Below are positions 1 to 64,000 of a DNA stretch of 64,000 nt, in pieces. The stretch comes from Pyropia yezoensis (lineage: Eukaryota > Rhodophyta > Bangiophyceae > Bangiales > Bangiaceae). A program made the position numbers and the translations under genes. Below the pieces are notes generated by a model, which worked only from the letters and a program-made list of their open reading frames with translations, did no database searches and was not told the origin of the DNA. The DNA is taken from assembly GCA_009829735.1 (NCBI GenBank), contig CM020618.1, positions 1,615,547 to 1,679,546 of the forward strand. Reading direction: 5' to 3'. The number at the start of each line of letters is the position of its first letter. Positions within the stretch are counted from its first letter, which is position 1.

Positions 1-1422
1 GCTGCCTAGCTGCGACCACGCCGGAAGCGGTGTCGCCAGCTGCACCTTGGCCGGAGAAGACTGGTAGACCACCTGCGCCCAACCGAAGCCATCCAGACGC
101 GGGCGGTTCTGGTCGGCCAATCGCGTTCAAGAAGTTTCCGGTCATGCACCGGCACCAGACGCCGGAAGTCAATCATCGCCTGGAAGAGCCCCTTGTACTC
201 TTCGTCCTGGCTGCACAGGAAGTCGACGGTCAACTTGTCGACAATCCAGACCATCAGGAGGTCAGGGAGAAACCAAAGCCGGTTGGACACCAAGACCTCG
301 TGAAGCCAGTGGTTGGCCGCCAAGACTGTCATCTCGGACGTGTACATCATGTACGGGATCGAGTGGAAGAAGCCCTTGATCGACGCCTGAGTCAAGGCGT
401 CCAAGAAGTACCAGGTGAAGGGGATGCTGGAAGGAGCGAACCCGACCGGGATCTCGACTTCCTGCTGCTGCGGGATGACCTTGGGGTAGTACGCCGCCCG
501 GTTAGCCTTATCCAGCTTCCAGAACTCCTGATGGTTGCAGCTCACGAGGAAGTCACGCTGACGGCCGCGTCGCTCACCTTGCTCCCGTGCCGGTGACAAC
601 TTGGAGTACTTCCGGGTCAGGAAAGGCGGCTCCAGAGCGACCATGCTCGGATTGGGGTCGCAGTTCAGGCTCCCCGACCCCTTGAGCGCCTCCTCCCAGA
701 CCTTGAGCGCCCGGTGGACGCACCCTTCCTCCTCTGGCCACCGGAGAACGGACGCGGACACGCGACGCTCGCTCAAGGGTAGATCCAGCACCAGCGCGAA
801 GGGGAGATCCTCCAGACGAGCAACCCAAGAGGAACCCGAGAAGCTCTGGGAGCGGTCTTGTGCCAGGCGCATCTGGTCCGCCGTGTGAAGACGAGCCTTA
901 TCCATCTCTGTCAAGACCCCGCGCTGGAGTTCCTTGCGCCAGAGGTCCAAGCAATCCTGCTGGCACTGGGCCGCGCCGGCGTTGCCGACCACCGTGGAGT
1001 CACGCCGGGCCGCCAGAGGGTCCTGCCCAAGAAGCATCTCCGGGAGACCCACCGGGGGGGTCTCGACCGGGTGCATCACAGAAGCCGGGGGAACCCGATC
1101 CATCCCCGCCGTGGCGACCGGCGCCGACATCCACACCCGAGGAACCGGAGGCAGGAGAGGGGCGCGGCTACCCGAGTTCTCCTCCGCAACACTCGCCGCC
1201 GGAACCACGGGCCCAGCTTGGATCTCGGAACTGGACATGACGTCCAGACTCCGGGGGAACGAGAGGGCCAAGGTGAAGGAGCGAAGGGGGGCAGAGAACC
1301 GGAGCAGGTGATCGTGACCAGGGTGAAGACGCTCGACCTCGGCACCGGTGTGGACGTGCTCGAGGCTGTGCACGGTGGCACCTGGTTCGGCCCGAGGACG
1401 TGCCGGACTAGGGAGGGAGCTA
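1..1422 (-). pseudogene. Antisense accessory ORF of family A (aORF-A), N-terminal part, frameshifted
   Basis: This is the N-terminal part of the same antisense protein that is complete at 13300-15609, truncated by the window edge. The reading frame runs leftwards from the LTR at 1423 and matches the complete copy to about residue 430. Compared with 14182-14330 it then carries two single-base insertions (an extra C near 117 and an extra T near 138), after which the frame is lost. One amino-acid difference (His for Tyr) is seen near residue 377. It represents the 3' end of an A element whose gag and pol lie outside the window. Function unknown. The insertions sit in short homopolymers and could be sequencing errors. 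Confidence 0.6.
1410..1419 (+). other. Polypurine tract of the left A element
   Basis: The purine run AGGGAGGGAG lies 3 nt before the LTR that starts at 1423. In LTR retrotransposons such a tract primes plus-strand DNA synthesis. It marks the LTR at 1423 as a 3' LTR. Confidence 0.6.
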
Positions 1423-1993
1423 TGTAGCATCCCTGGCCCCGACTTGGCGCCGACCCGGGACTACAACCAGAGGGCACCAGGTGCCAGAACACGCCCGCCG
1501 TGTGGTGATGGTTGGCGGCCGTGGCCCGTGCCCGGCACTGGGATGCGGTGGACTACGCTATCCACACGTGAGAGAGGGACTGCTGATGGGTTTTTGCATA
1601 CTTGTGAGGGACTTGATTTGAGAGAAATTGAGTGTGAGATTAGTGAGTGGGAATAGAATTAGTAGTGATAGTGGCCCCCGACCTGACGAGGTTAGACTCG
1701 GGTCGGGGCCACTCGGGGTTATGGGGGGGCTACCTGGCCAACGTGCCGAGGCTCCCCCAGATGCACGTTAAGAGGGACAGCGAGGCGCCCTTGGCCCGCG
1801 CCCTCAGGAAAAAGACAACTGCGCGTTTGCTTTCCTCTTCCCCGTGTGCACTACCGTGCGTATCTGTTTGCTCTGCGAGCAGACACGTGAGGCAACAGGC
1901 ATACCATTCTCGTAGTTCCCCTTTCTGTGTTACCTGTCCCTTTCCCCCGAGGGATATTGACACGTGTCTGAGAGGATCAAGTTTTATACCACA
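1423..1993 (+). repeat. LTR 1 of family A (3' LTR type), 571 bp
   Basis: The LTR starts TGTAGCATCC and ends ATACCACA (TG...CA). It is followed directly by segment X and not by a primer binding site, and a polypurine tract precedes it, so it is the 3' LTR of an element whose body lies to the left. It differs from LTR 3 (15602-16172) by one base and from LTR 2 (6522-7092) by about five. It contains three CACGTG palindromes. Confidence 0.9.
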
Positions 1994-2406
1994 CTCACCA
2001 CTTGATGCCTTAAAAAATTATACGCATCCAAACAGTTTCTGCAAACCCTGAGTACACGATACTCACAGGACTCACCAGCAACTCGTTCGCCATGTAAGTC
2101 ACTTGCAAGACAAACCCTTCCTTCTCCTCATGGATACAGCCACAGTGTGAGAAAGAACCCAGGTATGTACGGGCTGCTTGAATGCGCACGCCTCAACTGC
2201 CGGTCCTTTGGTTCAAGCGCGGACGATGGAGCAACCTCAATGGAGCGCTGCTCCAGCATCAGAGCTCTCACTGCGCCACAGCCCCCGTCGACAGTAAAAA
2301 CCAGGGAGGGCTTTCGTGCGATGAACAGCTATAGCCAAAAGAAAGAGATACACCAGTGCAATATGCCTTAGAACAGGACGAGCTACTGTGACTACCGTGC
2401 ATCAAC
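1994..2406. other. Left end of segment X, non-coding
   Basis: No coding region is supported. The stretch is more AT-rich than its surroundings at first and has three copies of CTCAC (1994, and around 2063 and 2072). It may contain the left terminus or the promoter of the X gene. Confidence 0.3.
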
Positions 2407-3084
2407 ATGAAAGCATTCTTTGCAAGCGGCCGTGGGAAACGGACATTGGTGGAAGCGTCACAGGCGGGATGCCCGCCGTTCTGGGTCTTCTGTGACACAA
2501 GCGCAGCGCTCGTGTCTGGCCGGGGGGTGGGTGGAGTTCGGGTTGGTCGTCTGCCACGGGGTGTGTATCCAGGGTGGCCGACGCAGAGGCATCTTCGTCG
2601 CCGAGCGCGCGAAGCCCGACGTTCCAGTCACGGCGACGGGTGTCGTGTCAGTGAGGGGTTGCTCTTAGTGGAGTTGAGGAGCGGTTACCAGTCGGTCCCA
2701 GGTTTAGAAGTGCTACTAAATACTCTCTTACCCCGGACGAGCGTGAGCATTTACGGCTGCGGTGACCGCCTGTTTTTGATGTCGAAAATGAGCTCTGAAG
2801 GAGGGCGCCACTCTCGGGCGCATTCCTCGATTAAGCGTTGCTCCCAGCCTAGCCTTCAGCTCGGACGTTGGAGCGCAGTCTGCCGTGCTGAGTACGATAA
2901 GGGAATTCATGACGAGAAAGGCAAAGTTCAAAGAACAACGAGTGTCCACTTGAATTTTGAATGGTGCGACTTCGCTGAGTGCCCTTGGGAGGGCTGCTCA
3001 AAGCCGCAGTGCGAAAAAAGCAGTTCATTCGGCTCGAAAGTTTTGGAACGGTTCCTTTTTGTGCAGCGCGACACCACAGAATGA
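2407..3084 (+). CDS. Hypothetical ORF in segment X, copy 1 (225 aa)
   Basis: An ATG-started frame of 225 codons, preserved in copy 2 at 16586-17263. No domain is recognised; it has Arg-rich and Ser-rich stretches and several Cys near the C-terminus (EWCDFAECPWEGC), too irregular for a standard zinc finger. It is in another frame from the recombinase ORF downstream. Because the two X copies are nearly identical, preservation is no evidence for coding. It could be an upstream exon or chance. Confidence 0.2.
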   Translation: MKAFFASGRGKRTLVEASQAGCPPFWVFCDTSAALVSGRGVGGVRVGRLPRGVYPGWPTQRHLRRRAREARRSSHGDGCRVSEGLLLVELRSGYQSVPGLEVLLNTLLPRTSVSIYGCGDRLFLMSKMSSEGGRHSRAHSSIKRCSQPSLQLGRWSAVCRAEYDKGIHDEKGKVQRTTSVHLNFEWCDFAECPWEGCSKPQCEKSSSFGSKVLERFLFVQRDTTE

Positions 3085-3087
3085 GGC

Positions 3088-3699
3088 TTGGACGATGTCG
3101 CGCTGGCCCTGTTGTGCTCTGGTGACAGCGCCGTCGAATCACGTCAGTCGAAGAGGACCTGGCACCAAGCGTCGGTCTCTGCTGGATCCGCCACCCCCGC
3201 CCGCTTCAGCAAGTCGGCCCTTCGTTCCCCTGCCTGTGCTTTCGTTGTCCCAGGGTGTTCACACGGCTCCACAGGAGCTCTGTCGCTGCTGGCCATATCA
3301 TTGCTTCCAATGCCGCGCAGGACGAGGCCAGGCGCTCGCGCGATGGCACTGTGGATCTACCGCGGCAACGAGGGGCTAGCTGTTAAGCAACTCGCCCCGC
3401 CCCCCGAGGATGCTCTCTTGTGGCCACGATTCTGGCGTCCCAGCTACCGAAGCACCGACGCAACCTCACGTGACTTCGGACCTGTGACAGCAAACGCTCC
3501 AGACGCCGCCGTGAGGTTTTCTTCTGTCCAGCACTCCAACCGCCGTCGTTGCAGCCGCCAATTGTCGCCTATGACCAGACAGCGCCGCCTCCCCACAGAT
3601 CGCTTGCCTACCACTCCCTCTTCTTCCATCCCCTGCGACAGTGACCAGCGCCTCTTGCTGGTTGTCTGTCACGGTGACCTTCGCCCTCGGTTGCTTTGA
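3088..3699 (+). CDS. Hypothetical ORF directly upstream of the recombinase, same frame, copy 1 (203 aa)
   Basis: This 203-codon frame is in the same phase as the recombinase ORF at 3730 and is separated from it by one TGA (3697-3699) and about 30 nt. It is rich in Arg, Ser and Pro and matches no family I know. It may be an upstream exon of the recombinase gene if a small intron removes the TGA, or untranslated leader. No donor/acceptor pair is obvious. Confidence 0.2.
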   Translation: MDDVALALLCSGDSAVESRQSKRTWHQASVSAGSATPARFSKSALRSPACAFVVPGCSHGSTGALSLLAISLLPMPRRTRPGARAMALWIYRGNEGLAVKQLAPPPEDALLWPRFWRPSYRSTDATSRDFGPVTANAPDAAVRFSSVQHSNRRRCSRQLSPMTRQRRLPTDRLPTTPSSSIPCDSDQRLLLVVCHGDLRPRLL

Positions 3700-3729
3700 G
3701 GCAGGGGAGGCGCACCTTACTACTCGTAC

Positions 3730-6338
3730 TTGGAGCAGGACGGCGCCGCCGGCGCGCTCACTGCAGCAGGCTTGGCGGCTGTGACTCCGGTCTGCGCCTG
3801 TCACGCTTGGCTTGACGTCTGCGTATCGTCTAGGCTGGTGGGTCCGCCGTGTGCTGGCGTGGCAGCGTCTCCCGCCGGAGGAGACATTGACCGTGTCTTT
3901 GATGTCGCTGGGAGGGACCTAGCTGGGGCCTCCATTGCTGCAGTGGACAGCCTCCCCTTGTCCCGTGTGCTGCAAGCAGCTCAGCTGGCTCATCAACTCT
4001 CGGAAGAGGCCGCGATCGAGGACTGTCGGGCGCTTCCCACGAAGGATGACCTAGACGTCGTCGCCATGCCCGTGGACGGGAACCAGCGCTCGGAAGGGAG
4101 CCCTTTGTCGGATGAGGTGGTCGCGTGGGTTGACATGGACGCTGCGGGAGGGACTGGGGGGACGGCGAGTGCTGGTGCTGAGCTTCTCGTCGCTGGTCGA
4201 CGTCGCCTTGCACAGGCAAAATCCTCTGCAGACAGCGGTAGTGGCTCACCCCAACCAATGAATGACGACACGCGGCGAGGGCGCCGTGAGGTTGACTTGG
4301 ACGGCGCCGGTGCTGAGGGTATTTTCAATGCAGGGTCGGCGGAGGTTCGCTCCGGCATTGAGATCGGCTACAAGCATCAACGACCCCCCACTCTGGCGCA
4401 GCTGTGTCTCAACACCGACACGTCAACGTGCGCGTGGATGCGTGCCGTCGTGGCAACGTGGCCCCAGCCTTCCAATAGCAAGAGCAGACGTGACATCGAC
4501 GCGGACGAGCAGGACATCACAGCTGCATTCGTCGAGGGCACGAACGCGACTGTCAAGACGTGGGGGACTCGCCGGCGCACTGCCATTTGCTTTGCCGACT
4601 TCTTGTGTCGCACTGTCTGCCGCGACCCCAAGGAGGCGCCCCCGACACAGGGAGAGCTCGACCACCGCGTCCGCCGCGCATTTCGCTGCATGACCCCAGA
4701 CACTCGATCATACACCACACAACTTTTGGAGGCGCGTCGAAGGGGCTACCCTGTGGCCGGTTCATCGGCCCCCATCACGGTGTTGACGCTCGAGGACTAC
4801 TCGTCGGCGCTGGTGCTTCTGTTCGGGGAGGCGTTACTGGAAGGTACCAGTGGTGGTGTGAAGATCGTCCCAGACTGTGAGCGGAGGAACTCCGAGTGGA
4901 AGCGGAAAGGCGTCGCGGAGAAGACCGAGGAGGCCAAGATCCGGCAGGATCCAGGAACAATGATGGGCAACCCCATGCACACTGATGTCGTAAAGAAGTA
5001 CAAGAGCGCGGCGGAGAAGGACGCGAGGATCAATGGGGAGCAGTCCGTGACTTCCGCCCCGGTAACGATGGCAATGATGCGCCGTTTGTACGCCACATTG
5101 GTCATGGCCTACCTCCCTGGACCAGGTGCTACGGCTTCTTCGACTTTGGGCACTGGTATTGACGGGGCAGCCGCTTCAGAGTCTGCTGCTCACGTGCGGA
5201 CGCCGGTCCCGTCCTTTTTACCTCGTTTCGACTTCATTTTGTACTGCCTGTACGCGTTTGCTTGGACGACCCTTGCGCGTCCCCTTTCGCTCATCAGCAT
5301 GAAGCACAGGGACGTGTCCCTGCCCGACTTCGGACTGCCTAGGAACCAAGAGTTTATGAACATGTAAGTCGTCACGTCACTCTTCTGTCGTGGAGGGTTC
5401 ACTCTCCTCTCTGTGCGCAGCGAACCGCCTTAATCTGTGGCGTCATCTGACCTTGGCGGGCACTCTTTTTCTCACGTGCTGCTCCTCACCCTCTCCTGCG
5501 TTGGATGCTGCTTCTACCCCCTTTATCAAGCAGCCACGGACACCACCGGTTCATCAACGTCAAGGTGCGAGTCACTAAGCGCGGCGACAAGACGTCGGAC
5601 GTGCTGGTACTCCGCATTTTCAGCTGCTTTGCGGAAGTCTCGGATGAGGAGCAGGAAGAGCTGGGCCAGCCGAGTGTCATCCGGTGCTCTGCGCAGCATG
5701 TGAACCTGCCCAGTTTGTACCAAGGTCTCATCAGCCTGGCTATGGAACACCCACTGGTGTCCATGGACCCTCTGGTTCTTGCCGACACCCCGCTCTTTAC
5801 CTTCACGACTGTACGTACTCGCCGTGGTGCCGTGAGCGCCATCAAGCCTATGTCCGAGAACGAGATACACTCCCGCTTTGCCGCCAACAGTGCCCGCATT
5901 GGAGAGAGCCGTGTCAATGGGCAGCGGCCGTGTCGTATGTACGGCTTCCGCCGCGGTGGTGCCCAAGATCTGCTGGACCGTACCGGTAAGTACGAGCTGG
6001 TGATGCGCCTTGGTGACTGGAGGGCAAACAGCGACAGCTTTCTGGTCTACCTGACCAATATGCATGCTCGTGGGACGCTGCGCTCTACTTTGCGCTCTTA
6101 CTGTGTCGATGAAGTGACGCAGACGGTCGCCCAGGTGATGAACGCTCACACCCGTTGGATGATATCCAATCTGAAAGACTTGCGGTCCATGGTGGCGGCG
6201 AGCGAGGGCCCCTCCCACCGAGAGATTGCCGAGTTTGAGCGCAAGTCTGTGGATGTGTTGGCGCGTATACTCTGCGAGCTCACACTTGTTTTGCGCAACG
6301 GCGCAGGTGCAGCGGACGATGACGACAAACGCCAGTGA
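3730..6338 (+). CDS. Tyrosine recombinase, Crypton-like candidate, copy 1 (two exons)
   Basis: Exon 1 is 3730-5363 and exon 2 is 5534-6338; joined they give about 812 residues. The C-terminal third has the layout of a tyrosine recombinase: box I Arg in ARPLSLISMKHRDV (about R517), a Lys region VKVRVTKRG (about 555-561), box II YGFRRGG (about 681-687, Tyr replacing the usual His), the GDW Trp (about 707) and the nucleophile Tyr in FLVYL (about Y717). Enzymes of this class cut and join DNA through a phosphotyrosine link. The N-terminal half is Ala/Gly/Ser-rich and unrecognised. The start is uncertain: position 3730 is a TTG, the first in-frame ATG is near 4066, and upstream exons may exist. A helical tail of about 95 residues follows the catalytic Tyr. 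Crypton is the best guess; a DIRS-type or host gene is less likely because no RT lies in X. Confidence 0.7.
5364..5533 (+). other. Spliceosomal intron in the recombinase gene, copy 1
   Basis: The donor GTAAGT (5364) and acceptor ATCAAGCAG (ending 5533) bracket 170 bp. Joining them (phase 2) turns AT plus C into an Ile codon and reads straight into HGHHRFINVK, so the box I half and the catalytic half become one frame. Another possible acceptor is the CGCAG ending near 5420, but it leads to a stop soon after. Confidence 0.65.
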
Positions 6339-6453
6339 CATTGGCGCTGCCGCAGCGTGGACAAGAGAGTGAGTGACCTGATGTGTGCTTAAACCCCTGC
6401 CTGGTACTCTGTTCTTTAAAACTCTCTCGTCATCTCGCCCTCCACGCTGTACG

Positions 6454-6470
6454 GGCACCTCAGAGGTGCC
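6454..6470. other. 17-bp perfect palindrome downstream of the recombinase gene, copy 1
   Basis: GGCACCTC-A-GAGGTGCC, 116 nt after the recombinase stop codon and 51 nt before LTR 2. It could be a recombinase binding site, a transcript-end hairpin or chance. Confidence 0.4.
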
Positions 6471-6521
6471 GCTTGAAAATGGCGCCACGGTGGGCTCAAG
6501 GTACTTCCTCCCGATGTTCTG

Positions 6522-7092
6522 TGTAGCATCCCTGGCCCCGACTTGGCGCCGACCCGGGACTACAACCAGAGGGCACCAGGTGCCAGAACACGCCCGCCGT
6601 GTGGTGATGGTTGGCGGCCGTGGCCCGTGCCCAGCACTGGGATGCGGTGGACTACGCTATCCACACGTGAGAGAGGGACTGCTGATGGGTTTTTGCATAC
6701 TTGTGAGGGACTTGATTTGAGAGAAATTGAGTGTGAGATTAGTGAGTGGGAATAGAATTAGTAGTGATAGTGGCCCCCGACCTGACGAGGTTAGACTCGG
6801 GTCGGGGCCACTCGGGGTTATGGGGGGGCTACCTGGCCAACGTGCCGAGGCTCCCCCAGATGCACATTAAGAGGGACAGCGAGGCGCCCTTGGCCCGCGC
6901 CCTCAGGAAAAAGACAACTGCGCGTTTGCTTTCCTCTTCCCCGTGTGCACTACCGTGCGTATCTGTTTGCTCTGCGAGCAGACACGTGAGGCAACAGGCA
7001 TACCATTCTCGTAGTTCCCCTTTCTGTGTTACCTGTCCCTTTCCCCCGAGGGATATTGACACGTGTATGAGAGGATCGAGTTTTGTACCACA
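6522..7092 (+). repeat. LTR 2, 5' LTR of A1, 571 bp
   Basis: Starts TGTAGCATCC and ends GTACCACA. A primer binding site follows after 4 nt. CACGTG occurs at 6664-6669, 6983-6988 and 7060-7065. Transcription of gag-pol should start inside this LTR, but no clear TATA box is visible. Confidence 0.92.
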
Positions 7093-7096
7093 TATT

Positions 7097-7114
7097 TGGT
7101 GGAGCAGCAGGGGA
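7097..7114 (+). other. Primer binding site of A1
   Basis: TGGTGGAGCAGCAGGGGA, 4 nt after the LTR. It starts with TGG, complementary to a tRNA 3' CCA end, and is 18 nt long as is usual. The same 18 nt occur in families B, C and D, and in all of them the sequence diverges right after. Confidence 0.85.
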
Positions 7115-7305
7115 TTGATTGGAGTGTTTGAGAAGAGACATTTGGGAGCAGCGGTTGGGTTGTTCCTGTTCTGTCTTTTTCTGTGGTTTGGGACTTATTT
7201 GCACCCGTTCACGGGAATCCCATTCCTGGCTCTCCAACCCCTCTCTTGTGGTCTTGCGATCTTTGGACACGCAGGTGACTGGACTGTGGCTGTCAAGAGA
7301 CCAAC

Positions 7306-9066
7306 ATGGCTACCCTCCCTGGCACGACGGTGCCCGAAGGGGTAGACCCCGCGTCCGTTGACGCATCCCTGGTCACCGCGGGGGACGGTGCCCAGCCCGG
7401 CAATCTCCGTACGGGTGAAGCAGAGCTGGGTGTGACATCCGGTAGCGGACTGGAGTCTACTGGCGGCCAAGTACCTCGTGCTCCCGTTCCTCCGGCTGTT
7501 CCTCCTGTGGGAGCCACCCCGGGGTCAACGGCGTTTGAGTCCGCTCGCAGCAGACGTCTCCCTCCTGTCGGTTCTACTCCTCAACCTCCAGGGATAGCCC
7601 CTGGTGTGTTTACTCCTGGACCCACACATGGCAGCTGGGTGTATACACCTCTTCCTGTGGGCACTAGCAGTGCCAAAGGCACCGCTGTGACTGGTTCTAC
7701 GGGTCTTCCTGAGACTTCGACTCCTGGGACCGGCCAAGCTTTTCCTCCCCTTGCATCCTATGGGGCGGGGAGCTCCAAGACCGGTAACCGGAGCAGCCGT
7801 AGGCGTCGGCGTCGTCGCCGTCGCTCTAGCACCAGCGAGACCAGTTCCTCCAGCTCTGAGGAGGGATATGACTGGGATGCATCTCCCGGTCCCACCCGGC
7901 GCAGGATAGTCGAGTTTGACTTCCCTGCCCACAAAGTGGGAGTTGCCACCCTGAACAAGGCCACGTATTGGGGTAACTACCGGCTGGAGAACCAAGACCA
8001 AGGTTACACCCGGAAGATGGCCAAGAAGATGGCGTCCCTGAACCGGCGAATGCAGCCGAGCTTCGGGGGACATCCTAAGTTTTCCGGGAAGAGACCGGCG
8101 CTTATCTTTGCCTTCCTGCGCCGGTTTGTCAAGGCATGCAATGACAACGATGTGTCCGAGGGCAAGGCTCTCTACCTCCTGGTTAACTTCATGACCGGAG
8201 AAGCGGAACAGCGGTTTGCACAGGTTCTACCAGACTCTGCCGGACACATTGTCGGACGTACCGTCGCGAGTTATCCGGACGCGGTCAACTGGCTCCTGTC
8301 CAACTACGCTGACGCGGACTCTCTGCGTAAAGCAGTCGGCAGGCTGAACCGGGCAACCATGGAAAGACAAAAGACTCCAGAGGCGTTCGCCCGTCGTGTC
8401 CGGGAGATGAGCGATGCTTGTGGCAACGTTTACCCTGAGGACAGGCTCAAGATGATCTTCTCGGAAGGGCTTCCTGAATATCTTCAAGTGGATGCGGAGA
8501 ACTACAACCAGGAACATCAAGAGCATACCTTCCAGCAGTTGATGGCCTACACGCAGGGCAAGTACCGGCAAGCCAAGGCCCTCCAAGCTCCCATGGTATC
8601 AACTCCCAAGCCGTTGTCGCGAGTTCGTCCCGGACCCGACAAGTATAAGGGAGGTGATAGCCCTGTACCGGTACTCGCAGTTGGCGAGGCCTCACCCGTG
8701 GGGTCAGAGGACAAGTGGGGCGGCTTCGTTTCTAAGGAGCAACCATCCCTGGTCGCCCCCAAGCAAGTCAAGAACCAGCGGTTCCGGTCTTGTTGGCTGT
8801 GCCAGAAGGAGGATCACATGTCCTACCAGTGCCCGACCATTCCCAAGGACCTCCAGGAGAAACTCAAGCGTCAAGGACTGGTGTTTGCAAAGGCGGTGAA
8901 CTTGGCTGACCGGCGGGCACCCTCCAAGATGGACAAGGCACAGGTACATGCAATCCGAGTGGCAACCTTACAGAGCATCACGGAGGCTCTGACAAGGGAA
9001 GCTCCTACGGACTTTGACCTGGAGACCGAAACCTCTAAGGACTCCTCGGACCCGGGAAACGAGTAG
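7306..9066 (+). CDS. gag: Gag of A1 (586 aa)
   Basis: Gag forms the virus-like particle and packages the element RNA. The N-terminal 160 residues are Pro/Gly/Ser/Thr-rich. An Arg run and then a Ser/Glu run (about 163-187) lead into a capsid-like part with the signature FVKACNDNDVSEGKALYLL (about 270-290), shared with the Gag of B and C. A CCHC zinc knuckle, CWLCQKEDHMSYQC, lies at about 496-509 and binds RNA. The protein ends DPGNE. The ATG lies in CCAACATGG, the same context as in B. Upstream is a leader of about 190 nt with no ORF of note. Pol follows in another frame 128 nt downstream. Confidence 0.9.
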   Translation: MATLPGTTVPEGVDPASVDASLVTAGDGAQPGNLRTGEAELGVTSGSGLESTGGQVPRAPVPPAVPPVGATPGSTAFESARSRRLPPVGSTPQPPGIAPGVFTPGPTHGSWVYTPLPVGTSSAKGTAVTGSTGLPETSTPGTGQAFPPLASYGAGSSKTGNRSSRRRRRRRRRSSTSETSSSSSEEGYDWDASPGPTRRRIVEFDFPAHKVGVATLNKATYWGNYRLENQDQGYTRKMAKKMASLNRRMQPSFGGHPKFSGKRPALIFAFLRRFVKACNDNDVSEGKALYLLVNFMTGEAEQRFAQVLPDSAGHIVGRTVASYPDAVNWLLSNYADADSLRKAVGRLNRATMERQKTPEAFARRVREMSDACGNVYPEDRLKMIFSEGLPEYLQVDAENYNQEHQEHTFQQLMAYTQGKYRQAKALQAPMVSTPKPLSRVRPGPDKYKGGDSPVPVLAVGEASPVGSEDKWGGFVSKEQPSLVAPKQVKNQRFRSCWLCQKEDHMSYQCPTIPKDLQEKLKRQGLVFAKAVNLADRRAPSKMDKAQVHAIRVATLQSITEALTREAPTDFDLETETSKDSSDPGNE

Positions 9067-9194
9067 GGCAGGCGCTCTCCCCAAGCGTCTTCCCGAATCT
9101 CCGACGGCAGGGTACTTCTACCTGTTCTCCCCTTGCGTGCCGGGAGAAAGGACGGCAGTTACCCGCTCAACCGGTAGCCGCCTGGACACCCTGT

Positions 9195-12100
9195 TTGATC
9201 AAGGGGACATTGCTCGTCCTGCGTAAGGAAGACCTCAAGATTAATGCTCGTATGCGTGTGGGGGATAGCCTCCCCCAAGCTGTTACGCCGGTGGTTGACA
9301 CGGGAGCCGGACCAAGCGTCATCACTGAGAACCTGTTACCTCCGGGCTGGCGTCGACATGCCTGGAGAGCGCCTACCCGGACCCATATCGTCGACGCTTC
9401 GGGTCAAACCCTACGACCGCTTGGCCGCCTTCCTGTCGCCATCTATGTCAACAATGAACCAATGCTTTTTCCCTTTCTAGTAGTCAAGACCCTATCAGTC
9501 CCCCTCATCCTAGGCTGGGACTTCCAGAAGCAGCATGTCAAGAGCATCCTACCCGGAGAAGGGAAGGTGCAGTTCAACCATGGGTTTGTGTCACCGGTAT
9601 TGGAGCATCTGGACACCAAAGTTCGTGTAGCCAAGAACAAGAGGGAACGCATCCCACCCTCTACCTTGACTCTCTTCAAACCGGTGCTCCTACCTCCTCG
9701 CTCGGAGACCAAGGTTAAAGTAACGACCCGGATTGCAGGTCAATGCCTGATCTACGGACGTAAGGAATTTCTGGCGAAACACCGGTTATACTTGGCCCAC
9801 GGACATCACAAGAAGGTAGAAAGGCACACCCCGTTCCCGGTGCTGATCGTCAACGTGAGCCGGAAGCCAATAACCCTCGCCAAGGGCACCCGAGTTGGTA
9901 CAGCAGAGCCTTACCGGGGATCCGCCCGTGATATGAGCAAGGAAGACCTCCTGAACCTGCAACAAGAACTGGCATCCAACTTGACGGCCTTAGACGTACC
10001 TCCGAAACAAGAGCAGGCTGGCAGCGCTACTCCGAATCCCGAACAAGCACCACCCGGGATGCCGAAGGTCAAGCAAGAAAATGTCCCTCCCGACTTGAAG
10101 GAGGCACTGGAGAAGCTTCTCCAGGAATATCGGCACCTGTGGTCGGGAGAGCTGGGCAAGATGGACGCCACTCTACACCGGATTCAACTCAAGCCGGAAG
10201 CTAAGCCAGTACACCTGCTACCATACCGGGCTGGACCTCATCGCCAGGATGAGATTGAGAAGCAGGTTAACAAGATGCTCAAGATGGATGTTATCGAGCC
10301 GTCTGATGGCGAGTGGGCCTTCCCGGTGGTAGTCGTCCCGAAAACCGGCGGTCACTTCCGTTTCTGCGTTGACTACCGGCGCCTAAACGAGATGACAGTC
10401 AAGGACGTATACCCGATACCCCGGATGGATGATTGCCTCGACTTTCTTGGTGATGCCACCCTCTTCTCGACGCTGGATTGTGATGCCGGTTACTGGCAGA
10501 TCCCTCTGGCTGACGAGGACAAGGACAAGACCACCTTCACGTGCCACCTGGGACTATTCCGGTGCAAGCGTCTTCCTTTTGGTCTCACCAATGCTCCGGC
10601 CACTTTCCAAAGACCCATCGACATCATCCTGTCGGGGCTAAGGTGGAGAACATGTTTGGTCTACCTGGACGACATTATCGTTTTCTCCAAGACCCCAGCG
10701 GAACACCTGGAGCACCTTCGAGAGGTCCTGGCCCTCCTGTCCAAGGCTGGAGTTACCCTCAAGGCCGAGAAGGGCCACCTGTTTTAGACTGAGGTGGAGT
10801 ATCTGGGGCATGTGCTGAGTCCAGGGGAGCTCCGAGTCAATGAGAAGAACATCAAGGCCCTCCGGCATGCACGGCAACCCAAAAACCAGACGGAACTCAA
10901 GAGCTTCCTGGGTATGTGCAACGTCTATCGCCGGTTCGTACGGGACTATGCTCTGATTGCCCGGCCACTGACCAAGCTGACCAGCAAGAAGCTTCCCGCA
11001 CAACTCCCGGTGTTCGACGAGAAGCAGACCGTGGCCTTCGAAGAGCTCAAGAAGCGCCTGACCACCACTCCAGTACTGGCGTTACCCAAGCGGGAGGGCC
11101 AGTTTGTTCTGGAGACGGATGCCTGTGGCGTCCAGGTGGGGTGCTCACTACTCCAGCAGCAACCTGATGGGCACTTTCTCCCGATAGGCTACTACAGTCG
11201 CGTCTTGACTCCAGCTGAGAAGAACTATTCCACGACCGAGCGCGAGTGCTTGGCAGTCGTCTGGGCTTGCTTCCTGTTACGGCCATATCTTGAAGGACAA
11301 GAGTTCCTCATCCGGACGGACCACGCCAGCCTAAGGTGGCTGCTATGTATGGACAGCAGTCAAGGAAGGGTCGCCCGGTGGCGCCTACGCCTTTCGGAGT
11401 TCAAGTACAAGGTGTGCACCAGAGCAGGGAGGGAGCACCACTGCGCCGACACCATGTCCCGGCTGGAGACTCCTGCAGCCGATACCGGTCCTATCCCGGA
11501 GGAAATACCTTGCTTCATCCTCCCGAATGTTGGACGTGGCTGGCATGCTCCCCTGTATGAGACACCTGAAGCTCATCAACCGGTGACCATTCACCGGATG
11601 CTGGAGGCACAACTGACGGATCCTCAATGCTTGGAGCTTCGCCACCAAATGGACCTGAACCGGAACAGTCGTTTCTCCGAGTCTACGGACGGACTCCTAG
11701 TACGGGTGTCACCCTTCGATGGGGCCATTCAAGTCTACGTACCCCGGGGCCTACGAGCTGACATCCTACGCCTGGAGCACTCGTCTCCCCAGGCCGGACA
11801 TCCTGGTATCAATCGGATGTATGCTTCCATGAGACGACACTATTCCTGGGAAACCATGGCCAGTGACGTCCATAAGCACCTGGAGGCTTGTGTTTCGTGT
11901 GCAAGGAACCGGTTGTCCCAGAGGAAGAAGACTTCTAAGCTACGCCTATTCCCTGCGGCGGAGCCCTTTGCAAGCTTAAGCATGGACATCCTGGGGCCCC
12001 TACCTGAAACATCCAGTGGCAACATATACCTGCTTATCATATGTGACCGGTTCTCCAAGTTCACTCGAGCAATCCCGCTGAGGACCATCACGGCTCTGGA

Positions 12101-13154
12101 TGTCACGTCAGCCTTCTGCGAGTACTGGATAGCTGCCTACGGCCCTCCAGACTCCGTCTTAACCGACAACGGTCCCCAGTTTGCATCCCTGTTCTTCCAA
12201 GGAGCCTGTGACCTGATGGGCATCAAGAACTTGTACACTACGACGTACCACCCTCAAACGAACGGCCAGGTGGAACGATTCAACCGGACCCTAGTAGACA
12301 TGCTACGGCACTACGTGGAGGAGCACCAAGAAGACTGGGACGAGCTCCTGGCTGTCCTCACTCTAGCCTACAACTCCCGAGTTCACCGGACAACGGGGGT
12401 TGCTCCACTCGACTTTGTCACCCCAAGGCGGCTGACCAACTTCTCCCTGGAAAGAATACCAGACGGTCTCCAGCCTGCACTGAAGTCAGGTCCCAAGGCA
12501 AAGGATGAGTTCCTGGAACAACTGAAGCTCCTGCTCCCCAGAGTCAAGGAGTCAATATCGAAGACCCAGGAGCGATACAAGCGGGGCTATGAAAACGGCG
12601 TTCGGGAAAAGAACAAGGAACTGGGTGGTGGCGACTGGGTTTTTGTGGACAACCATAGCAAGACCCGGGGGAAGCTGGACTCTAAGACGGATGGACCTTA
12701 TGAGATCCTGAATACGGACGGTTGGACCTTTCTTCTAGACGTGGATAGCTCCCCGTACCGCGTGAGCAGCGACCATGTCACCCGAGCTCCACCGCCAAGC
12801 GAACGGGACTTGACCCGGCGCAAGCGGGCCGCAGTACCCTGGCTATCCCAAGAAGAAGGTCGGGAATATGTCTACGTCAAGTTTGTCGACCATGCCTGGA
12901 GAGACGGGCGCTTGTACCTGCGAGTACGCTGGTTCGGTTTTAACCCGGCAGATGATACCTGGGAACCCTCAAACCGGCTACCCATCGCGGATGTCTGTGC
13001 CTACACGCGACGGAACGGGATTGAGGGCACTCCAGTGGCCAGAGCCGGCAAGATTCTGGAGTCGGACTCGGAGGAGGACCAAGAGGATGGGGCCAACCAA
13101 GACCCTCGGGACGAGCCGAGCTCATCCGCAACGGATGCGGAACAAGAGGATTGA
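9195..13154 (+). CDS. pol: Pol of A1 (PR-RT-RH-IN-chromodomain), interrupted by one TAG
   Basis: Aspartic protease DTGA at about residues 35-38 (9297). Reverse transcriptase has YLDD at about 490-493 (10662). RNase H has LETDA (about 11110) and STTEREC. Integrase has an HHCC zinc motif (H in LEHSSPQAGH, C in CVSCARNR), and the catalytic D, D, E in MDILG (about 11980), LTDNGPQ (about 12163) and GQVERFNR (about 12270). A chromodomain (KFVDHAW...LRVRWFG...DTWEP, about 12870-13020) ends the protein and should steer integration to marked chromatin. TAG at 10785-10787 interrupts the frame just after RT; copy A2 has GAG there, so this is a point mutation. The start is uncertain: 9195 is a TTG and the frame is open further upstream, so Pol is probably made by frameshifting or internal initiation. 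Confidence 0.9.
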
Positions 13155-13299
13155 GAAGAAGGGAACGGGTATATCTCGGAGAACACGCAATACAAGCAAG
13201 GAACAATCAAGGAAAACAAGCACCCGCTTGGGCAACCCTTCTCTCCGCCTCTTCCCTCCTCGCTTCTCCCAAGACCCTCACCCTCCTTGCCTCCAACTA

Positions 13300-15609
13300 C
13301 TACTCCCGGCGCAGACGCTGAGCCGCGGGAGTGACCTCCAGCGCTGCTTCCGCGGCACGACGGAAACCGGAGGAAGAAGGGATGACGTAGTGCGGTGGAC
13401 GCGGTGCATCCCGGTATGACGCCATCGGAGTAGTACCGGTAGTTGCCGGGGGCTCCCGCTCATCCAGATATGCCCGTCGGCGCCCCTGGAAGCCTGTGAA
13501 GGTTTCTGACCACTGCTGGGCCAAGCCATGCCGCGTCAAGGTCGCCAGAAGTTCGCCAACCACCGGGCTGTTCGACATCTGGCCGCTGTCCGCGCAAGCA
13601 AACACCCGGTCAACCACGTTGTTCAAGACGCTGGCGTAAGTGCCCAGCACCAGGGAAGACCCGACGCCCTCAACCTGCACCGGAAGACGACCGAGCTGGT
13701 CTTCAATCATACCGACGTCGTACTGGTCGCATGTCGGGCCACCTTTGTTCAGGTACCAGTCAGGCACCCGGAAGCGGGTAAGGCGCAGAGTCGGCGCCGG
13801 AATCTCGAACCGCCCCGAGGATGCCACTACCGGACGGTCCACAACAGCCCCAGAAACCGGAGTCCCCAACTCCAGCGGAGGCACAGGGCCGCCAACGTTT
13901 GAAGAAGGCGTCCGAGGCAGAGCGGCCGGAGTAGTCGGCGACCGCGCAGCCACCCCCAGACTCGCTGCAGACAAGCGTGGTGCCGGAGGAGCTTGAAGCA
14001 CCGGCACAGACGGAGCGGAACGCAGACGCGCCGGCGACGGTTCAGGCGAGGCCACCGGGGCGACAGGTGCAACAGGAGGGAGCGGAGCCGCCGCAGACGC
14101 CCGACCGACCGCCGCGGCCCATCCCGACTCTTGCACAGGCGGCCCAGTCGGCAGAAGATCGAGGGCGACCGGAGCAGGAAAGCTGCCTAGCTGCGACCAC
14201 GCCGGAAGCGGTGTCGCCAGCTGCACCTTGGCCGGAGAAGACTGGTAGACCACCTGCGCCCAACCGAAGCCATCCAGACGCGGGCGGTTCTGGTCGGCAA
14301 TCGCGTTCAAGAAGTTCCGGTCATGCACCGGCACCAGACGCCGGAAGTCAATCATCGCCTGGAAGAGCCCCTTGTACTCTTCGTCCTGGCTGCACAGGAA
14401 GTCGACGGTCAACTTGTCGACAATCCAGACCATCAGGAGGTCAGGGAGAAACCAAAGCCGGTTGGACACCAAGACCTCGTAAAGCCAGTGGTTGGCCGCC
14501 AAGACTGTCATCTCGGACGTGTACATCATGTACGGGATCGAGTGGAAGAAGCCCTTGATCGACGCCTGAGTCAAGGCGTCCAAGAAGTACCAGGTGAAGG
14601 GGATGCTGGAAGGAGCGAACCCGACCGGGATCTCGACTTCCTGCTGCTGCGGGATGACCTTGGGGTAGTACGCCGCCCGGTTAGCCTTATCCAGCTTCCA
14701 GAACTCCTGATGGTTGCAGCTCACGAGGAAGTCACGCTGACGGCCGCGTCGCTCACCTTGCTCCCGTGCCGGTGACAACTTGGAGTACTTCCGGGTCAGG
14801 AAAGGCGGCTCCAGAGCGACCATGCTCGGATTGGGGTCGCAGTTCAGGCTCCCCGACCCCTTGAGCGCCTCCTCCCAGACCTTGAGCGCCCGGTGGACGC
14901 ACCCTTCCTCCTCTGGCCACCGGAGAACGGACGCGGACACGCGACGCTCGCTCAAGGGTAGATCCAGCACCAGCGCGAAGGGGAGATCCTCCAGACGAGC
15001 AACCCAAGAGGAACCCGAGAAGCTCTGGGAGCGGTCTTGTGCCAGGCGCATCTGGTCCGCCGTGTGAAGACGAGCCTTATCCATCTCTGTCAAGACCCCG
15101 CGCTGGAGTTCCTTGCGCCAGAGGTCCAAGCAATCCTGCTGGCACTGGGCCGCGCCGGCGTTGCCGACCACCGTGGAGTCACGCCGGGCCGCCAGAGGGT
15201 CCTGCCCAAGAAGCATCTCCGGGAGACCCACCGGGGGGGTCTCGACCGGGTGCATCACAGAAGCCGGGGGAACCCGATCCATCCCCGCCGTGGCGACCGG
15301 CGCCGACATCCACACCCGAGGAACCGGAGGCAGGAGAGGGGCGCGGCTACCCGAGTTCTCCTCCGCAACACTCGCCGCCGGAACCACGGGCCCAGCTTGG
15401 ATCTCGGAACTGGACATGACGTCCAGACTCCGGGGGAACGAGAGGGCCAAGGTGAAGGAGCGAAGGGGGGCAGAGAACCGGAGCAGGTGATCGTGACCAG
15501 GGTGAAGACGCTCGACCTCGGCACCGGTGTGGACGTGCTCGAGGCTGTGCACGGTGGCACCTGGTTCGGCCCGAGGACGTGCCGGACTAGGGAGGGAGCT
15601 ATGTAGCAT
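13300..15609 (-). CDS. Antisense accessory protein of A1 (aORF-A, 769 aa)
   Basis: One uninterrupted frame of 769 codons on the strand opposite gag-pol, filling the space between pol and the 3' LTR. The first ATG (15607-15609) lies inside the LTR edge; Met65 (15417) is an alternative start. The middle (residues 295-455) is rich in Trp, Tyr and hydrophobic residues and looks folded. Residues 465-600 are Pro/Ala/Ser-rich and probably disordered. A helical segment follows (about 625-700). No zinc finger, chromodomain or catalytic motif is recognised. Three blocks match the antisense ORF of family B: RAAYYPKV at 311-318 with VEIPVG after it, SE-x2-VLA at 365-371 with E and LW after it, and DQNRPR at 439-444. 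Function unknown; regulation of the element or a structural role are guesses. Confidence 0.75.
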   Translation of the reverse strand: MLHSSLPSPARPRAEPGATVHSLEHVHTGAEVERLHPGHDHLLRFSAPLRSFTLALSFPRSLDVMSSSEIQAGPVVPAASVAEENSGSRAPLLPPVPRVWMSAPVATAGMDRVPPASVMHPVETPPVGLPEMLLGQDPLAARRDSTVVGNAGAAQCQQDCLDLWRKELQRGVLTEMDKARLHTADQMRLAQDRSQSFSGSSWVARLEDLPFALVLDLPLSERRVSASVLRWPEEEGCVHRALKVWEEALKGSGSLNCDPNPSMVALEPPFLTRKYSKLSPAREQGERRGRQRDFLVSCNHQEFWKLDKANRAAYYPKVIPQQQEVEIPVGFAPSSIPFTWYFLDALTQASIKGFFHSIPYMMYTSEMTVLAANHWLYEVLVSNRLWFLPDLLMVWIVDKLTVDFLCSQDEEYKGLFQAMIDFRRLVPVHDRNFLNAIADQNRPRLDGFGWAQVVYQSSPAKVQLATPLPAWSQLGSFPAPVALDLLPTGPPVQESGWAAAVGRASAAAPLPPVAPVAPVASPEPSPARLRSAPSVPVLQAPPAPRLSAASLGVAARSPTTPAALPRTPSSNVGGPVPPLELGTPVSGAVVDRPVVASSGRFEIPAPTLRLTRFRVPDWYLNKGGPTCDQYDVGMIEDQLGRLPVQVEGVGSSLVLGTYASVLNNVVDRVFACADSGQMSNSPVVGELLATLTRHGLAQQWSETFTGFQGRRRAYLDEREPPATTGTTPMASYRDAPRPPHYVIPSSSGFRRAAEAALEVTPAAQRLRRE
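15589..15598 (+). other. Polypurine tract of A1
   Basis: AGGGAGGGAG, 3 nt before the 3' LTR. Primes plus-strand synthesis. Confidence 0.65.
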
Positions 15610-16172
15610 CCCTGGCCCCGACTTGGCGCCGACCCGGGACTACAACCAGAGGGCACCAGGTGCCAGAACACGCCCGCCGTGTGGTGATGGTTGGCGGCCG
15701 TGGCCCGTGCCCGGCACTGGGATGCGGTGGACTACGCTATCCACACGTGAGAGAGGGACTGCTGATGGGTTTTTGCATACTTGTGAGGGACTTGATTTGA
15801 GAGAAATTGAGTGTGAGATTAGTGAGTGGGAATAGAATTAGTAGTGATAGTGGCCCCCGACCTGACGAGGTTAGACTCGGGTCGGGGCCACTCGGGGTTA
15901 TGGGGGGGCTACCTGGCCAACGTGCCGAGGCTCCCCCAGATGCACGTTAAGAGGGACAGCGAGGCGCCCTTGGCCCGCGCCCTCAGGAAAAAGACAACTG
16001 CGCGTTTGCTTTCCTCTTCCCCGTGTGCACTACCGTGCGTATCTGTTTGCTCTGCGAGCAGGCACGTGAGGCAACAGGCATACCATTCTCGTAGTTCCCC
16101 TTTCTGTGTTACCTGTCCCTTTCCCCCGAGGGATATTGACACGTGTCTGAGAGGATCAAGTTTTATACCACA
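15602..16172 (+). repeat. LTR 3, 3' LTR of A1, 571 bp
   Basis: Same ends as LTR 1. One difference from LTR 1 and about six from LTR 2. The antisense ORF starts at its left edge, so any antisense promoter would have to be in this LTR. Confidence 0.92.
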
Positions 16173-16585
16173 CTCACCACTTGATGCCTTAAAAAATTAT
16201 ACGCATCCAAACAGTTTCTGCAAACCCTGAGTACACGATACTCACAGGACTCACCAGCAAGCCGTTCGCCATGTAAGTCACTTGCAAGACAAACCCTTCC
16301 TTCTCCTCATGGATACAGCCACAGTGTGAGAAAGAACCCAGGTATGTACGGGCTGCTTGAATGCGCACGCCTCAACTGCCGGTCCTTTGGTTCAAGCGCG
16401 GACGATGGAGCAACCTCAATGGAGCGCTGCTCCAGCATCAGAGCTCTCACTGCGCCACAGCCCCCGTCGACAGTAAAAACCAGGGAGGGCTTTCGTGCGA
16501 TGAACAGCTATAGCCAAAAGAAAGAGATACACCAGTGCAATATGCCTTAGAACAGGACGAGCTACTGTGACTACCGTGCATCAAC

Positions 16586-17263
16586 ATGAAAGCATTCTTT
16601 GCAAGCGGCCGTGGGAAACGGACATTGGTGGAAGCGTCACAGGCGGGATGCCCGCCGTTCTGGGTCTTCTGTGACACAAGCGCAGCGCTCGTGTCTGGCC
16701 GGGGGGTGGGTGGAGTTCGGGTTGGTCGTCTGCCACGGGGTGTGTATCCAGGGTGGCCGACGCAGAGGCATCTTCGTCGCCGAGCGCGCGAAGCCCGACG
16801 TTCCAGTCACGGCGACGGGTGTCGTGTCAGTGAGGGGTTGCTCTTAGTGGAGTTGAGGAGCGGTTACCAGTCGGTCCCAGGTTTAGAAGTGCTACTAAAT
16901 ACTCTCTTACCCCGGACGAGCGTGAGCATTTACGGCTGCGGTGACCGCCTGTTTTTGATGTCGAAAATGAGCTCTGAAGGAGGGCGCCACTCTCGGGCGC
17001 ATTCCTCGATTAAGCGTTGCTCCCAGCCTAGCCTTCAGCTCGGACGTTGGAGCGCAGTCTGCCGTGCTGAGTACGATAAGGGAATTCATGACGAGAAAGG
17101 CAAAGTTCAAAGAACAACGAGTGTCCACTTGAATTTTGAATGGTGCGACTTCGCTGAGTGCCCTTGGGAGGGCTGCTCAAAGCCGCAGTGCGAAAAAAGC
17201 AGTTCATTCGGCTCGAAAGTTTTGGAACGGTTCCTTTTTGTGCAGCGCGACACCACAGAATGA
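16586..17263 (+). CDS. Hypothetical ORF in segment X, copy 2 (225 aa)
   Basis: Identical to the ORF at 2407-3084. No family recognised and coding status is doubtful. Confidence 0.2.
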   Translation: MKAFFASGRGKRTLVEASQAGCPPFWVFCDTSAALVSGRGVGGVRVGRLPRGVYPGWPTQRHLRRRAREARRSSHGDGCRVSEGLLLVELRSGYQSVPGLEVLLNTLLPRTSVSIYGCGDRLFLMSKMSSEGGRHSRAHSSIKRCSQPSLQLGRWSAVCRAEYDKGIHDEKGKVQRTTSVHLNFEWCDFAECPWEGCSKPQCEKSSSFGSKVLERFLFVQRDTTE

Positions 17264-17266
17264 GGC

Positions 17267-17878
17267 TTGGACGATGTCGCGCTGGCCCTGTTGTGCTCTG
17301 GTGACAGCGCCGTCGAATCACGTCAGTCGAAGAGGACCTGGCACCAAGCGTCGGTCTCTGCTGGATCCGCCACCCCCGCCCGCTTCAGCAAGTCGGCCCT
17401 TCGTTCCCCTGCCTGTGCTTTCGTTGTCCCAGGGTGTTCACACGGCTCCACAGGAGCTCTGTCGCTGCTGGCCATATCATTGCTTCCAATGCCGCGCAGG
17501 ACGAGGCCAGGCGCTCGCGCGATGGCACTGTGGATCTACCGCGGCAACGAGGGGCTAGCTGTTAAGCAACTCGCCCCGCCCCCCGAGGATGCTCTCTTGT
17601 GGCCACGATTCTGGCGTCCCAGCTACCGAAGCACCGACGCAACCTCACGTGACTTCGGACCTGTGACAGCAAACGCTCCAGACGCCGCCGTGAGGTTTTC
17701 TTCTGTCCAGCACTCCAACCGCCGTCGTTGCAGCCGCCAATTGTCGCCTATGACCAGACAGCGCCGCCTCCCCACAGATCGCTTGCCTACCACTCCCTCT
17801 TCTTCCATCCCCTGCGACAGTGACCAGCGCCTCTTGCTGGTCGTCTGTCACGGTGACCTTCGCCCTCGGTTGCTTTGA
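17267..17878 (+). CDS. Hypothetical ORF upstream of the recombinase, copy 2 (203 aa)
   Basis: Copy of the ORF at 3088-3699, with one silent change near the end. It is in the same frame as the recombinase ORF and separated from it by one TGA. Confidence 0.2.
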   Translation: MDDVALALLCSGDSAVESRQSKRTWHQASVSAGSATPARFSKSALRSPACAFVVPGCSHGSTGALSLLAISLLPMPRRTRPGARAMALWIYRGNEGLAVKQLAPPPEDALLWPRFWRPSYRSTDATSRDFGPVTANAPDAAVRFSSVQHSNRRRCSRQLSPMTRQRRLPTDRLPTTPSSSIPCDSDQRLLLVVCHGDLRPRLL

Positions 17879-17908
17879 GGCAGGGGAGGCGCACCTTACT
17901 ACTCGTAC

Positions 17909-20517
17909 TTGGAGCAGGACGGCGCCGCCGGCGCGCTCACTGCAGCAGGCTTGGCGGCTGTGACTCCGGTCTGCGCCTGTCACGCTTGGCTTGACGTCTG
18001 CGTATCGTCTAGGCTGGTGGGTCCGCCGTGTGCTGGCGTGGCAGCGTCTCCCGCCGGAGGAGACATTGACCGTGTCTTTGATGTCGCTGGGAGGGACCTA
18101 GCTGGGGCCTCCATTGCTGCAGTGGACAGCCTCCCCTTGTCCCGTGTGCTGCAAGCAGCTCAGCTGGCTCATCAACTCTCGGAAGAGGCCGCGATCGAGG
18201 ACTGTCGGGCGCTTCCCACGAAGGATGACCTAGACGTCGTCGCCATGCCCGTGGACGGGAACCAGCGCTCGGAAGGGAGCCCTTTGTCGGATGAGGTGGT
18301 CGCGTGGGTTGACATGGACGCTGCGGGAGGGACTGGGGGGACGGCGAGTGCTGGTGCTGAGCTTCTCGTCGCTGGTCGACGTCGCCTTGCACAGGCAAAA
18401 TCCTCTGCAGACAGCGGTAGTGGCTCACCCCAACCAATGAATGACGACACGCGGCGAGGGCGCCGTGAGGTTGACTTGGACGGCGCCGGTGCTGAGGGTA
18501 TTTTCAATGCAGGGTCGGCGGAGGTTCGCTCCGGCATTGAGATCGGCTACAAGCATCAACGACCCCCCACTCTGGCGCAGCTGTGTCTCAACACCGACAC
18601 GTCAACGTGCGCGTGGATGCGTGCCGTCGTGGCAACGTGGCCCCAGCCTTCCAATAGCAAGAGCAGACGTGACATCGACGCGGACGAGCAGGACATCACA
18701 GCTGCATTCGTCGAGGGCACGAACGCGACTGTCAAGACGTGGGGGACTCGCCGGCGCACTGCCATTTGCTTTGCCGACTTCTTGTGTCGCACTGTCTGCC
18801 GCGACCCCAAGGAGGCGCCCCCGACACAGGGAGAGCTCGACCACCGCGTCCGCCGCGCATTTCGCTGCATGACCCCAGACACTCGATCATACACCACACA
18901 ACTTTTGGAGGCGCGTCGAAGGGGCTACCCTGTGGCCGGTTCATCGGCCCCCATCACGGTGTTGACGCTCGAGGACTACTCGTCGGCGCTGGTGCTTCTG
19001 TTCGGGGAGGCGTTACTGGAAGGTACCAGTGGTGGTGTGAAGATCGTCCCAGACTGTGAGCGGAGGAACTCCGAGTGGAAGCGGAAAGGCGTCGCGGAGA
19101 AGACCGAGGAGGCCAAGATCCGGCAGGATCCAGGAACAATGATGGGCAACCCCATGCACACTGATGTCGTAAAGAAGTACAAGAGCGCGGCGGAGAAGGA
19201 CGCGAGGATCAATGGGGAGCAGTCCGTGACTTCCGCCCCGGTAACGATGGCAATGATGCGCCGTTTGTACGCCACATTGGTCATGGCCTACCTCCCTGGA
19301 CCAGGTGCTACGGCTTCTTCGACTTTGGGCACTGGTATTGACGGGGCAGCCGCTTCAGAGTCTGCTGCTCACGTGCGGACGCCGGTCCCGTCCTTTTTAC
19401 CTCGTTTCGACTTCATTTTGTACTGCCTGTACGCGTTTGCTTGGACGACCCTTGCGCGTCCCCTTTCGCTCATCAGCATGAAGCACAGGGACGTGTCCCT
19501 GCCCGACTTCGGACTGCCTAGGAACCAAGAGTTTATGAACATGTAAGTCGTCACGTCACTCTTCTGTCGTGGAGGGTTCACTCTCCTCTCTGTGCGCAGC
19601 GAACCGCCTTAATCTGTGGCGTCATCTGACCTTGGCGGGCACTCTTTTTCTCACGTGCTGCTCCTCACCCTCTCCTGCGTTGGATGCTGCTTCTACCCCC
19701 TTTATCAAGCAGCCACGGACACCACCGGTTCATCAACGTCAAGGTGCGAGTCACTAAGCGCGGCGACAAGACGTCGGACGTGCTGGTACTCCGCATTTTC
19801 AGCTGCTTTGCGGAAGTCTCGGATGAGGAGCAGGAAGAGCTGGGCCAGCCGAGTGTCATCCGGTGCTCTGCGCAGCATGTGAACCTGCCCAGTTTGTACC
19901 AAGGTCTCATCAGCCTGGCTATGGAACACCCACTGGTGTCCATGGACCCTCTGGTTCTTGCCGACACCCCGCTCTTTACCTTCACGACTGTACGTACTCG
20001 CCGTGGTGCCGTGAGCGCCATCAAGCCTATGTCCGAGAACGAGATACACTCCCGCTTTGCCGCCAACAGTGCCCGCATTGGAGAGAGCCGTGTCAATGGG
20101 CAGCGGCCGTGTCGTATGTACGGCTTCCGCCGCGGTGGTGCCCAAGATCTGCTGGACCGTACCGGTAAGTACGAGCTGGTGATGCGCCTTGGTGACTGGA
20201 GGGCAAACAGCGACAGCTTTCTGGTCTACCTGACCAATATGCATGCTCGTGGGACGCTGCGCTCTACTTTGCGCTCTTACTGTGTCGATGAAGTGACGCA
20301 GACGGTCGCCCAGGTGATGAACGCTCACACCCGTTGGATGATATCCAATCTGAAAGACTTGCGGTCCATGGTGGCGGCGAGCGAGGGCCCCTCCCACCGA
20401 GAGATTGCCGAGTTTGAGCGCAAGTCTGTGGATGTGTTGGCGCGTATACTCTGCGAGCTCACACTTGTTTTGCGCAACGGCGCAGGTGCAGCGGACGATG
20501 ACGACAAACGCCAGTGA
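17909..20517 (+). CDS. Tyrosine recombinase, copy 2 (two exons)
   Basis: Exon 1 is 17909-19542 and exon 2 is 19713-20517. The translated product is the same as that of copy 1 over both exons, including the box I Arg, YGFRRGG, GDW and the catalytic Tyr in FLVYL. The frame is fully open apart from the intron, so either copy could give an active enzyme if the start and any upstream exons are intact. Confidence 0.7.
19543..19712 (+). other. Intron in the recombinase gene, copy 2
   Basis: Same GTAAGT donor and CAG acceptor as in copy 1, 170 bp. Confidence 0.65.
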
Positions 20518-20632
20518 CATTGGCGCTGCCGCAGCGTGGACAAGAGAGTGAGTGACCTGATGTGTGCTTAAACCCCTGCCTGGTACTCTGTTCTTTAAAA
20601 CTCTCTCGTCATCTCGCCCTCCACGCTGTACG

Positions 20633-20649
20633 GGCACCTCAGAGGTGCC
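20633..20649. other. 17-bp palindrome, copy 2
   Basis: GGCACCTC-A-GAGGTGCC, identical in sequence and position to copy 1. Confidence 0.4.
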
Positions 20650-20700
20650 GCTTGAAAATGGCGCCACGGTGGGCTCAAGGTACTTCCTCCCGATGTTCTG

Positions 20701-21271
20701 TGTAGCATCCCTGGCCCCGACTTGGCGCCGACCCGGGACTACAACCAGAGGGCACCAGGTGCCAGAACACGCCCGCCGTGTGGTGATGGTTGGCGGCCGT
20801 GGCCCGTGCCCAGCACTGGGATGCGGTGGACTACGCTATCCACACGTGAGAGAGGGACTGCTGATGGGTTTTTGCATACTTGTGAGGGACTTGATTTGAG
20901 AGAAATTGAGTGTGAGATTAGTGAGTGGGAATAGAATTAGTAGTGATAGTGGCCCCCGACCTGACGAGGTTAGACTCGGGTCGGGGCCACTCGGGGTTAT
21001 GGGGGGGCTACCTGGCCAACGTGCCGAGGCTCCCCCAGATGCACATTAAGAGGGACAGCGAGGCGCCCTTGGCCCGCGCCATCAGGAAAAAGACAACTGC
21101 GCGTTTGCTTTCCTCTTCCCCGTGTGCACTACCGTGCGTATCTGTTTGCTCTGCGAGCAGGCACGTGAGGCAACATGCATACCATTTTCGTAGTTCCCCT
21201 TTCTGTGTTACCTGTCCCTTTCCCCCGAGGGATATTGACACGTGTATGAGAGGATCGAGTTTTGTACCACA
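20701..21271 (+). repeat. LTR 4, 5' LTR of A2, 571 bp
   Basis: Same type as LTR 2, with about four differences (for example CATCAGG for CCTCAGG and ACATGCAT for ACAGGCAT). The three CACGTG sites are kept. Confidence 0.92.
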
Positions 21272-21275
21272 TATT

Positions 21276-21293
21276 TGGTGGAGCAGCAGGGGA
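21276..21293 (+). other. Primer binding site of A2
   Basis: The same 18 nt as in A1, again 4 nt after the LTR. Confidence 0.85.
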
Positions 21294-21484
21294 TTGATTG
21301 GAGTGTTTGAGAAGAGACATTTGGGAGCAGCGGTTGGGTTGTTCCTGTTCTGTCTTTTTCTGTGGTTTGGGACTTATTTGCACCCGTTCACGGGAATCCC
21401 ATTCCTGGCTCTCCAACCCCTCTCTTGTGGTCTTGCGATCTTTGGACACGCAGGTGACTGGACTGTGGCTGTCAAGAGACCAAC

Positions 21485-23245
21485 ATGGCTACCCTCCCTG
21501 GCACGACGGTGCCCGAAGGGGTAGACCCCGCGTCCGTTGACGCATCCCTGGTCACCGCGGGGGACGGTGCCCAGCCCGGCAATCTCCCTACGGGTGAAGC
21601 AGAGCTGGGTGTGACATCCGGTAGCGGACTGGAGTCTACTGGCGGCCAAGTACCTCGTGCTCCCGTTCCTCCGGCTGTTCCTCCTGTGGGAGCCACCCCG
21701 GGGTCAACGGCGTTTGAGTCCGCTCGCAGCAGACGTCTCCCTCCTGTCGGTTCTACTCCTCAACCTCCAGGGATAGCCCCTGGTGTGTTTACTCCTGGAC
21801 CCACACATGGCAGCTGGGTGTATACACCTCTTCCTGTGGGCACTAGCAGTGCCAAAGGCACCGCTGTGACTGGTTCTACGGGTCTTCCTGAGACTTCGAC
21901 TCCTGGGACCGGCCAAGCTTTTCCTCCCCTTGCATCCTATGGGGCGGGGAGCTCCAAGACCGGTAACCGGAGCAGCCGTAGGCGTCGGCGTCGTCGCCGT
22001 CGCTCTAGCACCAGCGAGACCAGTTCCTCCAGCTCTGAGGAGGGATATGACTGGGATGCATCTCCCGGTCCCACCCGGCGCAGGATAGTCGAGTTTGACT
22101 TCCCTGCCCACAAAGTGGGAGTTGCCACCCTGAACAAGGCCACGTATTGGGGTAACTACCGGCTGGAGAACCAAGACCAAGGTTACACCCGGAAGATGGC
22201 CAAGAAGATGGCGTCCCTGAACCGGCGAATGCAGCCGAGCTTCGGGGGACATCCTAAGTTTTCCGGGAAGAGACCGGCGCTTATCTTTGCCTTCCTGCGC
22301 CGGTTTGTCAAGGCATGCAATGACAACGATGTGTCCGAGGGCAAGGCTCTCTACCTCCTGGTTAACTTCATGACCGGAGAAGCGGAACAGCGGTTTGCAC
22401 AGGTTCTACCAGACTCTGCCGGACACATTGTCGGACGTACCGTCGCGAGTTATCCGGACGCGGTCAACTGGCTCCTGTCCAACTACGCTGACGCGGACTC
22501 TCTGCGTAAAGCAGTCGGCAGGCTGAACCGGGCAACCATGGAAAGACAAAAGACTCCAGAGGCGTTCGCCCGTCGTGTCCGGGAGATGAGCGATGCTTGT
22601 GGCAACGTTTACCCTGAGGACAGGCTCAAGATGATCTTCTCGGAAGGGCTTCCTGAATATCTTCAAGTGGATGCGGAGAACTACAACCAGGAACATCAAG
22701 AGCATACCTTCCAGCAGTTGATGGCCTACACGCAGGGCAAGTACCGGCAAGCCAAGGCCCTCCAAGCTCCCATGGTATCAACTCCCAAGCCGTTGTCGCG
22801 AGTTCGTCCCGGACCCGACAAGTATAAGGGAGGTGATAGCCCTGTACCGGTACTCGCAGTTGGCGAGGCCTCACCCGTGGGGTCAGAGGACAAGTGGGGC
22901 GGCTTCGTTTCTAAGGAGCAACCTTCCCTGGTCGCCCCCAAGCAGGTCAAGAACCAGCGGTTCCGGTCTTGTTGGCTGTGCCAGAAGGAGGACCACATGT
23001 CCTACCAGTGCCCGACCATTCCCAAGGATCTCCAGGAGAAGCTCAAGCGTCAAGGACTGGTGTTTGCAAAGGCGGTCAACTTGGCTGACCGGCGAGCACC
23101 CTCCAAGATGGACAAGGCACAGGTACACGCAATCCGAGTGGCAACCTTACAGAGCATCACGGAGGCTCTGGCAAGGGAAGCTCCTACGGACTTTGACCTG
23201 GAGACCGAAACCTCTAAGGACTCCTCGGACCCGGGAAACGAGTAG
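21485..23245 (+). CDS. gag: Gag of A2 (586 aa)
   Basis: Same length and domains as Gag of A1: Pro-rich N-terminus, Arg/Ser tract, capsid-like part, zinc knuckle CWLCQKEDHMSYQC, end DPGNE. Only two amino-acid changes were noticed (Arg to Pro near residue 35 and Thr to Ala near residue 564). Silent changes cluster in the last 400 bp (22920-23170), which suggests a conversion tract or mosaic origin. Confidence 0.9.
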   Translation: MATLPGTTVPEGVDPASVDASLVTAGDGAQPGNLPTGEAELGVTSGSGLESTGGQVPRAPVPPAVPPVGATPGSTAFESARSRRLPPVGSTPQPPGIAPGVFTPGPTHGSWVYTPLPVGTSSAKGTAVTGSTGLPETSTPGTGQAFPPLASYGAGSSKTGNRSSRRRRRRRRRSSTSETSSSSSEEGYDWDASPGPTRRRIVEFDFPAHKVGVATLNKATYWGNYRLENQDQGYTRKMAKKMASLNRRMQPSFGGHPKFSGKRPALIFAFLRRFVKACNDNDVSEGKALYLLVNFMTGEAEQRFAQVLPDSAGHIVGRTVASYPDAVNWLLSNYADADSLRKAVGRLNRATMERQKTPEAFARRVREMSDACGNVYPEDRLKMIFSEGLPEYLQVDAENYNQEHQEHTFQQLMAYTQGKYRQAKALQAPMVSTPKPLSRVRPGPDKYKGGDSPVPVLAVGEASPVGSEDKWGGFVSKEQPSLVAPKQVKNQRFRSCWLCQKEDHMSYQCPTIPKDLQEKLKRQGLVFAKAVNLADRRAPSKMDKAQVHAIRVATLQSITEALAREAPTDFDLETETSKDSSDPGNE

Positions 23246-23373
23246 GGCAGGCGCTCTCCCCAAGTGTCTTCCCGAATCTCCGACGGCAGGGTACTTTTAC
23301 CCGTTCTCCCCTTGCGTTCCGGGAGAAAGGACGGCAGTTACCTGCTCAACTGGTAGCCGCCTGGACACCCTGT

Positions 23374-25210
23374 TTGTTCAAGGGGACCTTGCTCGTCCTG
23401 CGTAAGGAAGACCTCAAGATTAATGCTCGTATGCGTGTGGGGGATAGCCTCCCCCAAGCTGTTACGCCGGTGGTTGACACGGGAGCCGGACCAAGCGTCA
23501 TCACTGAGAACCTGTTACCTCCGGGCTGGCGTCGACATGCCTGGAGAGCGCCTACCCGGACCCATATCGTCGACGCTTCGGGTCAAACCCTACGACCGCT
23601 TGGCCGCCTTCCTGTCGCCATCTATGTCAACAATGAACCAATGCTTTTTCCCTTTCTAGTAGTCAAGACCCTATCAGTCCCCCTCATCCTAGGCTGGGAC
23701 TTCCAGAAGCAGCATGTCAAGAGCATCCTACCCGGAGAAGGGAAGGTGCAGTTCAACCATGGGTTTGTGTCACCGGTATTGGAGCATCTGGACACCAAAG
23801 TTCGTGTAGCCAAGAACAAGAGGGAACGCATCCCACCCTCTACCTTGACTCTCTTCAAACCGGTGCTCCCACCTCCTCGCTCGGAGACCAAGGTTAAAGT
23901 ATCGACCCGGATTGCAGGTCAATGCCTGATCTACGGACGTAAAAAATTTCTGGCGAAACACCGGTTATACTTGGCCCACGGACATCACAAGAAGGTAGAA
24001 AGGCACACCCCGTTCCCGGTGCTGATCGTCAACGTGAGCCGGAAGCCAATAACCCTCGCCAAGGGCACCCGAGTTGGTACAGCAGAGCCTTACCGGGGAT
24101 CCGCCCGTGATATGAGCAAGGAAGACCTCCTGAACCTGCAACAAGAACTGGCATCCAACTTGACGGCCTTAGACGTACCTCCGAAACAAGAGCAGGCTGG
24201 CAGCGCTACTCCGAATCCCGAACAAGCACCACCCGGGATGCCGAAGGTCAAGCAAGAAAATGTCCCTCCCGACTTGAAGGAGGCACTGGAGAAGCTTCTC
24301 CAGGAATATCGGCACCTGTGGTCGGGAGAGCTGGGCAAGATGGACGCCACTCTACACCGGATTCAACTCAAGCCGGAAGCTAAGCCAGTACACCTGCTAC
24401 CATACCGGGCTGGACCTCATCGCCAGGATGAGATTGAGAAGCAGGTTAACAAGATGCTCAAGATGGATGTTATCGAGCCGTCTGATGGCGAGTGGGCCTT
24501 CCCGGTGGTAGTCGTCCCGAAAACCGGCGGTCACTTCCGTTTCAGCGTTGACTACAGGCGCCTGAACGAGATGACCGTCAGGGATGTACACCCGATACCC
24601 CGGATGGATGATTGCCTCGACTTTCTTGGTGATGCCACCCTCTTCTCGACGCTGGATTGTGATGCCGGTTACTGGCAGATCCCTCTGGCTGACGAGGACA
24701 AGGACAAGACCACCTTCACGTGCCACCTGGGACTATTCCGGTGCAAGCGTCTTCCTTTTGGTCTCACCAATGCTCCGGCCACTTTCCAAAGACCCATCGA
24801 CATCATCCTGTCGGGGCTAAGGTGGAGAACATGTTTGGTCTACCTGGACGACATTATCGTTTTCTCCAAGACCCCAGCGGAACACCTGGAGCACCTTCGA
24901 GAGGTCCTGGCCCTCCTGTCCAAGGCTGGAGTTACCCTCAAGGCCGAGAAGGGCCACCTGTTTGAGACTGAGGTGGAGTACCTGGCGCACGTGCTGAGTC
25001 CGGGGGAGCTCGGAGTCAATGAGAAGAACATCAAGGCCCTCCGGCATGCACGGCAACCTAAAACCCAGACGGAACTCAAGAGCTTCCTGGGTATGTGCAA
25101 CGTCTACCGCCGGTTCGTACGGGACTATGCTCTGATTGCCCGGCCATTGACCAAGCTCACCAGCAAGAAGCTTCCCGCACAACTCCCCGTGTTCGACGAG
25201 AAGCAGACCG
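23374..25210 (+). CDS. pol: Pol of A2, N-terminal part (protease and RT), truncated by N
   Basis: Protease DTGA and RT YLDD (about 24841) are intact. The codon that is TAG in A1 is GAG here (about 24964), so the frame runs unbroken to the gap at DEKQT. Differences from A1 cluster at 24540-24600 (for example FSVDYRR for FCVDYRR) and 24980-25070. Domains from most of RNase H onward are not in the sequence. Confidence 0.88.
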
Positions 25211-25635
25211 NNNNNNNNNNNNNNNNNNNNNNNNNNNNNNNNNNNNNNNNNNNNNNNNNNNNNNNNNNNNNNNNNNNNNNNNNNNNNNNNNNNNNNNNNN
25301 NNNNNNNNNNNNNNNNNNNNNNNNNNNNNNNNNNNNNNNNNNNNNNNNNNNNNNNNNNNNNNNNNNNNNNNNNNNNNNNNNNNNNNNNNNNNNNNNNNNN
25401 NNNNNNNNNNNNNNNNNNNNNNNNNNNNNNNNNNNNNNNNNNNNNNNNNNNNNNNNNNNNNNNNNNNNNNNNNNNNNNNNNNNNNNNNNNNNNNNNNNNN
25501 NNNNNNNNNNNNNNNNNNNNNNNNNNNNNNNNNNNNNNNNNNNNNNNNNNNNNNNNNNNNNNNNNNNNNNNNNNNNNNNNNNNNNNNNNNNNNNNNNNNN
25601 NNNNNNNNNNNNNNNNNNNNNNNNNNNNNNNNNNN
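25211..25635. other. Assembly gap, 425 N
   Basis: Undetermined sequence. Left edge lies in A2 pol, right edge in unrelated GC-rich DNA. Confidence 1.
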
Positions 25636-28499
25636 GAGGGCATTCAGGGGCGCACTACACCTGCGGCTTGCAAGGTGAAAGTGCGTGCCGGTGGATATGA
25701 ATAAAGCGCCACAAGGCCGCGTTCATTTTCTCGGCAAGTTACGCGGTTCTTGAGGAACTGACGCCCTTCTCGTGAGCACCGGGTGCCGGGACTGCCCGAC
25801 AGTTGGTGGCCATCGTTTCCGCCCCCCGCCCTCCGGTGTAGTGGGATGACCCAGACCGGCCCAGACGGCCACGCAGGTCCGAGTTGGCACTTGGGACGGA
25901 CACGGCGTTGGAGACGGTGGCCATGGTGGTGGAATCAGGGGCTCCTGCGGCAGGGGTACCGCGCAGGCGGACCGCGCGCCGACCCGCTGGACTCATTGTG
26001 AGCGGGCGGGTGGGTAGGCGGGGGGCGGGCGGATGAACATCAGGCGGCGCGCAGCGGGCAGAGATGTGCCTTGAGCCAGCGTCTCGGCCCCGTACCACTT
26101 GGAACAGCAAGCTCCTCCGGGCCCCCCCCCTAGCCTGGCACCCAATTCAAGTGGCGACACACACACCCCCCGCTGCCCCCCGAGCTTAAGAATCGTTCTC
26201 TTTGCTTCGCCTCGCCGTAGACTACTCCCGTGAGCGCGGCCGCGAAGATTGTCGCGCGCCGCGGGCGTGGGTGCCGCAGTCGCTGGCGCTCGGCGCTACC
26301 CCGCGGGTGGGCGCCGCCTGCTGACTACCCATTGACTCTCCCGTTTCCTTTCCCTTTTCTGCCACCCCTCTCTACTGATCTGCCACGTCCACGACGCACC
26401 CCCTATGTGCCCACGACCAGTGTTGGTCACGACTGTGCGATGGGCGCGCCGCGACGGCGGTGACAGGTGGAGGCCCCAGCCGGTCTGGCGGCGGCATCAG
26501 TGACTGCCTAGTGCATCAGCACCGTCCGTGACACGGTGGGGGGGTCCCAGTGTGGCCACGGTTGACGTGTCGGTGGGAGGTGTGTCCGGGGGGGTGGCAG
26601 CCGCTTTTGGTACAGGAGGCGTCGCTGCCCGGGGGTCTTTAAACCTGGGCAAGGCTAGCTGAGGCGGCCGACATCGCAGTCGCCACGGTCGTCCTGGCCG
26701 CCATGGTGGCGAAGCGCTGGACATGCTGCCGATGGTGATTACCGCCGCGCCACACTCGGGTGCACATTGTGTCTTGCGCCGGGCACGATCGGCGACGCAA
26801 CCTCTCGCGGACTCGGGCTTAAGGCGGGATGTGATTATGGGGGCGAGCGCCAAGCCCATCTGCCACGTGGCCGTCACCTGCAAGTCCACGCCTCGGGACG
26901 AGATGAGGTTGTGGGGGAGGGCGATGGGTCAGCGTGTGCCGGTTCTTCAGCCTAGTGCCCACAGTGGACGAAGGGAAAAAGAGTTGGGGGTGGCGTCGGA
27001 CACTCAGTTTTGCCGTAGTGGGCGGCGGTTTAGCAAGAGACCGACACGATGCATGCACGGCGGCGCTGGTGGTGAGGTGCGCCGAAAGGGGAAGCAGCAA
27101 TGCGCCGCAGAGGGGGGAAAGAAATTACCGTAGCGAGCGCCCACGCCACGCCCCGGCCGGCGTTTTAGCATAAAATAGGGACGGCGGCCCTCGCCGACGG
27201 CGGCGAGGGCGACCATTGCAGCCCCGCCGCCCTCCTCGTGAGCAGTGACCGAGACAGCGCCAGCGGCACCGGCAGCGGTGGCGGCAGGCCATTAACGGTG
27301 GTGGCGGCAGCGGCACAGGCGGCGGCGGAAAAGCGAGTCTCCTAGTCCGAGGCGCACCCCCCCCCCCCCTCGCACCACCTCCGCGTCTGGCAGCACCATC
27401 ATAAGCGCAGGCCATTGGCGTCCATGGCCACCTTAACCGGTGACTGGCGCCACGCGGAACAGCAGCGCGTTCCCCCCAGCGCCCACGGGTCCACCCCCCA
27501 CCGCCGGCCAAAACCGCGAACGTCAGCCCAAAGAAGGCGCCCAGCCAGCCACATCCGGACGCCCGCCCCACACCACCCCCTGGCCGTCCGCAACGTCCGC
27601 CACGAGCGCGGCGATCGTGAACAGCCACTGGCCCAGCGCGGCCACCACCACCCCCCCCCTATAGACCCCGCGACACCCCACGGCGCGCCCCAAGTCGCCG
27701 CGACTGCGGCGACACCCACCGCCGACGCGGTCAACACCCCGCGCCAATCCGCCCACCCACCGGCAGCGGCGCCTGTTTACCGTCGCCGCCGTCACGGCGA
27801 GGGCGTTGGTGACCTTGCACAGGGCGGCGGAGACGCCAGTCGCGGCGGGCACGTCGCCAAATAGGGTGACCATGAGGATGTGCTCGCGGTCGGCGAGGGT
27901 GAGGGCAGCGTCGAGGCGTTGGAGGTGATGAGGGTGGGCGCCAGGGTGAGCATCGAGCGTGCGGCGAGCAGGAGGGATGACAGCGGCGCCCCCGCCGGGG
28001 GGAGAGCCGAGGCAGGGGGAGATGGCGGCGGGCACCGACAGGCATTGGCGGGAAGGAGGCGCCGCCGCCTGCATCCGCCGCCGATGCGCCGGCCGAGCCT
28101 GCAGCGGGAGGTGCCAACAACGTCGCCGTCTCCGCCATCGCAGCCGCCGCCAAGACCGCACGTCGGGGCTGCCGCCTGCCTTGAAGACCCCCCCAACAGC
28201 CGTCCGTGGCCTCGTCTGCGGCGACGCACACCGTCGCACCGCATCAATCGTGCCCAAGTTCAGGACCTTCCCCCCCGCCCCAGGCATACAACGACGACGT
28301 CGGGGCCGCCATCGACGAGGCGAAGGCAACGCAAGGAGCCGCCATCGAGCGTGTTCGACGGCAGCTCTCCTGTGCCTGGAGGGACAGCAGACGGCGTTGG
28401 GGGAGGAGGGCGTGCCAAGAGGCCACTGTATTTGTGAGACACCTGCAGTTAGGCGACGTCCGCAGGTAATCTAGGTCTCATACCCGTGTACTGATACTC
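25636..28499. other. GC-rich region without a defensible gene
   Basis: Very GC-rich, with C/G homopolymer runs (27357-27369 and near 27652). Many frames are open on both strands at once, which is expected from composition. On the minus strand, 27990-27520 has two hydrophobic stretches in adjoining frames (MVTLFGDVPAATGVSAAL and VVVAALGQWLFTIAALVA) separated by an eight-G run, which could be exons or remains of a membrane protein. I found no family match. Confidence 0.4.
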
Positions 28500-28699
28500 T
28501 TACCTGCCATTTTTGCCGCATACTTTTGGGCCTGCCTGGGTCAAAGGTATACCTACGCGCCATACCCGCGAGGGCGCTGGCCCGCTGATATTCTATACAT
28601 GAGGAATGGTGTGTGCCCCATACTCATACCCACGTTCGGACTTTTCCCCAATACACATACAGATGGCCAAAAACGGTACCCTTGATCAGGCCTGATGTA

Positions 28700-29147
28700 T
28701 TGCAGTTTTCCGAATTTTGTCCCATGTGGACAAGAGCAAGAGCAAGTGTACAAGAGCAAGGGCCAATCGCATGCTCGCAGCAGGGCTTTCCAATGGCGTG
28801 CTGCAACACGTCTGTCGGAAGAACCTGATGATTGGCTATGGCCACAACTGCTCTCGCAACGAACGCTGGTTGGTCAAAACACTCTTGTTTTTTCATCGGA
28901 TCTCGCCGGTTGGCCCTTTATCTCAGGTCATCTCTGTCAAGAACAGTCCGAAGCGCTCAGCCGGTGCTTGTTCTGCCCTCAAAGTGGTCAGAAATCCCGA
29001 GAGAACCCCCGATCACACTGTTCGTACAACAAGGGACCCTCATGCAGAGCAGTCATTGGCCAGAGAGGCAGCATCTGAGTCATATCATTGGTCAACACAG
29101 TTTGCTCTTGCTCTTGTCCACATGGGACAAAATTGGGAGAACTGCAA
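28700..29147. mobile_element. Short TIR element, MITE-like, copy 1 (448 bp)
   Basis: The ends are inverted repeats of about 46 bp: the left one begins TTGCAGTTTTCCGAATTTTG, and the right one read in reverse begins TTGCAGTTCTCCCAATTTTG; both continue with the same CCCATGTGGACAAGAGC. No coding capacity. Flanks are TA on the left and TG on the right, so a TA duplication is possible but damaged. A non-autonomous DNA transposon is the likely identity. Confidence 0.75.
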
Positions 29148-29900
29148 TGTGTAGGTACATACCCGGCTGCTGTTTGCAGGGCGCCGCTCCGGCGCTGCTG
29201 CCGTCGCCACGCCGCCGGTTTGGCCCGCTCTGGCTGATAGCCACTCCGGCTGCGACTGCCGTTGCGATAGGGATGTGGGTGGCGGGATGGGTGGGGGGGC
29301 AGGGGAGAGGGGGGGGCGGGAGAGTTGTGTGGCGCTGCGGCGCAGCTATCTAGGTATAGAAAGTACAGCTGGATGCTGTCGCTTTGCTGTTTTACGTGCC
29401 GGTGTTAGCTGGTGCGACTGCCTCATGTGTAGTATGTAGCATTTATCAATTTACGTAGACTGTGTATGAATGCATTCGCGTTCATCAAAGTTCGGCATGT
29501 GTGTGGCAGCATCGGTCAGTACAGGGTTTCGGCAAGTTACTCTTCGGTTACCTGTGGAGTGGGTTCCCCCGATTCAGCGCGAGTTGACCCCATTTTAGCG
29601 TTTCAACCCACCAGCGGCACGCCACATGTGGGTTCGGAGGCTCCGTTCGTATGTTTCTAATGAGGGCAAATGAGGGCAAATGTGGGTGGCCTACAACCAA
29701 TCAAAGGCGGTTCTTGCCTCCACGCCTGTCGATTTGAGCGACAATCAGTGAGGAGGCGGAACACCCCAGTCGAGAAAGACACGGCGTGCTGCGACGCCGC
29801 GCTCTCTCGGGGCTGCAAAATAATATAAATCGAACCCATGTTCCAAAGTTGCCGAAGACGTCGTAGGTTCGTTGTGGCTTTGTCACTTGTGGCATAAATA
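29148..29900. other. Spacer between the two TIR elements, nothing recognised
   Basis: No gene supported. It contains a direct repeat TGAGGGCAAATGAGGGCAAA (about 29661) and a G-rich run near 29295-29320. Confidence 0.4.
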
Positions 29901-30354
29901 TTGCAGTACTCTGAATTTTGGCTCATGGCGACAATAACAACAACAGACCCACAACAGGCCAATGGCATGCTTCAGATGGCGCACCACTGGCCAATGAGTG
30001 CTCCGCGTTAGTGTGGAAACAGTGCGATCTGAGACTTTCTCGAGATTTCTGCCCACATCGAAGTGGGAACAGGCATCCTAGGAACCAGTTGCGACCTCTC
30101 CCAGTGCTCTTGAGTGGATCGGGCCGAGAGAGAGGGGAATCCGCCGAGATCGTGATCGAAGACAACAGCTATCTGACCAACCATCGTTCGGTACGAGATC
30201 CGCCGCGACTGCAGCCAATCATCGCCTGATGAAAAAAGGAAAGCCCCACAGCACGCTATTGGTCCGCTGCGAGCTCCCAGCACGCGGTTGGCTCATGGCC
30301 TCGTTGTCACGCTGTTGCTCTTGTCTCCTTGAGACAAAATTCGGGGAACTGCAA
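29901..30354. mobile_element. Short TIR element, MITE-like, copy 2 (454 bp)
   Basis: Left end TTGCAGTACTCTGAATTTTG; the right end in reverse reads TTGCAGTTCCCCGAATTTTG. Both sides are flanked by TA. It is the same family as 28700-29147 by termini, length and inner CCAAT-type motifs, but its repeats have decayed more. Confidence 0.7.
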
Positions 30355-30356
30355 TA

Positions 30357-31697
30357 TGTCGAATTTGCAACCTGTGACAATCCCACGACCCGAGTTGCCG
30401 AAGCTCTCTAGCTGCGCCACACAGTGGCGTGCGAGACTATTCAAAAATTGTATTGCAGAACGGTCTAGTATCCGAAGACAACGAAGAGTATCTACATCGT
30501 CTCTAAAACGTACCACCCGTACTGGGTGTCACAGTACGATACTGAGTGGTAGTGGGAGATAGTCAGTAGGCTTCTTGCAGAATTCGGCAGACTCTTTGTA
30601 CTGGGTCGCGAGGAACGCGGGCTACAAGTCTCGCGGCTTTCAATTCCCGCCTGGGCGCGGTCATCTCGACTGCTCCATGCACGGTGCGGTGTCCGCAGGC
30701 GGGCTACAAGTGCGGCACTGCACGGAAGTTTGACACGCGCCTCGCCATTCATAGCCACGACTTCCTCCAGTGGTCACTCTTCCAAGTCAGATATGCATCG
30801 CGGATCCCAGAACGCACGCTCGGTGCACCCTGACGCCCCCCTCCCCCCTGTTTCGCGCAAAGGTCCTGCCCAGGGGGCACTCACTCCGCCCCCCTGCGCG
30901 CCCCCTATCGTCTGATGCTTGCTCGCTCGTCCAATGGGCGTTTAACTGAAATCCCCGAGCGCGCCCCACGCTTGTCGCGACCCCCGACAGCTGCCTCAAT
31001 GCAAGGGTTCTGTGTATGCCCCGCCCCCAACCGCTCGCGAGCCGGTCACTCACGGACCGCCCTCCTCCAACGCCTGTGACGCATTCAGCCAATGGGCGTT
31101 CACCTTTACTCGTGGAAATCACACGTGTGGCAGAACTGGCCCACGCAACGCAGTGGGTCTATAACCGAGTACCTAGATTTTCCCGAATGTCGGTGCGCGC
31201 ACGTGTTCTTGCGTGTTTGCAGCCCTTCCGGAATTGCGCGCCGCGACAAGAAGACCCTATTTCTATTTCATGTCCGCGGGCGCACGTTGCAGGGGTCTTT
31301 TTGGACCTCGAATGCCGCGCGCAGCACGTCCCTCGGGACGCGGTCTGACACTGGCTGCACACGCTCCTGCAACGCCCGATGAAAACATTGCACCCGCGAA
31401 CAGAGTTTCGCATCGTGTTGACACGTTCCTGCATGTTTGATGTCACACCATCCATGTTTCAGCACCTGCATTACAAGGTCGTTGTTTACTTTTTGGAGAC
31501 CCGAGAACGGCGTGGCGATGGGCAGCCACACCGCGAGAGGGCGTGGACATCTCTGGAGAGGATTGTCTTTGGCAAGAAGCGTGCCAACCATGACGTGGAT
31601 GGTGTCTTTAGCGAGCCCGTCTCTCATCGGACGACATGCAAACACGTGTAGAGTGGGCAAGACAGACACCGTGTCACGCATCAAGCCTCATATTTCG
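30357..31697. other. Intergenic stretch, nothing recognised
   Basis: No reading frame with recognisable content, no RNA gene seen. Composition is more balanced than at 25.6-28.4 kb. Confidence 0.4.
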
Positions 31698-31876
31698 TTC
31701 CAACACGTGCTAGTGCTGACATGCATTTGCCACTCTCTGCAGCGCCTTGTGCGAAACATTGATTTGCAATGCAACGCCATTGCAAAACATGGTTTCGCAC
31801 CGCAATGGAACCTGCTCGGGAATACACCTTTTCGTGTATCCCAGTGCAAGAACAGCGATGCAACAGCGTGTTGGAA
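31698..31876. repeat. Small fold-back sequence with nested palindrome (179 bp)
   Basis: The outer ends TTCCAACACG and CGTGTTGGAA are exact inverted repeats. Inside, around 31748-31800, an imperfect palindrome of about 52 bp runs from GTGCGAAACATTG to CATGGTTTCGCAC. It could be a tiny MITE or a stem-loop. Confidence 0.45.
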
Positions 31877-31992
31877 AAAAGCTATCTGGGCGAGAACAGA
31901 ACAGAAAACGGCCTTCTCATTTAAGACGGTAGGTGTCGACGTCTTCTTTCTCTTCGTCAAGGAGCGTTAAAAAAACTGTTCTGTTCCCTGCC

Positions 31993-32573
31993 CGTAGCAT
32001 CCCCGAGAGTGCGTCTCTTGCAAACACTCGGCCTCTTCGGGCCCTACGGGAGACCTTGCACGAGCGGACACGTCCGATTCGGGCCCGATGCGCGCGAATG
32101 TAGGTACTCGGTTTTAGACCCACTGCGCAGGGGGGCAGGGCGCGCCATACTGGAACAGGAGACAACTGGTCTGACGCGTTTTCCCCGTTGCTTTCGATCC
32201 CGAATTTCCCTAAGTCAGGGATACCTTGCTTGATAGTAAATCCAACTTGGATTTCAGGGTTTTCTGCACTTTTATCGTCTTGAATTTTCGTGTAGCCCGG
32301 TGGGCAGGTGCTGGGGTGGGAGATTCTGAGTGGCGAGATTCTGATGGGACCCCGGGGGGATAAGGGGAGGGACAGCGCGGCTTGGCCTCGCTTCCCCGTC
32401 CAGACCAAGAAGCTGTTGGCCCACACACCATCTTCCTGCTTACTGGTGGGGGGACTGCCCCACAACAGAGACAGCGTGTGTGCGACTTGTACTTCTTTCC
32501 GTTCCCCCGACACGGGAGGCAGCACTTGTGCACCTCCCCAACTTGGGTGCTGGGTGCGCGAGTTTTGGCCACA
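31993..32573 (+). repeat. Probable 5' LTR of C, about 581 bp
   Basis: The right end TTTTGGCCACA lies 2 nt before the shared primer binding site. The left end is placed at CGTAGCATCCCC, which resembles the A start TGTAGCATCCC with the first T changed; length then agrees with the A LTR. No second copy is available for checking. Confidence 0.55.
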
Positions 32574-32575
32574 CT

Positions 32576-32593
32576 TGGTGGAGCAGCAGGGGA
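32576..32593 (+). other. Primer binding site of C
   Basis: The same 18 nt as in A, B and D, 2 nt after the LTR. Confidence 0.8.
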
Positions 32594-32691
32594 CAGAGGT
32601 AAACTGTACCTCCGGGTGCACCCGGTGTAGGGGGCCCTCTGTCTCAGACGAGCGGTGGTCTTGGACTGCGTCGTACGGATCGTTAGCCAAC

Positions 32692-34573
32692 ATGCCTGGA
32701 TCGGACCCCCCGTCGCCCGGGGAGTACACGGGTGACGCACATACTCCAGTGCCCTTGAATACTGGTGATACACAGGTAGGTGTACTTGGGGTCGCAGAGG
32801 GACAAGAGGTCCCTCAAGCCAGCAGGACTGGGAGTACGGGCGGGAAACTGGCCACCCCGGCTCAGTCGGGAGTTCATTCGGTGACACCCCCGATGCTGGT
32901 GGGCTGAAGTCCGGCCACCGAGCGGTGAGTCCTGTGGGGACGTATGGAGGTCAGGAGACGTCTTCAACGGGAACCTCTCCATTTAGAGACAAGTTTGGCA
33001 TGGAGCCATCGCCAACTAGGCTTTCGGAGGACGGTGCACCTCCATTGGTCGGTGATGGGCTCGCGCCCTTGTCCTCGGTTGTGACCCCTGGGGGCCGTGG
33101 TCACCCCTCAGATGGATTCCCGAAGGCTGACCGAGACTCAACTGGAGTCGAGAACCATCTCCTGGCGGACACAGTCCGTCGGGAGGCGACCGATGTGCTG
33201 CGGCAGGCTTGGCCGAAACTGGTGGTCACGATGACGATTACCTTTTTGAATATTGTGGCAAGTTTGCCAGATGGTCTCAATGTCCAGACCGCAGTGGGGC
33301 TCTCGAGGCCGCAGACGCAGGGGACAATTCCCCCTACGCCTGCAATGGGGCTTCCCGAACAGGGATCGACCCCTGTGACTCCCCACGTGGGTGCCGCGTC
33401 AATATCATCTGGTCGAACGCCTTCTAAAGAGGCGTTCCCCGCAAAGACGCCGGTGGTTACACCTAGCCCGCCGGTGCTGACGGCAGAGACTTCGGGTCAG
33501 TGTACCCCTCTGCCTCAGCGGCTGTTTCCCTCAATATGAGTTGGCGTCCGAGATCCAGGTCGCCAAGCCGGTCTACCAGGGGATCTTTGACTGTGGGACC
33601 TACGCCCTAAACAACGAGTCTGTGGCGTATGGTACTACTCAGGCTCGAGCTATGGGGCGTTCCAAGAAGAACGTAAGTCACTCTCTTGGGCACAAAGCAG
33701 AGTGGGATGGAACTCTTCCCCTCCGTGTCTTTTTGTTCCTACGTAGTTTCACAAAAGCCTGTGACGACAATTCCATAAGTGAAGACATGCTACAGGAATT
33801 CACTAAGGGCGACCTACGGACGGAAATTATGTCCATCATGCCAAGTTCCTCAAGTGGAGGAGCCGGTGAGGTGACGTCCTACCTGGAGCTCATCAACTGG
33901 TTGTTGAGGGCTATGGTTGATGAAGCCGAGTTGGCCTCTCACGTCGAGGAGTTTACGCAGGCTCATTAAGATGATGATGAGCACGAATTGTTCTTTGTAG
34001 AGCGCGTACGAAAGCTCAACAACATTTGTGGCTTCCTTCGTGCACAAGCTGTGGTGAAGAGTCGCTATGTGGGAAGGTCTCCATTGGTCGGTCCGTATGG
34101 AGACCCGGAGCATAATACCTCCCGGGCGACATTGGCCGAGTATGCCCGTTTCGCCTATAGCAGGGTGAGGCTTACCGCAAGCTACGGGATAAGCAACGCC
34201 AAGTGCGGCAGGCCAAATTGGTAAAGGAGAAAGAAAAGGCTCGCAAAGCCCGAGAGCTGCGAGAGGCCCGCAGGAGAAGATGGTGGCCGCTGTGGGATCT
34301 TCCTAGAGTAGTTCATTAAGTTTCCAAGTCGGGAGGAGCCTTCCGGGAACAGAGCATCGGTGTTAGAACTGCAACGCCGATGGACACTGGGCATACGACT
34401 GCCCGAAGTTGAGTAAGCGCATTCAACAACTTGTCACGAATGCGCACAAGAGATCGGTTAAGAGCGAAGTACGCTCGCGCCGCGAATATGGCACGCGGCC
34501 GGTGGTGGCTGTGGCTACACCCTCGGCTGAGGAAGCGAGAACGTCGTCCTCGCACTCGTCGTCCTCCACTTAG
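32692..34573 (+). pseudogene. gag: Gag remains of C
   Basis: ATG at 32692 in GCCAACATGCC, the same context as in A and B. The frame breaks after 72 codons, continues at 32925-33539 (Pro/Ser/Thr-rich) and at 33541-33969, where LRSFTKACDDNSISED matches the capsid region of B (LRKFTKACDDNGVSEG). A zinc knuckle can be traced at 34361-34402 as C-stop-N-C-NADG-H-WAYD-C, its second residue being a TAG. After that a basic and Ser-rich tail runs to a stop near 34571. At least three frame breaks; non-functional. Confidence 0.75.
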
Positions 34574-34608
34574 CCCTGAGACTCCAAAGCCAAGACGGCG
34601 GGAAGCGC

Positions 34609-37247
34609 GTGACCGCTGGAGCTGGACGTCCTAAGCTCACAGCGGGAGCCTCGGCCAAGTGGGTCAAGAGGACGAGCCAGCCCTGTCGGATACTGTGTCG
34701 ACCCGAAGGGGTCCGCCCATTTCGGGTAGGACTCCATAAGAACGTGAACCCACGTCGAATCATCGCCGTGCTGACAGGAGAGAACTTCCAGGTGCCTGGC
34801 CAGGTGAAACTAGCCCAAGGCCGCGCGTGTTGTGCCCGTATCGTACTTGATTCTTTCTGTGGGGCTTCCTTGATACGCAAGTCGCTGTTACCTAAGAAGG
34901 TGGAACTCCAACGTTGGAGGTCTAAGTCCATCTATATGATCAACATCAATAACGGTGTACTTCCTATTGTTGGTGCCGTGCCCTGTTCACTCGGCTGGGT
35001 CCCATGAGATCGACGTGACCTATTGTGTAGTTGAGAATATTTCAGTGCCCCTGCTTCTGGGCACCCCTTATGTGGTGGCTCAAGTGCCTTTGATTCGTGG
35101 CCCCGAGTATTGGGTCAAGTTGATGAATGGGGACACAATCCCCATCCTCGGAAAGTGGAAGTCTGTGGCTCGTGCGACAGTCCCTCAATCGAAGCCGGCT
35201 TTTACTGTATCAGAAGAGGATACTGCTACATTGCATAAGGCCCATGAAGTCACGCTGCCTTCCAATTCGGTGGCACACGTGGCCGTTGTAACTGAGTATA
35301 CGGGGAACGGGTTGGTGCACCCGAACCCCCGTCTTGCTTGAAAGCACCAAGTGCATGTTGCCCTTCGCACGATGGAATCCAAATCCAGGGTCCCGTGGAA
35401 GGTTCAGGTGATGAACCCAAGTTCCTCACCCAAGTACTTGAAGTCAGGAGCCAAGTTCGGCTACATTGACCAACATGAGGGGCCCATGACAGCGGCCATT
35501 CTCAACGCGGGTACGACCAGTGGCACGAAGCCCGCACCGGTGAGGCACCAAGCCGAGTCGGCAGCCCCTCCTCGACCCCATGTGGGTATAGAGAATGTAC
35601 AGCCCAAGTTGTGGGCTCAGGCTAAACGCCTCTTGGATCAAGGTCACAAGTTGTGGGATGGTTAATGAGGACTCATGAAAGCCACGATGCACCGGATCGA
35701 TTTAATACCCGGAGTGGCCCCTATACGTCAGTAATCGTATAAGGAAGGGCCCCGGTCAAGGGCCCTCGTCAAGGAGCAAGTTGTTATCATGGAGGCTCTA
35801 GACCTGATTGAGGCCTGCACAGGCCGAGTGCGCGAGCCCGGTGGTGATCGACCTTAAGCCTAACGGGACCCCGCGGTTATGTATCGATTACCGCAAGATA
35901 AACGAGAGCACGGTGAAGGATAGTTACCCTCTTCCTAGGATGGATGACTGTCTGGACGCGCTGGAGGAAGCGAGAGTGTTTGCCACCCTAGACTGCAACG
36001 CGGGGTCCTGGAAAACTCCCATTGTCCCGGAGGCCAGCCATGAAATTACATTTACCTGTCACTGTGGTACCTATCAGTGCAAGCGGCTGCCGTTTGAGCT
36101 GTAGAACGCTCCGTCAATCTTTCAGCGCGCCATAGACATGAATCTGGCCGAAGTACGGTGGCAGATCTGTCTAGTGGATCTTGACAATATCATCGTGTCT
36201 TCTCAAGCTCCGGAAGATCCTATGGACCACCTTGGTCAGTTGTTCAAGCCACTGGCTGACGCCTTTGTGTCGCTGAAGGCCAGCAAGTGCCCCCTCCTGA
36301 CTCAGGAGGTGGAATAATTGGGACAAGTTGTCCATCCGGGGCGTCTCAGCGTTAAAGAGAAGAGCCTGACGGCCATTCGTATGGCCCAGTATCCCCAGAC
36401 GCAGACCCAAACGAGGAGCTTCCTCGGGATGTGTCACGTGTGCCGAAATTTTACAGAGGGCTTCGCCAAGGCGGTGAAGCCGCTGAACGAGCTAGTGAGC
36501 TCGACGCCGCCGAAGAACCTGCCTCCCCTAAGTCGGGTGGAGCAGACAGCCTTTGATACCCTTCGAGATCAGCTGCTGAAACCTCTAATATTGGCTATTT
36601 GCAGGCTGAGAGGCCACTACGTCTTGAAAGTGGACGCCAGCTACGACCAACTTGGTTGTGGGCTGCTGCAGCACCAGTGTAGCAAAACAGAAGTCCGTTA
36701 TCTGTCCACGCTCAAGGAACACTCACCAGGGGACATTGGCACCAAAGTCATCGGGAGGCCAAGGTTGCTGTCCTTGCATCGCAAGCCACGAGACCAATAT
36801 TGAATGCCAAATGAGGGGCTCGTTCTTTTACCATGGCCGGCGGTGGATCCGCCGCTGGTCCCTTCGTCATATGCCCGCGGAAACACTACAAACTACCGTT
36901 CACCCCAAGATGCAAGTCCCACTGGTTATACTTAACTTGTAGATGCCGTAAACATAGTGAACTCCCAACTTGACATCTAAGGGACAGAGGTAGCCCCCAT
37001 AGATTAGGGTCGCAATGCGGGTTCTCATATTGCTACAAGCAGCCGGACGTATTTTAGCAAGGGGCTGAGCTCGGCGGAGCAAAACTATGGAGTCACCGAG
37101 TTGGAGAGACTCGCGGTGGTGTGGGCGGTGATGTCACTTCGTTATTACCTGGAGGGTGAGAAGTTTCTCATCCGCTGCGACCACAGCGCGTTGCAGTTCA
37201 TCTTTAATCGGATTGCACCAACACCCGCCGCTACAGGTGGCGGGAAC
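34609..37247 (+). pseudogene. pol: Pol remains of C, part 1 (protease, RT, start of RNase H)
   Basis: The protease is seen as VLDSFCGASLIRK (about 34847), which has lost the DTGA triad. RT spans 35808-36640 with CIDYRKINESTVKDSYPLPR; its active site reads DLDN in place of YLDD (about 36175-36190), so it is dead. Stops occur at the ends of the frames at 35338, 36104 and 36315. RNase H (VDASYDQLGCGLLQ) is cut by the D solo LTR and resumes at AEQNYGVTELERLAVVWAV up to the B insertion. Confidence 0.8.
36678..37037 (-). repeat. Solo LTR of family D, reversed, inside C (360 bp)
   Basis: Reads as the reverse complement of the D LTRs at 49125 and 50771, with clear divergence. Ends are TGTAGC and GCTACA. 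Flanks are ACCAG (36673-36677) and AGCAG (37038-37042), a 5-bp duplication with one mismatch. A solo LTR arises when the two LTRs of an element recombine and delete the body. Confidence 0.75.
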
Positions 37248-37890
37248 TGTGGCGTTCGTGGCCCTCGTTCCTTCTCCGGAGACAGCAGAGTGCTGGCCTA
37301 CGTTGGGGCGTCAGCGGATCCTTGGTCGGCCGTCACGGGATGGCGGGCCTTGCTGGCCGCCCGTTGTGGACTGACAGAGGGAGGTGGTTGTACCCCCCTG
37401 GACTTGGTGGCCTGGGATTTGATTGTTTCCCTATGCATTTGTCTTTTCTCGATTTTCCTTGCGTATTTTCGTGCTTTTCGCCCTTTTTCTCCATTGGGTT
37501 TTTCGGGCGGATTGCATCTGTGTGTGGGGGGTTTTCACTTGCTTTTCTTTCGAGGGATTATTGTTGGCGCGGGTGCCCCGGTGCGCTCCGGTGTAGGCCG
37601 GGTGCATGCTGGCACTTGGCCCGCTGGGTAGGGCGCCTGGGAGGTCCATTGGGGAGCTCTTTGGAGGGTTCTTAGGGGCTTGGCCCGGGGTCCCGACGAG
37701 GTCCCTCTTGTAAAATAACGTTGCTTTGGTTTTCTCCTTCCCCTTGGGCAAAAGCCTTTTACCTTTACCTCGGACCTTGAGGTGGGCAAGCGCGCGTGGG
37801 GTTCCCTGGCCCGTTCCTTCTAGTGGTTACCCGCGGTCCCTCTGGGGTGGATTGGGTTCCCTGTGGGCACGCGGTGGTCATAACGCTACA
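37248..37890 (+). repeat. 5' LTR of B, 643 bp
   Basis: Starts TGTGGCGTTCG and ends ACGCTACA. The 3' LTR differs at a handful of places, including a one-base insertion. Confidence 0.92.
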
Positions 37891-37894
37891 TTAA

Positions 37895-37912
37895 TGGTGG
37901 AGCAGCAGGGGA
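37895..37912 (+). other. Primer binding site of B
   Basis: The shared 18-nt sequence, 4 nt (TTAA) after the LTR. Confidence 0.85.
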
Positions 37913-38038
37913 GGGGCAAACTTTCTCCTGTATCAGGACGCCTCTCTCCCTCTTTGGTAGCGGATCGTCGTGCTCTCGTGGATCCTGTTCCTTCCTAGTG
38001 GGGCCAGACGGCTTGCTAGTCGAGTGTCGACGGCCAAC

Positions 38039-39746
38039 ATGGCGGACCTACCCCCTGACGGTCGGGGCCGGGGGTCGCGGTGCGCCGTCGGACGTGTCCC
38101 AAGTTACGCCGGCGGGCGGAGGTGAAGGCTCAGGAGTTGGCCGTGGCCGTGGTCGCGGTGGGCCCTCGAGACTCCCCCCGCCCCGTTCTCTTACTCCGCC
38201 CTTTGGTGGGCCTAGCCGTGGCCTACCAACCCTGGGGCCAACTGATCTACGGTCGTTCCTAAACGACTTTCGAACGGACATCTTGGCCGAGGCGTCACGG
38301 GCTGTAACTGCCAGCCAGGCGGCCAGCACGCCGACGGTCGTTGAGGATCAAGCGGGCCAACCGGGTTTTATCGGTGGCTCGCGCACAAGCAAGAAGAGCA
38401 AGGGCCGTAGTGGCCGCCGTCGTCACCGTCGTGGCCATTATTCGTCGTCGGATTCGGATTCTAAGTCGTGTACATCATCGGCCACCGAGGGTGACCAGGA
38501 CGAAAGTGAACACGTGGCTCCCAACGTCTCGGAAGGCCCCAAGGTAATCGCGGCAGTGGACGACCGCTTTGCCCGTGTTTTGGACTACAACACGTATCGG
38601 CTGCGGAACCGGGCAACCAAATACGGTACGAAGGAGGCCAGCAAGATGGGGAGGACGGCCAAGAACATGAAACACTCTTTTGGGGGCTACCCCCCCTTTT
38701 CTGCCACGGAGCCCCTGAAGGTCTTCTCATGGCTACGCAAGTTCACCAAGGCCTGCGACGATAATGGTGTGTCGGAGGGGATGGCCCTCTACGCGGTGCC
38801 CCACTTTCTTTCGGGCGACGCGGAGACACGGTACACGCGGGCCCTCCCTGACTCGGCAAGTACGTCGGGTGGTTGCTCTATTACGACGTACCCCGAGGCC
38901 ATCAATTGGTTTTTGGAGACCTACGCGGAGCCGCATACGCTGGCCTTGGCGCAAGACAAGTTTAGTCGGGCTACGAAGGAGTCGGATGAGACCGTTGAGG
39001 CCTTCGCTCTACGCCTACGAAGCCTCTCTGAGTCTTGTGGGAATATCCATTCCGAAGGGACTATGAAACAACAACTCATTCAAGGCCTACCGGAATTCCT
39101 GCGTACGGACGCCTTCGTCTACAACGACCCCGCATGCACGTACCAAAAGTTGGTTACCTACACGGCCGGAAAGCTTAAGGCGGCCAAGGATGTCATCGAG
39201 TTGGCCAAGGGGAGTTCTAAGGAGGAGGACGGTTGTCGAAGGACCTCATTTATCCCACATCCCCCTACGCCACGGCCGCGGCTTCCTGCGATGGCCATCG
39301 GTGAGGTGAGGGCCACGGAGGGAACAGACAAGACGTCCAACCATCAGGCCGATGACAAGGCTACCCCCTCGCCGTGGGCCTACGAGCCCGCCACTCGTCG
39401 CTATCTGGCCAGCCGGACGCAAGAGGGACGTGGACCGCTGCGCTGCTACGTATGCTGGGAGGCAGGCCATATGGCCCACCAATGCCCTAAGCTATCGGAG
39501 GCCCAGCGGGAGAATGTGATCAGGTCCCGCGACGCGTTCCTGCAGTCTACACGGGGCCACAAGAAGATCAACGATGGGGCGAAGTACCGTGAGCAGAGGG
39601 ACATCAACCGTCGGACTCGAATTGCGGTGGTACAGGCCCTCTGCGATGGGATTGAACAGTCGGACGAAGAGGAGGACGTCCGTCGGTCGGCCAAGTCTCT
39701 ACGGGCCATGTCGGCTGGACCCCCTCCGCCTTCGGGGGAAGAGTAG
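38039..39746 (+). CDS. gag: Gag of B (frameshift near the start)
   Basis: The expected ATG is at 38039 (CCAACATGGCGG). This copy has one extra G in a GGGGG run near 38070-38075, which throws the first dozen codons out of phase; the inverted copy lacks that G and reads MADLPPDGRGRGRG in frame. From there the frame is open to 39746. Gly/Arg-rich start, a basic tract (KKSKGRSGRRRHRRG) followed by a Ser/Asp/Glu tract (about residues 120-160), a capsid-like part with LRKFTKACDDNGVSEG, zinc knuckle CYVCWEAGHMAHQC (about 39447-39486). It shares order and signature with Gag of A but little overall sequence. Confidence 0.88.
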
Positions 39747-39802
39747 CGGGGAGTGGGCCCTCACCTACTCCCCGTTCAAGGGATAGAACCTGCACGCCTA
39801 CG

Positions 39803-42800
39803 ATGATTGCATGTACTACTACGCCTTGTTCTACGGTACTCCCTTGCGGGGCCCCTGCTTTTGGGCCCAAAGAGTGCAACCCAGGGAGGCCCTATGCGTT
39901 AAAAGGGACCCTCCTGGTGCTACGAAAAAGAAACTTCGAAATCAACGTGGCCATCCAGTTGACGGCACAACACCCAGCGAGGCCTACGAAGGCGGTCTTG
40001 GACACCGGAGCCGGCCCAAGCGTTATTAGGAAGGTCTTCTTGCCTAAGGACTGGCGACGCTACGCCTATAGGCCCCCGAAATCAACGCGGGTCTGTGACG
40101 CATCGGGACAGCTTCTACGAGCCCTTGCCGTACTGGAGGTGGCCGTCCTAGTTGGGGAAAAGGCCAAAGTGTTCACCTTCTTGATCGTCAAGGCCCTATC
40201 CGTTCTGGTTATCTTGGGGATGGACTTCCAGAAGCAGTACGTAAGGGCCATCTACCCGGGAACGGAGGCCGTGCGTTGGAATGACAGGGCGCTTACGGAG
40301 GCCATCAGGGTACGGGAGGGCAAGGACCTGCCGGCCCCCAACAAGCATGGCAACTCTCCGCGGATCGACCCGGCGGCCCTGTGCCTCTCCAAGTCCGTCA
40401 CGATTGAGCCCTACTCGATTCAGGCCGTCTACGGTCGATGCGGGACTACTGGGCGGTGCTTGCTGTGGGAGAGACCTGTTAAGATGGCCGAGAAGGGCGT
40501 CTTGTTCCACAACGCGCTGGCCAACGTCAAGGCCCGGCGGGACTTTAAGTTCTTCCTCACCAACATCACCAGCCGGCCTGTTAATCTCCCCAAGGGTTAT
40601 GCGGTTGGCCTCGTTGAGCCCTACGATGGGCCTGTCTACAAGATCTACGAAGGGCCGTGCTCACCCCCTGGCGAAGGGGCCGCCCCAATTGGAAGGCTGG
40701 TTCAAGGCCCAAGAGTCGAAGCCGGGGAAGCGCAAGGACCCAAATTGAACACAGGGCAGGCCCACGACGCTTCACATACGAACGGTGAAGCGGAGGCTCT
40801 AAATCAGGACGGCCCCAAGATGCCGCGGATTGCCTACGAGTTCATCCCACCCGAATTGCACGAAGCCGTACGAGATTTGGTGGCCCGCTACGGGGGATTA
40901 TGGGATGGCCAGCTAGGCCGTATGGACATCACGCCCCATCGTATAACGTTGACGCCGGGGGCCAAGCCGGTACGTTCGCAGCCCTACCGCACGGGTCTCT
41001 ACCACCGTCAGTTGATAGCGGAGCAGGTGGCCAAGCAGCTCAAGCTGGAGGTTATAGAGCCCTCGCAAGCCGAATGGTCCTTCCCGGTGGTCATCGTGCC
41101 AAAATCCGACGGCACTCCGAGGTTTTGCGTGGACTACAGACGACTCAACGATATGACGGTCAAAGATACCTACCCCCTTCCACGGATGGACGACTGCATT
41201 GACTTCCTGGGGGAGGCCACCGTCTTTTCGATGTTGGACTGCAATATGGGCTACTGGCAGATCCCTGTGGCCGTCGAGGACCAAGACAAGACGACGTTCA
41301 CCTGCCATGAGGGGACCTACAAATACGTACGGCTTCCATTTGGCCTGACCAACGCACCTGCTACTTTCCAAAGGGCCATCGACATGCTACTGGCGGGCCT
41401 CAAGTGGAAGACGGTGCTGGTTTACCTGGACGATGCTATTGTTTCTTCTCGGACGGCCCAAGAACACCTGGGCCACCTCGAAGAGGTCTTCTCCCTGCTA
41501 GCCAAGGCCGGCGTATCCCTGAAGGCCAGCAAGTGCTTCCTCTTTCAAGAGGAGGTCGAGTACTTAGCCCATATTGTCGGCAAGGGGCAGGTCCGAGTGA
41601 ACGAGAAGAATCTCGTGGGCCTTAGGCAAGCGGAGCCGCCAAAGACCAAGAAGGGCCTGCGTAGCTTCCTAGGCATGTGTAATGTCTATAGGAGGTTTGT
41701 GAAGGACTACGCGGAGGTGGCCCGGCCTTTGACGGCCCTCACCAGTACGAACATCTCCGACCCGCTGCCCAAGTTTACGAAGGAGCAGCTGAAGGCCTTC
41801 GAGGACCTCAAGTGGAGGCTGACCCACACACCCATTTTGGCCCTCCCGCGACGAAAGGGGCAGTACACGGTCGACACGGACGCCAGTGCTACCCAAGTTG
41901 GCTGTGTCCTACTCCAAGAGCAGCCAGAGGGTGGCCTCAAACCTGTCGGGTACTGGAGTCGGCCCCTGTCGCAGGCCGAAAGGAACTACAGTACCACCGA
42001 GCGCGAATGATTGGCCGTAGTGTGGGCCCTCTTACTCCTGCGGCCCTACCTTTTGGGCACACGTTTCATCGTGAGGACGGACCACACAGCCCTCAAGTGG
42101 ATGCTCCACATGGATGGAGCACATGGCCGGTTGGCCCAGTGGCGGCTACGGTTGGCCGAGTTTGACTACATCGTGGAGGCGCGGGCCGGCGCGGCCCATC
42201 ATGCTGCCGACACCATGTCAAGGCTCAAGACGACGGGGGTCGACACGATGCCCATCCCGGAGGAAATCCCCTGTCTACTCACGTTGGCCAACTTCGCTCG
42301 TGGCTGGGTGGCCCCCTATCCTAAGACGAACAAGGGCTTCCCCCCCCTCACTGTGGAGCGTCTGATTAGGGCCCATTCTACGGACGCACGCTGCGTCGAA
42401 ATCCGGGCCGAGATGGACAATAATACCCACTCAAGGTTTGGGGAGACTCCCGACGGCCTACTCGTGCGGCTGAGCCCCCTTGACAAGGCCGTCCAAGTGT
42501 ACGTGCCCGAGGGCCTACGCCAAGAGGTCCTGACGTTGGAGCACAACCCGGCCCACGCTGGCCACCCGGGAGTTAATAAGATGTACACCTCCATGCGGCG
42601 GGCCTACTATTGGGAGTCTATGGTGGCCGATGTCTACAACTTTGTGGCCAATTGCAGCGCCTGTGCCAAGGGCAAGGTGAGGGGCCGATGACGGACAGCG
42701 CCCCTTCGCCTATTTCCTGCGTCTGAGCCCTTCACGGACGAATGCTTGGACTTGTTCGGCCCCTTCCCCGTGTCGGCCAGCGGTAATCGATTCCTGTTGG

Positions 42801-43966
42801 TCATCGTTGACCGCTTCTCAACGCTGACTCGCGTGGTCCCAATCCCGAAAGAGGACGCGGAAACGGTGGCCTCAGCGTTTTGTGACACGTGGGTGGCCTC
42901 TTACGGGCCACCGGACACCCTCTTGACGGACAATGGGCCGCAGCTAACCTCCGCCTACTTCCGCGGGTTTTGTGGGATGCTGGGCACCGGCCACCTCACC
43001 TCGACGACCTACCATCCGCAGACGCAAGGCCAGGAGGAACGCTACAACCGGACTATCGTGGCGCAGTTGAAGGCCTACGTATCGGAACATCAAGAGTCGT
43101 GGGACGACCTAGTCTCTGTCCTTACGTTGGCCTACAACTCACGGCCGCAGCAGAGTACAGGTGTGGCCCCCCTCAAGTTTGTGGTACCAGAGCGGGTCCG
43201 CAACCTTTCCCTCGAGCGAATGCCGGCAACGCCCTACCCCAAGGAGGTACCCAAGACGGCCAGGGCGGCCCGCGAGTATCATCGGGCCCACCTACGTAAT
43301 CTGGTCCATCAGGTACGCAAGGCCTTGGCGTCCGCCCAACGAAGGTACAAGCGGGCCTACGATAAACGGGTCAGGCCGGTGAACAAGACCCTCCGGGTGG
43401 GGGATTGGGCCTACATTGATGCCAACATCCAGAACCCCAAGAAGCTGGATCAGACGGTCCTGGGGCCCTATCAGATTGTGGGACGCGACGACCACACCTT
43501 CGCTGTCATGATGGATGGCCATCCGGAGCGGGTTAGTGGGGACAACGTGGCCCGCGCCCCTACCCCCACGCACCAAGCAGACTCTTCGACCATCCTTCGT
43601 GGGCCGCAAGGCGTGGCGGTGCCGTGGGACCATCGGGAAACAGGCCACCAATTTACATGGGAGCGCTTCGTGGACCACACGTATGACGTGGAGGGCAAGT
43701 TGTGGCTGCTTGTACGCTGGTGGGGCTACGCGGCCGAGGAGGACACTTGGGAGCCGCACGACGGTGTGGAAGAGCGCAAGGTGGCCGAGTACTGTCGCAG
43801 GGTGGGCGTCTCTGTGCCCTCAACGTCGGCCGAGATCAGGGCGCTGTGGGGCCCCCTCCAAGACCTTTGTGATCCGGACGTGGAGCTGGAGGAGGGGCCC
43901 ATGGTGGATGACTACGTGGGCCTGGTGGAGGCGCTCACGCTGGACCAGGACCCTCGGTGGGCCTGA
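39803..43966 (+). CDS. pol: Pol of B (PR-RT-RH-IN-chromodomain), two in-frame TGA stops
   Basis: Starts with an ATG 57 nt after gag, in another frame. Protease VLDTGAGPS (about residues 66-74), RT with YLDD (about 41425), RNase H with STTERE, integrase with zinc motif (LEHNPAHAGH, CSACAKG) and catalytic D, D, E in LDLFGPF, LTDNGPQ and GQEERYNR, and a chromodomain (ERFVDHTYD...LLVRWWGY...DTWEP) near 43660-43770. TGA at 42008-42010 replaces the Cys seen in A after TTERE, and TGA at 42689-42691 follows GKVRGR; reading stays in one frame throughout. In MDILG of A the Met-Asp is Leu-Asp here. Both stops recur in the inverted copy, so they predate the duplication. Confidence 0.9.
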
Positions 43967-44315
43967 TGTGCCTCTTCCCCTTTCGGCCTGGTCGTCCTCT
44001 ACGAAGTCAACATTGCGGCCCAACACGGTGGTCAGGGGTTCGAGTCTACCCGGGCGACGGCCATTATCTAAGGGGACATTGTCGGCGACACGTGTCGAGC
44101 CGGGGAAAACCTATGTTCTGAAAACGGGAGTAGGCTACTTTCAACCACGTGGCCGTGGTCGCGACTATCCCCTTCGCGGATGGCGCTTCGAGCAAGGGTT
44201 CATCAAGCAGTGCAGAGATGTCACCCCCTTTAATGGATAGGCAGCCACAACGGGATTACACTACAAATACGCAGACGGCCTACTCTACAAACTTCCATCC
44301 TGCTACCCGACACCA

Positions 44316-46085
44316 TTATTGGTCACGCGGACGGCCGTTCCGATCCCATAGGCCCGCCTCCTCGTCACACTCCCGGCCACGCACCCGAGATGCAAAGTTC
44401 GGCTGCCGACGGCCGTACTCGCGCTGGGCCGCCGTCTCCGCCAGTCCCACCTCCCGACGAATAGACTCCCGAGTGGCAGGGAGGCCCACAAGGTCCAACA
44501 ACTGTTGCAGTTCGTGGATGGGCGGGCCCCCATGACGAGAGGCCCACCTACCAACCTCGACGCCCACATCGGCCAACACGTGAAACAGACCCGCAATGAA
44601 CGGACCCACACGGACGGAACCAGAGGCAGCCCCCGATGACCCAAGAAGTGGGGCCAAGCCCTGACTCACCTGCTCCGAGACCCGGCCATCAAGAGATGAC
44701 AGCGCCTCATCTGGGCCGTCGCGGTGGGCCATCGGGGACGCCATCAGCATTCGTGGGGCCGACGAGGAGGGTACGACGGCCGGCGGCGGGAGAGTTGGAA
44801 CGGCAGCGGCGGGGTTAGCGGGCGAGTTGACCATCATCCGCTCCGCCTGGTCCCCCACCATCTCTCGGGCCTCCATCACGTCCCTACTGTACCGCAGCGG
44901 GAAGGGAGCTAAGTCCTCGTCCACGTGGGCCGTCGCAGATTCCGCACCCCTGCTCGATGCGAATGGCAACCCAAGAGCCCCGGTCCCGCCGATTCTCGTC
45001 CTCCAACTTGAGACGGTCCGAGAAGGCCGTCGTAGGTGGAAGGTGGTCAAGGAGGGCCAGCATGGCCCCCAACTCCGCTACGGCTACCATGTCGACACCG
45101 CCCGGGCCCACACAAACCGTCTCAAGTCCCACGCGGAGACCCCACTGCCGGAGCGGTCGAGAGAAGAGCCATAGTTGGCGGGCCTTGCGGTACTCATCCA
45201 CCAAGTAGGCCCCAGCAAGGACGGCCCACTCCGACCGGAAGACGTTCCACGCCCAAGCGTTGTTGGCCAACAGGAGATCCTTGAGGTAGGTCAACGACGG
45301 TGGCATGTCCACCATAGCGCCATAAGGGACCTCAACGGCCGACCACCAAGGGGGCACTCGTGGGTAGTGGGCCGCCCGGATGGTGACTGGGCAAGAGGGG
45401 AACTCCGCCTCATGCCAATCCACGAAGAACCCGCTGCTCTTAGTGCGGCAGAACCGGTGGGCCGTCACGAGCTGATGCGGGGGCCGAAACCCGGGGCGAC
45501 CGATGAAGGGGTGGCCATCACCACGTACTCGGCCAACGGGGAGGGGGGCATCTGGGCCATCACGACCGTCGCCAACATCGACCTGGCCGCCTTGGTGTTG
45601 CCAAACTCCGCTTCATGACGCACTACCGTGATGGCCTCGCTGCGATCGTCGGCCCCCGGCACGTAGGCGTCCTTCATGGCCACCATCTGCTTGCGGAAGG
45701 AGTTCCCGCGGCTACCACCATCAATGGCCAACATGGTACGGTGGGCCAACGTCGAGGTAGTCCACCCGCGACCACGCTCGCGCTCCCACGCTTGGGCCCA
45801 TCCCGCCATGTCGTGCTCGTCGGCCGGCAGGGCACCCACCGCCGACTCGTACGGGACCGCCTCCTGCCCCTCCGTCGCCACCGGGCCCTCCATGTCGACG
45901 ACAAGACCCACAACGAGAAGGTGGCCGTCGTCGGCCAAGCACCCGACGAGGAGGTAGCCGAGAATGTGGTGACAGGGGAAGAGGGGCGCTGACGAGGAGA
46001 TGGCCGACAAGGTGACAGGAGAGGAGAAGGGGGAGCTCCCCCCTGGATGTGGTGGTTGGCCGACAACAAGGACCGGCAGACCCAC
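44316..46085 (-). pseudogene. Antisense accessory ORF of B (aORF-B), two frameshifts
   Basis: Three overlapping minus-strand frames read in order: 46085-45465 (206 aa), 45468-44884 (194 aa) and 45050-44316 (244 aa). Together they cover the space between pol and the 3' LTR, as aORF-A does in family A. The middle piece has RAAHYPRV with VEVPYG (near 45378), SEWAVLA with E and LW (near 45234) and DENRRDR (near 45000), in the order and spacing of aORF-A. The last piece has a Pro/Ala-rich linker and a helical end, again as in A. The junction between pieces two and three is at a GGGG run. Both junctions occur unchanged in the inverted copy. No domain is recognised; function unknown. Confidence 0.65.
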
Positions 46086-46408
46086 ACTCCCCCACCGATG
46101 GCCTTCTTATCCCTGGTACCTGGTCCCTCACGTCCGTTCCCGTGGCCTTCGCTCCCCTCCGACACCCTTAGTGTGGCCCGGGCGTACCCCTCCTGCACCC
46201 CCTGTTGCTAGCGGACGGCCCACCGACACGTCAGGGCCTGCGTCGTGTGGTCCTGCGACTACGTGGGCCGAGTGACACGCAACGTTCACGCCCGTTCCAC
46301 GTCATGGTTGGGTGTGAACGGCCACCCTCTCCGCACTGTCTCTCGAAGCCCCCGGATCTGACCTGTGTGCGCGGCAGGCGGGGGCGCTCGGCCTTGGCGA
46401 AGGGGCCA
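46086..46408. other. Space between the antisense ORF of B and the 3' LTR
   Basis: A minus-strand frame extends to an ATG at 46198, so the antisense protein may begin there. A purine-rich run GGCGAAGGGG (46396-46405) just before the LTR may be the polypurine tract. Confidence 0.4.
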
Positions 46409-47052
46409 GGTGGCGTTTGTGGCCCTCGTTCCTTCTCCGGAGACAGCAGAGTGCTGGCCTACGTTGGGGCGTCAGCGGATCCTTGGTCGGCCGTCACGGG
46501 ATGGCGGGCCTTGCTGGCCGCCCGTTGTGGACTGACAGAGGGAGGTGGTTGTACCCCCCTGGACTTGGTGGCCTGGGATTTGATTGTTTCCCTATGCATT
46601 TGTCTTTTCTCGATTTTCCTTGCGTATATTTGTGCTTTTCGCCCTTTTTCTCCCATTGGGTATTTCGGGCGGATTGCATCTGTGTGTGGGGGGTTTTCAC
46701 TTGCTTTTCTTTCGAGGGATTATTGTTGGCGCGGGTGCCCCGGTGCGCTCCGGTGTAGGCCGGGTGCATGCTGGCACTTGGCCCGCTGGGTAGGGCGCCT
46801 GGGAGGTCCATTGGGGAGCTCTTTGGAGGGTTCTTAGGGGCTTGGCCCGGGGTCCCGACGAGGTCCCTCTTGTAAAATAACGTTGCTTTGGTTTTCTCCT
46901 TCCCCTTGGGCAAAAGCCTTTTACCTTTACCTCGGACCTTGAGGTGGGCAAGCGCGCGTGGGGTTCCCTGGCCCGTTCCTTCTAGTGGTTACCCGCGGTC
47001 CCTCTGGGGTGGATTGGGTTCCCTGTGGGCACGCGGTGGTCATAACGCTACA
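46409..47052 (+). repeat. 3' LTR of B, 644 bp
   Basis: Starts GGTGGCGTTTG (the expected TG has become GG) and ends ACGCTACA, followed by the target duplication GGAAC. Confidence 0.9.
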
Positions 47053-48745
47053 GGAACGGTCGGCCTCTTTCGACTTTGACATTGGGTATCGTCCCGGCCG
47101 GCAAAATGCCTTGGCCGACGGCCTCTCTCGGGTACCTGCGTAGGGGCTGGACACCGCGCCTATTGATGATGACATCTCAATCGTGGGGGTATTCACGCGT
47201 TCGGGGCTGGTGTTGAACCCCGAGGTTCCAGGGAACAAGAAGTTCTTGACCCTGACGGTGGACGACGTCGTGAAGTCCCAGGACGAAGGTTCCTTCTGCA
47301 AGTCACAGAGGGAGACGCTTGACGAGGTGGCGGAGACGCAGTCCTTCATCGCAGACGATGGAATCCTCTTGAAGAGAGGAGCGATCCAGGGGACTGAACA
47401 ATTTGTTATCCCAGCATCCCTCAAGGACAGTATCCTCGACAGGGGACACAGCGCTCCTACAGGTAGACACCAGGGGACTAGTCAGCTATACCAGACTCTG
47501 AGGACCCGGCATAACTGGCAGTCTATGGTGGTGGGCATCTACAGTCGGGTGGCTGCATGCACAAGTTGTGCGCAGAATCGCCTAATGTTACGGCAGCCCA
47601 CTACGGCTATGCTGCTGTTCCCGGCCAAAGAGCCCTTTGCCGCGTTGGCAATGGACATCCTTGGGCCCCCGCCTGTGACCGAGGATTTGAGCCAGTACCT
47701 CCTGGTCATCTGCGATCGCTTTACGAAACTGACGCGAGCGATCTCTCTAGCAGAGATCCTGGCCATGTCGGTTTTGTCAGCATTCCCAGATCACTGGGTT
47801 GTCACGTATGGCATGCCGGACAGTGCATTGTCGGACGACGGCCCGAAATTTCCGTGCGCGCTGTTTCAGGGAAAGCTCGATATATTGGGGGATCGGGCAA
47901 GCTATGCCACCCCCTACCACCGAAAAACTAATGGGCAGGTGCAGCGCCTCAACAAAACTATTCGTCGGCAATTGCGCCACTATGTGAGTAAGCTCGTGAG
48001 AACGCGGGACCAATACATTTCTATTTTAACTACTGCGCACAACTCGCAGATTCACTCTTCTACGGGGGAAGCATACCTCGCTCTTGTGACTCCACGCCGC
48101 GTGCGGTCTACTGCTGTACAGCAGCCGCTCCCAACTAGGGAGACCGGTGTCGGGATACCTACTCCCACTAGGAGTAAGGTGGAGTTCGCTGCTGGGCTCG
48201 AGAAGCACATCCCTAAAGTCAGGGCTGAGATGAACAAAGCGTAGAAGCGCTACAAGCGTACTTTTGACAAGTAGATGCGTAACGCTAAGCACGTCCCCAA
48301 TCAGGGTGACTGGGGGCTGGCACAATCGCATACCCCAACAGGAAATAAGCTGGTGTTCCAGAAGAAGGGTCCACGCCAGGTCCTGCATACTGATGAACGG
48401 CGGCTCGCCATCGAAAGTGACAATGGGGTCTGTACTGTAAACGGAAAGGACGTGGTGCAAGTCGCACAACCTCCTACAGGCGACCCCGCCTGGGCGCGTG
48501 CGCTGGACGCGTGATGCCTGCCATCACTTCCTGAGGCCAACCAGGGCCCGCAGGAGTACATGTTCGCCAAGTTCGTCGATCACGAGTGGGATGAGGATCC
48601 TGACAGCCTCATGTTCAGGGTGCGGTGGTTTGGCTACCGTGCTAAAGACCATCAATGCGAGTACGTAGAGGACCTAACCGCTAAAAAGGTCCGGGCTTAC
48701 TGCGCCGGGAACGATATAGACCCTGACTGTCCCGCCTCTACGTGA
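47053..48745 (+). pseudogene. pol: Pol remains of C, part 2 (end of RNase H, integrase, chromodomain)
   Basis: Resumes after the GGAAC duplication with FDIGYRPGRQNALADGLS. Integrase spans 47183-48244 with CTSCAQNRL of the zinc motif, first Asp in MDILG, second in SDDGPK, but GQVQRLNKT has Gln in place of the catalytic Glu, so it is dead. Stops at 48242 and near 48273 follow. A chromodomain (KFVDHEWDE...FRVRWFGY) lies at 48560-48745, with the usual DTWEP changed to DHQCEY. Confidence 0.82.
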
Positions 48746-48856
48746 GGAACAGTCACACGGCCGTGCCTTGAGAGTGCTTAAAAGTCAGAGTGGTATGCTA
48801 AGTGGCTTTCAAGTACAGCCCTAACCTCTCACTCGCACAACAAAGGCAGTCGCCAA

Positions 48857-49124
48857 CTAGGCGCGCATGCTAGACTCACCACCACCGCGACCCTTATCCT
48901 TACGTGGAGGCGAGCGACGAGACTCACGTCGGTGGCGCTCCCCGCTAGTCGAATGAGGCGGCGGCTCCAAGTCGGAGCCGTCATGACAGTCACTGTCGCG
49001 AGCATGCGGACGACCGCGGCTGCTAACTTGCTCGGTCTTGCGCGAAATTTGGCGACGCAGGACGACATGGCCTCCAGAAGCCAGAATTTCGCCAGCATGG
49101 CGATTACCAGGTGGTCGGGGTTGG
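48857..49124 (-). pseudogene. Possible C-terminal end of an antisense ORF of C
   Basis: After the chromodomain a minus-strand frame of about 90 codons runs from the D1 insertion point to a stop at 48857. It ends with an Arg/Ser/Glu-rich tail. Another minus-strand frame (48829-49185) has a helical stretch VIAMLAKFWLLEAM. Position and direction fit the antisense ORFs of A and B, but there is no clear sequence match, so this is tentative. Confidence 0.3.
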
Positions 49125-49489
49125 TGTAGCAATATGGTTGACCGTATTGTGACCCTAATATATTAGGGGGGCTACTTCTAACCATTAACTTTCGATTTGG
49201 GAGTCCGTACTGGTCACGGTCTCCATAAGTTACGTATGACCAGAGGGACTTGCATCTTGGGGTGGAGGGTAGTTAGTAGTGTCTCCGAGGGTTTATAACG
49301 ATGGGGCTGGCGGCGAATCCACCGCCGGCCAAGGTAGAACAACAAACCCCTCCCATTTGGGCTCCCATCTTGGTCCCGTGGCTTGCGCTCCAAGGACAGC
49401 AACCTTGGCCTCCCGGTGACGTTGGTGCCGATCCCCCTTGGTGAGTGCTCCCTGAGAGTGGACGTGCAGCGGATACCTATTGTGCTACA
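49125..49489 (+). repeat. 5' LTR of D1, 365 bp
   Basis: TGTAGCAATATGG to GTGCTACA, inverted hexamers TGTAGC/GCTACA at the ends. Confidence 0.9.
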
Positions 49490-49490
49490 T

Positions 49491-49508
49491 TGGTGGAGCA
49501 GCAGGGGA
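49491..49508 (+). other. Primer binding site of D1
   Basis: The shared 18 nt, 1 nt after the LTR. Confidence 0.85.
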
Positions 49509-49713
49509 CGGGTTTCCGTCACCCTTGTGGTGACGCCGTCTTCGGCCCTGGCACACGGATAGGGATCCAGTCCTTTTCTTGTACTCGTGGTGCTGCGATC
49601 TGTTGATTGTTTTGAGTGGTTGCGTTTGACTGCGATCTACGGTTACTCTCCCCCGACTACCCGCTCGCTCTCTTATTCGTGGTGACTGTTCCGACGGTTG
49701 ACTGATTGTGACT

Positions 49714-50770
49714 ATGTGTACCCAAGAGACGGGGAACATTCAAGATTACGGATCGGCGTCGACGCCGACCCTGGAGCTGAACCCGGGAACCGGGATCGGT
49801 AACCCGATCGACAACATTGAGACGCCGATGCTCTCAGGTGCCGGATCGACGTGTGGTACGGCACGGACGGCCGGGGGCGGCGGACCGCCGCAACTGCCCT
49901 CTGCCGACCTCACGCCGCCGCCACCTTCACCAGGGGATTCCCTGATGGCATCATTGGCTCGCATCGAGGCCTGGTTCACCGGGCTCGACGCCCGTCAAGA
50001 GCGTACGGAGGACGCAATGGCTGTGCTGATGTCAGCACGCCATACGACGGTACCCCGTCGGGTTCCTCCCACCCTGGTACGGTTCGAACCGGCTGGACTA
50101 CTTTTGGAGTCCGCCAGGGTCAACCCCGGTTTCGCTACTCCTGGACAACCCCCGGACACGGCGGGTTATGGATCCGACGCGTCGGCTGAGTTGGAACGTA
50201 GCCATACGGAGCGCTACGTTCGGAGCACCCAGAGCAGGCTCCGCGGACATGATCCGGCGGATACTTACGCCGGAACAGAGTCGGCGATGGGGGGAGACGG
50301 TACCGTCTCCCACTACCCCCTTGACGACGGAAGCCAGGCAACTCGGGTACCCGAGGCGCCGATGCCGGAAGTTCCGGCGTCACTGTTGCAAGCAATGACA
50401 GCGCAGGTTACTGCGAGCTTACTGAAGCGGATGGAGTCCGATGAGTGTACTCATCAACTGGCCAAGCGACTGGACATCCAGGACGCGGACACGGAGATTG
50501 TCAACGAAGTCTTCAGGTCGGTACTGACTCCTGAACGTTATTGTTTCGAGGACCGATCCACTACCGTATCGGAATCGATGCGTACGACCTCGCACCGAGC
50601 GATCCGCTCTATGCAGATCCTTATTAAGGGAGTCCCTATGTTCGGGGGCCCTAACGGACGCCCGTTGGCAGTCATTGGCTTCTTGACTAGCTTCAAGGCA
50701 GCCGCGGACAAGGCACTCGTCAACGAGGGGCTGGCACTGGAGATCCTCCCGTTCTTTGTGGATGAACGGG
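49714..50770 (+). CDS. gag: Gag of D1, truncated by insertion of D2
   Basis: ATG at 49714. Gly/Pro/Thr-rich N-terminus, then a part with LAKRLDIQDADTEIVNEV and a capsid-like part with FFVDERV, where the frame enters the D2 LTR and stops. Same family as the D2 Gag but with many changes. It does not resemble Gag of A, B or C beyond general layout. Confidence 0.75.
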
Positions 50771-51133
50771 TGTAGCAATATGGTTGTCCGTATTGTGACC
50801 CTAATATTAGGGGGGCTACTTCTAATCCTTAACTTTCAATTTGAGAGTCCGTACTGGTCACGGTATCTATAAGTTACGTATGACCAGAGGGACTTGCATC
50901 TTGGGGTGGAGGGTAGTTAGTAGTGTCTCCGAGGGTTTATAACGAGGGGGCCGGTGGCGAATCCACCGCCGGCCAAGGTAGAACAACAAACCCCTCCCAT
51001 TTGGGCTCCCATCTTGGTCCCGTGGCTTGCGCTCCAAGGACAGCAACCTTGGCCTCCCGGTGACGTTGGTGCCGATCCCCCTTGGTGAGTGTTCCCTGAG
51101 AGTGGACGTGCGACGGATTCCTATTGTGCTACA
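50771..51133 (+). repeat. 5' LTR of D2, 363 bp
   Basis: Same ends as the D1 LTR, with scattered substitutions and a short deletion (ATATTAGG for ATATATTAGG). Confidence 0.9.
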
Positions 51134-51134
51134 T

Positions 51135-51152
51135 TGGTGGAGCAGCAGGGGA
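51135..51152 (+). other. Primer binding site of D2
   Basis: The shared 18 nt, 1 nt after the LTR. Confidence 0.85.
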
Positions 51153-51358
51153 CGGGTTTCCGTCACCCTTGTGGTGACGCCGTCTTCGGCCCTGGCACAC
51201 GGATAGGGATCCGGTCCTTTTCTTGTACTCGTGGTGTTGCGACCTGATCGATTGTGTTGAGCTTTTACCTGTGACTGTGACCTAGTGTTACTCTCCCCAA
51301 TCTACCCCCTCGCTCTCGTATTCGTGGTGATCGTTGCGTCGGTTGACTGATTGTGACT

Positions 51359-53541
51359 ATGTCTACCCAAGAGACGGGGAACGTTCAAGATGACGGATCG
51401 GCGTCGACGCCGACTCCGGAGGTGACTACGGGAACCGGGATCGTGAACCCGATCGATAACATTGAGACGCCAATGCTTTCCGGTGCCGGATCGACGTTTG
51501 GCACGGCTCGGACGGCAGGAGGCGGGGGCCCGCCTCAACTGTCGTCGACCGACCTCACTCCGCCGCCTCCTTCACCAGGGGATTCCCTGATGGCATCATT
51601 GGCCCGCATCGAGGCCCGGTTTTCCGGGCTCGACGCCCGTCAAGATCGGACGGAGGACGCAATGGCAGTGTTGATGTCAACACGGCACACGACGGGACCC
51701 CGTCGTGTTCCTCCCACACCGGTACGGTTCGAACCGGCCGGACTACTTTCGGAGTCCACCAGGGTCAATCCCGGGGTTGCTACTCCTGGACAACCCCCGG
51801 ACACAATGGGGTATGGGTCCGACTCGTCGGCAGAGTTGGAACGGAGTCACACGGAGCGATACGCTCGGAGCACCCGAAGCGGACTCCGCGGACACGACCC
51901 GGCAGATACGTACGCCGGGGGAGAGTCGGTTATTGGGGGAGGGGGTACCCTCTCGCAGTACCCCCACGACGAAGGAGGCCCGGCAACTCGGGTTCCCGAG
52001 GTGCCGACGCCTGAAGTACCATCTTCAGTGGTGGAAGCTATGACCGCGCAGGTAACTGCGAGCCTACTGAAGCGGATGGAGTCCGATGAGTTCGCTCATC
52101 AACTGGCTAAGCGACTGGATATCCAGGACGCTGACACGGAGATCGTCAACGAGGTCTTCCGGTCGGTTCTTACTCCGGAACGTTATCGTTTGGAGGACCG
52201 CTCTACCACCGTATCGGAATCGATGCGTAATACGTCGCATCGGGCGATCCGCTCTATGCAGACCCTTATGAAGGGAGTCCCTATGTTCGGGGGGCCGAAC
52301 GGACGCCCGTTGGCAGTCATCGGCTTCTTGACTAGCTTCAAGGCAGCCGCAGACAAGGCGCTCGTTAACGAGGGGCCGGCCCTGGAGATCCTCCCGTTCT
52401 TTGTTGATGAACGGGTGCGAGGCATTCTTCGCCAGGCATCCCCGATGCCGGGAATGAGGGTCGCGGCCACCCCATGGATTACCGTGGGATATTGAAGGAG
52501 CTGCTCAGCAGCTACCTCAGTGAGGACAAGTGCGAGGACCACTATCGGGCCCTTCGCACTGCCACCGCCCAGTCCTGGGAGGATGAGGAGATGTTTGGAC
52601 GCCGGATCCAAGAGCTCGACTACGAGCTGGGGAAGCTCCTCGGAGAAGGGGAGCTACGGGCCATCCTGTTCGCAGGAGTACCCAACTACGTGCGGATATC
52701 CGCACGGGGCGCCAACACGGCACGGACGAACTTCAGTCGACTGATGCATATGTGCAAGTCCCTAGGGGACGCCTACCGGGTTCTACACCCGGAGTGTGCC
52801 TTGGCCCCGAAGCCCAAGGGTGAGGGGAGCAAGCCCAGTCTTACCCCGGTACCGAGGCAAGAGAAGGTGGAACGCAAGGCCGCACCAGTACTGGTGGCGA
52901 CCGAACATACCCCTATTGGTGAGGATGACCCTCTAGTCGACCAACAGGGGCCACCTGTTGCTACCGGCGACGCCGGTGATTGATGAACACGGTACGGTAG
53001 CGTACATCGCCCCGGCTGGAACCCAGTTCCAGGTCAACGAAGGAACGGGACGGCGCGTCCCGTATGTGCAGACTACGGGGGTACTCCCCGGTGACGGGTA
53101 ACCCTCACCAACCCTTGCCAACATGGGCGGTGCGCACGGAGGCACCCCCGCAGATTGCGGGCCGACCCAACCGGTTGGGGGAGTCCATGTTCCGGTTGAC
53201 CCAAGACCCAAGGCCTACCAGGGAGCAGGCACTCGGGCGCCCGAGGGAGGCAACCGTAGCTACGGGGCTACCCCGATGCGACCTCAAGGGGGGACCGGCA
53301 CGTCCGGATGTATGTTGTGTGGGGATCCCCAACACTGGGTGTCCTCCTGCCCACTCATCCCGAGGAGTCTCGGCGGGCAGCGGCGCAACGCAAGGCATCC
53401 ACCGGGGGGTATCCCGCCCGAGCACCCGGACCCGCACCGGGTAGGCAGCCAGCTCCAGGTGGAGTACAGGCCGTCGAGGGGGCACCTCCTCAGCCGGATG
53501 TCCCGGCGGACAGCACCCTACCAAGGGCGGGAAACGAGTAA
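51359..53541 (+). pseudogene. gag: Gag of D2, frameshifted
   Basis: Read in three or more frames: 51359-52495, then 52474-52983 (capsid continuation with HYRALRTATAQSWEDEEMF), then a zinc knuckle CMLCGDPQHWVSSC at 53309-53350, then a tail PEESRRAAAQRK that ends GNE-stop at 53541, like the GNE end of Gag in A. The breaks near 52430-52470, 52980 and 53355 make this copy non-functional unless they are sequencing errors. Confidence 0.75.
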
Positions 53542-53779
53542 GAGGAAGGATGACCGGGGGCGCTGGGGTTACCCAAGCAAGCCACCCCGGAGTACCGCGG
53601 GGAAAGCCCCACGGAGAGCGCGGTTGAGCCGACGCCGCATCAACCCCCGGGTACACCTTCCGGCCCCGACGACACGGCGTCAGGGGATTGATGACCAACC
53701 TCCAAGGTTGGGAGGAGAGGACGGGAAGCCCCGTCACGTTGAACCAGACAAGGGCCCTGTTCAGGATGCCCGAGCTACA
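53542..53779 (+). other. Downstream of D2 gag, start of pol region not recognisable
   Basis: No protease motif appears before the gap. Confidence 0.3.
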
Positions 53780-54279
53780 NNNNNNNNNNNNNNNNNNNNN
53801 NNNNNNNNNNNNNNNNNNNNNNNNNNNNNNNNNNNNNNNNNNNNNNNNNNNNNNNNNNNNNNNNNNNNNNNNNNNNNNNNNNNNNNNNNNNNNNNNNNNN
53901 NNNNNNNNNNNNNNNNNNNNNNNNNNNNNNNNNNNNNNNNNNNNNNNNNNNNNNNNNNNNNNNNNNNNNNNNNNNNNNNNNNNNNNNNNNNNNNNNNNNN
54001 NNNNNNNNNNNNNNNNNNNNNNNNNNNNNNNNNNNNNNNNNNNNNNNNNNNNNNNNNNNNNNNNNNNNNNNNNNNNNNNNNNNNNNNNNNNNNNNNNNNN
54101 NNNNNNNNNNNNNNNNNNNNNNNNNNNNNNNNNNNNNNNNNNNNNNNNNNNNNNNNNNNNNNNNNNNNNNNNNNNNNNNNNNNNNNNNNNNNNNNNNNNN
54201 NNNNNNNNNNNNNNNNNNNNNNNNNNNNNNNNNNNNNNNNNNNNNNNNNNNNNNNNNNNNNNNNNNNNNNNNNNNNNNN
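53780..54279. other. Assembly gap, 500 N
   Basis: Undetermined. The round length suggests a scaffolding gap of unknown size. It lies exactly between the D stack and the inverted copy of B. Confidence 1.
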
Positions 54280-54406
54280 TGAGATGTCATCATCAATAGG
54301 CGCGGTGTCCAGCCCCTACGCAGGTACCCGAGAGAGGCCGTCGGCCAAGGCATTTTGCCGGCCGGGACGATACCCAATGTCAAAGTCGAAAGAGGCCGAC
54401 CGTTCC
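54280..54406 (-). repeat. Inverted fragment of C beside B'
   Basis: Reverse complement of 47053-47179, including the GTTCC form of the target duplication (54402-54406). Because the C flank is copied along with B, the right arm is a duplication of the locus and not a second insertion of B. Confidence 0.9.
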
Positions 54407-55049
54407 TGTAGCGTTATGACCACCGCGTGCCCACAGGGAACCCAATCCACCCCAGAGGGACCGCGGGTAACCACTAGAAGGAACGGGCCAGGGAACCCCA
54501 CGCGCGCTTGCCCACCTCAAGGTCCGAGGTAAAGGTAAAAGGCTTTTGCCCAAGGGGAAGGAGAAAACCAAAGCAACGTTATTTTACAAGAGGGACCTCG
54601 TCGGGACCCCGGGCCAAGCCCCTAAGAACCCTCCAAAGAGCTCCCCAATGGACCTCCCAGGCGCCCTACCCAGCGGGCCAAGTGCCAGCATGCACCCGGC
54701 CTACACCGGAGCGCACCGGGGCACCGCGCCAACAATAATCCCTCGAAAGAAAAGCAAGTGAAAACCCCCCACACACAGATGCAATCCGCCCGAAATACCC
54801 AATGGGAGAAAAAGGGCGAAAAGCACAAATATACGCAAGGAAAATCGAGAAAAGACAAATGCATAGGGAAACAATCAAATCCCAGGCCACCAAGTCCAGG
54901 GGGGTACAACCACCTCCCTCTGTCAGTCCACAACGGGCGGCCAGCAAGGCCCGCCATCCCGTGACGGCCGACCAAGGATCCGCTGACGCCCCAACGTAGG
55001 CCAGCACTCTGCTGTCTCCGGAGAAGGAACGAGGGCCACAAACGCCACC
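54407..55049 (-). repeat. 3' LTR of B'
   Basis: Reverse complement of 46409-47052, one C shorter near 54722. Confidence 0.9.
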
Positions 55050-55259
55050 TGGCCCCTTCGCCAAGGCCGAGCGCCCCCGCCTGCCGCGCACACAGGTCAG
55101 ATCCGGGGGCTTCGAGAGACAGTGCGGAGAGGGTGGCCGTTCACACCCAACCATGACGTGGAACGGGCGTGAACGTTGCGTGTCACTCGGCCCACGTAGT
55201 CGCAGGACCACACGACGCAGGCCCTGACGTGTCGGTGGGCCGTCCGCTAGCAACAGGGG

Positions 55260-57141
55260 GTGCAGGAGGGGTACGCCCGGGCCACACTAAGGGTGTCGGA
55301 GGGGAGCGAAGGCCACGGGAACGGACGTGAGGGACCAGGTACCAGGGATAAGAAGGCCATCGGTGGGGGAGTGTGGGTCTGCCGGTCCTTGTTGTCGGCC
55401 AACCACCACATCCAGGGGGGAGCTCCCCCTTCTCCTCTCCTGTCACCTTGTCGGCCATCTCCTCGTCAGCGCCCCCTCTTCCCCTGTCACCACATTCTCG
55501 GCTACCTCCTCGTCGGGTGCTTGGCCGACGACGGCCACCTTCTCGTTGTGGGTCTTGTCGTCGACATGGAGGGCCCGGTGGCGACGGAGGGGCAGGAGGC
55601 GGTCCCGTACGAGTCGGCGGTGGGTGCCCTGCCGGCCGACGAGCACGACATGGCGGGATGGGCCCAAGCGTGGGAGCGCGAGCGTGGTCGCGGGTGGACT
55701 ACCTCGACGTTGGCCCACCGTACCATGTTGGCCATTGATGGTGGTAGCCGCGGGAACTCCTTCCGCAAGCAGATGGTGGCCATGAAGGACGCCTACGTGC
55801 CGGGGGCCGACGATCGCAGCGAGGCCATCACGGTAGTGCGTCATGAAGCGGAGTTTGGCAACACCAAGGCGGCCAGGTCGATGTTGGCGACGGTCGTGAT
55901 GGCCCAGATGCCCCCTCCCCGTTGGCCGAGTACGTGGTGATGGCCACCCCTTCATCGGTCGCCCCGGGTTTCGGCCCCCGCATCAGCTCGTGACGGCCCA
56001 CCGGTTCTGCCGCACTAAGAGCAGCGGGTTCTTCGTGGATTGGCATGAGGCGGAGTTCCCCTCTTGCCCAGTCACCATCCGGGCGGCCCACTACCCACGA
56101 GTGCCCCCTTGGTGGTCGGCCGTTGAGGTCCCTTATGGCGCTATGGTGGACATGCCACCGTCGTTGACCTACCTCAAGGATCTCCTGTTGGCCAACAACG
56201 CTTGGGCGTGGAACGTCTTCCGGTCGGAGTGGGCCGTCCTTGCTGGGGCCTACTTGGTGGATGAGTACCGCAAGGCCCGCCAACTATGGCTCTTCTCTCG
56301 ACCGCTCCGGCAGTGGGGTCTCCGCGTGGGACTTGAGACGGTTTGTGTGGGCCCGGGCGGTGTCGACATGGTAGCCGTAGCGGAGTTGGGGGCCATGCTG
56401 GCCCTCCTTGACCACCTTCCACCTACGACGGCCTTCTCGGACCGTCTCAAGTTGGAGGACGAGAATCGGCGGGACCGGGGCTCTTGGGTTGCCATTCGCA
56501 TCGAGCAGGGGTGCGGAATCTGCGACGGCCCACGTGGACGAGGACTTAGCTCCCTTCCCGCTGCGGTACAGTAGGGACGTGATGGAGGCCCGAGAGATGG
56601 TGGGGGACCAGGCGGAGCGGATGATGGTCAACTCGCCCGCTAACCCCGCCGCTGCCGTTCCAACTCTCCCGCCGCCGGCCGTCGTACCCTCCTCGTCGCC
56701 CCACGAATGCTGATGGCGTCCCCGATGGCCCACCGCGACGGCCCAGATGAGGCGCTGTCATCTCTTGATGGCCGGGTCTCGGAGCAGGTGAGTCAGGGCT
56801 TGGCCCCACTTCTTGGGTCATCGGGGGCTGCCTCTGGTTCCGTCCGTGTGGGTCCGTTCATTGCGGGTCTGTTTCACGTGTTGGCCGATGTGGGCGTCGA
56901 GGTTGGTAGGTGGGCCTCTCGTCATGGGGGCCCGCCCATCCACGAACTGCAACAGTTGTTGGACCTTGTGGGCCTCCCTGCCACTCGGGAGTCTATTCGT
57001 CGGGAGGTGGGACTGGCGGAGACGGCGGCCCAGCGCGAGTACGGCCGTCGGCAGCCGAACTTTGCATCTCGGGTGCGTGGCCGGGAGTGTGACGAGGAGG
57101 CGGGCCTATGGGATCGGAACGGCCGTCCGCGTGACCAATAA
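55260..57141 (+). pseudogene. Antisense accessory ORF of B'
   Basis: Mirror copy of the antisense ORF of B, here on the plus strand: frames 55260-55940, 55990-56574, 56408-56713 and 56707-57141. The blocks RAAHYPRV, SEWAVLA and DENRRDR are unchanged. The two frame breaks of the left copy are present, with added one-base indels near 55478, 55917 and 56695. Confidence 0.6.
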
Positions 57142-57489
57142 TGGTGTCGGGTAGCAGGATGGAAGTTTGTAGAGTAGGCCGTCTGCGTATTTGTAGTGTA
57201 ATCCCGTTGTGGCTGCCTATCCATTAAAGGGGGTGACATCTCTGCACTGCTTGATGAACCCTTGCTCGAAGCGCCATCCGCGAAGGGGATAGTCGCGACC
57301 ACGGCCACGTGGTTGAAAGTAGCCTACTCCCGTTTTCAGAACATAGGTTTTCCCCGGCTCGACACGTGTCGCCGACAATGTCCCTTAGATAATGGCCGTC
57401 GCCCGGGTAGACTCGAACCCCTGACCACCGTGTTGGGCCGCAATGTTGACTTCGTAGAGGACGACCAGGCCGAAAGGGGAAGAGGCACA

Positions 57490-60400
57490 TCAGGCCCACC
57501 GAGGGTCCTGGTCCAGCGTGAGCGCCTCCACCAGGCCCACGTAGTCATCCACCATGGGCCCCTCCTCCAGCTCCACGTCCGGATCACAAAGGTCTTGGAG
57601 GGGGCCCCACAGCGCCCTGATCTCGGCCGACGTTGAGGGCACAGAGACGCCCACCCTGCGACAGTACTCGGCCACCTTGCGCTCTTCCACACCGTCGTGC
57701 GGCTCCCAAGTGTCCTCCTCGGCCGCGTAGCCCCACCAGCGTACAAGCAGCCACAACTTGCCCTCCACGTCATACGTGTGGTCCACGAAGCGCTCCCATG
57801 TAAATTGGTGGCCTGTTTCCCGATGGTCCCACGGCACCGCCACGCCTTGCGGCCCACGAAGGATGGTCGAAGAGTCTGCTTGGTGCGTGGGGGTAGGGGC
57901 GCGGGCCACGTTGTCCCCACTAACCCGCTCCGGATGGCCATCCATCATGACAGCGAAGGTGTGGTCGTCGCGTCCCCACAATCTGATAGGGCCCCAGGAC
58001 CGTCTGATCCAGCTTCTTGGGGTTCTGGATGTTGGCATCAATGTAGGCCCAATCCCCCACCCGGAGGGTTCTTGTTCACCGGCCTGACCCGTTTATCGTA
58101 GGCCCGCTTGTACCTTCGTTGGGCGGACGCCAAGGCCTTGCGTACCTGATGGACCAGATTACGTAGGTGGGCCCGATGATACTCGCGGGCCGCCCTGGCC
58201 GTCTTGGGTACCTCCTTGGGGTAGGGCGTTGCGGCATTCGCTCGAGGGAAAGGTTGCGGACCCGCTCTGGTACCACAAACTTGAGGGGGGCCACACCTGT
58301 ACTCTGCTGCGGCCGTGAGTTGTAGCCAACGTAAGGACAGAGACTAGGTCGTCCCACGACTCTTGATGTTCCGATACGTAGGCCTTCAACTGCGCCACGA
58401 TAGTCCGGTTGTAGCGTTCCTCCTGGCCTTGCGTCTGCGGATGGTAGGTCGTCGAGGTGAGGTGGCCGGTGCCCAGCATCCCACAAAACCCGCGGAAGTA
58501 GGCGGAGGTTAGCTGCGGCCCATTGTCCGTCAAGAGGGTGTCCGGTGGCCCGTAAGAGGCCACCCACGTGTCACAAAACGCTGAGGCCACCGTTTCCGCG
58601 TCCTCTTTCGGGATTGGGACCACGCGAGTCAGCGTTGAGAAGCGGTCAACGATGACCAACAGGAATCGATTACCGCTGGCCGACACGGGGAAGGGGCCGA
58701 ACAAGTCCAAGCATTCGTCCGTGAAGGGCTCAGACGCAGGAAATAGGCGAAGGGGCGCTGTCCGTCATCGGCCCCTCACCTTGCCCTTGGCACAGGCGCT
58801 GCAATTGGCCACAAAGTTGTAGACATCGGCCACCATAGACTCCCAATAGTAGGCCCGCCGCATGGAGGTGTACATCTTATTAACTCCCGGGTGGCCAGCG
58901 TGGGCCGGGTTGTGCTCCAACGTCAGGACCTCTTGGCGTAGGCCCTCGGGCACGTACACTTGGACGGCCTTGTCAAGGGGGCTCAGCCGCACGAGTAGGC
59001 CGTCGGGAGTCTCCCCAAACCTTGAGTGGGTATTATTGTCCATCTCGGCCCGGATTTCGACGCAGCGTGCGTCCGTAGAATGGGCCCTAATCAGACGCTC
59101 CACAGTGAGGGGGGGGAAGCCCTTGTTCGTCTTAGGATAGGGGGCCACCCAGCCACGAGCGAAGTTGGCCAACGTGAGTAGACAGGGGATTTCCTCCGGG
59201 ATGGGCATCGGTGTCGACCCCCGTCGTCTTGAGCCTTGACATGGTGTCGGCAGCATGATGGGCCGCGCCGGCCCGCGCCTCCACGATGTAGTCAAACTCG
59301 GCCAACCGTAGCCGCCACTGGGCCAACCGGCCATGTGCTCCATCCATGTGGAGCATCCACTTGAGGGCTGTGTGGTCCGTCCTCACGATGAAACGTGTGC
59401 CCAAAAGGTAGGGCCGCAGGAGTAAGAGGGCCCACACTACGGCCAATCATTCGCGCTCGGTGGTACTGTAGTTCCTTTCGGCCTGCGACAGGGGCCGACT
59501 CCAGTACCCGACAGGTTTGAGGCCACCCTCTGGCTGCTCTTGGAGTAGGACACAGCCAACTTGGGTAGCACTGGCGTCCGTGTCGACCGTGTACTGCCCC
59601 CTTTCGTCGCGGGAGGGCCAAAATGGGTGTGTGGGTCAGCCTCCACTTGAGGTCCTCGAAGGCCTTCAGCTGCTCCTTCGTAAACTTGGGCAGCGGGTCG
59701 GAGATGTTCGTACTGGTGAGGGCCGTCAAAGGCCGGGCCACCTCCGCGTAGTCCTTCACAAACCTCCTATAGACATTACACATGCCTAGGAAGCTACGCA
59801 GGCCCTTCTTGGTCTTTGGCGGCTCCGCTTGCCTAAGGCCCACGAGATTCTTCTCGTTCACTCGGACCTGCCCCTTGCCGACAATATGGGCTAAGTACTC
59901 GACCTCCTCTTGAAAGAGGAAGCACTTGCTGGCCTTCAGGGATACGCCGGCCTTGGCTAGCAGGGAGAAGACCTCTTCGAGGTGGCCCAGGTGTTCTTGG
60001 GCCGTCCGAGAAGAAACAATAGCATCGTCCAGGTAAACCAGCACCGTCTTCCACTTGAGGCCCGCCAGTAGCATGTCGATGGCCCTTTGGAAAGTAGCAG
60101 GTGCGTTGGTCAGGCCAAATGGAAGCCGTACGTATTTGTAGGTCCCCTCATGGCAGGTGAACGTCGTCTTGTCTTGGTCCTCGACGGCCACAGGGATCTG
60201 CCAGTAGCCCATATTGCAGTCCAACATCGAAAAGACGGTGGCCTCCCCCAGGAAGTCAATGCAGTCGTCCATCCGTGGAAGGGGGTAGGTATCTTTGACC
60301 GTCATATCGTTGAGTCGTCTGTAGTCCACGCAAAACCTCGGAGTGCCGTCGGATTTTGGCACGATGACCACCGGGAAGGACCATTCGGCTTGCGAGGGCT

Positions 60401-61655
60401 CTATAACCTCCAGCTTGAGCTGCTTGGCCACCTGCTCCGCTATCAACTGACGGTGGTAGAGACCCGTGCGGTAGGGCTGCGAACGTACCGGCTTGGCCCC
60501 CGGCGTCAACGTTATACGATGGGGCGTGATGTCCATACGGCCTAGCTGGCCATCCCATAATCCCCCGTAGCGGGCCACCAAATCTCGTACGGCTTCGTGC
60601 AATTCGGGTGGGATGAACTCGTAGGCAATCCGCGGCATCTTGGGGCCGTCCTGATTTAGAGCCTCCGCTTCACCGTTCGTATGTGAAGCGTCGTGGGCCT
60701 GCCCTGTGTTCAATTTGGGTCCTTGCGCTTCCCCGGCTTCGACTCTTGGGCCTTGAACCAGCCTTCCAATTGGGGCGGCCCCTTCGCCAGGGGGTGAGCA
60801 CGGCCCTTCGTAGATCTTGTAGACAGGCCCATCGTAGGGCTCAACGAGGCCAACCGCATAACCCTTGGGGAGATTAACAGGCCGGCTGGTGATGTTGGTG
60901 AGGAAGAACTTAAAGTCCCGCCGGGCCTTGACGTTGGCCAGCGCGTTGTGGAACAAGACGCCCTTCTCGGCCATCTTAACAGGTCTCTCCCACAGCAAGC
61001 ACCGCCCAGTAGTCCCGCATCGACCGTAGACGGCCTGAATCGAGTAGGGCTCAATCGTGACGGACTTGGAGAGGCACAGGGCCGCCGGGTCGATCCGCGG
61101 AGAGTTGCCATGCTTGTTGGGGGCCGGCAGGTCCTTGCCCTCCCGTACCCTGATGGCCTCCGTAAGCGCCCTGTCATTCCAACGCACGGCCTCCGTTCCC
61201 GGGTAGATGGCCCTTACGTACTGCTTCTGGAAGTCCATCCCCAAGATAACCAGAACGGATAGGGCCTTGACGATCAAGAAGGTGAACACTTTGGCCTTTT
61301 CCCCAACTAGGACGGCCACCTCCAGTACGGCAAGGGCTCGTAGAAGCTGTCCCGATGCGTCACAGACCCGCGTTGATTTCGGGGGCCTATAGGCGTAGCG
61401 TCGCCAGTCCTTAGGCAAGAAGACCTTCCTAATAACGCTTGGGCCGGCTCCGGTGTCCAAGACCGCCTTCGTAGGCCTCGCTGGGTGTTGTGCCGTCAAC
61501 TGGATGGCCACGTTGATTTCGAAGTTTCTTTTTCGTAGCACCAGGAGGGTCCCTTTTAACGCATAGGGCCTCCCTGGGTTGCACTCTTTGGGCCCAAAAG
61601 CAGGGGCCCCGCAAGGGAGTACCGTAGAACAAGGCGTAGTAGTACATGCAATCAT
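57490..61655 (-). pseudogene. pol: Pol of B', frameshifted
   Basis: The frame from the ATG at 61655 is identical to Pol of B through protease and RT to RRKG, where one extra G (near 59600) shifts it. Integrase and chromodomain follow in pieces (58765-59343, 58159-58710, 57490-58041), broken by one-base indels. The same TGA after TTERE is present. The pieces cover all the domains of Pol of B. Confidence 0.85.
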
Positions 61656-61711
61656 CGTAGGCGTGCAGGTTCTATCCCTTGAACGGGGAGTAGGTGAGGG
61701 CCCACTCCCCG

Positions 61712-63418
61712 CTACTCTTCCCCCGAAGGCGGAGGGGGTCCAGCCGACATGGCCCGTAGAGACTTGGCCGACCGACGGACGTCCTCCTCTTCGTCCGACT
61801 GTTCAATCCCATCGCAGAGGGCCTGTACCACCGCAATTCGAGTCCGACGGTTGATGTCCCTCTGCTCACGGTACTTCGCCCCATCGTTGATCTTCTTGTG
61901 GCCCCGTGTAGACTGCAGGAACGCGTCGCGGGACCTGATCACATTCTCCCGCTGGGCCTCCGATAGCTTAGGGCATTGGTGGGCCATATGGCCTGCCTCC
62001 CAGCATACGTAGCAGCGCAGCGGTCCACGTCCCTCTTGCGTCCGGCTGGCCAGATAGCGACGAGTGGCGGGCTCGTAGGCCCACGGCGAGGGGGTAGCCT
62101 TGTCATCGGCCTGATGGTTGGACGTCTTGTCTGTTCCCTCCGTGGCCCTCACCTCACCGATGGCCATCGCAGGAAGCCGCGGCCGTGGCGTAGGGGGATG
62201 TGGGATAAATGAGGTCCTTCGACAACCGTCCTCCTCCTTAGAACTCCCCTTGGCCAACTCGATGACATCCTTGGCCGCCTTAAGCTTTCCGGCCGTGTAG
62301 GTAACCAACTTTTGGTACGTGCATGCGGGGTCGTTGTAGACGAAGGCGTCCGTACGCAGGAATTCCGGTAGGCCTTGAATGAGTTGTTGTTTCATAGTCC
62401 CTTCGGAATGGATATTCCCACAAGACTCAGAGAGGCTTCGTAGGCGTAGAGCGAAGGCCTCAACGGTCTCATCCGACTCCTTCGTAGCCCGACTAAACTT
62501 GTCTTGCGCCAAGGCCAGCGTATGCGGCTCCGCGTAGGTCTCCAAAAACCAATTGATGGCCTCGGGGTACGTCGTAATAGAGCAACCACCCGACGTACTT
62601 GCCGAGTCAGGGAGGGCCCGCGTGTACCGTGTCTCCGCGTCGCCCGAAAGAAAGTGGGGCACCGCGTAGAGGGCCATCCCCTCCGACACACCATTATCGT
62701 CGCAGGCCTTGGTGAACTTGCGTAGCCATGAGAAGACCTTCAGGGGCTCCGTGGCAGAAAAGGGGGGGTAGCCCCCAAAAGAGTGTTTCATGTTCTTGGC
62801 CGTCCTCCCCATCTTGCTGGCCTCCTTCGTACCGTATTTGGTTGCCCGGTTCCGCAGCCGATACGTGTTGTAGTCCAAAACACGGGCAAAGCGGTCGTCC
62901 ACTGCCGCGATTACCTTGGGGCCTTCCGAGACGTTGGGAGCCACGTGTTCACTTTCGTCCTGGTCACCCTCGGTGGCCGATGATGTACACGACTTAGAAT
63001 CCGAATCCGACGACGAATAATGGCCACGACGGTGACGACGGCGGCCACTACGGCCCTTGCTCTTCTTGCTTGTGCGCGAGCCACCGATAAAACCCGGTTG
63101 GCCCGCTTGATCCTCAACGACCGTCGGCGTGCTGGCCGCCTGGCTGGCAGTTACAGCCCGTGACGCCTCGGCCAAGATGTCCGTTCGAAAGTCGTTTAGG
63201 AACGACCGTAGATCAGTTGGCCCCAGGGTTGGTAGGCCACGGCTAGGCCCACCAAAGGGCGGAGTAAGAGAACGGGGCGGGGGGAGTCTCGAGGGCCCAC
63301 CGCGACCACGGCCACGGCCAACTCCTGAGCCTTCACCTCCGCCCGCCGGCGTAACTTGGGACACGTCCGACGGCGCACCGCGACCCCGGCCCCGACCGTC
63401 AGGGGGTAGGTCCGCCAT
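61712..63418 (-). CDS. gag: Gag of B' (intact frame)
   Basis: ATG at 63418 reads MADLPPDGRGRGRGAPSD and stays open to the stop at 61712, about 568 codons. It lacks the extra G that breaks the left copy and so shows the true N-terminus. Same basic and acidic tracts, capsid signature and zinc knuckle CYVCWEAGHMAHQC as the left copy. Confidence 0.88.
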   Translation of the reverse strand: MADLPPDGRGRGRGAPSDVSQVTPAGGGEGSGVGRGRGRGGPSRLPPPRSLTPPFGGPSRGLPTLGPTDLRSFLNDFRTDILAEASRAVTASQAASTPTVVEDQAGQPGFIGGSRTSKKSKGRSGRRRHRRGHYSSSDSDSKSCTSSATEGDQDESEHVAPNVSEGPKVIAAVDDRFARVLDYNTYRLRNRATKYGTKEASKMGRTAKNMKHSFGGYPPFSATEPLKVFSWLRKFTKACDDNGVSEGMALYAVPHFLSGDAETRYTRALPDSASTSGGCSITTYPEAINWFLETYAEPHTLALAQDKFSRATKESDETVEAFALRLRSLSESCGNIHSEGTMKQQLIQGLPEFLRTDAFVYNDPACTYQKLVTYTAGKLKAAKDVIELAKGSSKEEDGCRRTSFIPHPPTPRPRLPAMAIGEVRATEGTDKTSNHQADDKATPSPWAYEPATRRYLASRTQEGRGPLRCYVCWEAGHMAHQCPKLSEAQRENVIRSRDAFLQSTRGHKKINDGAKYREQRDINRRTRIAVVQALCDGIEQSDEEEDVRRSAKSLRAMSAGPPPPSGEE

Positions 63419-63544
63419 GTTGGCCGTCGACACTCGACTAGCAAGCCGTCTGGCCCCACTAGGAAGGAACAGGATCCACGAGAGCACGACGATCCGCTAC
63501 CAAAGAGGGAGAGAGGCGTCCTGATACAGGAGAAAGTTTGCCCC

Positions 63545-63562
63545 TCCCCTGCTGCTCCACCA
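63545..63562 (-). other. Primer binding site of B'
   Basis: Reverse complement of the shared 18 nt. Confidence 0.85.
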
Positions 63563-63566
63563 TTAA

Positions 63567-64000
63567 TGTAGCGTTATGACCACCGCGTGCCCACAGGGAA
63601 CCCAATCCACCCCAGAGGGACCGCGGGTAACCACTAGAAGGAACGGGCCAGGGAACCCCACGCGCGCTTGCCCACCTCAAGGTCCGAGGTAAAGGTAAAA
63701 GGCTTTTGCCCAAGGGGAAGGAGAAAACCAAAGCAACGTTATTTTACAAGAGGGACCTCGTCGGGACCCCGGGCCAAGCCCCTAAGAACCCTCCAAAGAG
63801 CTCCCCAATGGACCTCCCAGGCGCCCTACCCAGCGGGCCAAGTGCCAGCATGCACCCGGCCTACACCGGAGCGCACCGGGGCACCCGCGCCAACAATAAT
63901 CCCTCGAAAGAAAAGCAAGTGAAAACCCCCCACACACAGATGCAATCCGCCCGAAAAACCCAATGGGAGAAAAAGGGCGAAAAGCACGAAAATACGCAAG
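63567..64000 (-). repeat. 5' LTR of B', partial
   Basis: Reverse complement of 37458-37890. The rest lies outside the window. Confidence 0.9.

What the first reader, a model, noticed from the sequence alone, without database searches (positions are those of the whole stretch)
13300..15609. Homologous antisense protein in two different chromovirus families
Seen: family A has an open 769-codon frame on the strand opposite gag-pol, between pol and the 3' LTR. Family B has an antisense ORF (44316-46085) in the same place. Three blocks agree in order and spacing: RAA-x-YP-x-V followed by VE-x-P-x-G; SE-x2-VLA-x6-E-x6-LW, 54 residues further in A and 48 in B; D-x-NR, 53 and 57 residues after the LW. 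Gag, pol and LTRs of A and B have diverged strongly, so the antisense gene is an old, kept part of these elements or has been exchanged between them. Known: extra ORFs, some antisense, occur between pol and the 3' LTR in certain plant Ty3/gypsy lineages and in the Chlamydomonas element REM1, whose antisense protein has PHD and chromodomains. No such domains are visible here, so this looks like a different protein family. Inference: regulation of retrotransposition, silencing or packaging.
Basis: partly seen in the sequence, partly recalled or inferred. Interest (0 to 1): 0.9.

Follow-up and report, generated by a model that had tools for sequence, protein, structure and literature searches.

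The report
Ancient antisense gene in algal retrotransposons
Several families of virus-like jumping elements in a seaweed genome (very probably nori) carry the same extra gene on their opposite strand; it is kept by natural selection and inherited together with the element's own enzymes, and what it does is not yet known.

Summary
Family A has an intact 769-codon antisense frame at 13300-15609 (-). Family B's antisense region, broken into three frames here, encodes a homologue: BLASTP E=2e-7, profile-profile E=2.9e-19, 71 bits against a B-like profile with 3.4 bits for the best of 200 shuffles. The gene belongs to a superfamily in this genome: of 14 diverse loci fetched, 12 have a Ty3/gypsy integrase on the opposite strand beside it. 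Over 12 elements, aORF and integrase identities correlate (r=0.967, 0 of 9999 permutations) and both trees have one topology: old and co-inherited, not exchanged. Among 23 A copies dN/dS is 0.29, like pol (0.26-0.35) and below gag (0.46). No Pfam domain was found. The core of one member is predicted as a helical domain (pLDDT 83, pTM 0.84) without a convincing match in PDB or viral models. Two relatives are from P. vietnamensis. Antisense accessory ORFs are a known kind in plant elements; this is a family without detected relation to them, in chromodomain elements of a red alga. Function, probably nuclear regulation, is inferred.

The parts
13300..15609 (-). antisense gene of family A (aORF-A), 769 aa; residues 146-412 match the B-like profile
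   Evidence: dN/dS 0.287 over 23 copies
6522..7092 (+). 5' LTR of family A
7306..9066 (+). gag of family A (weak zinc knuckle, 15.5 bits, under Pfam's cut-off)
9195..10787 (+). protease and reverse transcriptase of family A
10794..13154 (+). RNase H, integrase and chromodomain of family A (chromodomain 20.7 bits, under the cut-off of 25.1)
15602..16172 (+). 3' LTR of family A; holds the first ATG of aORF-A at 15609-15607 (-)
6..1430 (-). partial aORF-A (474 aa) of the neighbouring copy, within the 99.5% identical repeat of 14182-25210
44316..46085 (-). antisense gene of family B, broken into three frames
42746..43966 (+). integrase and chromodomain of family B (chromodomain 26.8 bits, over the cut-off)
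39803..42010 (+). protease, RT and start of RNase H of family B
55990..56571 (+). core of the antisense gene in the second, inverted B copy
   Evidence: G000:C1:1671536-1672117

Best explanation
A protein-coding accessory gene that is an old part of a lineage of chromodomain Ty3/gypsy elements in a Bangiales red alga. It sits tail to tail with pol, before the 3' LTR, and is read from the opposite strand. Shown by computation: homology across families, protein-level selection, co-inheritance with the integrase, a predicted compact helical core with P/A/S-rich stretches around it. Inferred: it is transcribed from an antisense promoter in or next to the 3' LTR, apart from gag-pol, and its product works in the nucleus on the element's own DNA or RNA (transcription, escape from silencing, or RNA export) in favour of the element, as others have suggested for the antisense genes of plant Grande and Retand elements. 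The confidence given is for the mechanism; that it is a selected protein gene co-inherited with pol I hold at about 0.95.
For: dN/dS 0.287 in 23 copies, like pol; N/S 1.11 against 2.07 expected, 0 of 300 simulations as low; same tree as integrase, r=0.967; 12 of 14 loci with integrase on the opposite strand beside it; 42 of 58 listed A copies and 55 of 62 listed E copies without a stop; core model pLDDT 83.3, pTM 0.84; no membrane-like stretch in 3 proteins tested (highest 19-residue hydropathy 1.54); family E proteins end in an arginine/serine-rich tail. Precedent: Grande gene23 is described as nuclear with its own promoter, Retand TRP28 as predicted to bind DNA (PMC7264820, parts 1-2 of 3 read; PMC11963269, passages).
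Against: No direct evidence of expression, localisation or binding. No recognisable DNA- or RNA-binding domain. A and L031 proteins are not basic overall (K+R 73 against D+E 75, and 67 against 72). Stops among the variants of A copies are as frequent as expected by chance (7 against 7.1), so dead copies are in the sample. N-terminal codons 1-150 of A show little constraint. The core model is of a B-like member (L031), not of A.
Confidence: 0.5

Rival explanations
1. The protein works in the replication particle or on the genomic RNA in the cytoplasm (a second structural or chaperone protein), not in the nucleus.
For: Layout of low-complexity N-terminus, helical core and, in family E, a basic tail recalls a gag-like protein; constraint is like that of pol.
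Against: No BLASTP similarity to gag of A or B; no capsid among Foldseek matches, though a missing match proves little; coding on the opposite strand uncouples it from gag-pol RNA.
Confidence: 0.2
2. A self-limiting factor: the antisense gene product or its RNA damps the element's own activity (copy-number control), for instance through double-stranded RNA where the convergent transcripts overlap.
For: pol and aORF are convergent with about 111-567 bases between the frames in the 8 loci measured and in A and B; double-stranded RNA is discussed for plant antisense ORFs (PMC7264820).
Against: A purely RNA function does not explain selection on the protein. A copy that lost a self-limiting gene should spread, yet it is kept in the sampled families.
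Confidence: 0.2
3. A remote member of the plant TRP28 (PF04195) antisense proteins, inherited or exchanged between plant and red algal elements.
For: Same place and strand in the element. The order of conserved residues published for TRP28 (G, P, L, P-N, F; PMC11963269, passage) is loosely like that of the red algal core; this is my reading, not a test.
Against: 0 of 26 proteins match PF04195 at E<=10 and the whole-genome search gave no candidate (weak test, its control rang only in Escherichia coli and under the cut-off). TRP28 elements are non-chromovirus and reported from flowering plants only.
Confidence: 0.07
4. A frame without function, open by chance or composition.
For: High G+C sequence (64% in 14001-16000) favours long open frames, and many ORFs over 150 aa are listed in the window.
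Against: Homology across families with dN/dS well below 1 and the same tree as the integrase.
Confidence: 0.02

Closest known systems
Antisense additional ORFs (aORF-3R) of plant Ty3/gypsy elements: Grande gene23, RIRE2, Retand with TRP28 (PF04195)
   Same: [quoted passage not shown] PMC11963269)
   Different: No PF04195 match; here the carriers are chromodomain elements of a red alga, whereas Retand is a non-chromovirus lineage of flowering plants
REM1 of Chlamydomonas reinhardtii
   Same: An algal Ty3/gypsy element with coding on the reverse strand
Boty of Botrytis cinerea
   Same: Antisense ORF between pol and 3' LTR outside plants (PMC7264820)
   Different: Sequences not compared
HTLV antisense gene read from the 3' LTR
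   Same: Antisense promoter inside the 3' LTR as a model for expression (mentioned in PMC7264820)
   Different: No sequence comparison made; similarity of plan only

Membership tests
aORF-3R (antisense additional ORF between pol and 3' LTR) | Antisense and between pol and 3' LTR | tested here: met
   Family A in full; integrase on the opposite strand beside the gene in 12 of 14 loci (their LTRs were not mapped)
aORF-3R (antisense additional ORF between pol and 3' LTR) | Present in many copies and conserved like gag-pol proteins | tested here: met
   42 of 58 and 55 of 62 listed copies without a stop; dN/dS 0.287 against 0.264-0.461
aORF-3R (antisense additional ORF between pol and 3' LTR) | Transcribed in antisense | not testable with these tools
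   No RNA data at hand
TRP28 / Transposase_28 (PF04195) | Match to the PF04195 profile | tested here: not met
   0 of 26 proteins at E<=10; genome search without a candidate
TRP28 / Transposase_28 (PF04195) | Common fold with TRP28 | not testable with these tools
   No TRP28 sequences or structures were at hand
   No such Pfam match in 14 and 26 proteins
Env-like protein | Transmembrane segment | tested here: not met
   Highest 19-residue Kyte-Doolittle mean 1.54, 1.31 and 1.23 in 3 proteins; the customary limit of 1.6 is recalled
Chromodomain Ty3/gypsy element (carrier) | RT - RNase H - integrase order with a C-terminal chromodomain | tested here: met
   B: chromodomain 26.8 bits, over the cut-off of 25.1; A: 20.7, under it; 6 of 10 neighbour frames of other loci match at E<=0.01, each under the cut-off
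Chromodomain Ty3/gypsy element (carrier) | Place in the chromovirus clade of an RT tree | not tested
   No reference RT set was fetched

The most novel reading that the evidence does not exclude
A whole lineage of red algal chromodomain retroelements has a further core gene, coded on the opposite strand, whose protein has a fold not seen before; it has travelled with pol since before the families split and is needed for the element's success as a nuclear factor acting on its own chromatin or RNA.
Probability: 0.4. Interest if true: 0.78.

Novelty: new variant of a known kind. Interest (0 to 1): 0.66.

Why it matters
Antisense genes of LTR elements have been described for years without a known function. 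Here is one without detected relation to the described domains, with good evidence of protein-level selection, co-inheritance with pol over deep divergence, and a core of about 340 residues that is predicted to fold and could be expressed and solved. That makes the question of what such genes do open to direct test.

Full report
Host. The window lies in a genome of 107,475,971 bases whose three large contigs measure 43,592,136, 34,331,705 and 29,385,039 bases. The published Pyropia yezoensis assembly has three scaffolds of 43.6, 34.3 and 29.4 Mbp (PMC7423979, passages seen).

The observation. Frame A is real: 769 codons from ATG, minus strand, 13300-15609. It begins just inside the 3' LTR and ends 145 bases from the pol frame with RNase H, integrase and a weak chromodomain. 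The next Met in frame after the LTR is residue 65. Counting distinct codon differences among 23 copies, N/S is 1.82 and 1.88 over codons 1-64 and 65-150, against 1.23-1.50 in the four later segments, so the N-terminal part is less constrained and the start used is open. In family B the same place holds three overlapping frames that a B-like profile matches in order: this copy is a broken form of one protein gene.

Homology. A against the B core: 37.7 bits, E=2e-7. A against a profile of 13 B-like sequences: 71.2 bits, main match residues 146-412; best of 200 locally shuffled A proteins 3.4 bits. Profile to profile, B-like (13 sequences) against A-like (11): probability 99.2, E=2.9e-19 over 238 columns. 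The A-like set comprises A, its near-copy P0005 and three further families; without A and P0005 that profile still finds A with 32.2 bits, best shuffle 10.4, and the B core with 55 bits.

Extent. A genome search with the B core returned 150 matches, as many as were scored of 1,883 candidates, with open frames up to 978 aa. With A it returned 58, as many as were scored, spanning residues 1-768 or 1-769, 42 of 58 without a stop. With family E (L042) it returned 62, as many as were scored, 55 of 62 without a stop. These are lower bounds. I fetched 14 diverse loci with flank and later 6 short ones. In 12 of the 14 an integrase lies on the opposite strand beside the aORF; about 111-567 bases separate the two frames in the 8 loci where I measured it, 145 in A and 349 in B. 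In a Pfam scan of 10 neighbour frames, 8 match an integrase domain and 6 a chromodomain at E<=0.01, the chromodomains each under Pfam's cut-off.

Descent. For 12 elements (A, B and 10 loci) the identities of the integrase region and of the aORF core correlate at r=0.967, reached by 0 of 9999 permutations, and the two FastTree trees have the same topology as I read them; one split has low support (0.47 and 0.48) in both. The aORF evolves faster, for instance 24% against 43% identity between A and B. The simplest reading is that the gene was in the common ancestor of these families and was inherited with pol. Of 7 proteins found with a mixed profile, 2 are annotated in P. vietnamensis; 3 EukProt gene models belong to the family, species not shown.

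Selection. Nei-Gojobori pairwise means: aORF dS 0.0342, dN 0.0098, ratio 0.287 (23 copies); gag 0.461 (14); PR-RT 0.347 (9); RH-IN 0.264 (16). With the variants re-dealt among sites of the same trinucleotide context, N/S expected for the aORF is 2.07 (sd 0.24), observed 1.11, and 0 of 300 simulations are as low; gag 17 of 300, the two pol pieces 0 of 300 each. Stops among aORF variants are not rarer than expected (7 against 7.1), and 5 of the 23 copies carry stops, so dead copies are included. Among variants shared by two or more copies the aORF has 43 synonymous, 22 non-synonymous and 0 stop changes against 22.5, 41.0 and 1.5 expected.

The protein. No Pfam match in 14 members at E<=1 other than RT and a weak protease in one, the chimeric L038; in 26 members at E<=10 one match, E=1.8. 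A search of the genome with PF04195 gave no candidate, but its controls rang only in Escherichia coli under the cut-off, so it is a weak test. The core of L031 (366 residues, alignment of 26 sequences) is predicted with mean pLDDT 83.3 and pTM 0.84, 27 residues under 50; it is mostly helical with a long helix at 233-258 and strands at 328-336 and 339-344. Foldseek and VIA found no convincing relative among solved chains or viral models. No membrane-like stretch was seen in 3 proteins. Family E proteins end in an arginine/serine-rich tail.

How it probably works. The genomic RNA is of the wrong sense for this gene, so a promoter in or near the 3' LTR is needed (inference). Expression apart from gag-pol suits a regulator better than a particle component. 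In plants, Grande gene23 is described as a nuclear protein with its own promoter and Retand TRP28 as predicted to bind DNA (PMC7264820, parts 1 and 2 of 3 read; PMC11963269, passages). I put about 0.5 on nuclear regulation in the element's favour and 0.2 each on a particle role and on self-limitation. That it is a selected protein gene co-inherited with pol I hold at about 0.95.

Novelty. Antisense ORFs between pol and the 3' LTR are a known kind. A family without detected relation to the described ones, in chromodomain elements of a red alga, whose predicted core lacks a structural match so far, is a new variant. No paper describing it was recognised in searches, judged by titles and starts of abstracts in a library that lacks most subscription journals.

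Noticed in passing
window 1-11031 and 14182-25210: A 14.18-kb unit (part of A, LTR, a 5-kb stretch X, LTR, A) is repeated at 99.5% identity: a local duplication or an assembly artefact.
   Followed up: partly
window 2407-6338: The stretch X between A LTRs encodes frames without a Pfam match of weight; its last frame (5505-6338) has a look of a tyrosine recombinase (recalled, not tested). The genome search gave two full copies, both in this window, and a few diverged partial matches.
   Followed up: partly
window 37458-47179 and 54280-64000: Two family B copies in inverted orientation, 99.87% identical over 9.7 kb with the same broken frames.
   Followed up: no
window 49123-52417: A 1.65-kb tandem duplication (89% identity) holding two frames 86% identical to each other and similar to part of family B gag (E 7e-8 and 1e-8).
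   Followed up: no
just after 7092 and 37890: A and B share an 18-base stretch right after the 5' LTR that begins TGGTGGAGC, the place of a primer binding site.
   Followed up: no
P0010 (P. vietnamensis MMPV_002403): A gene model that joins a gag-like N-terminal part (Copia-like as I recall) to an aORF core: annotation artefact or a chimeric gene.
   Followed up: no
window 24001-26000: G+C falls to 46.5% where the next A copy breaks off, against 55-69% in the other 2-kb bins.
   Followed up: no
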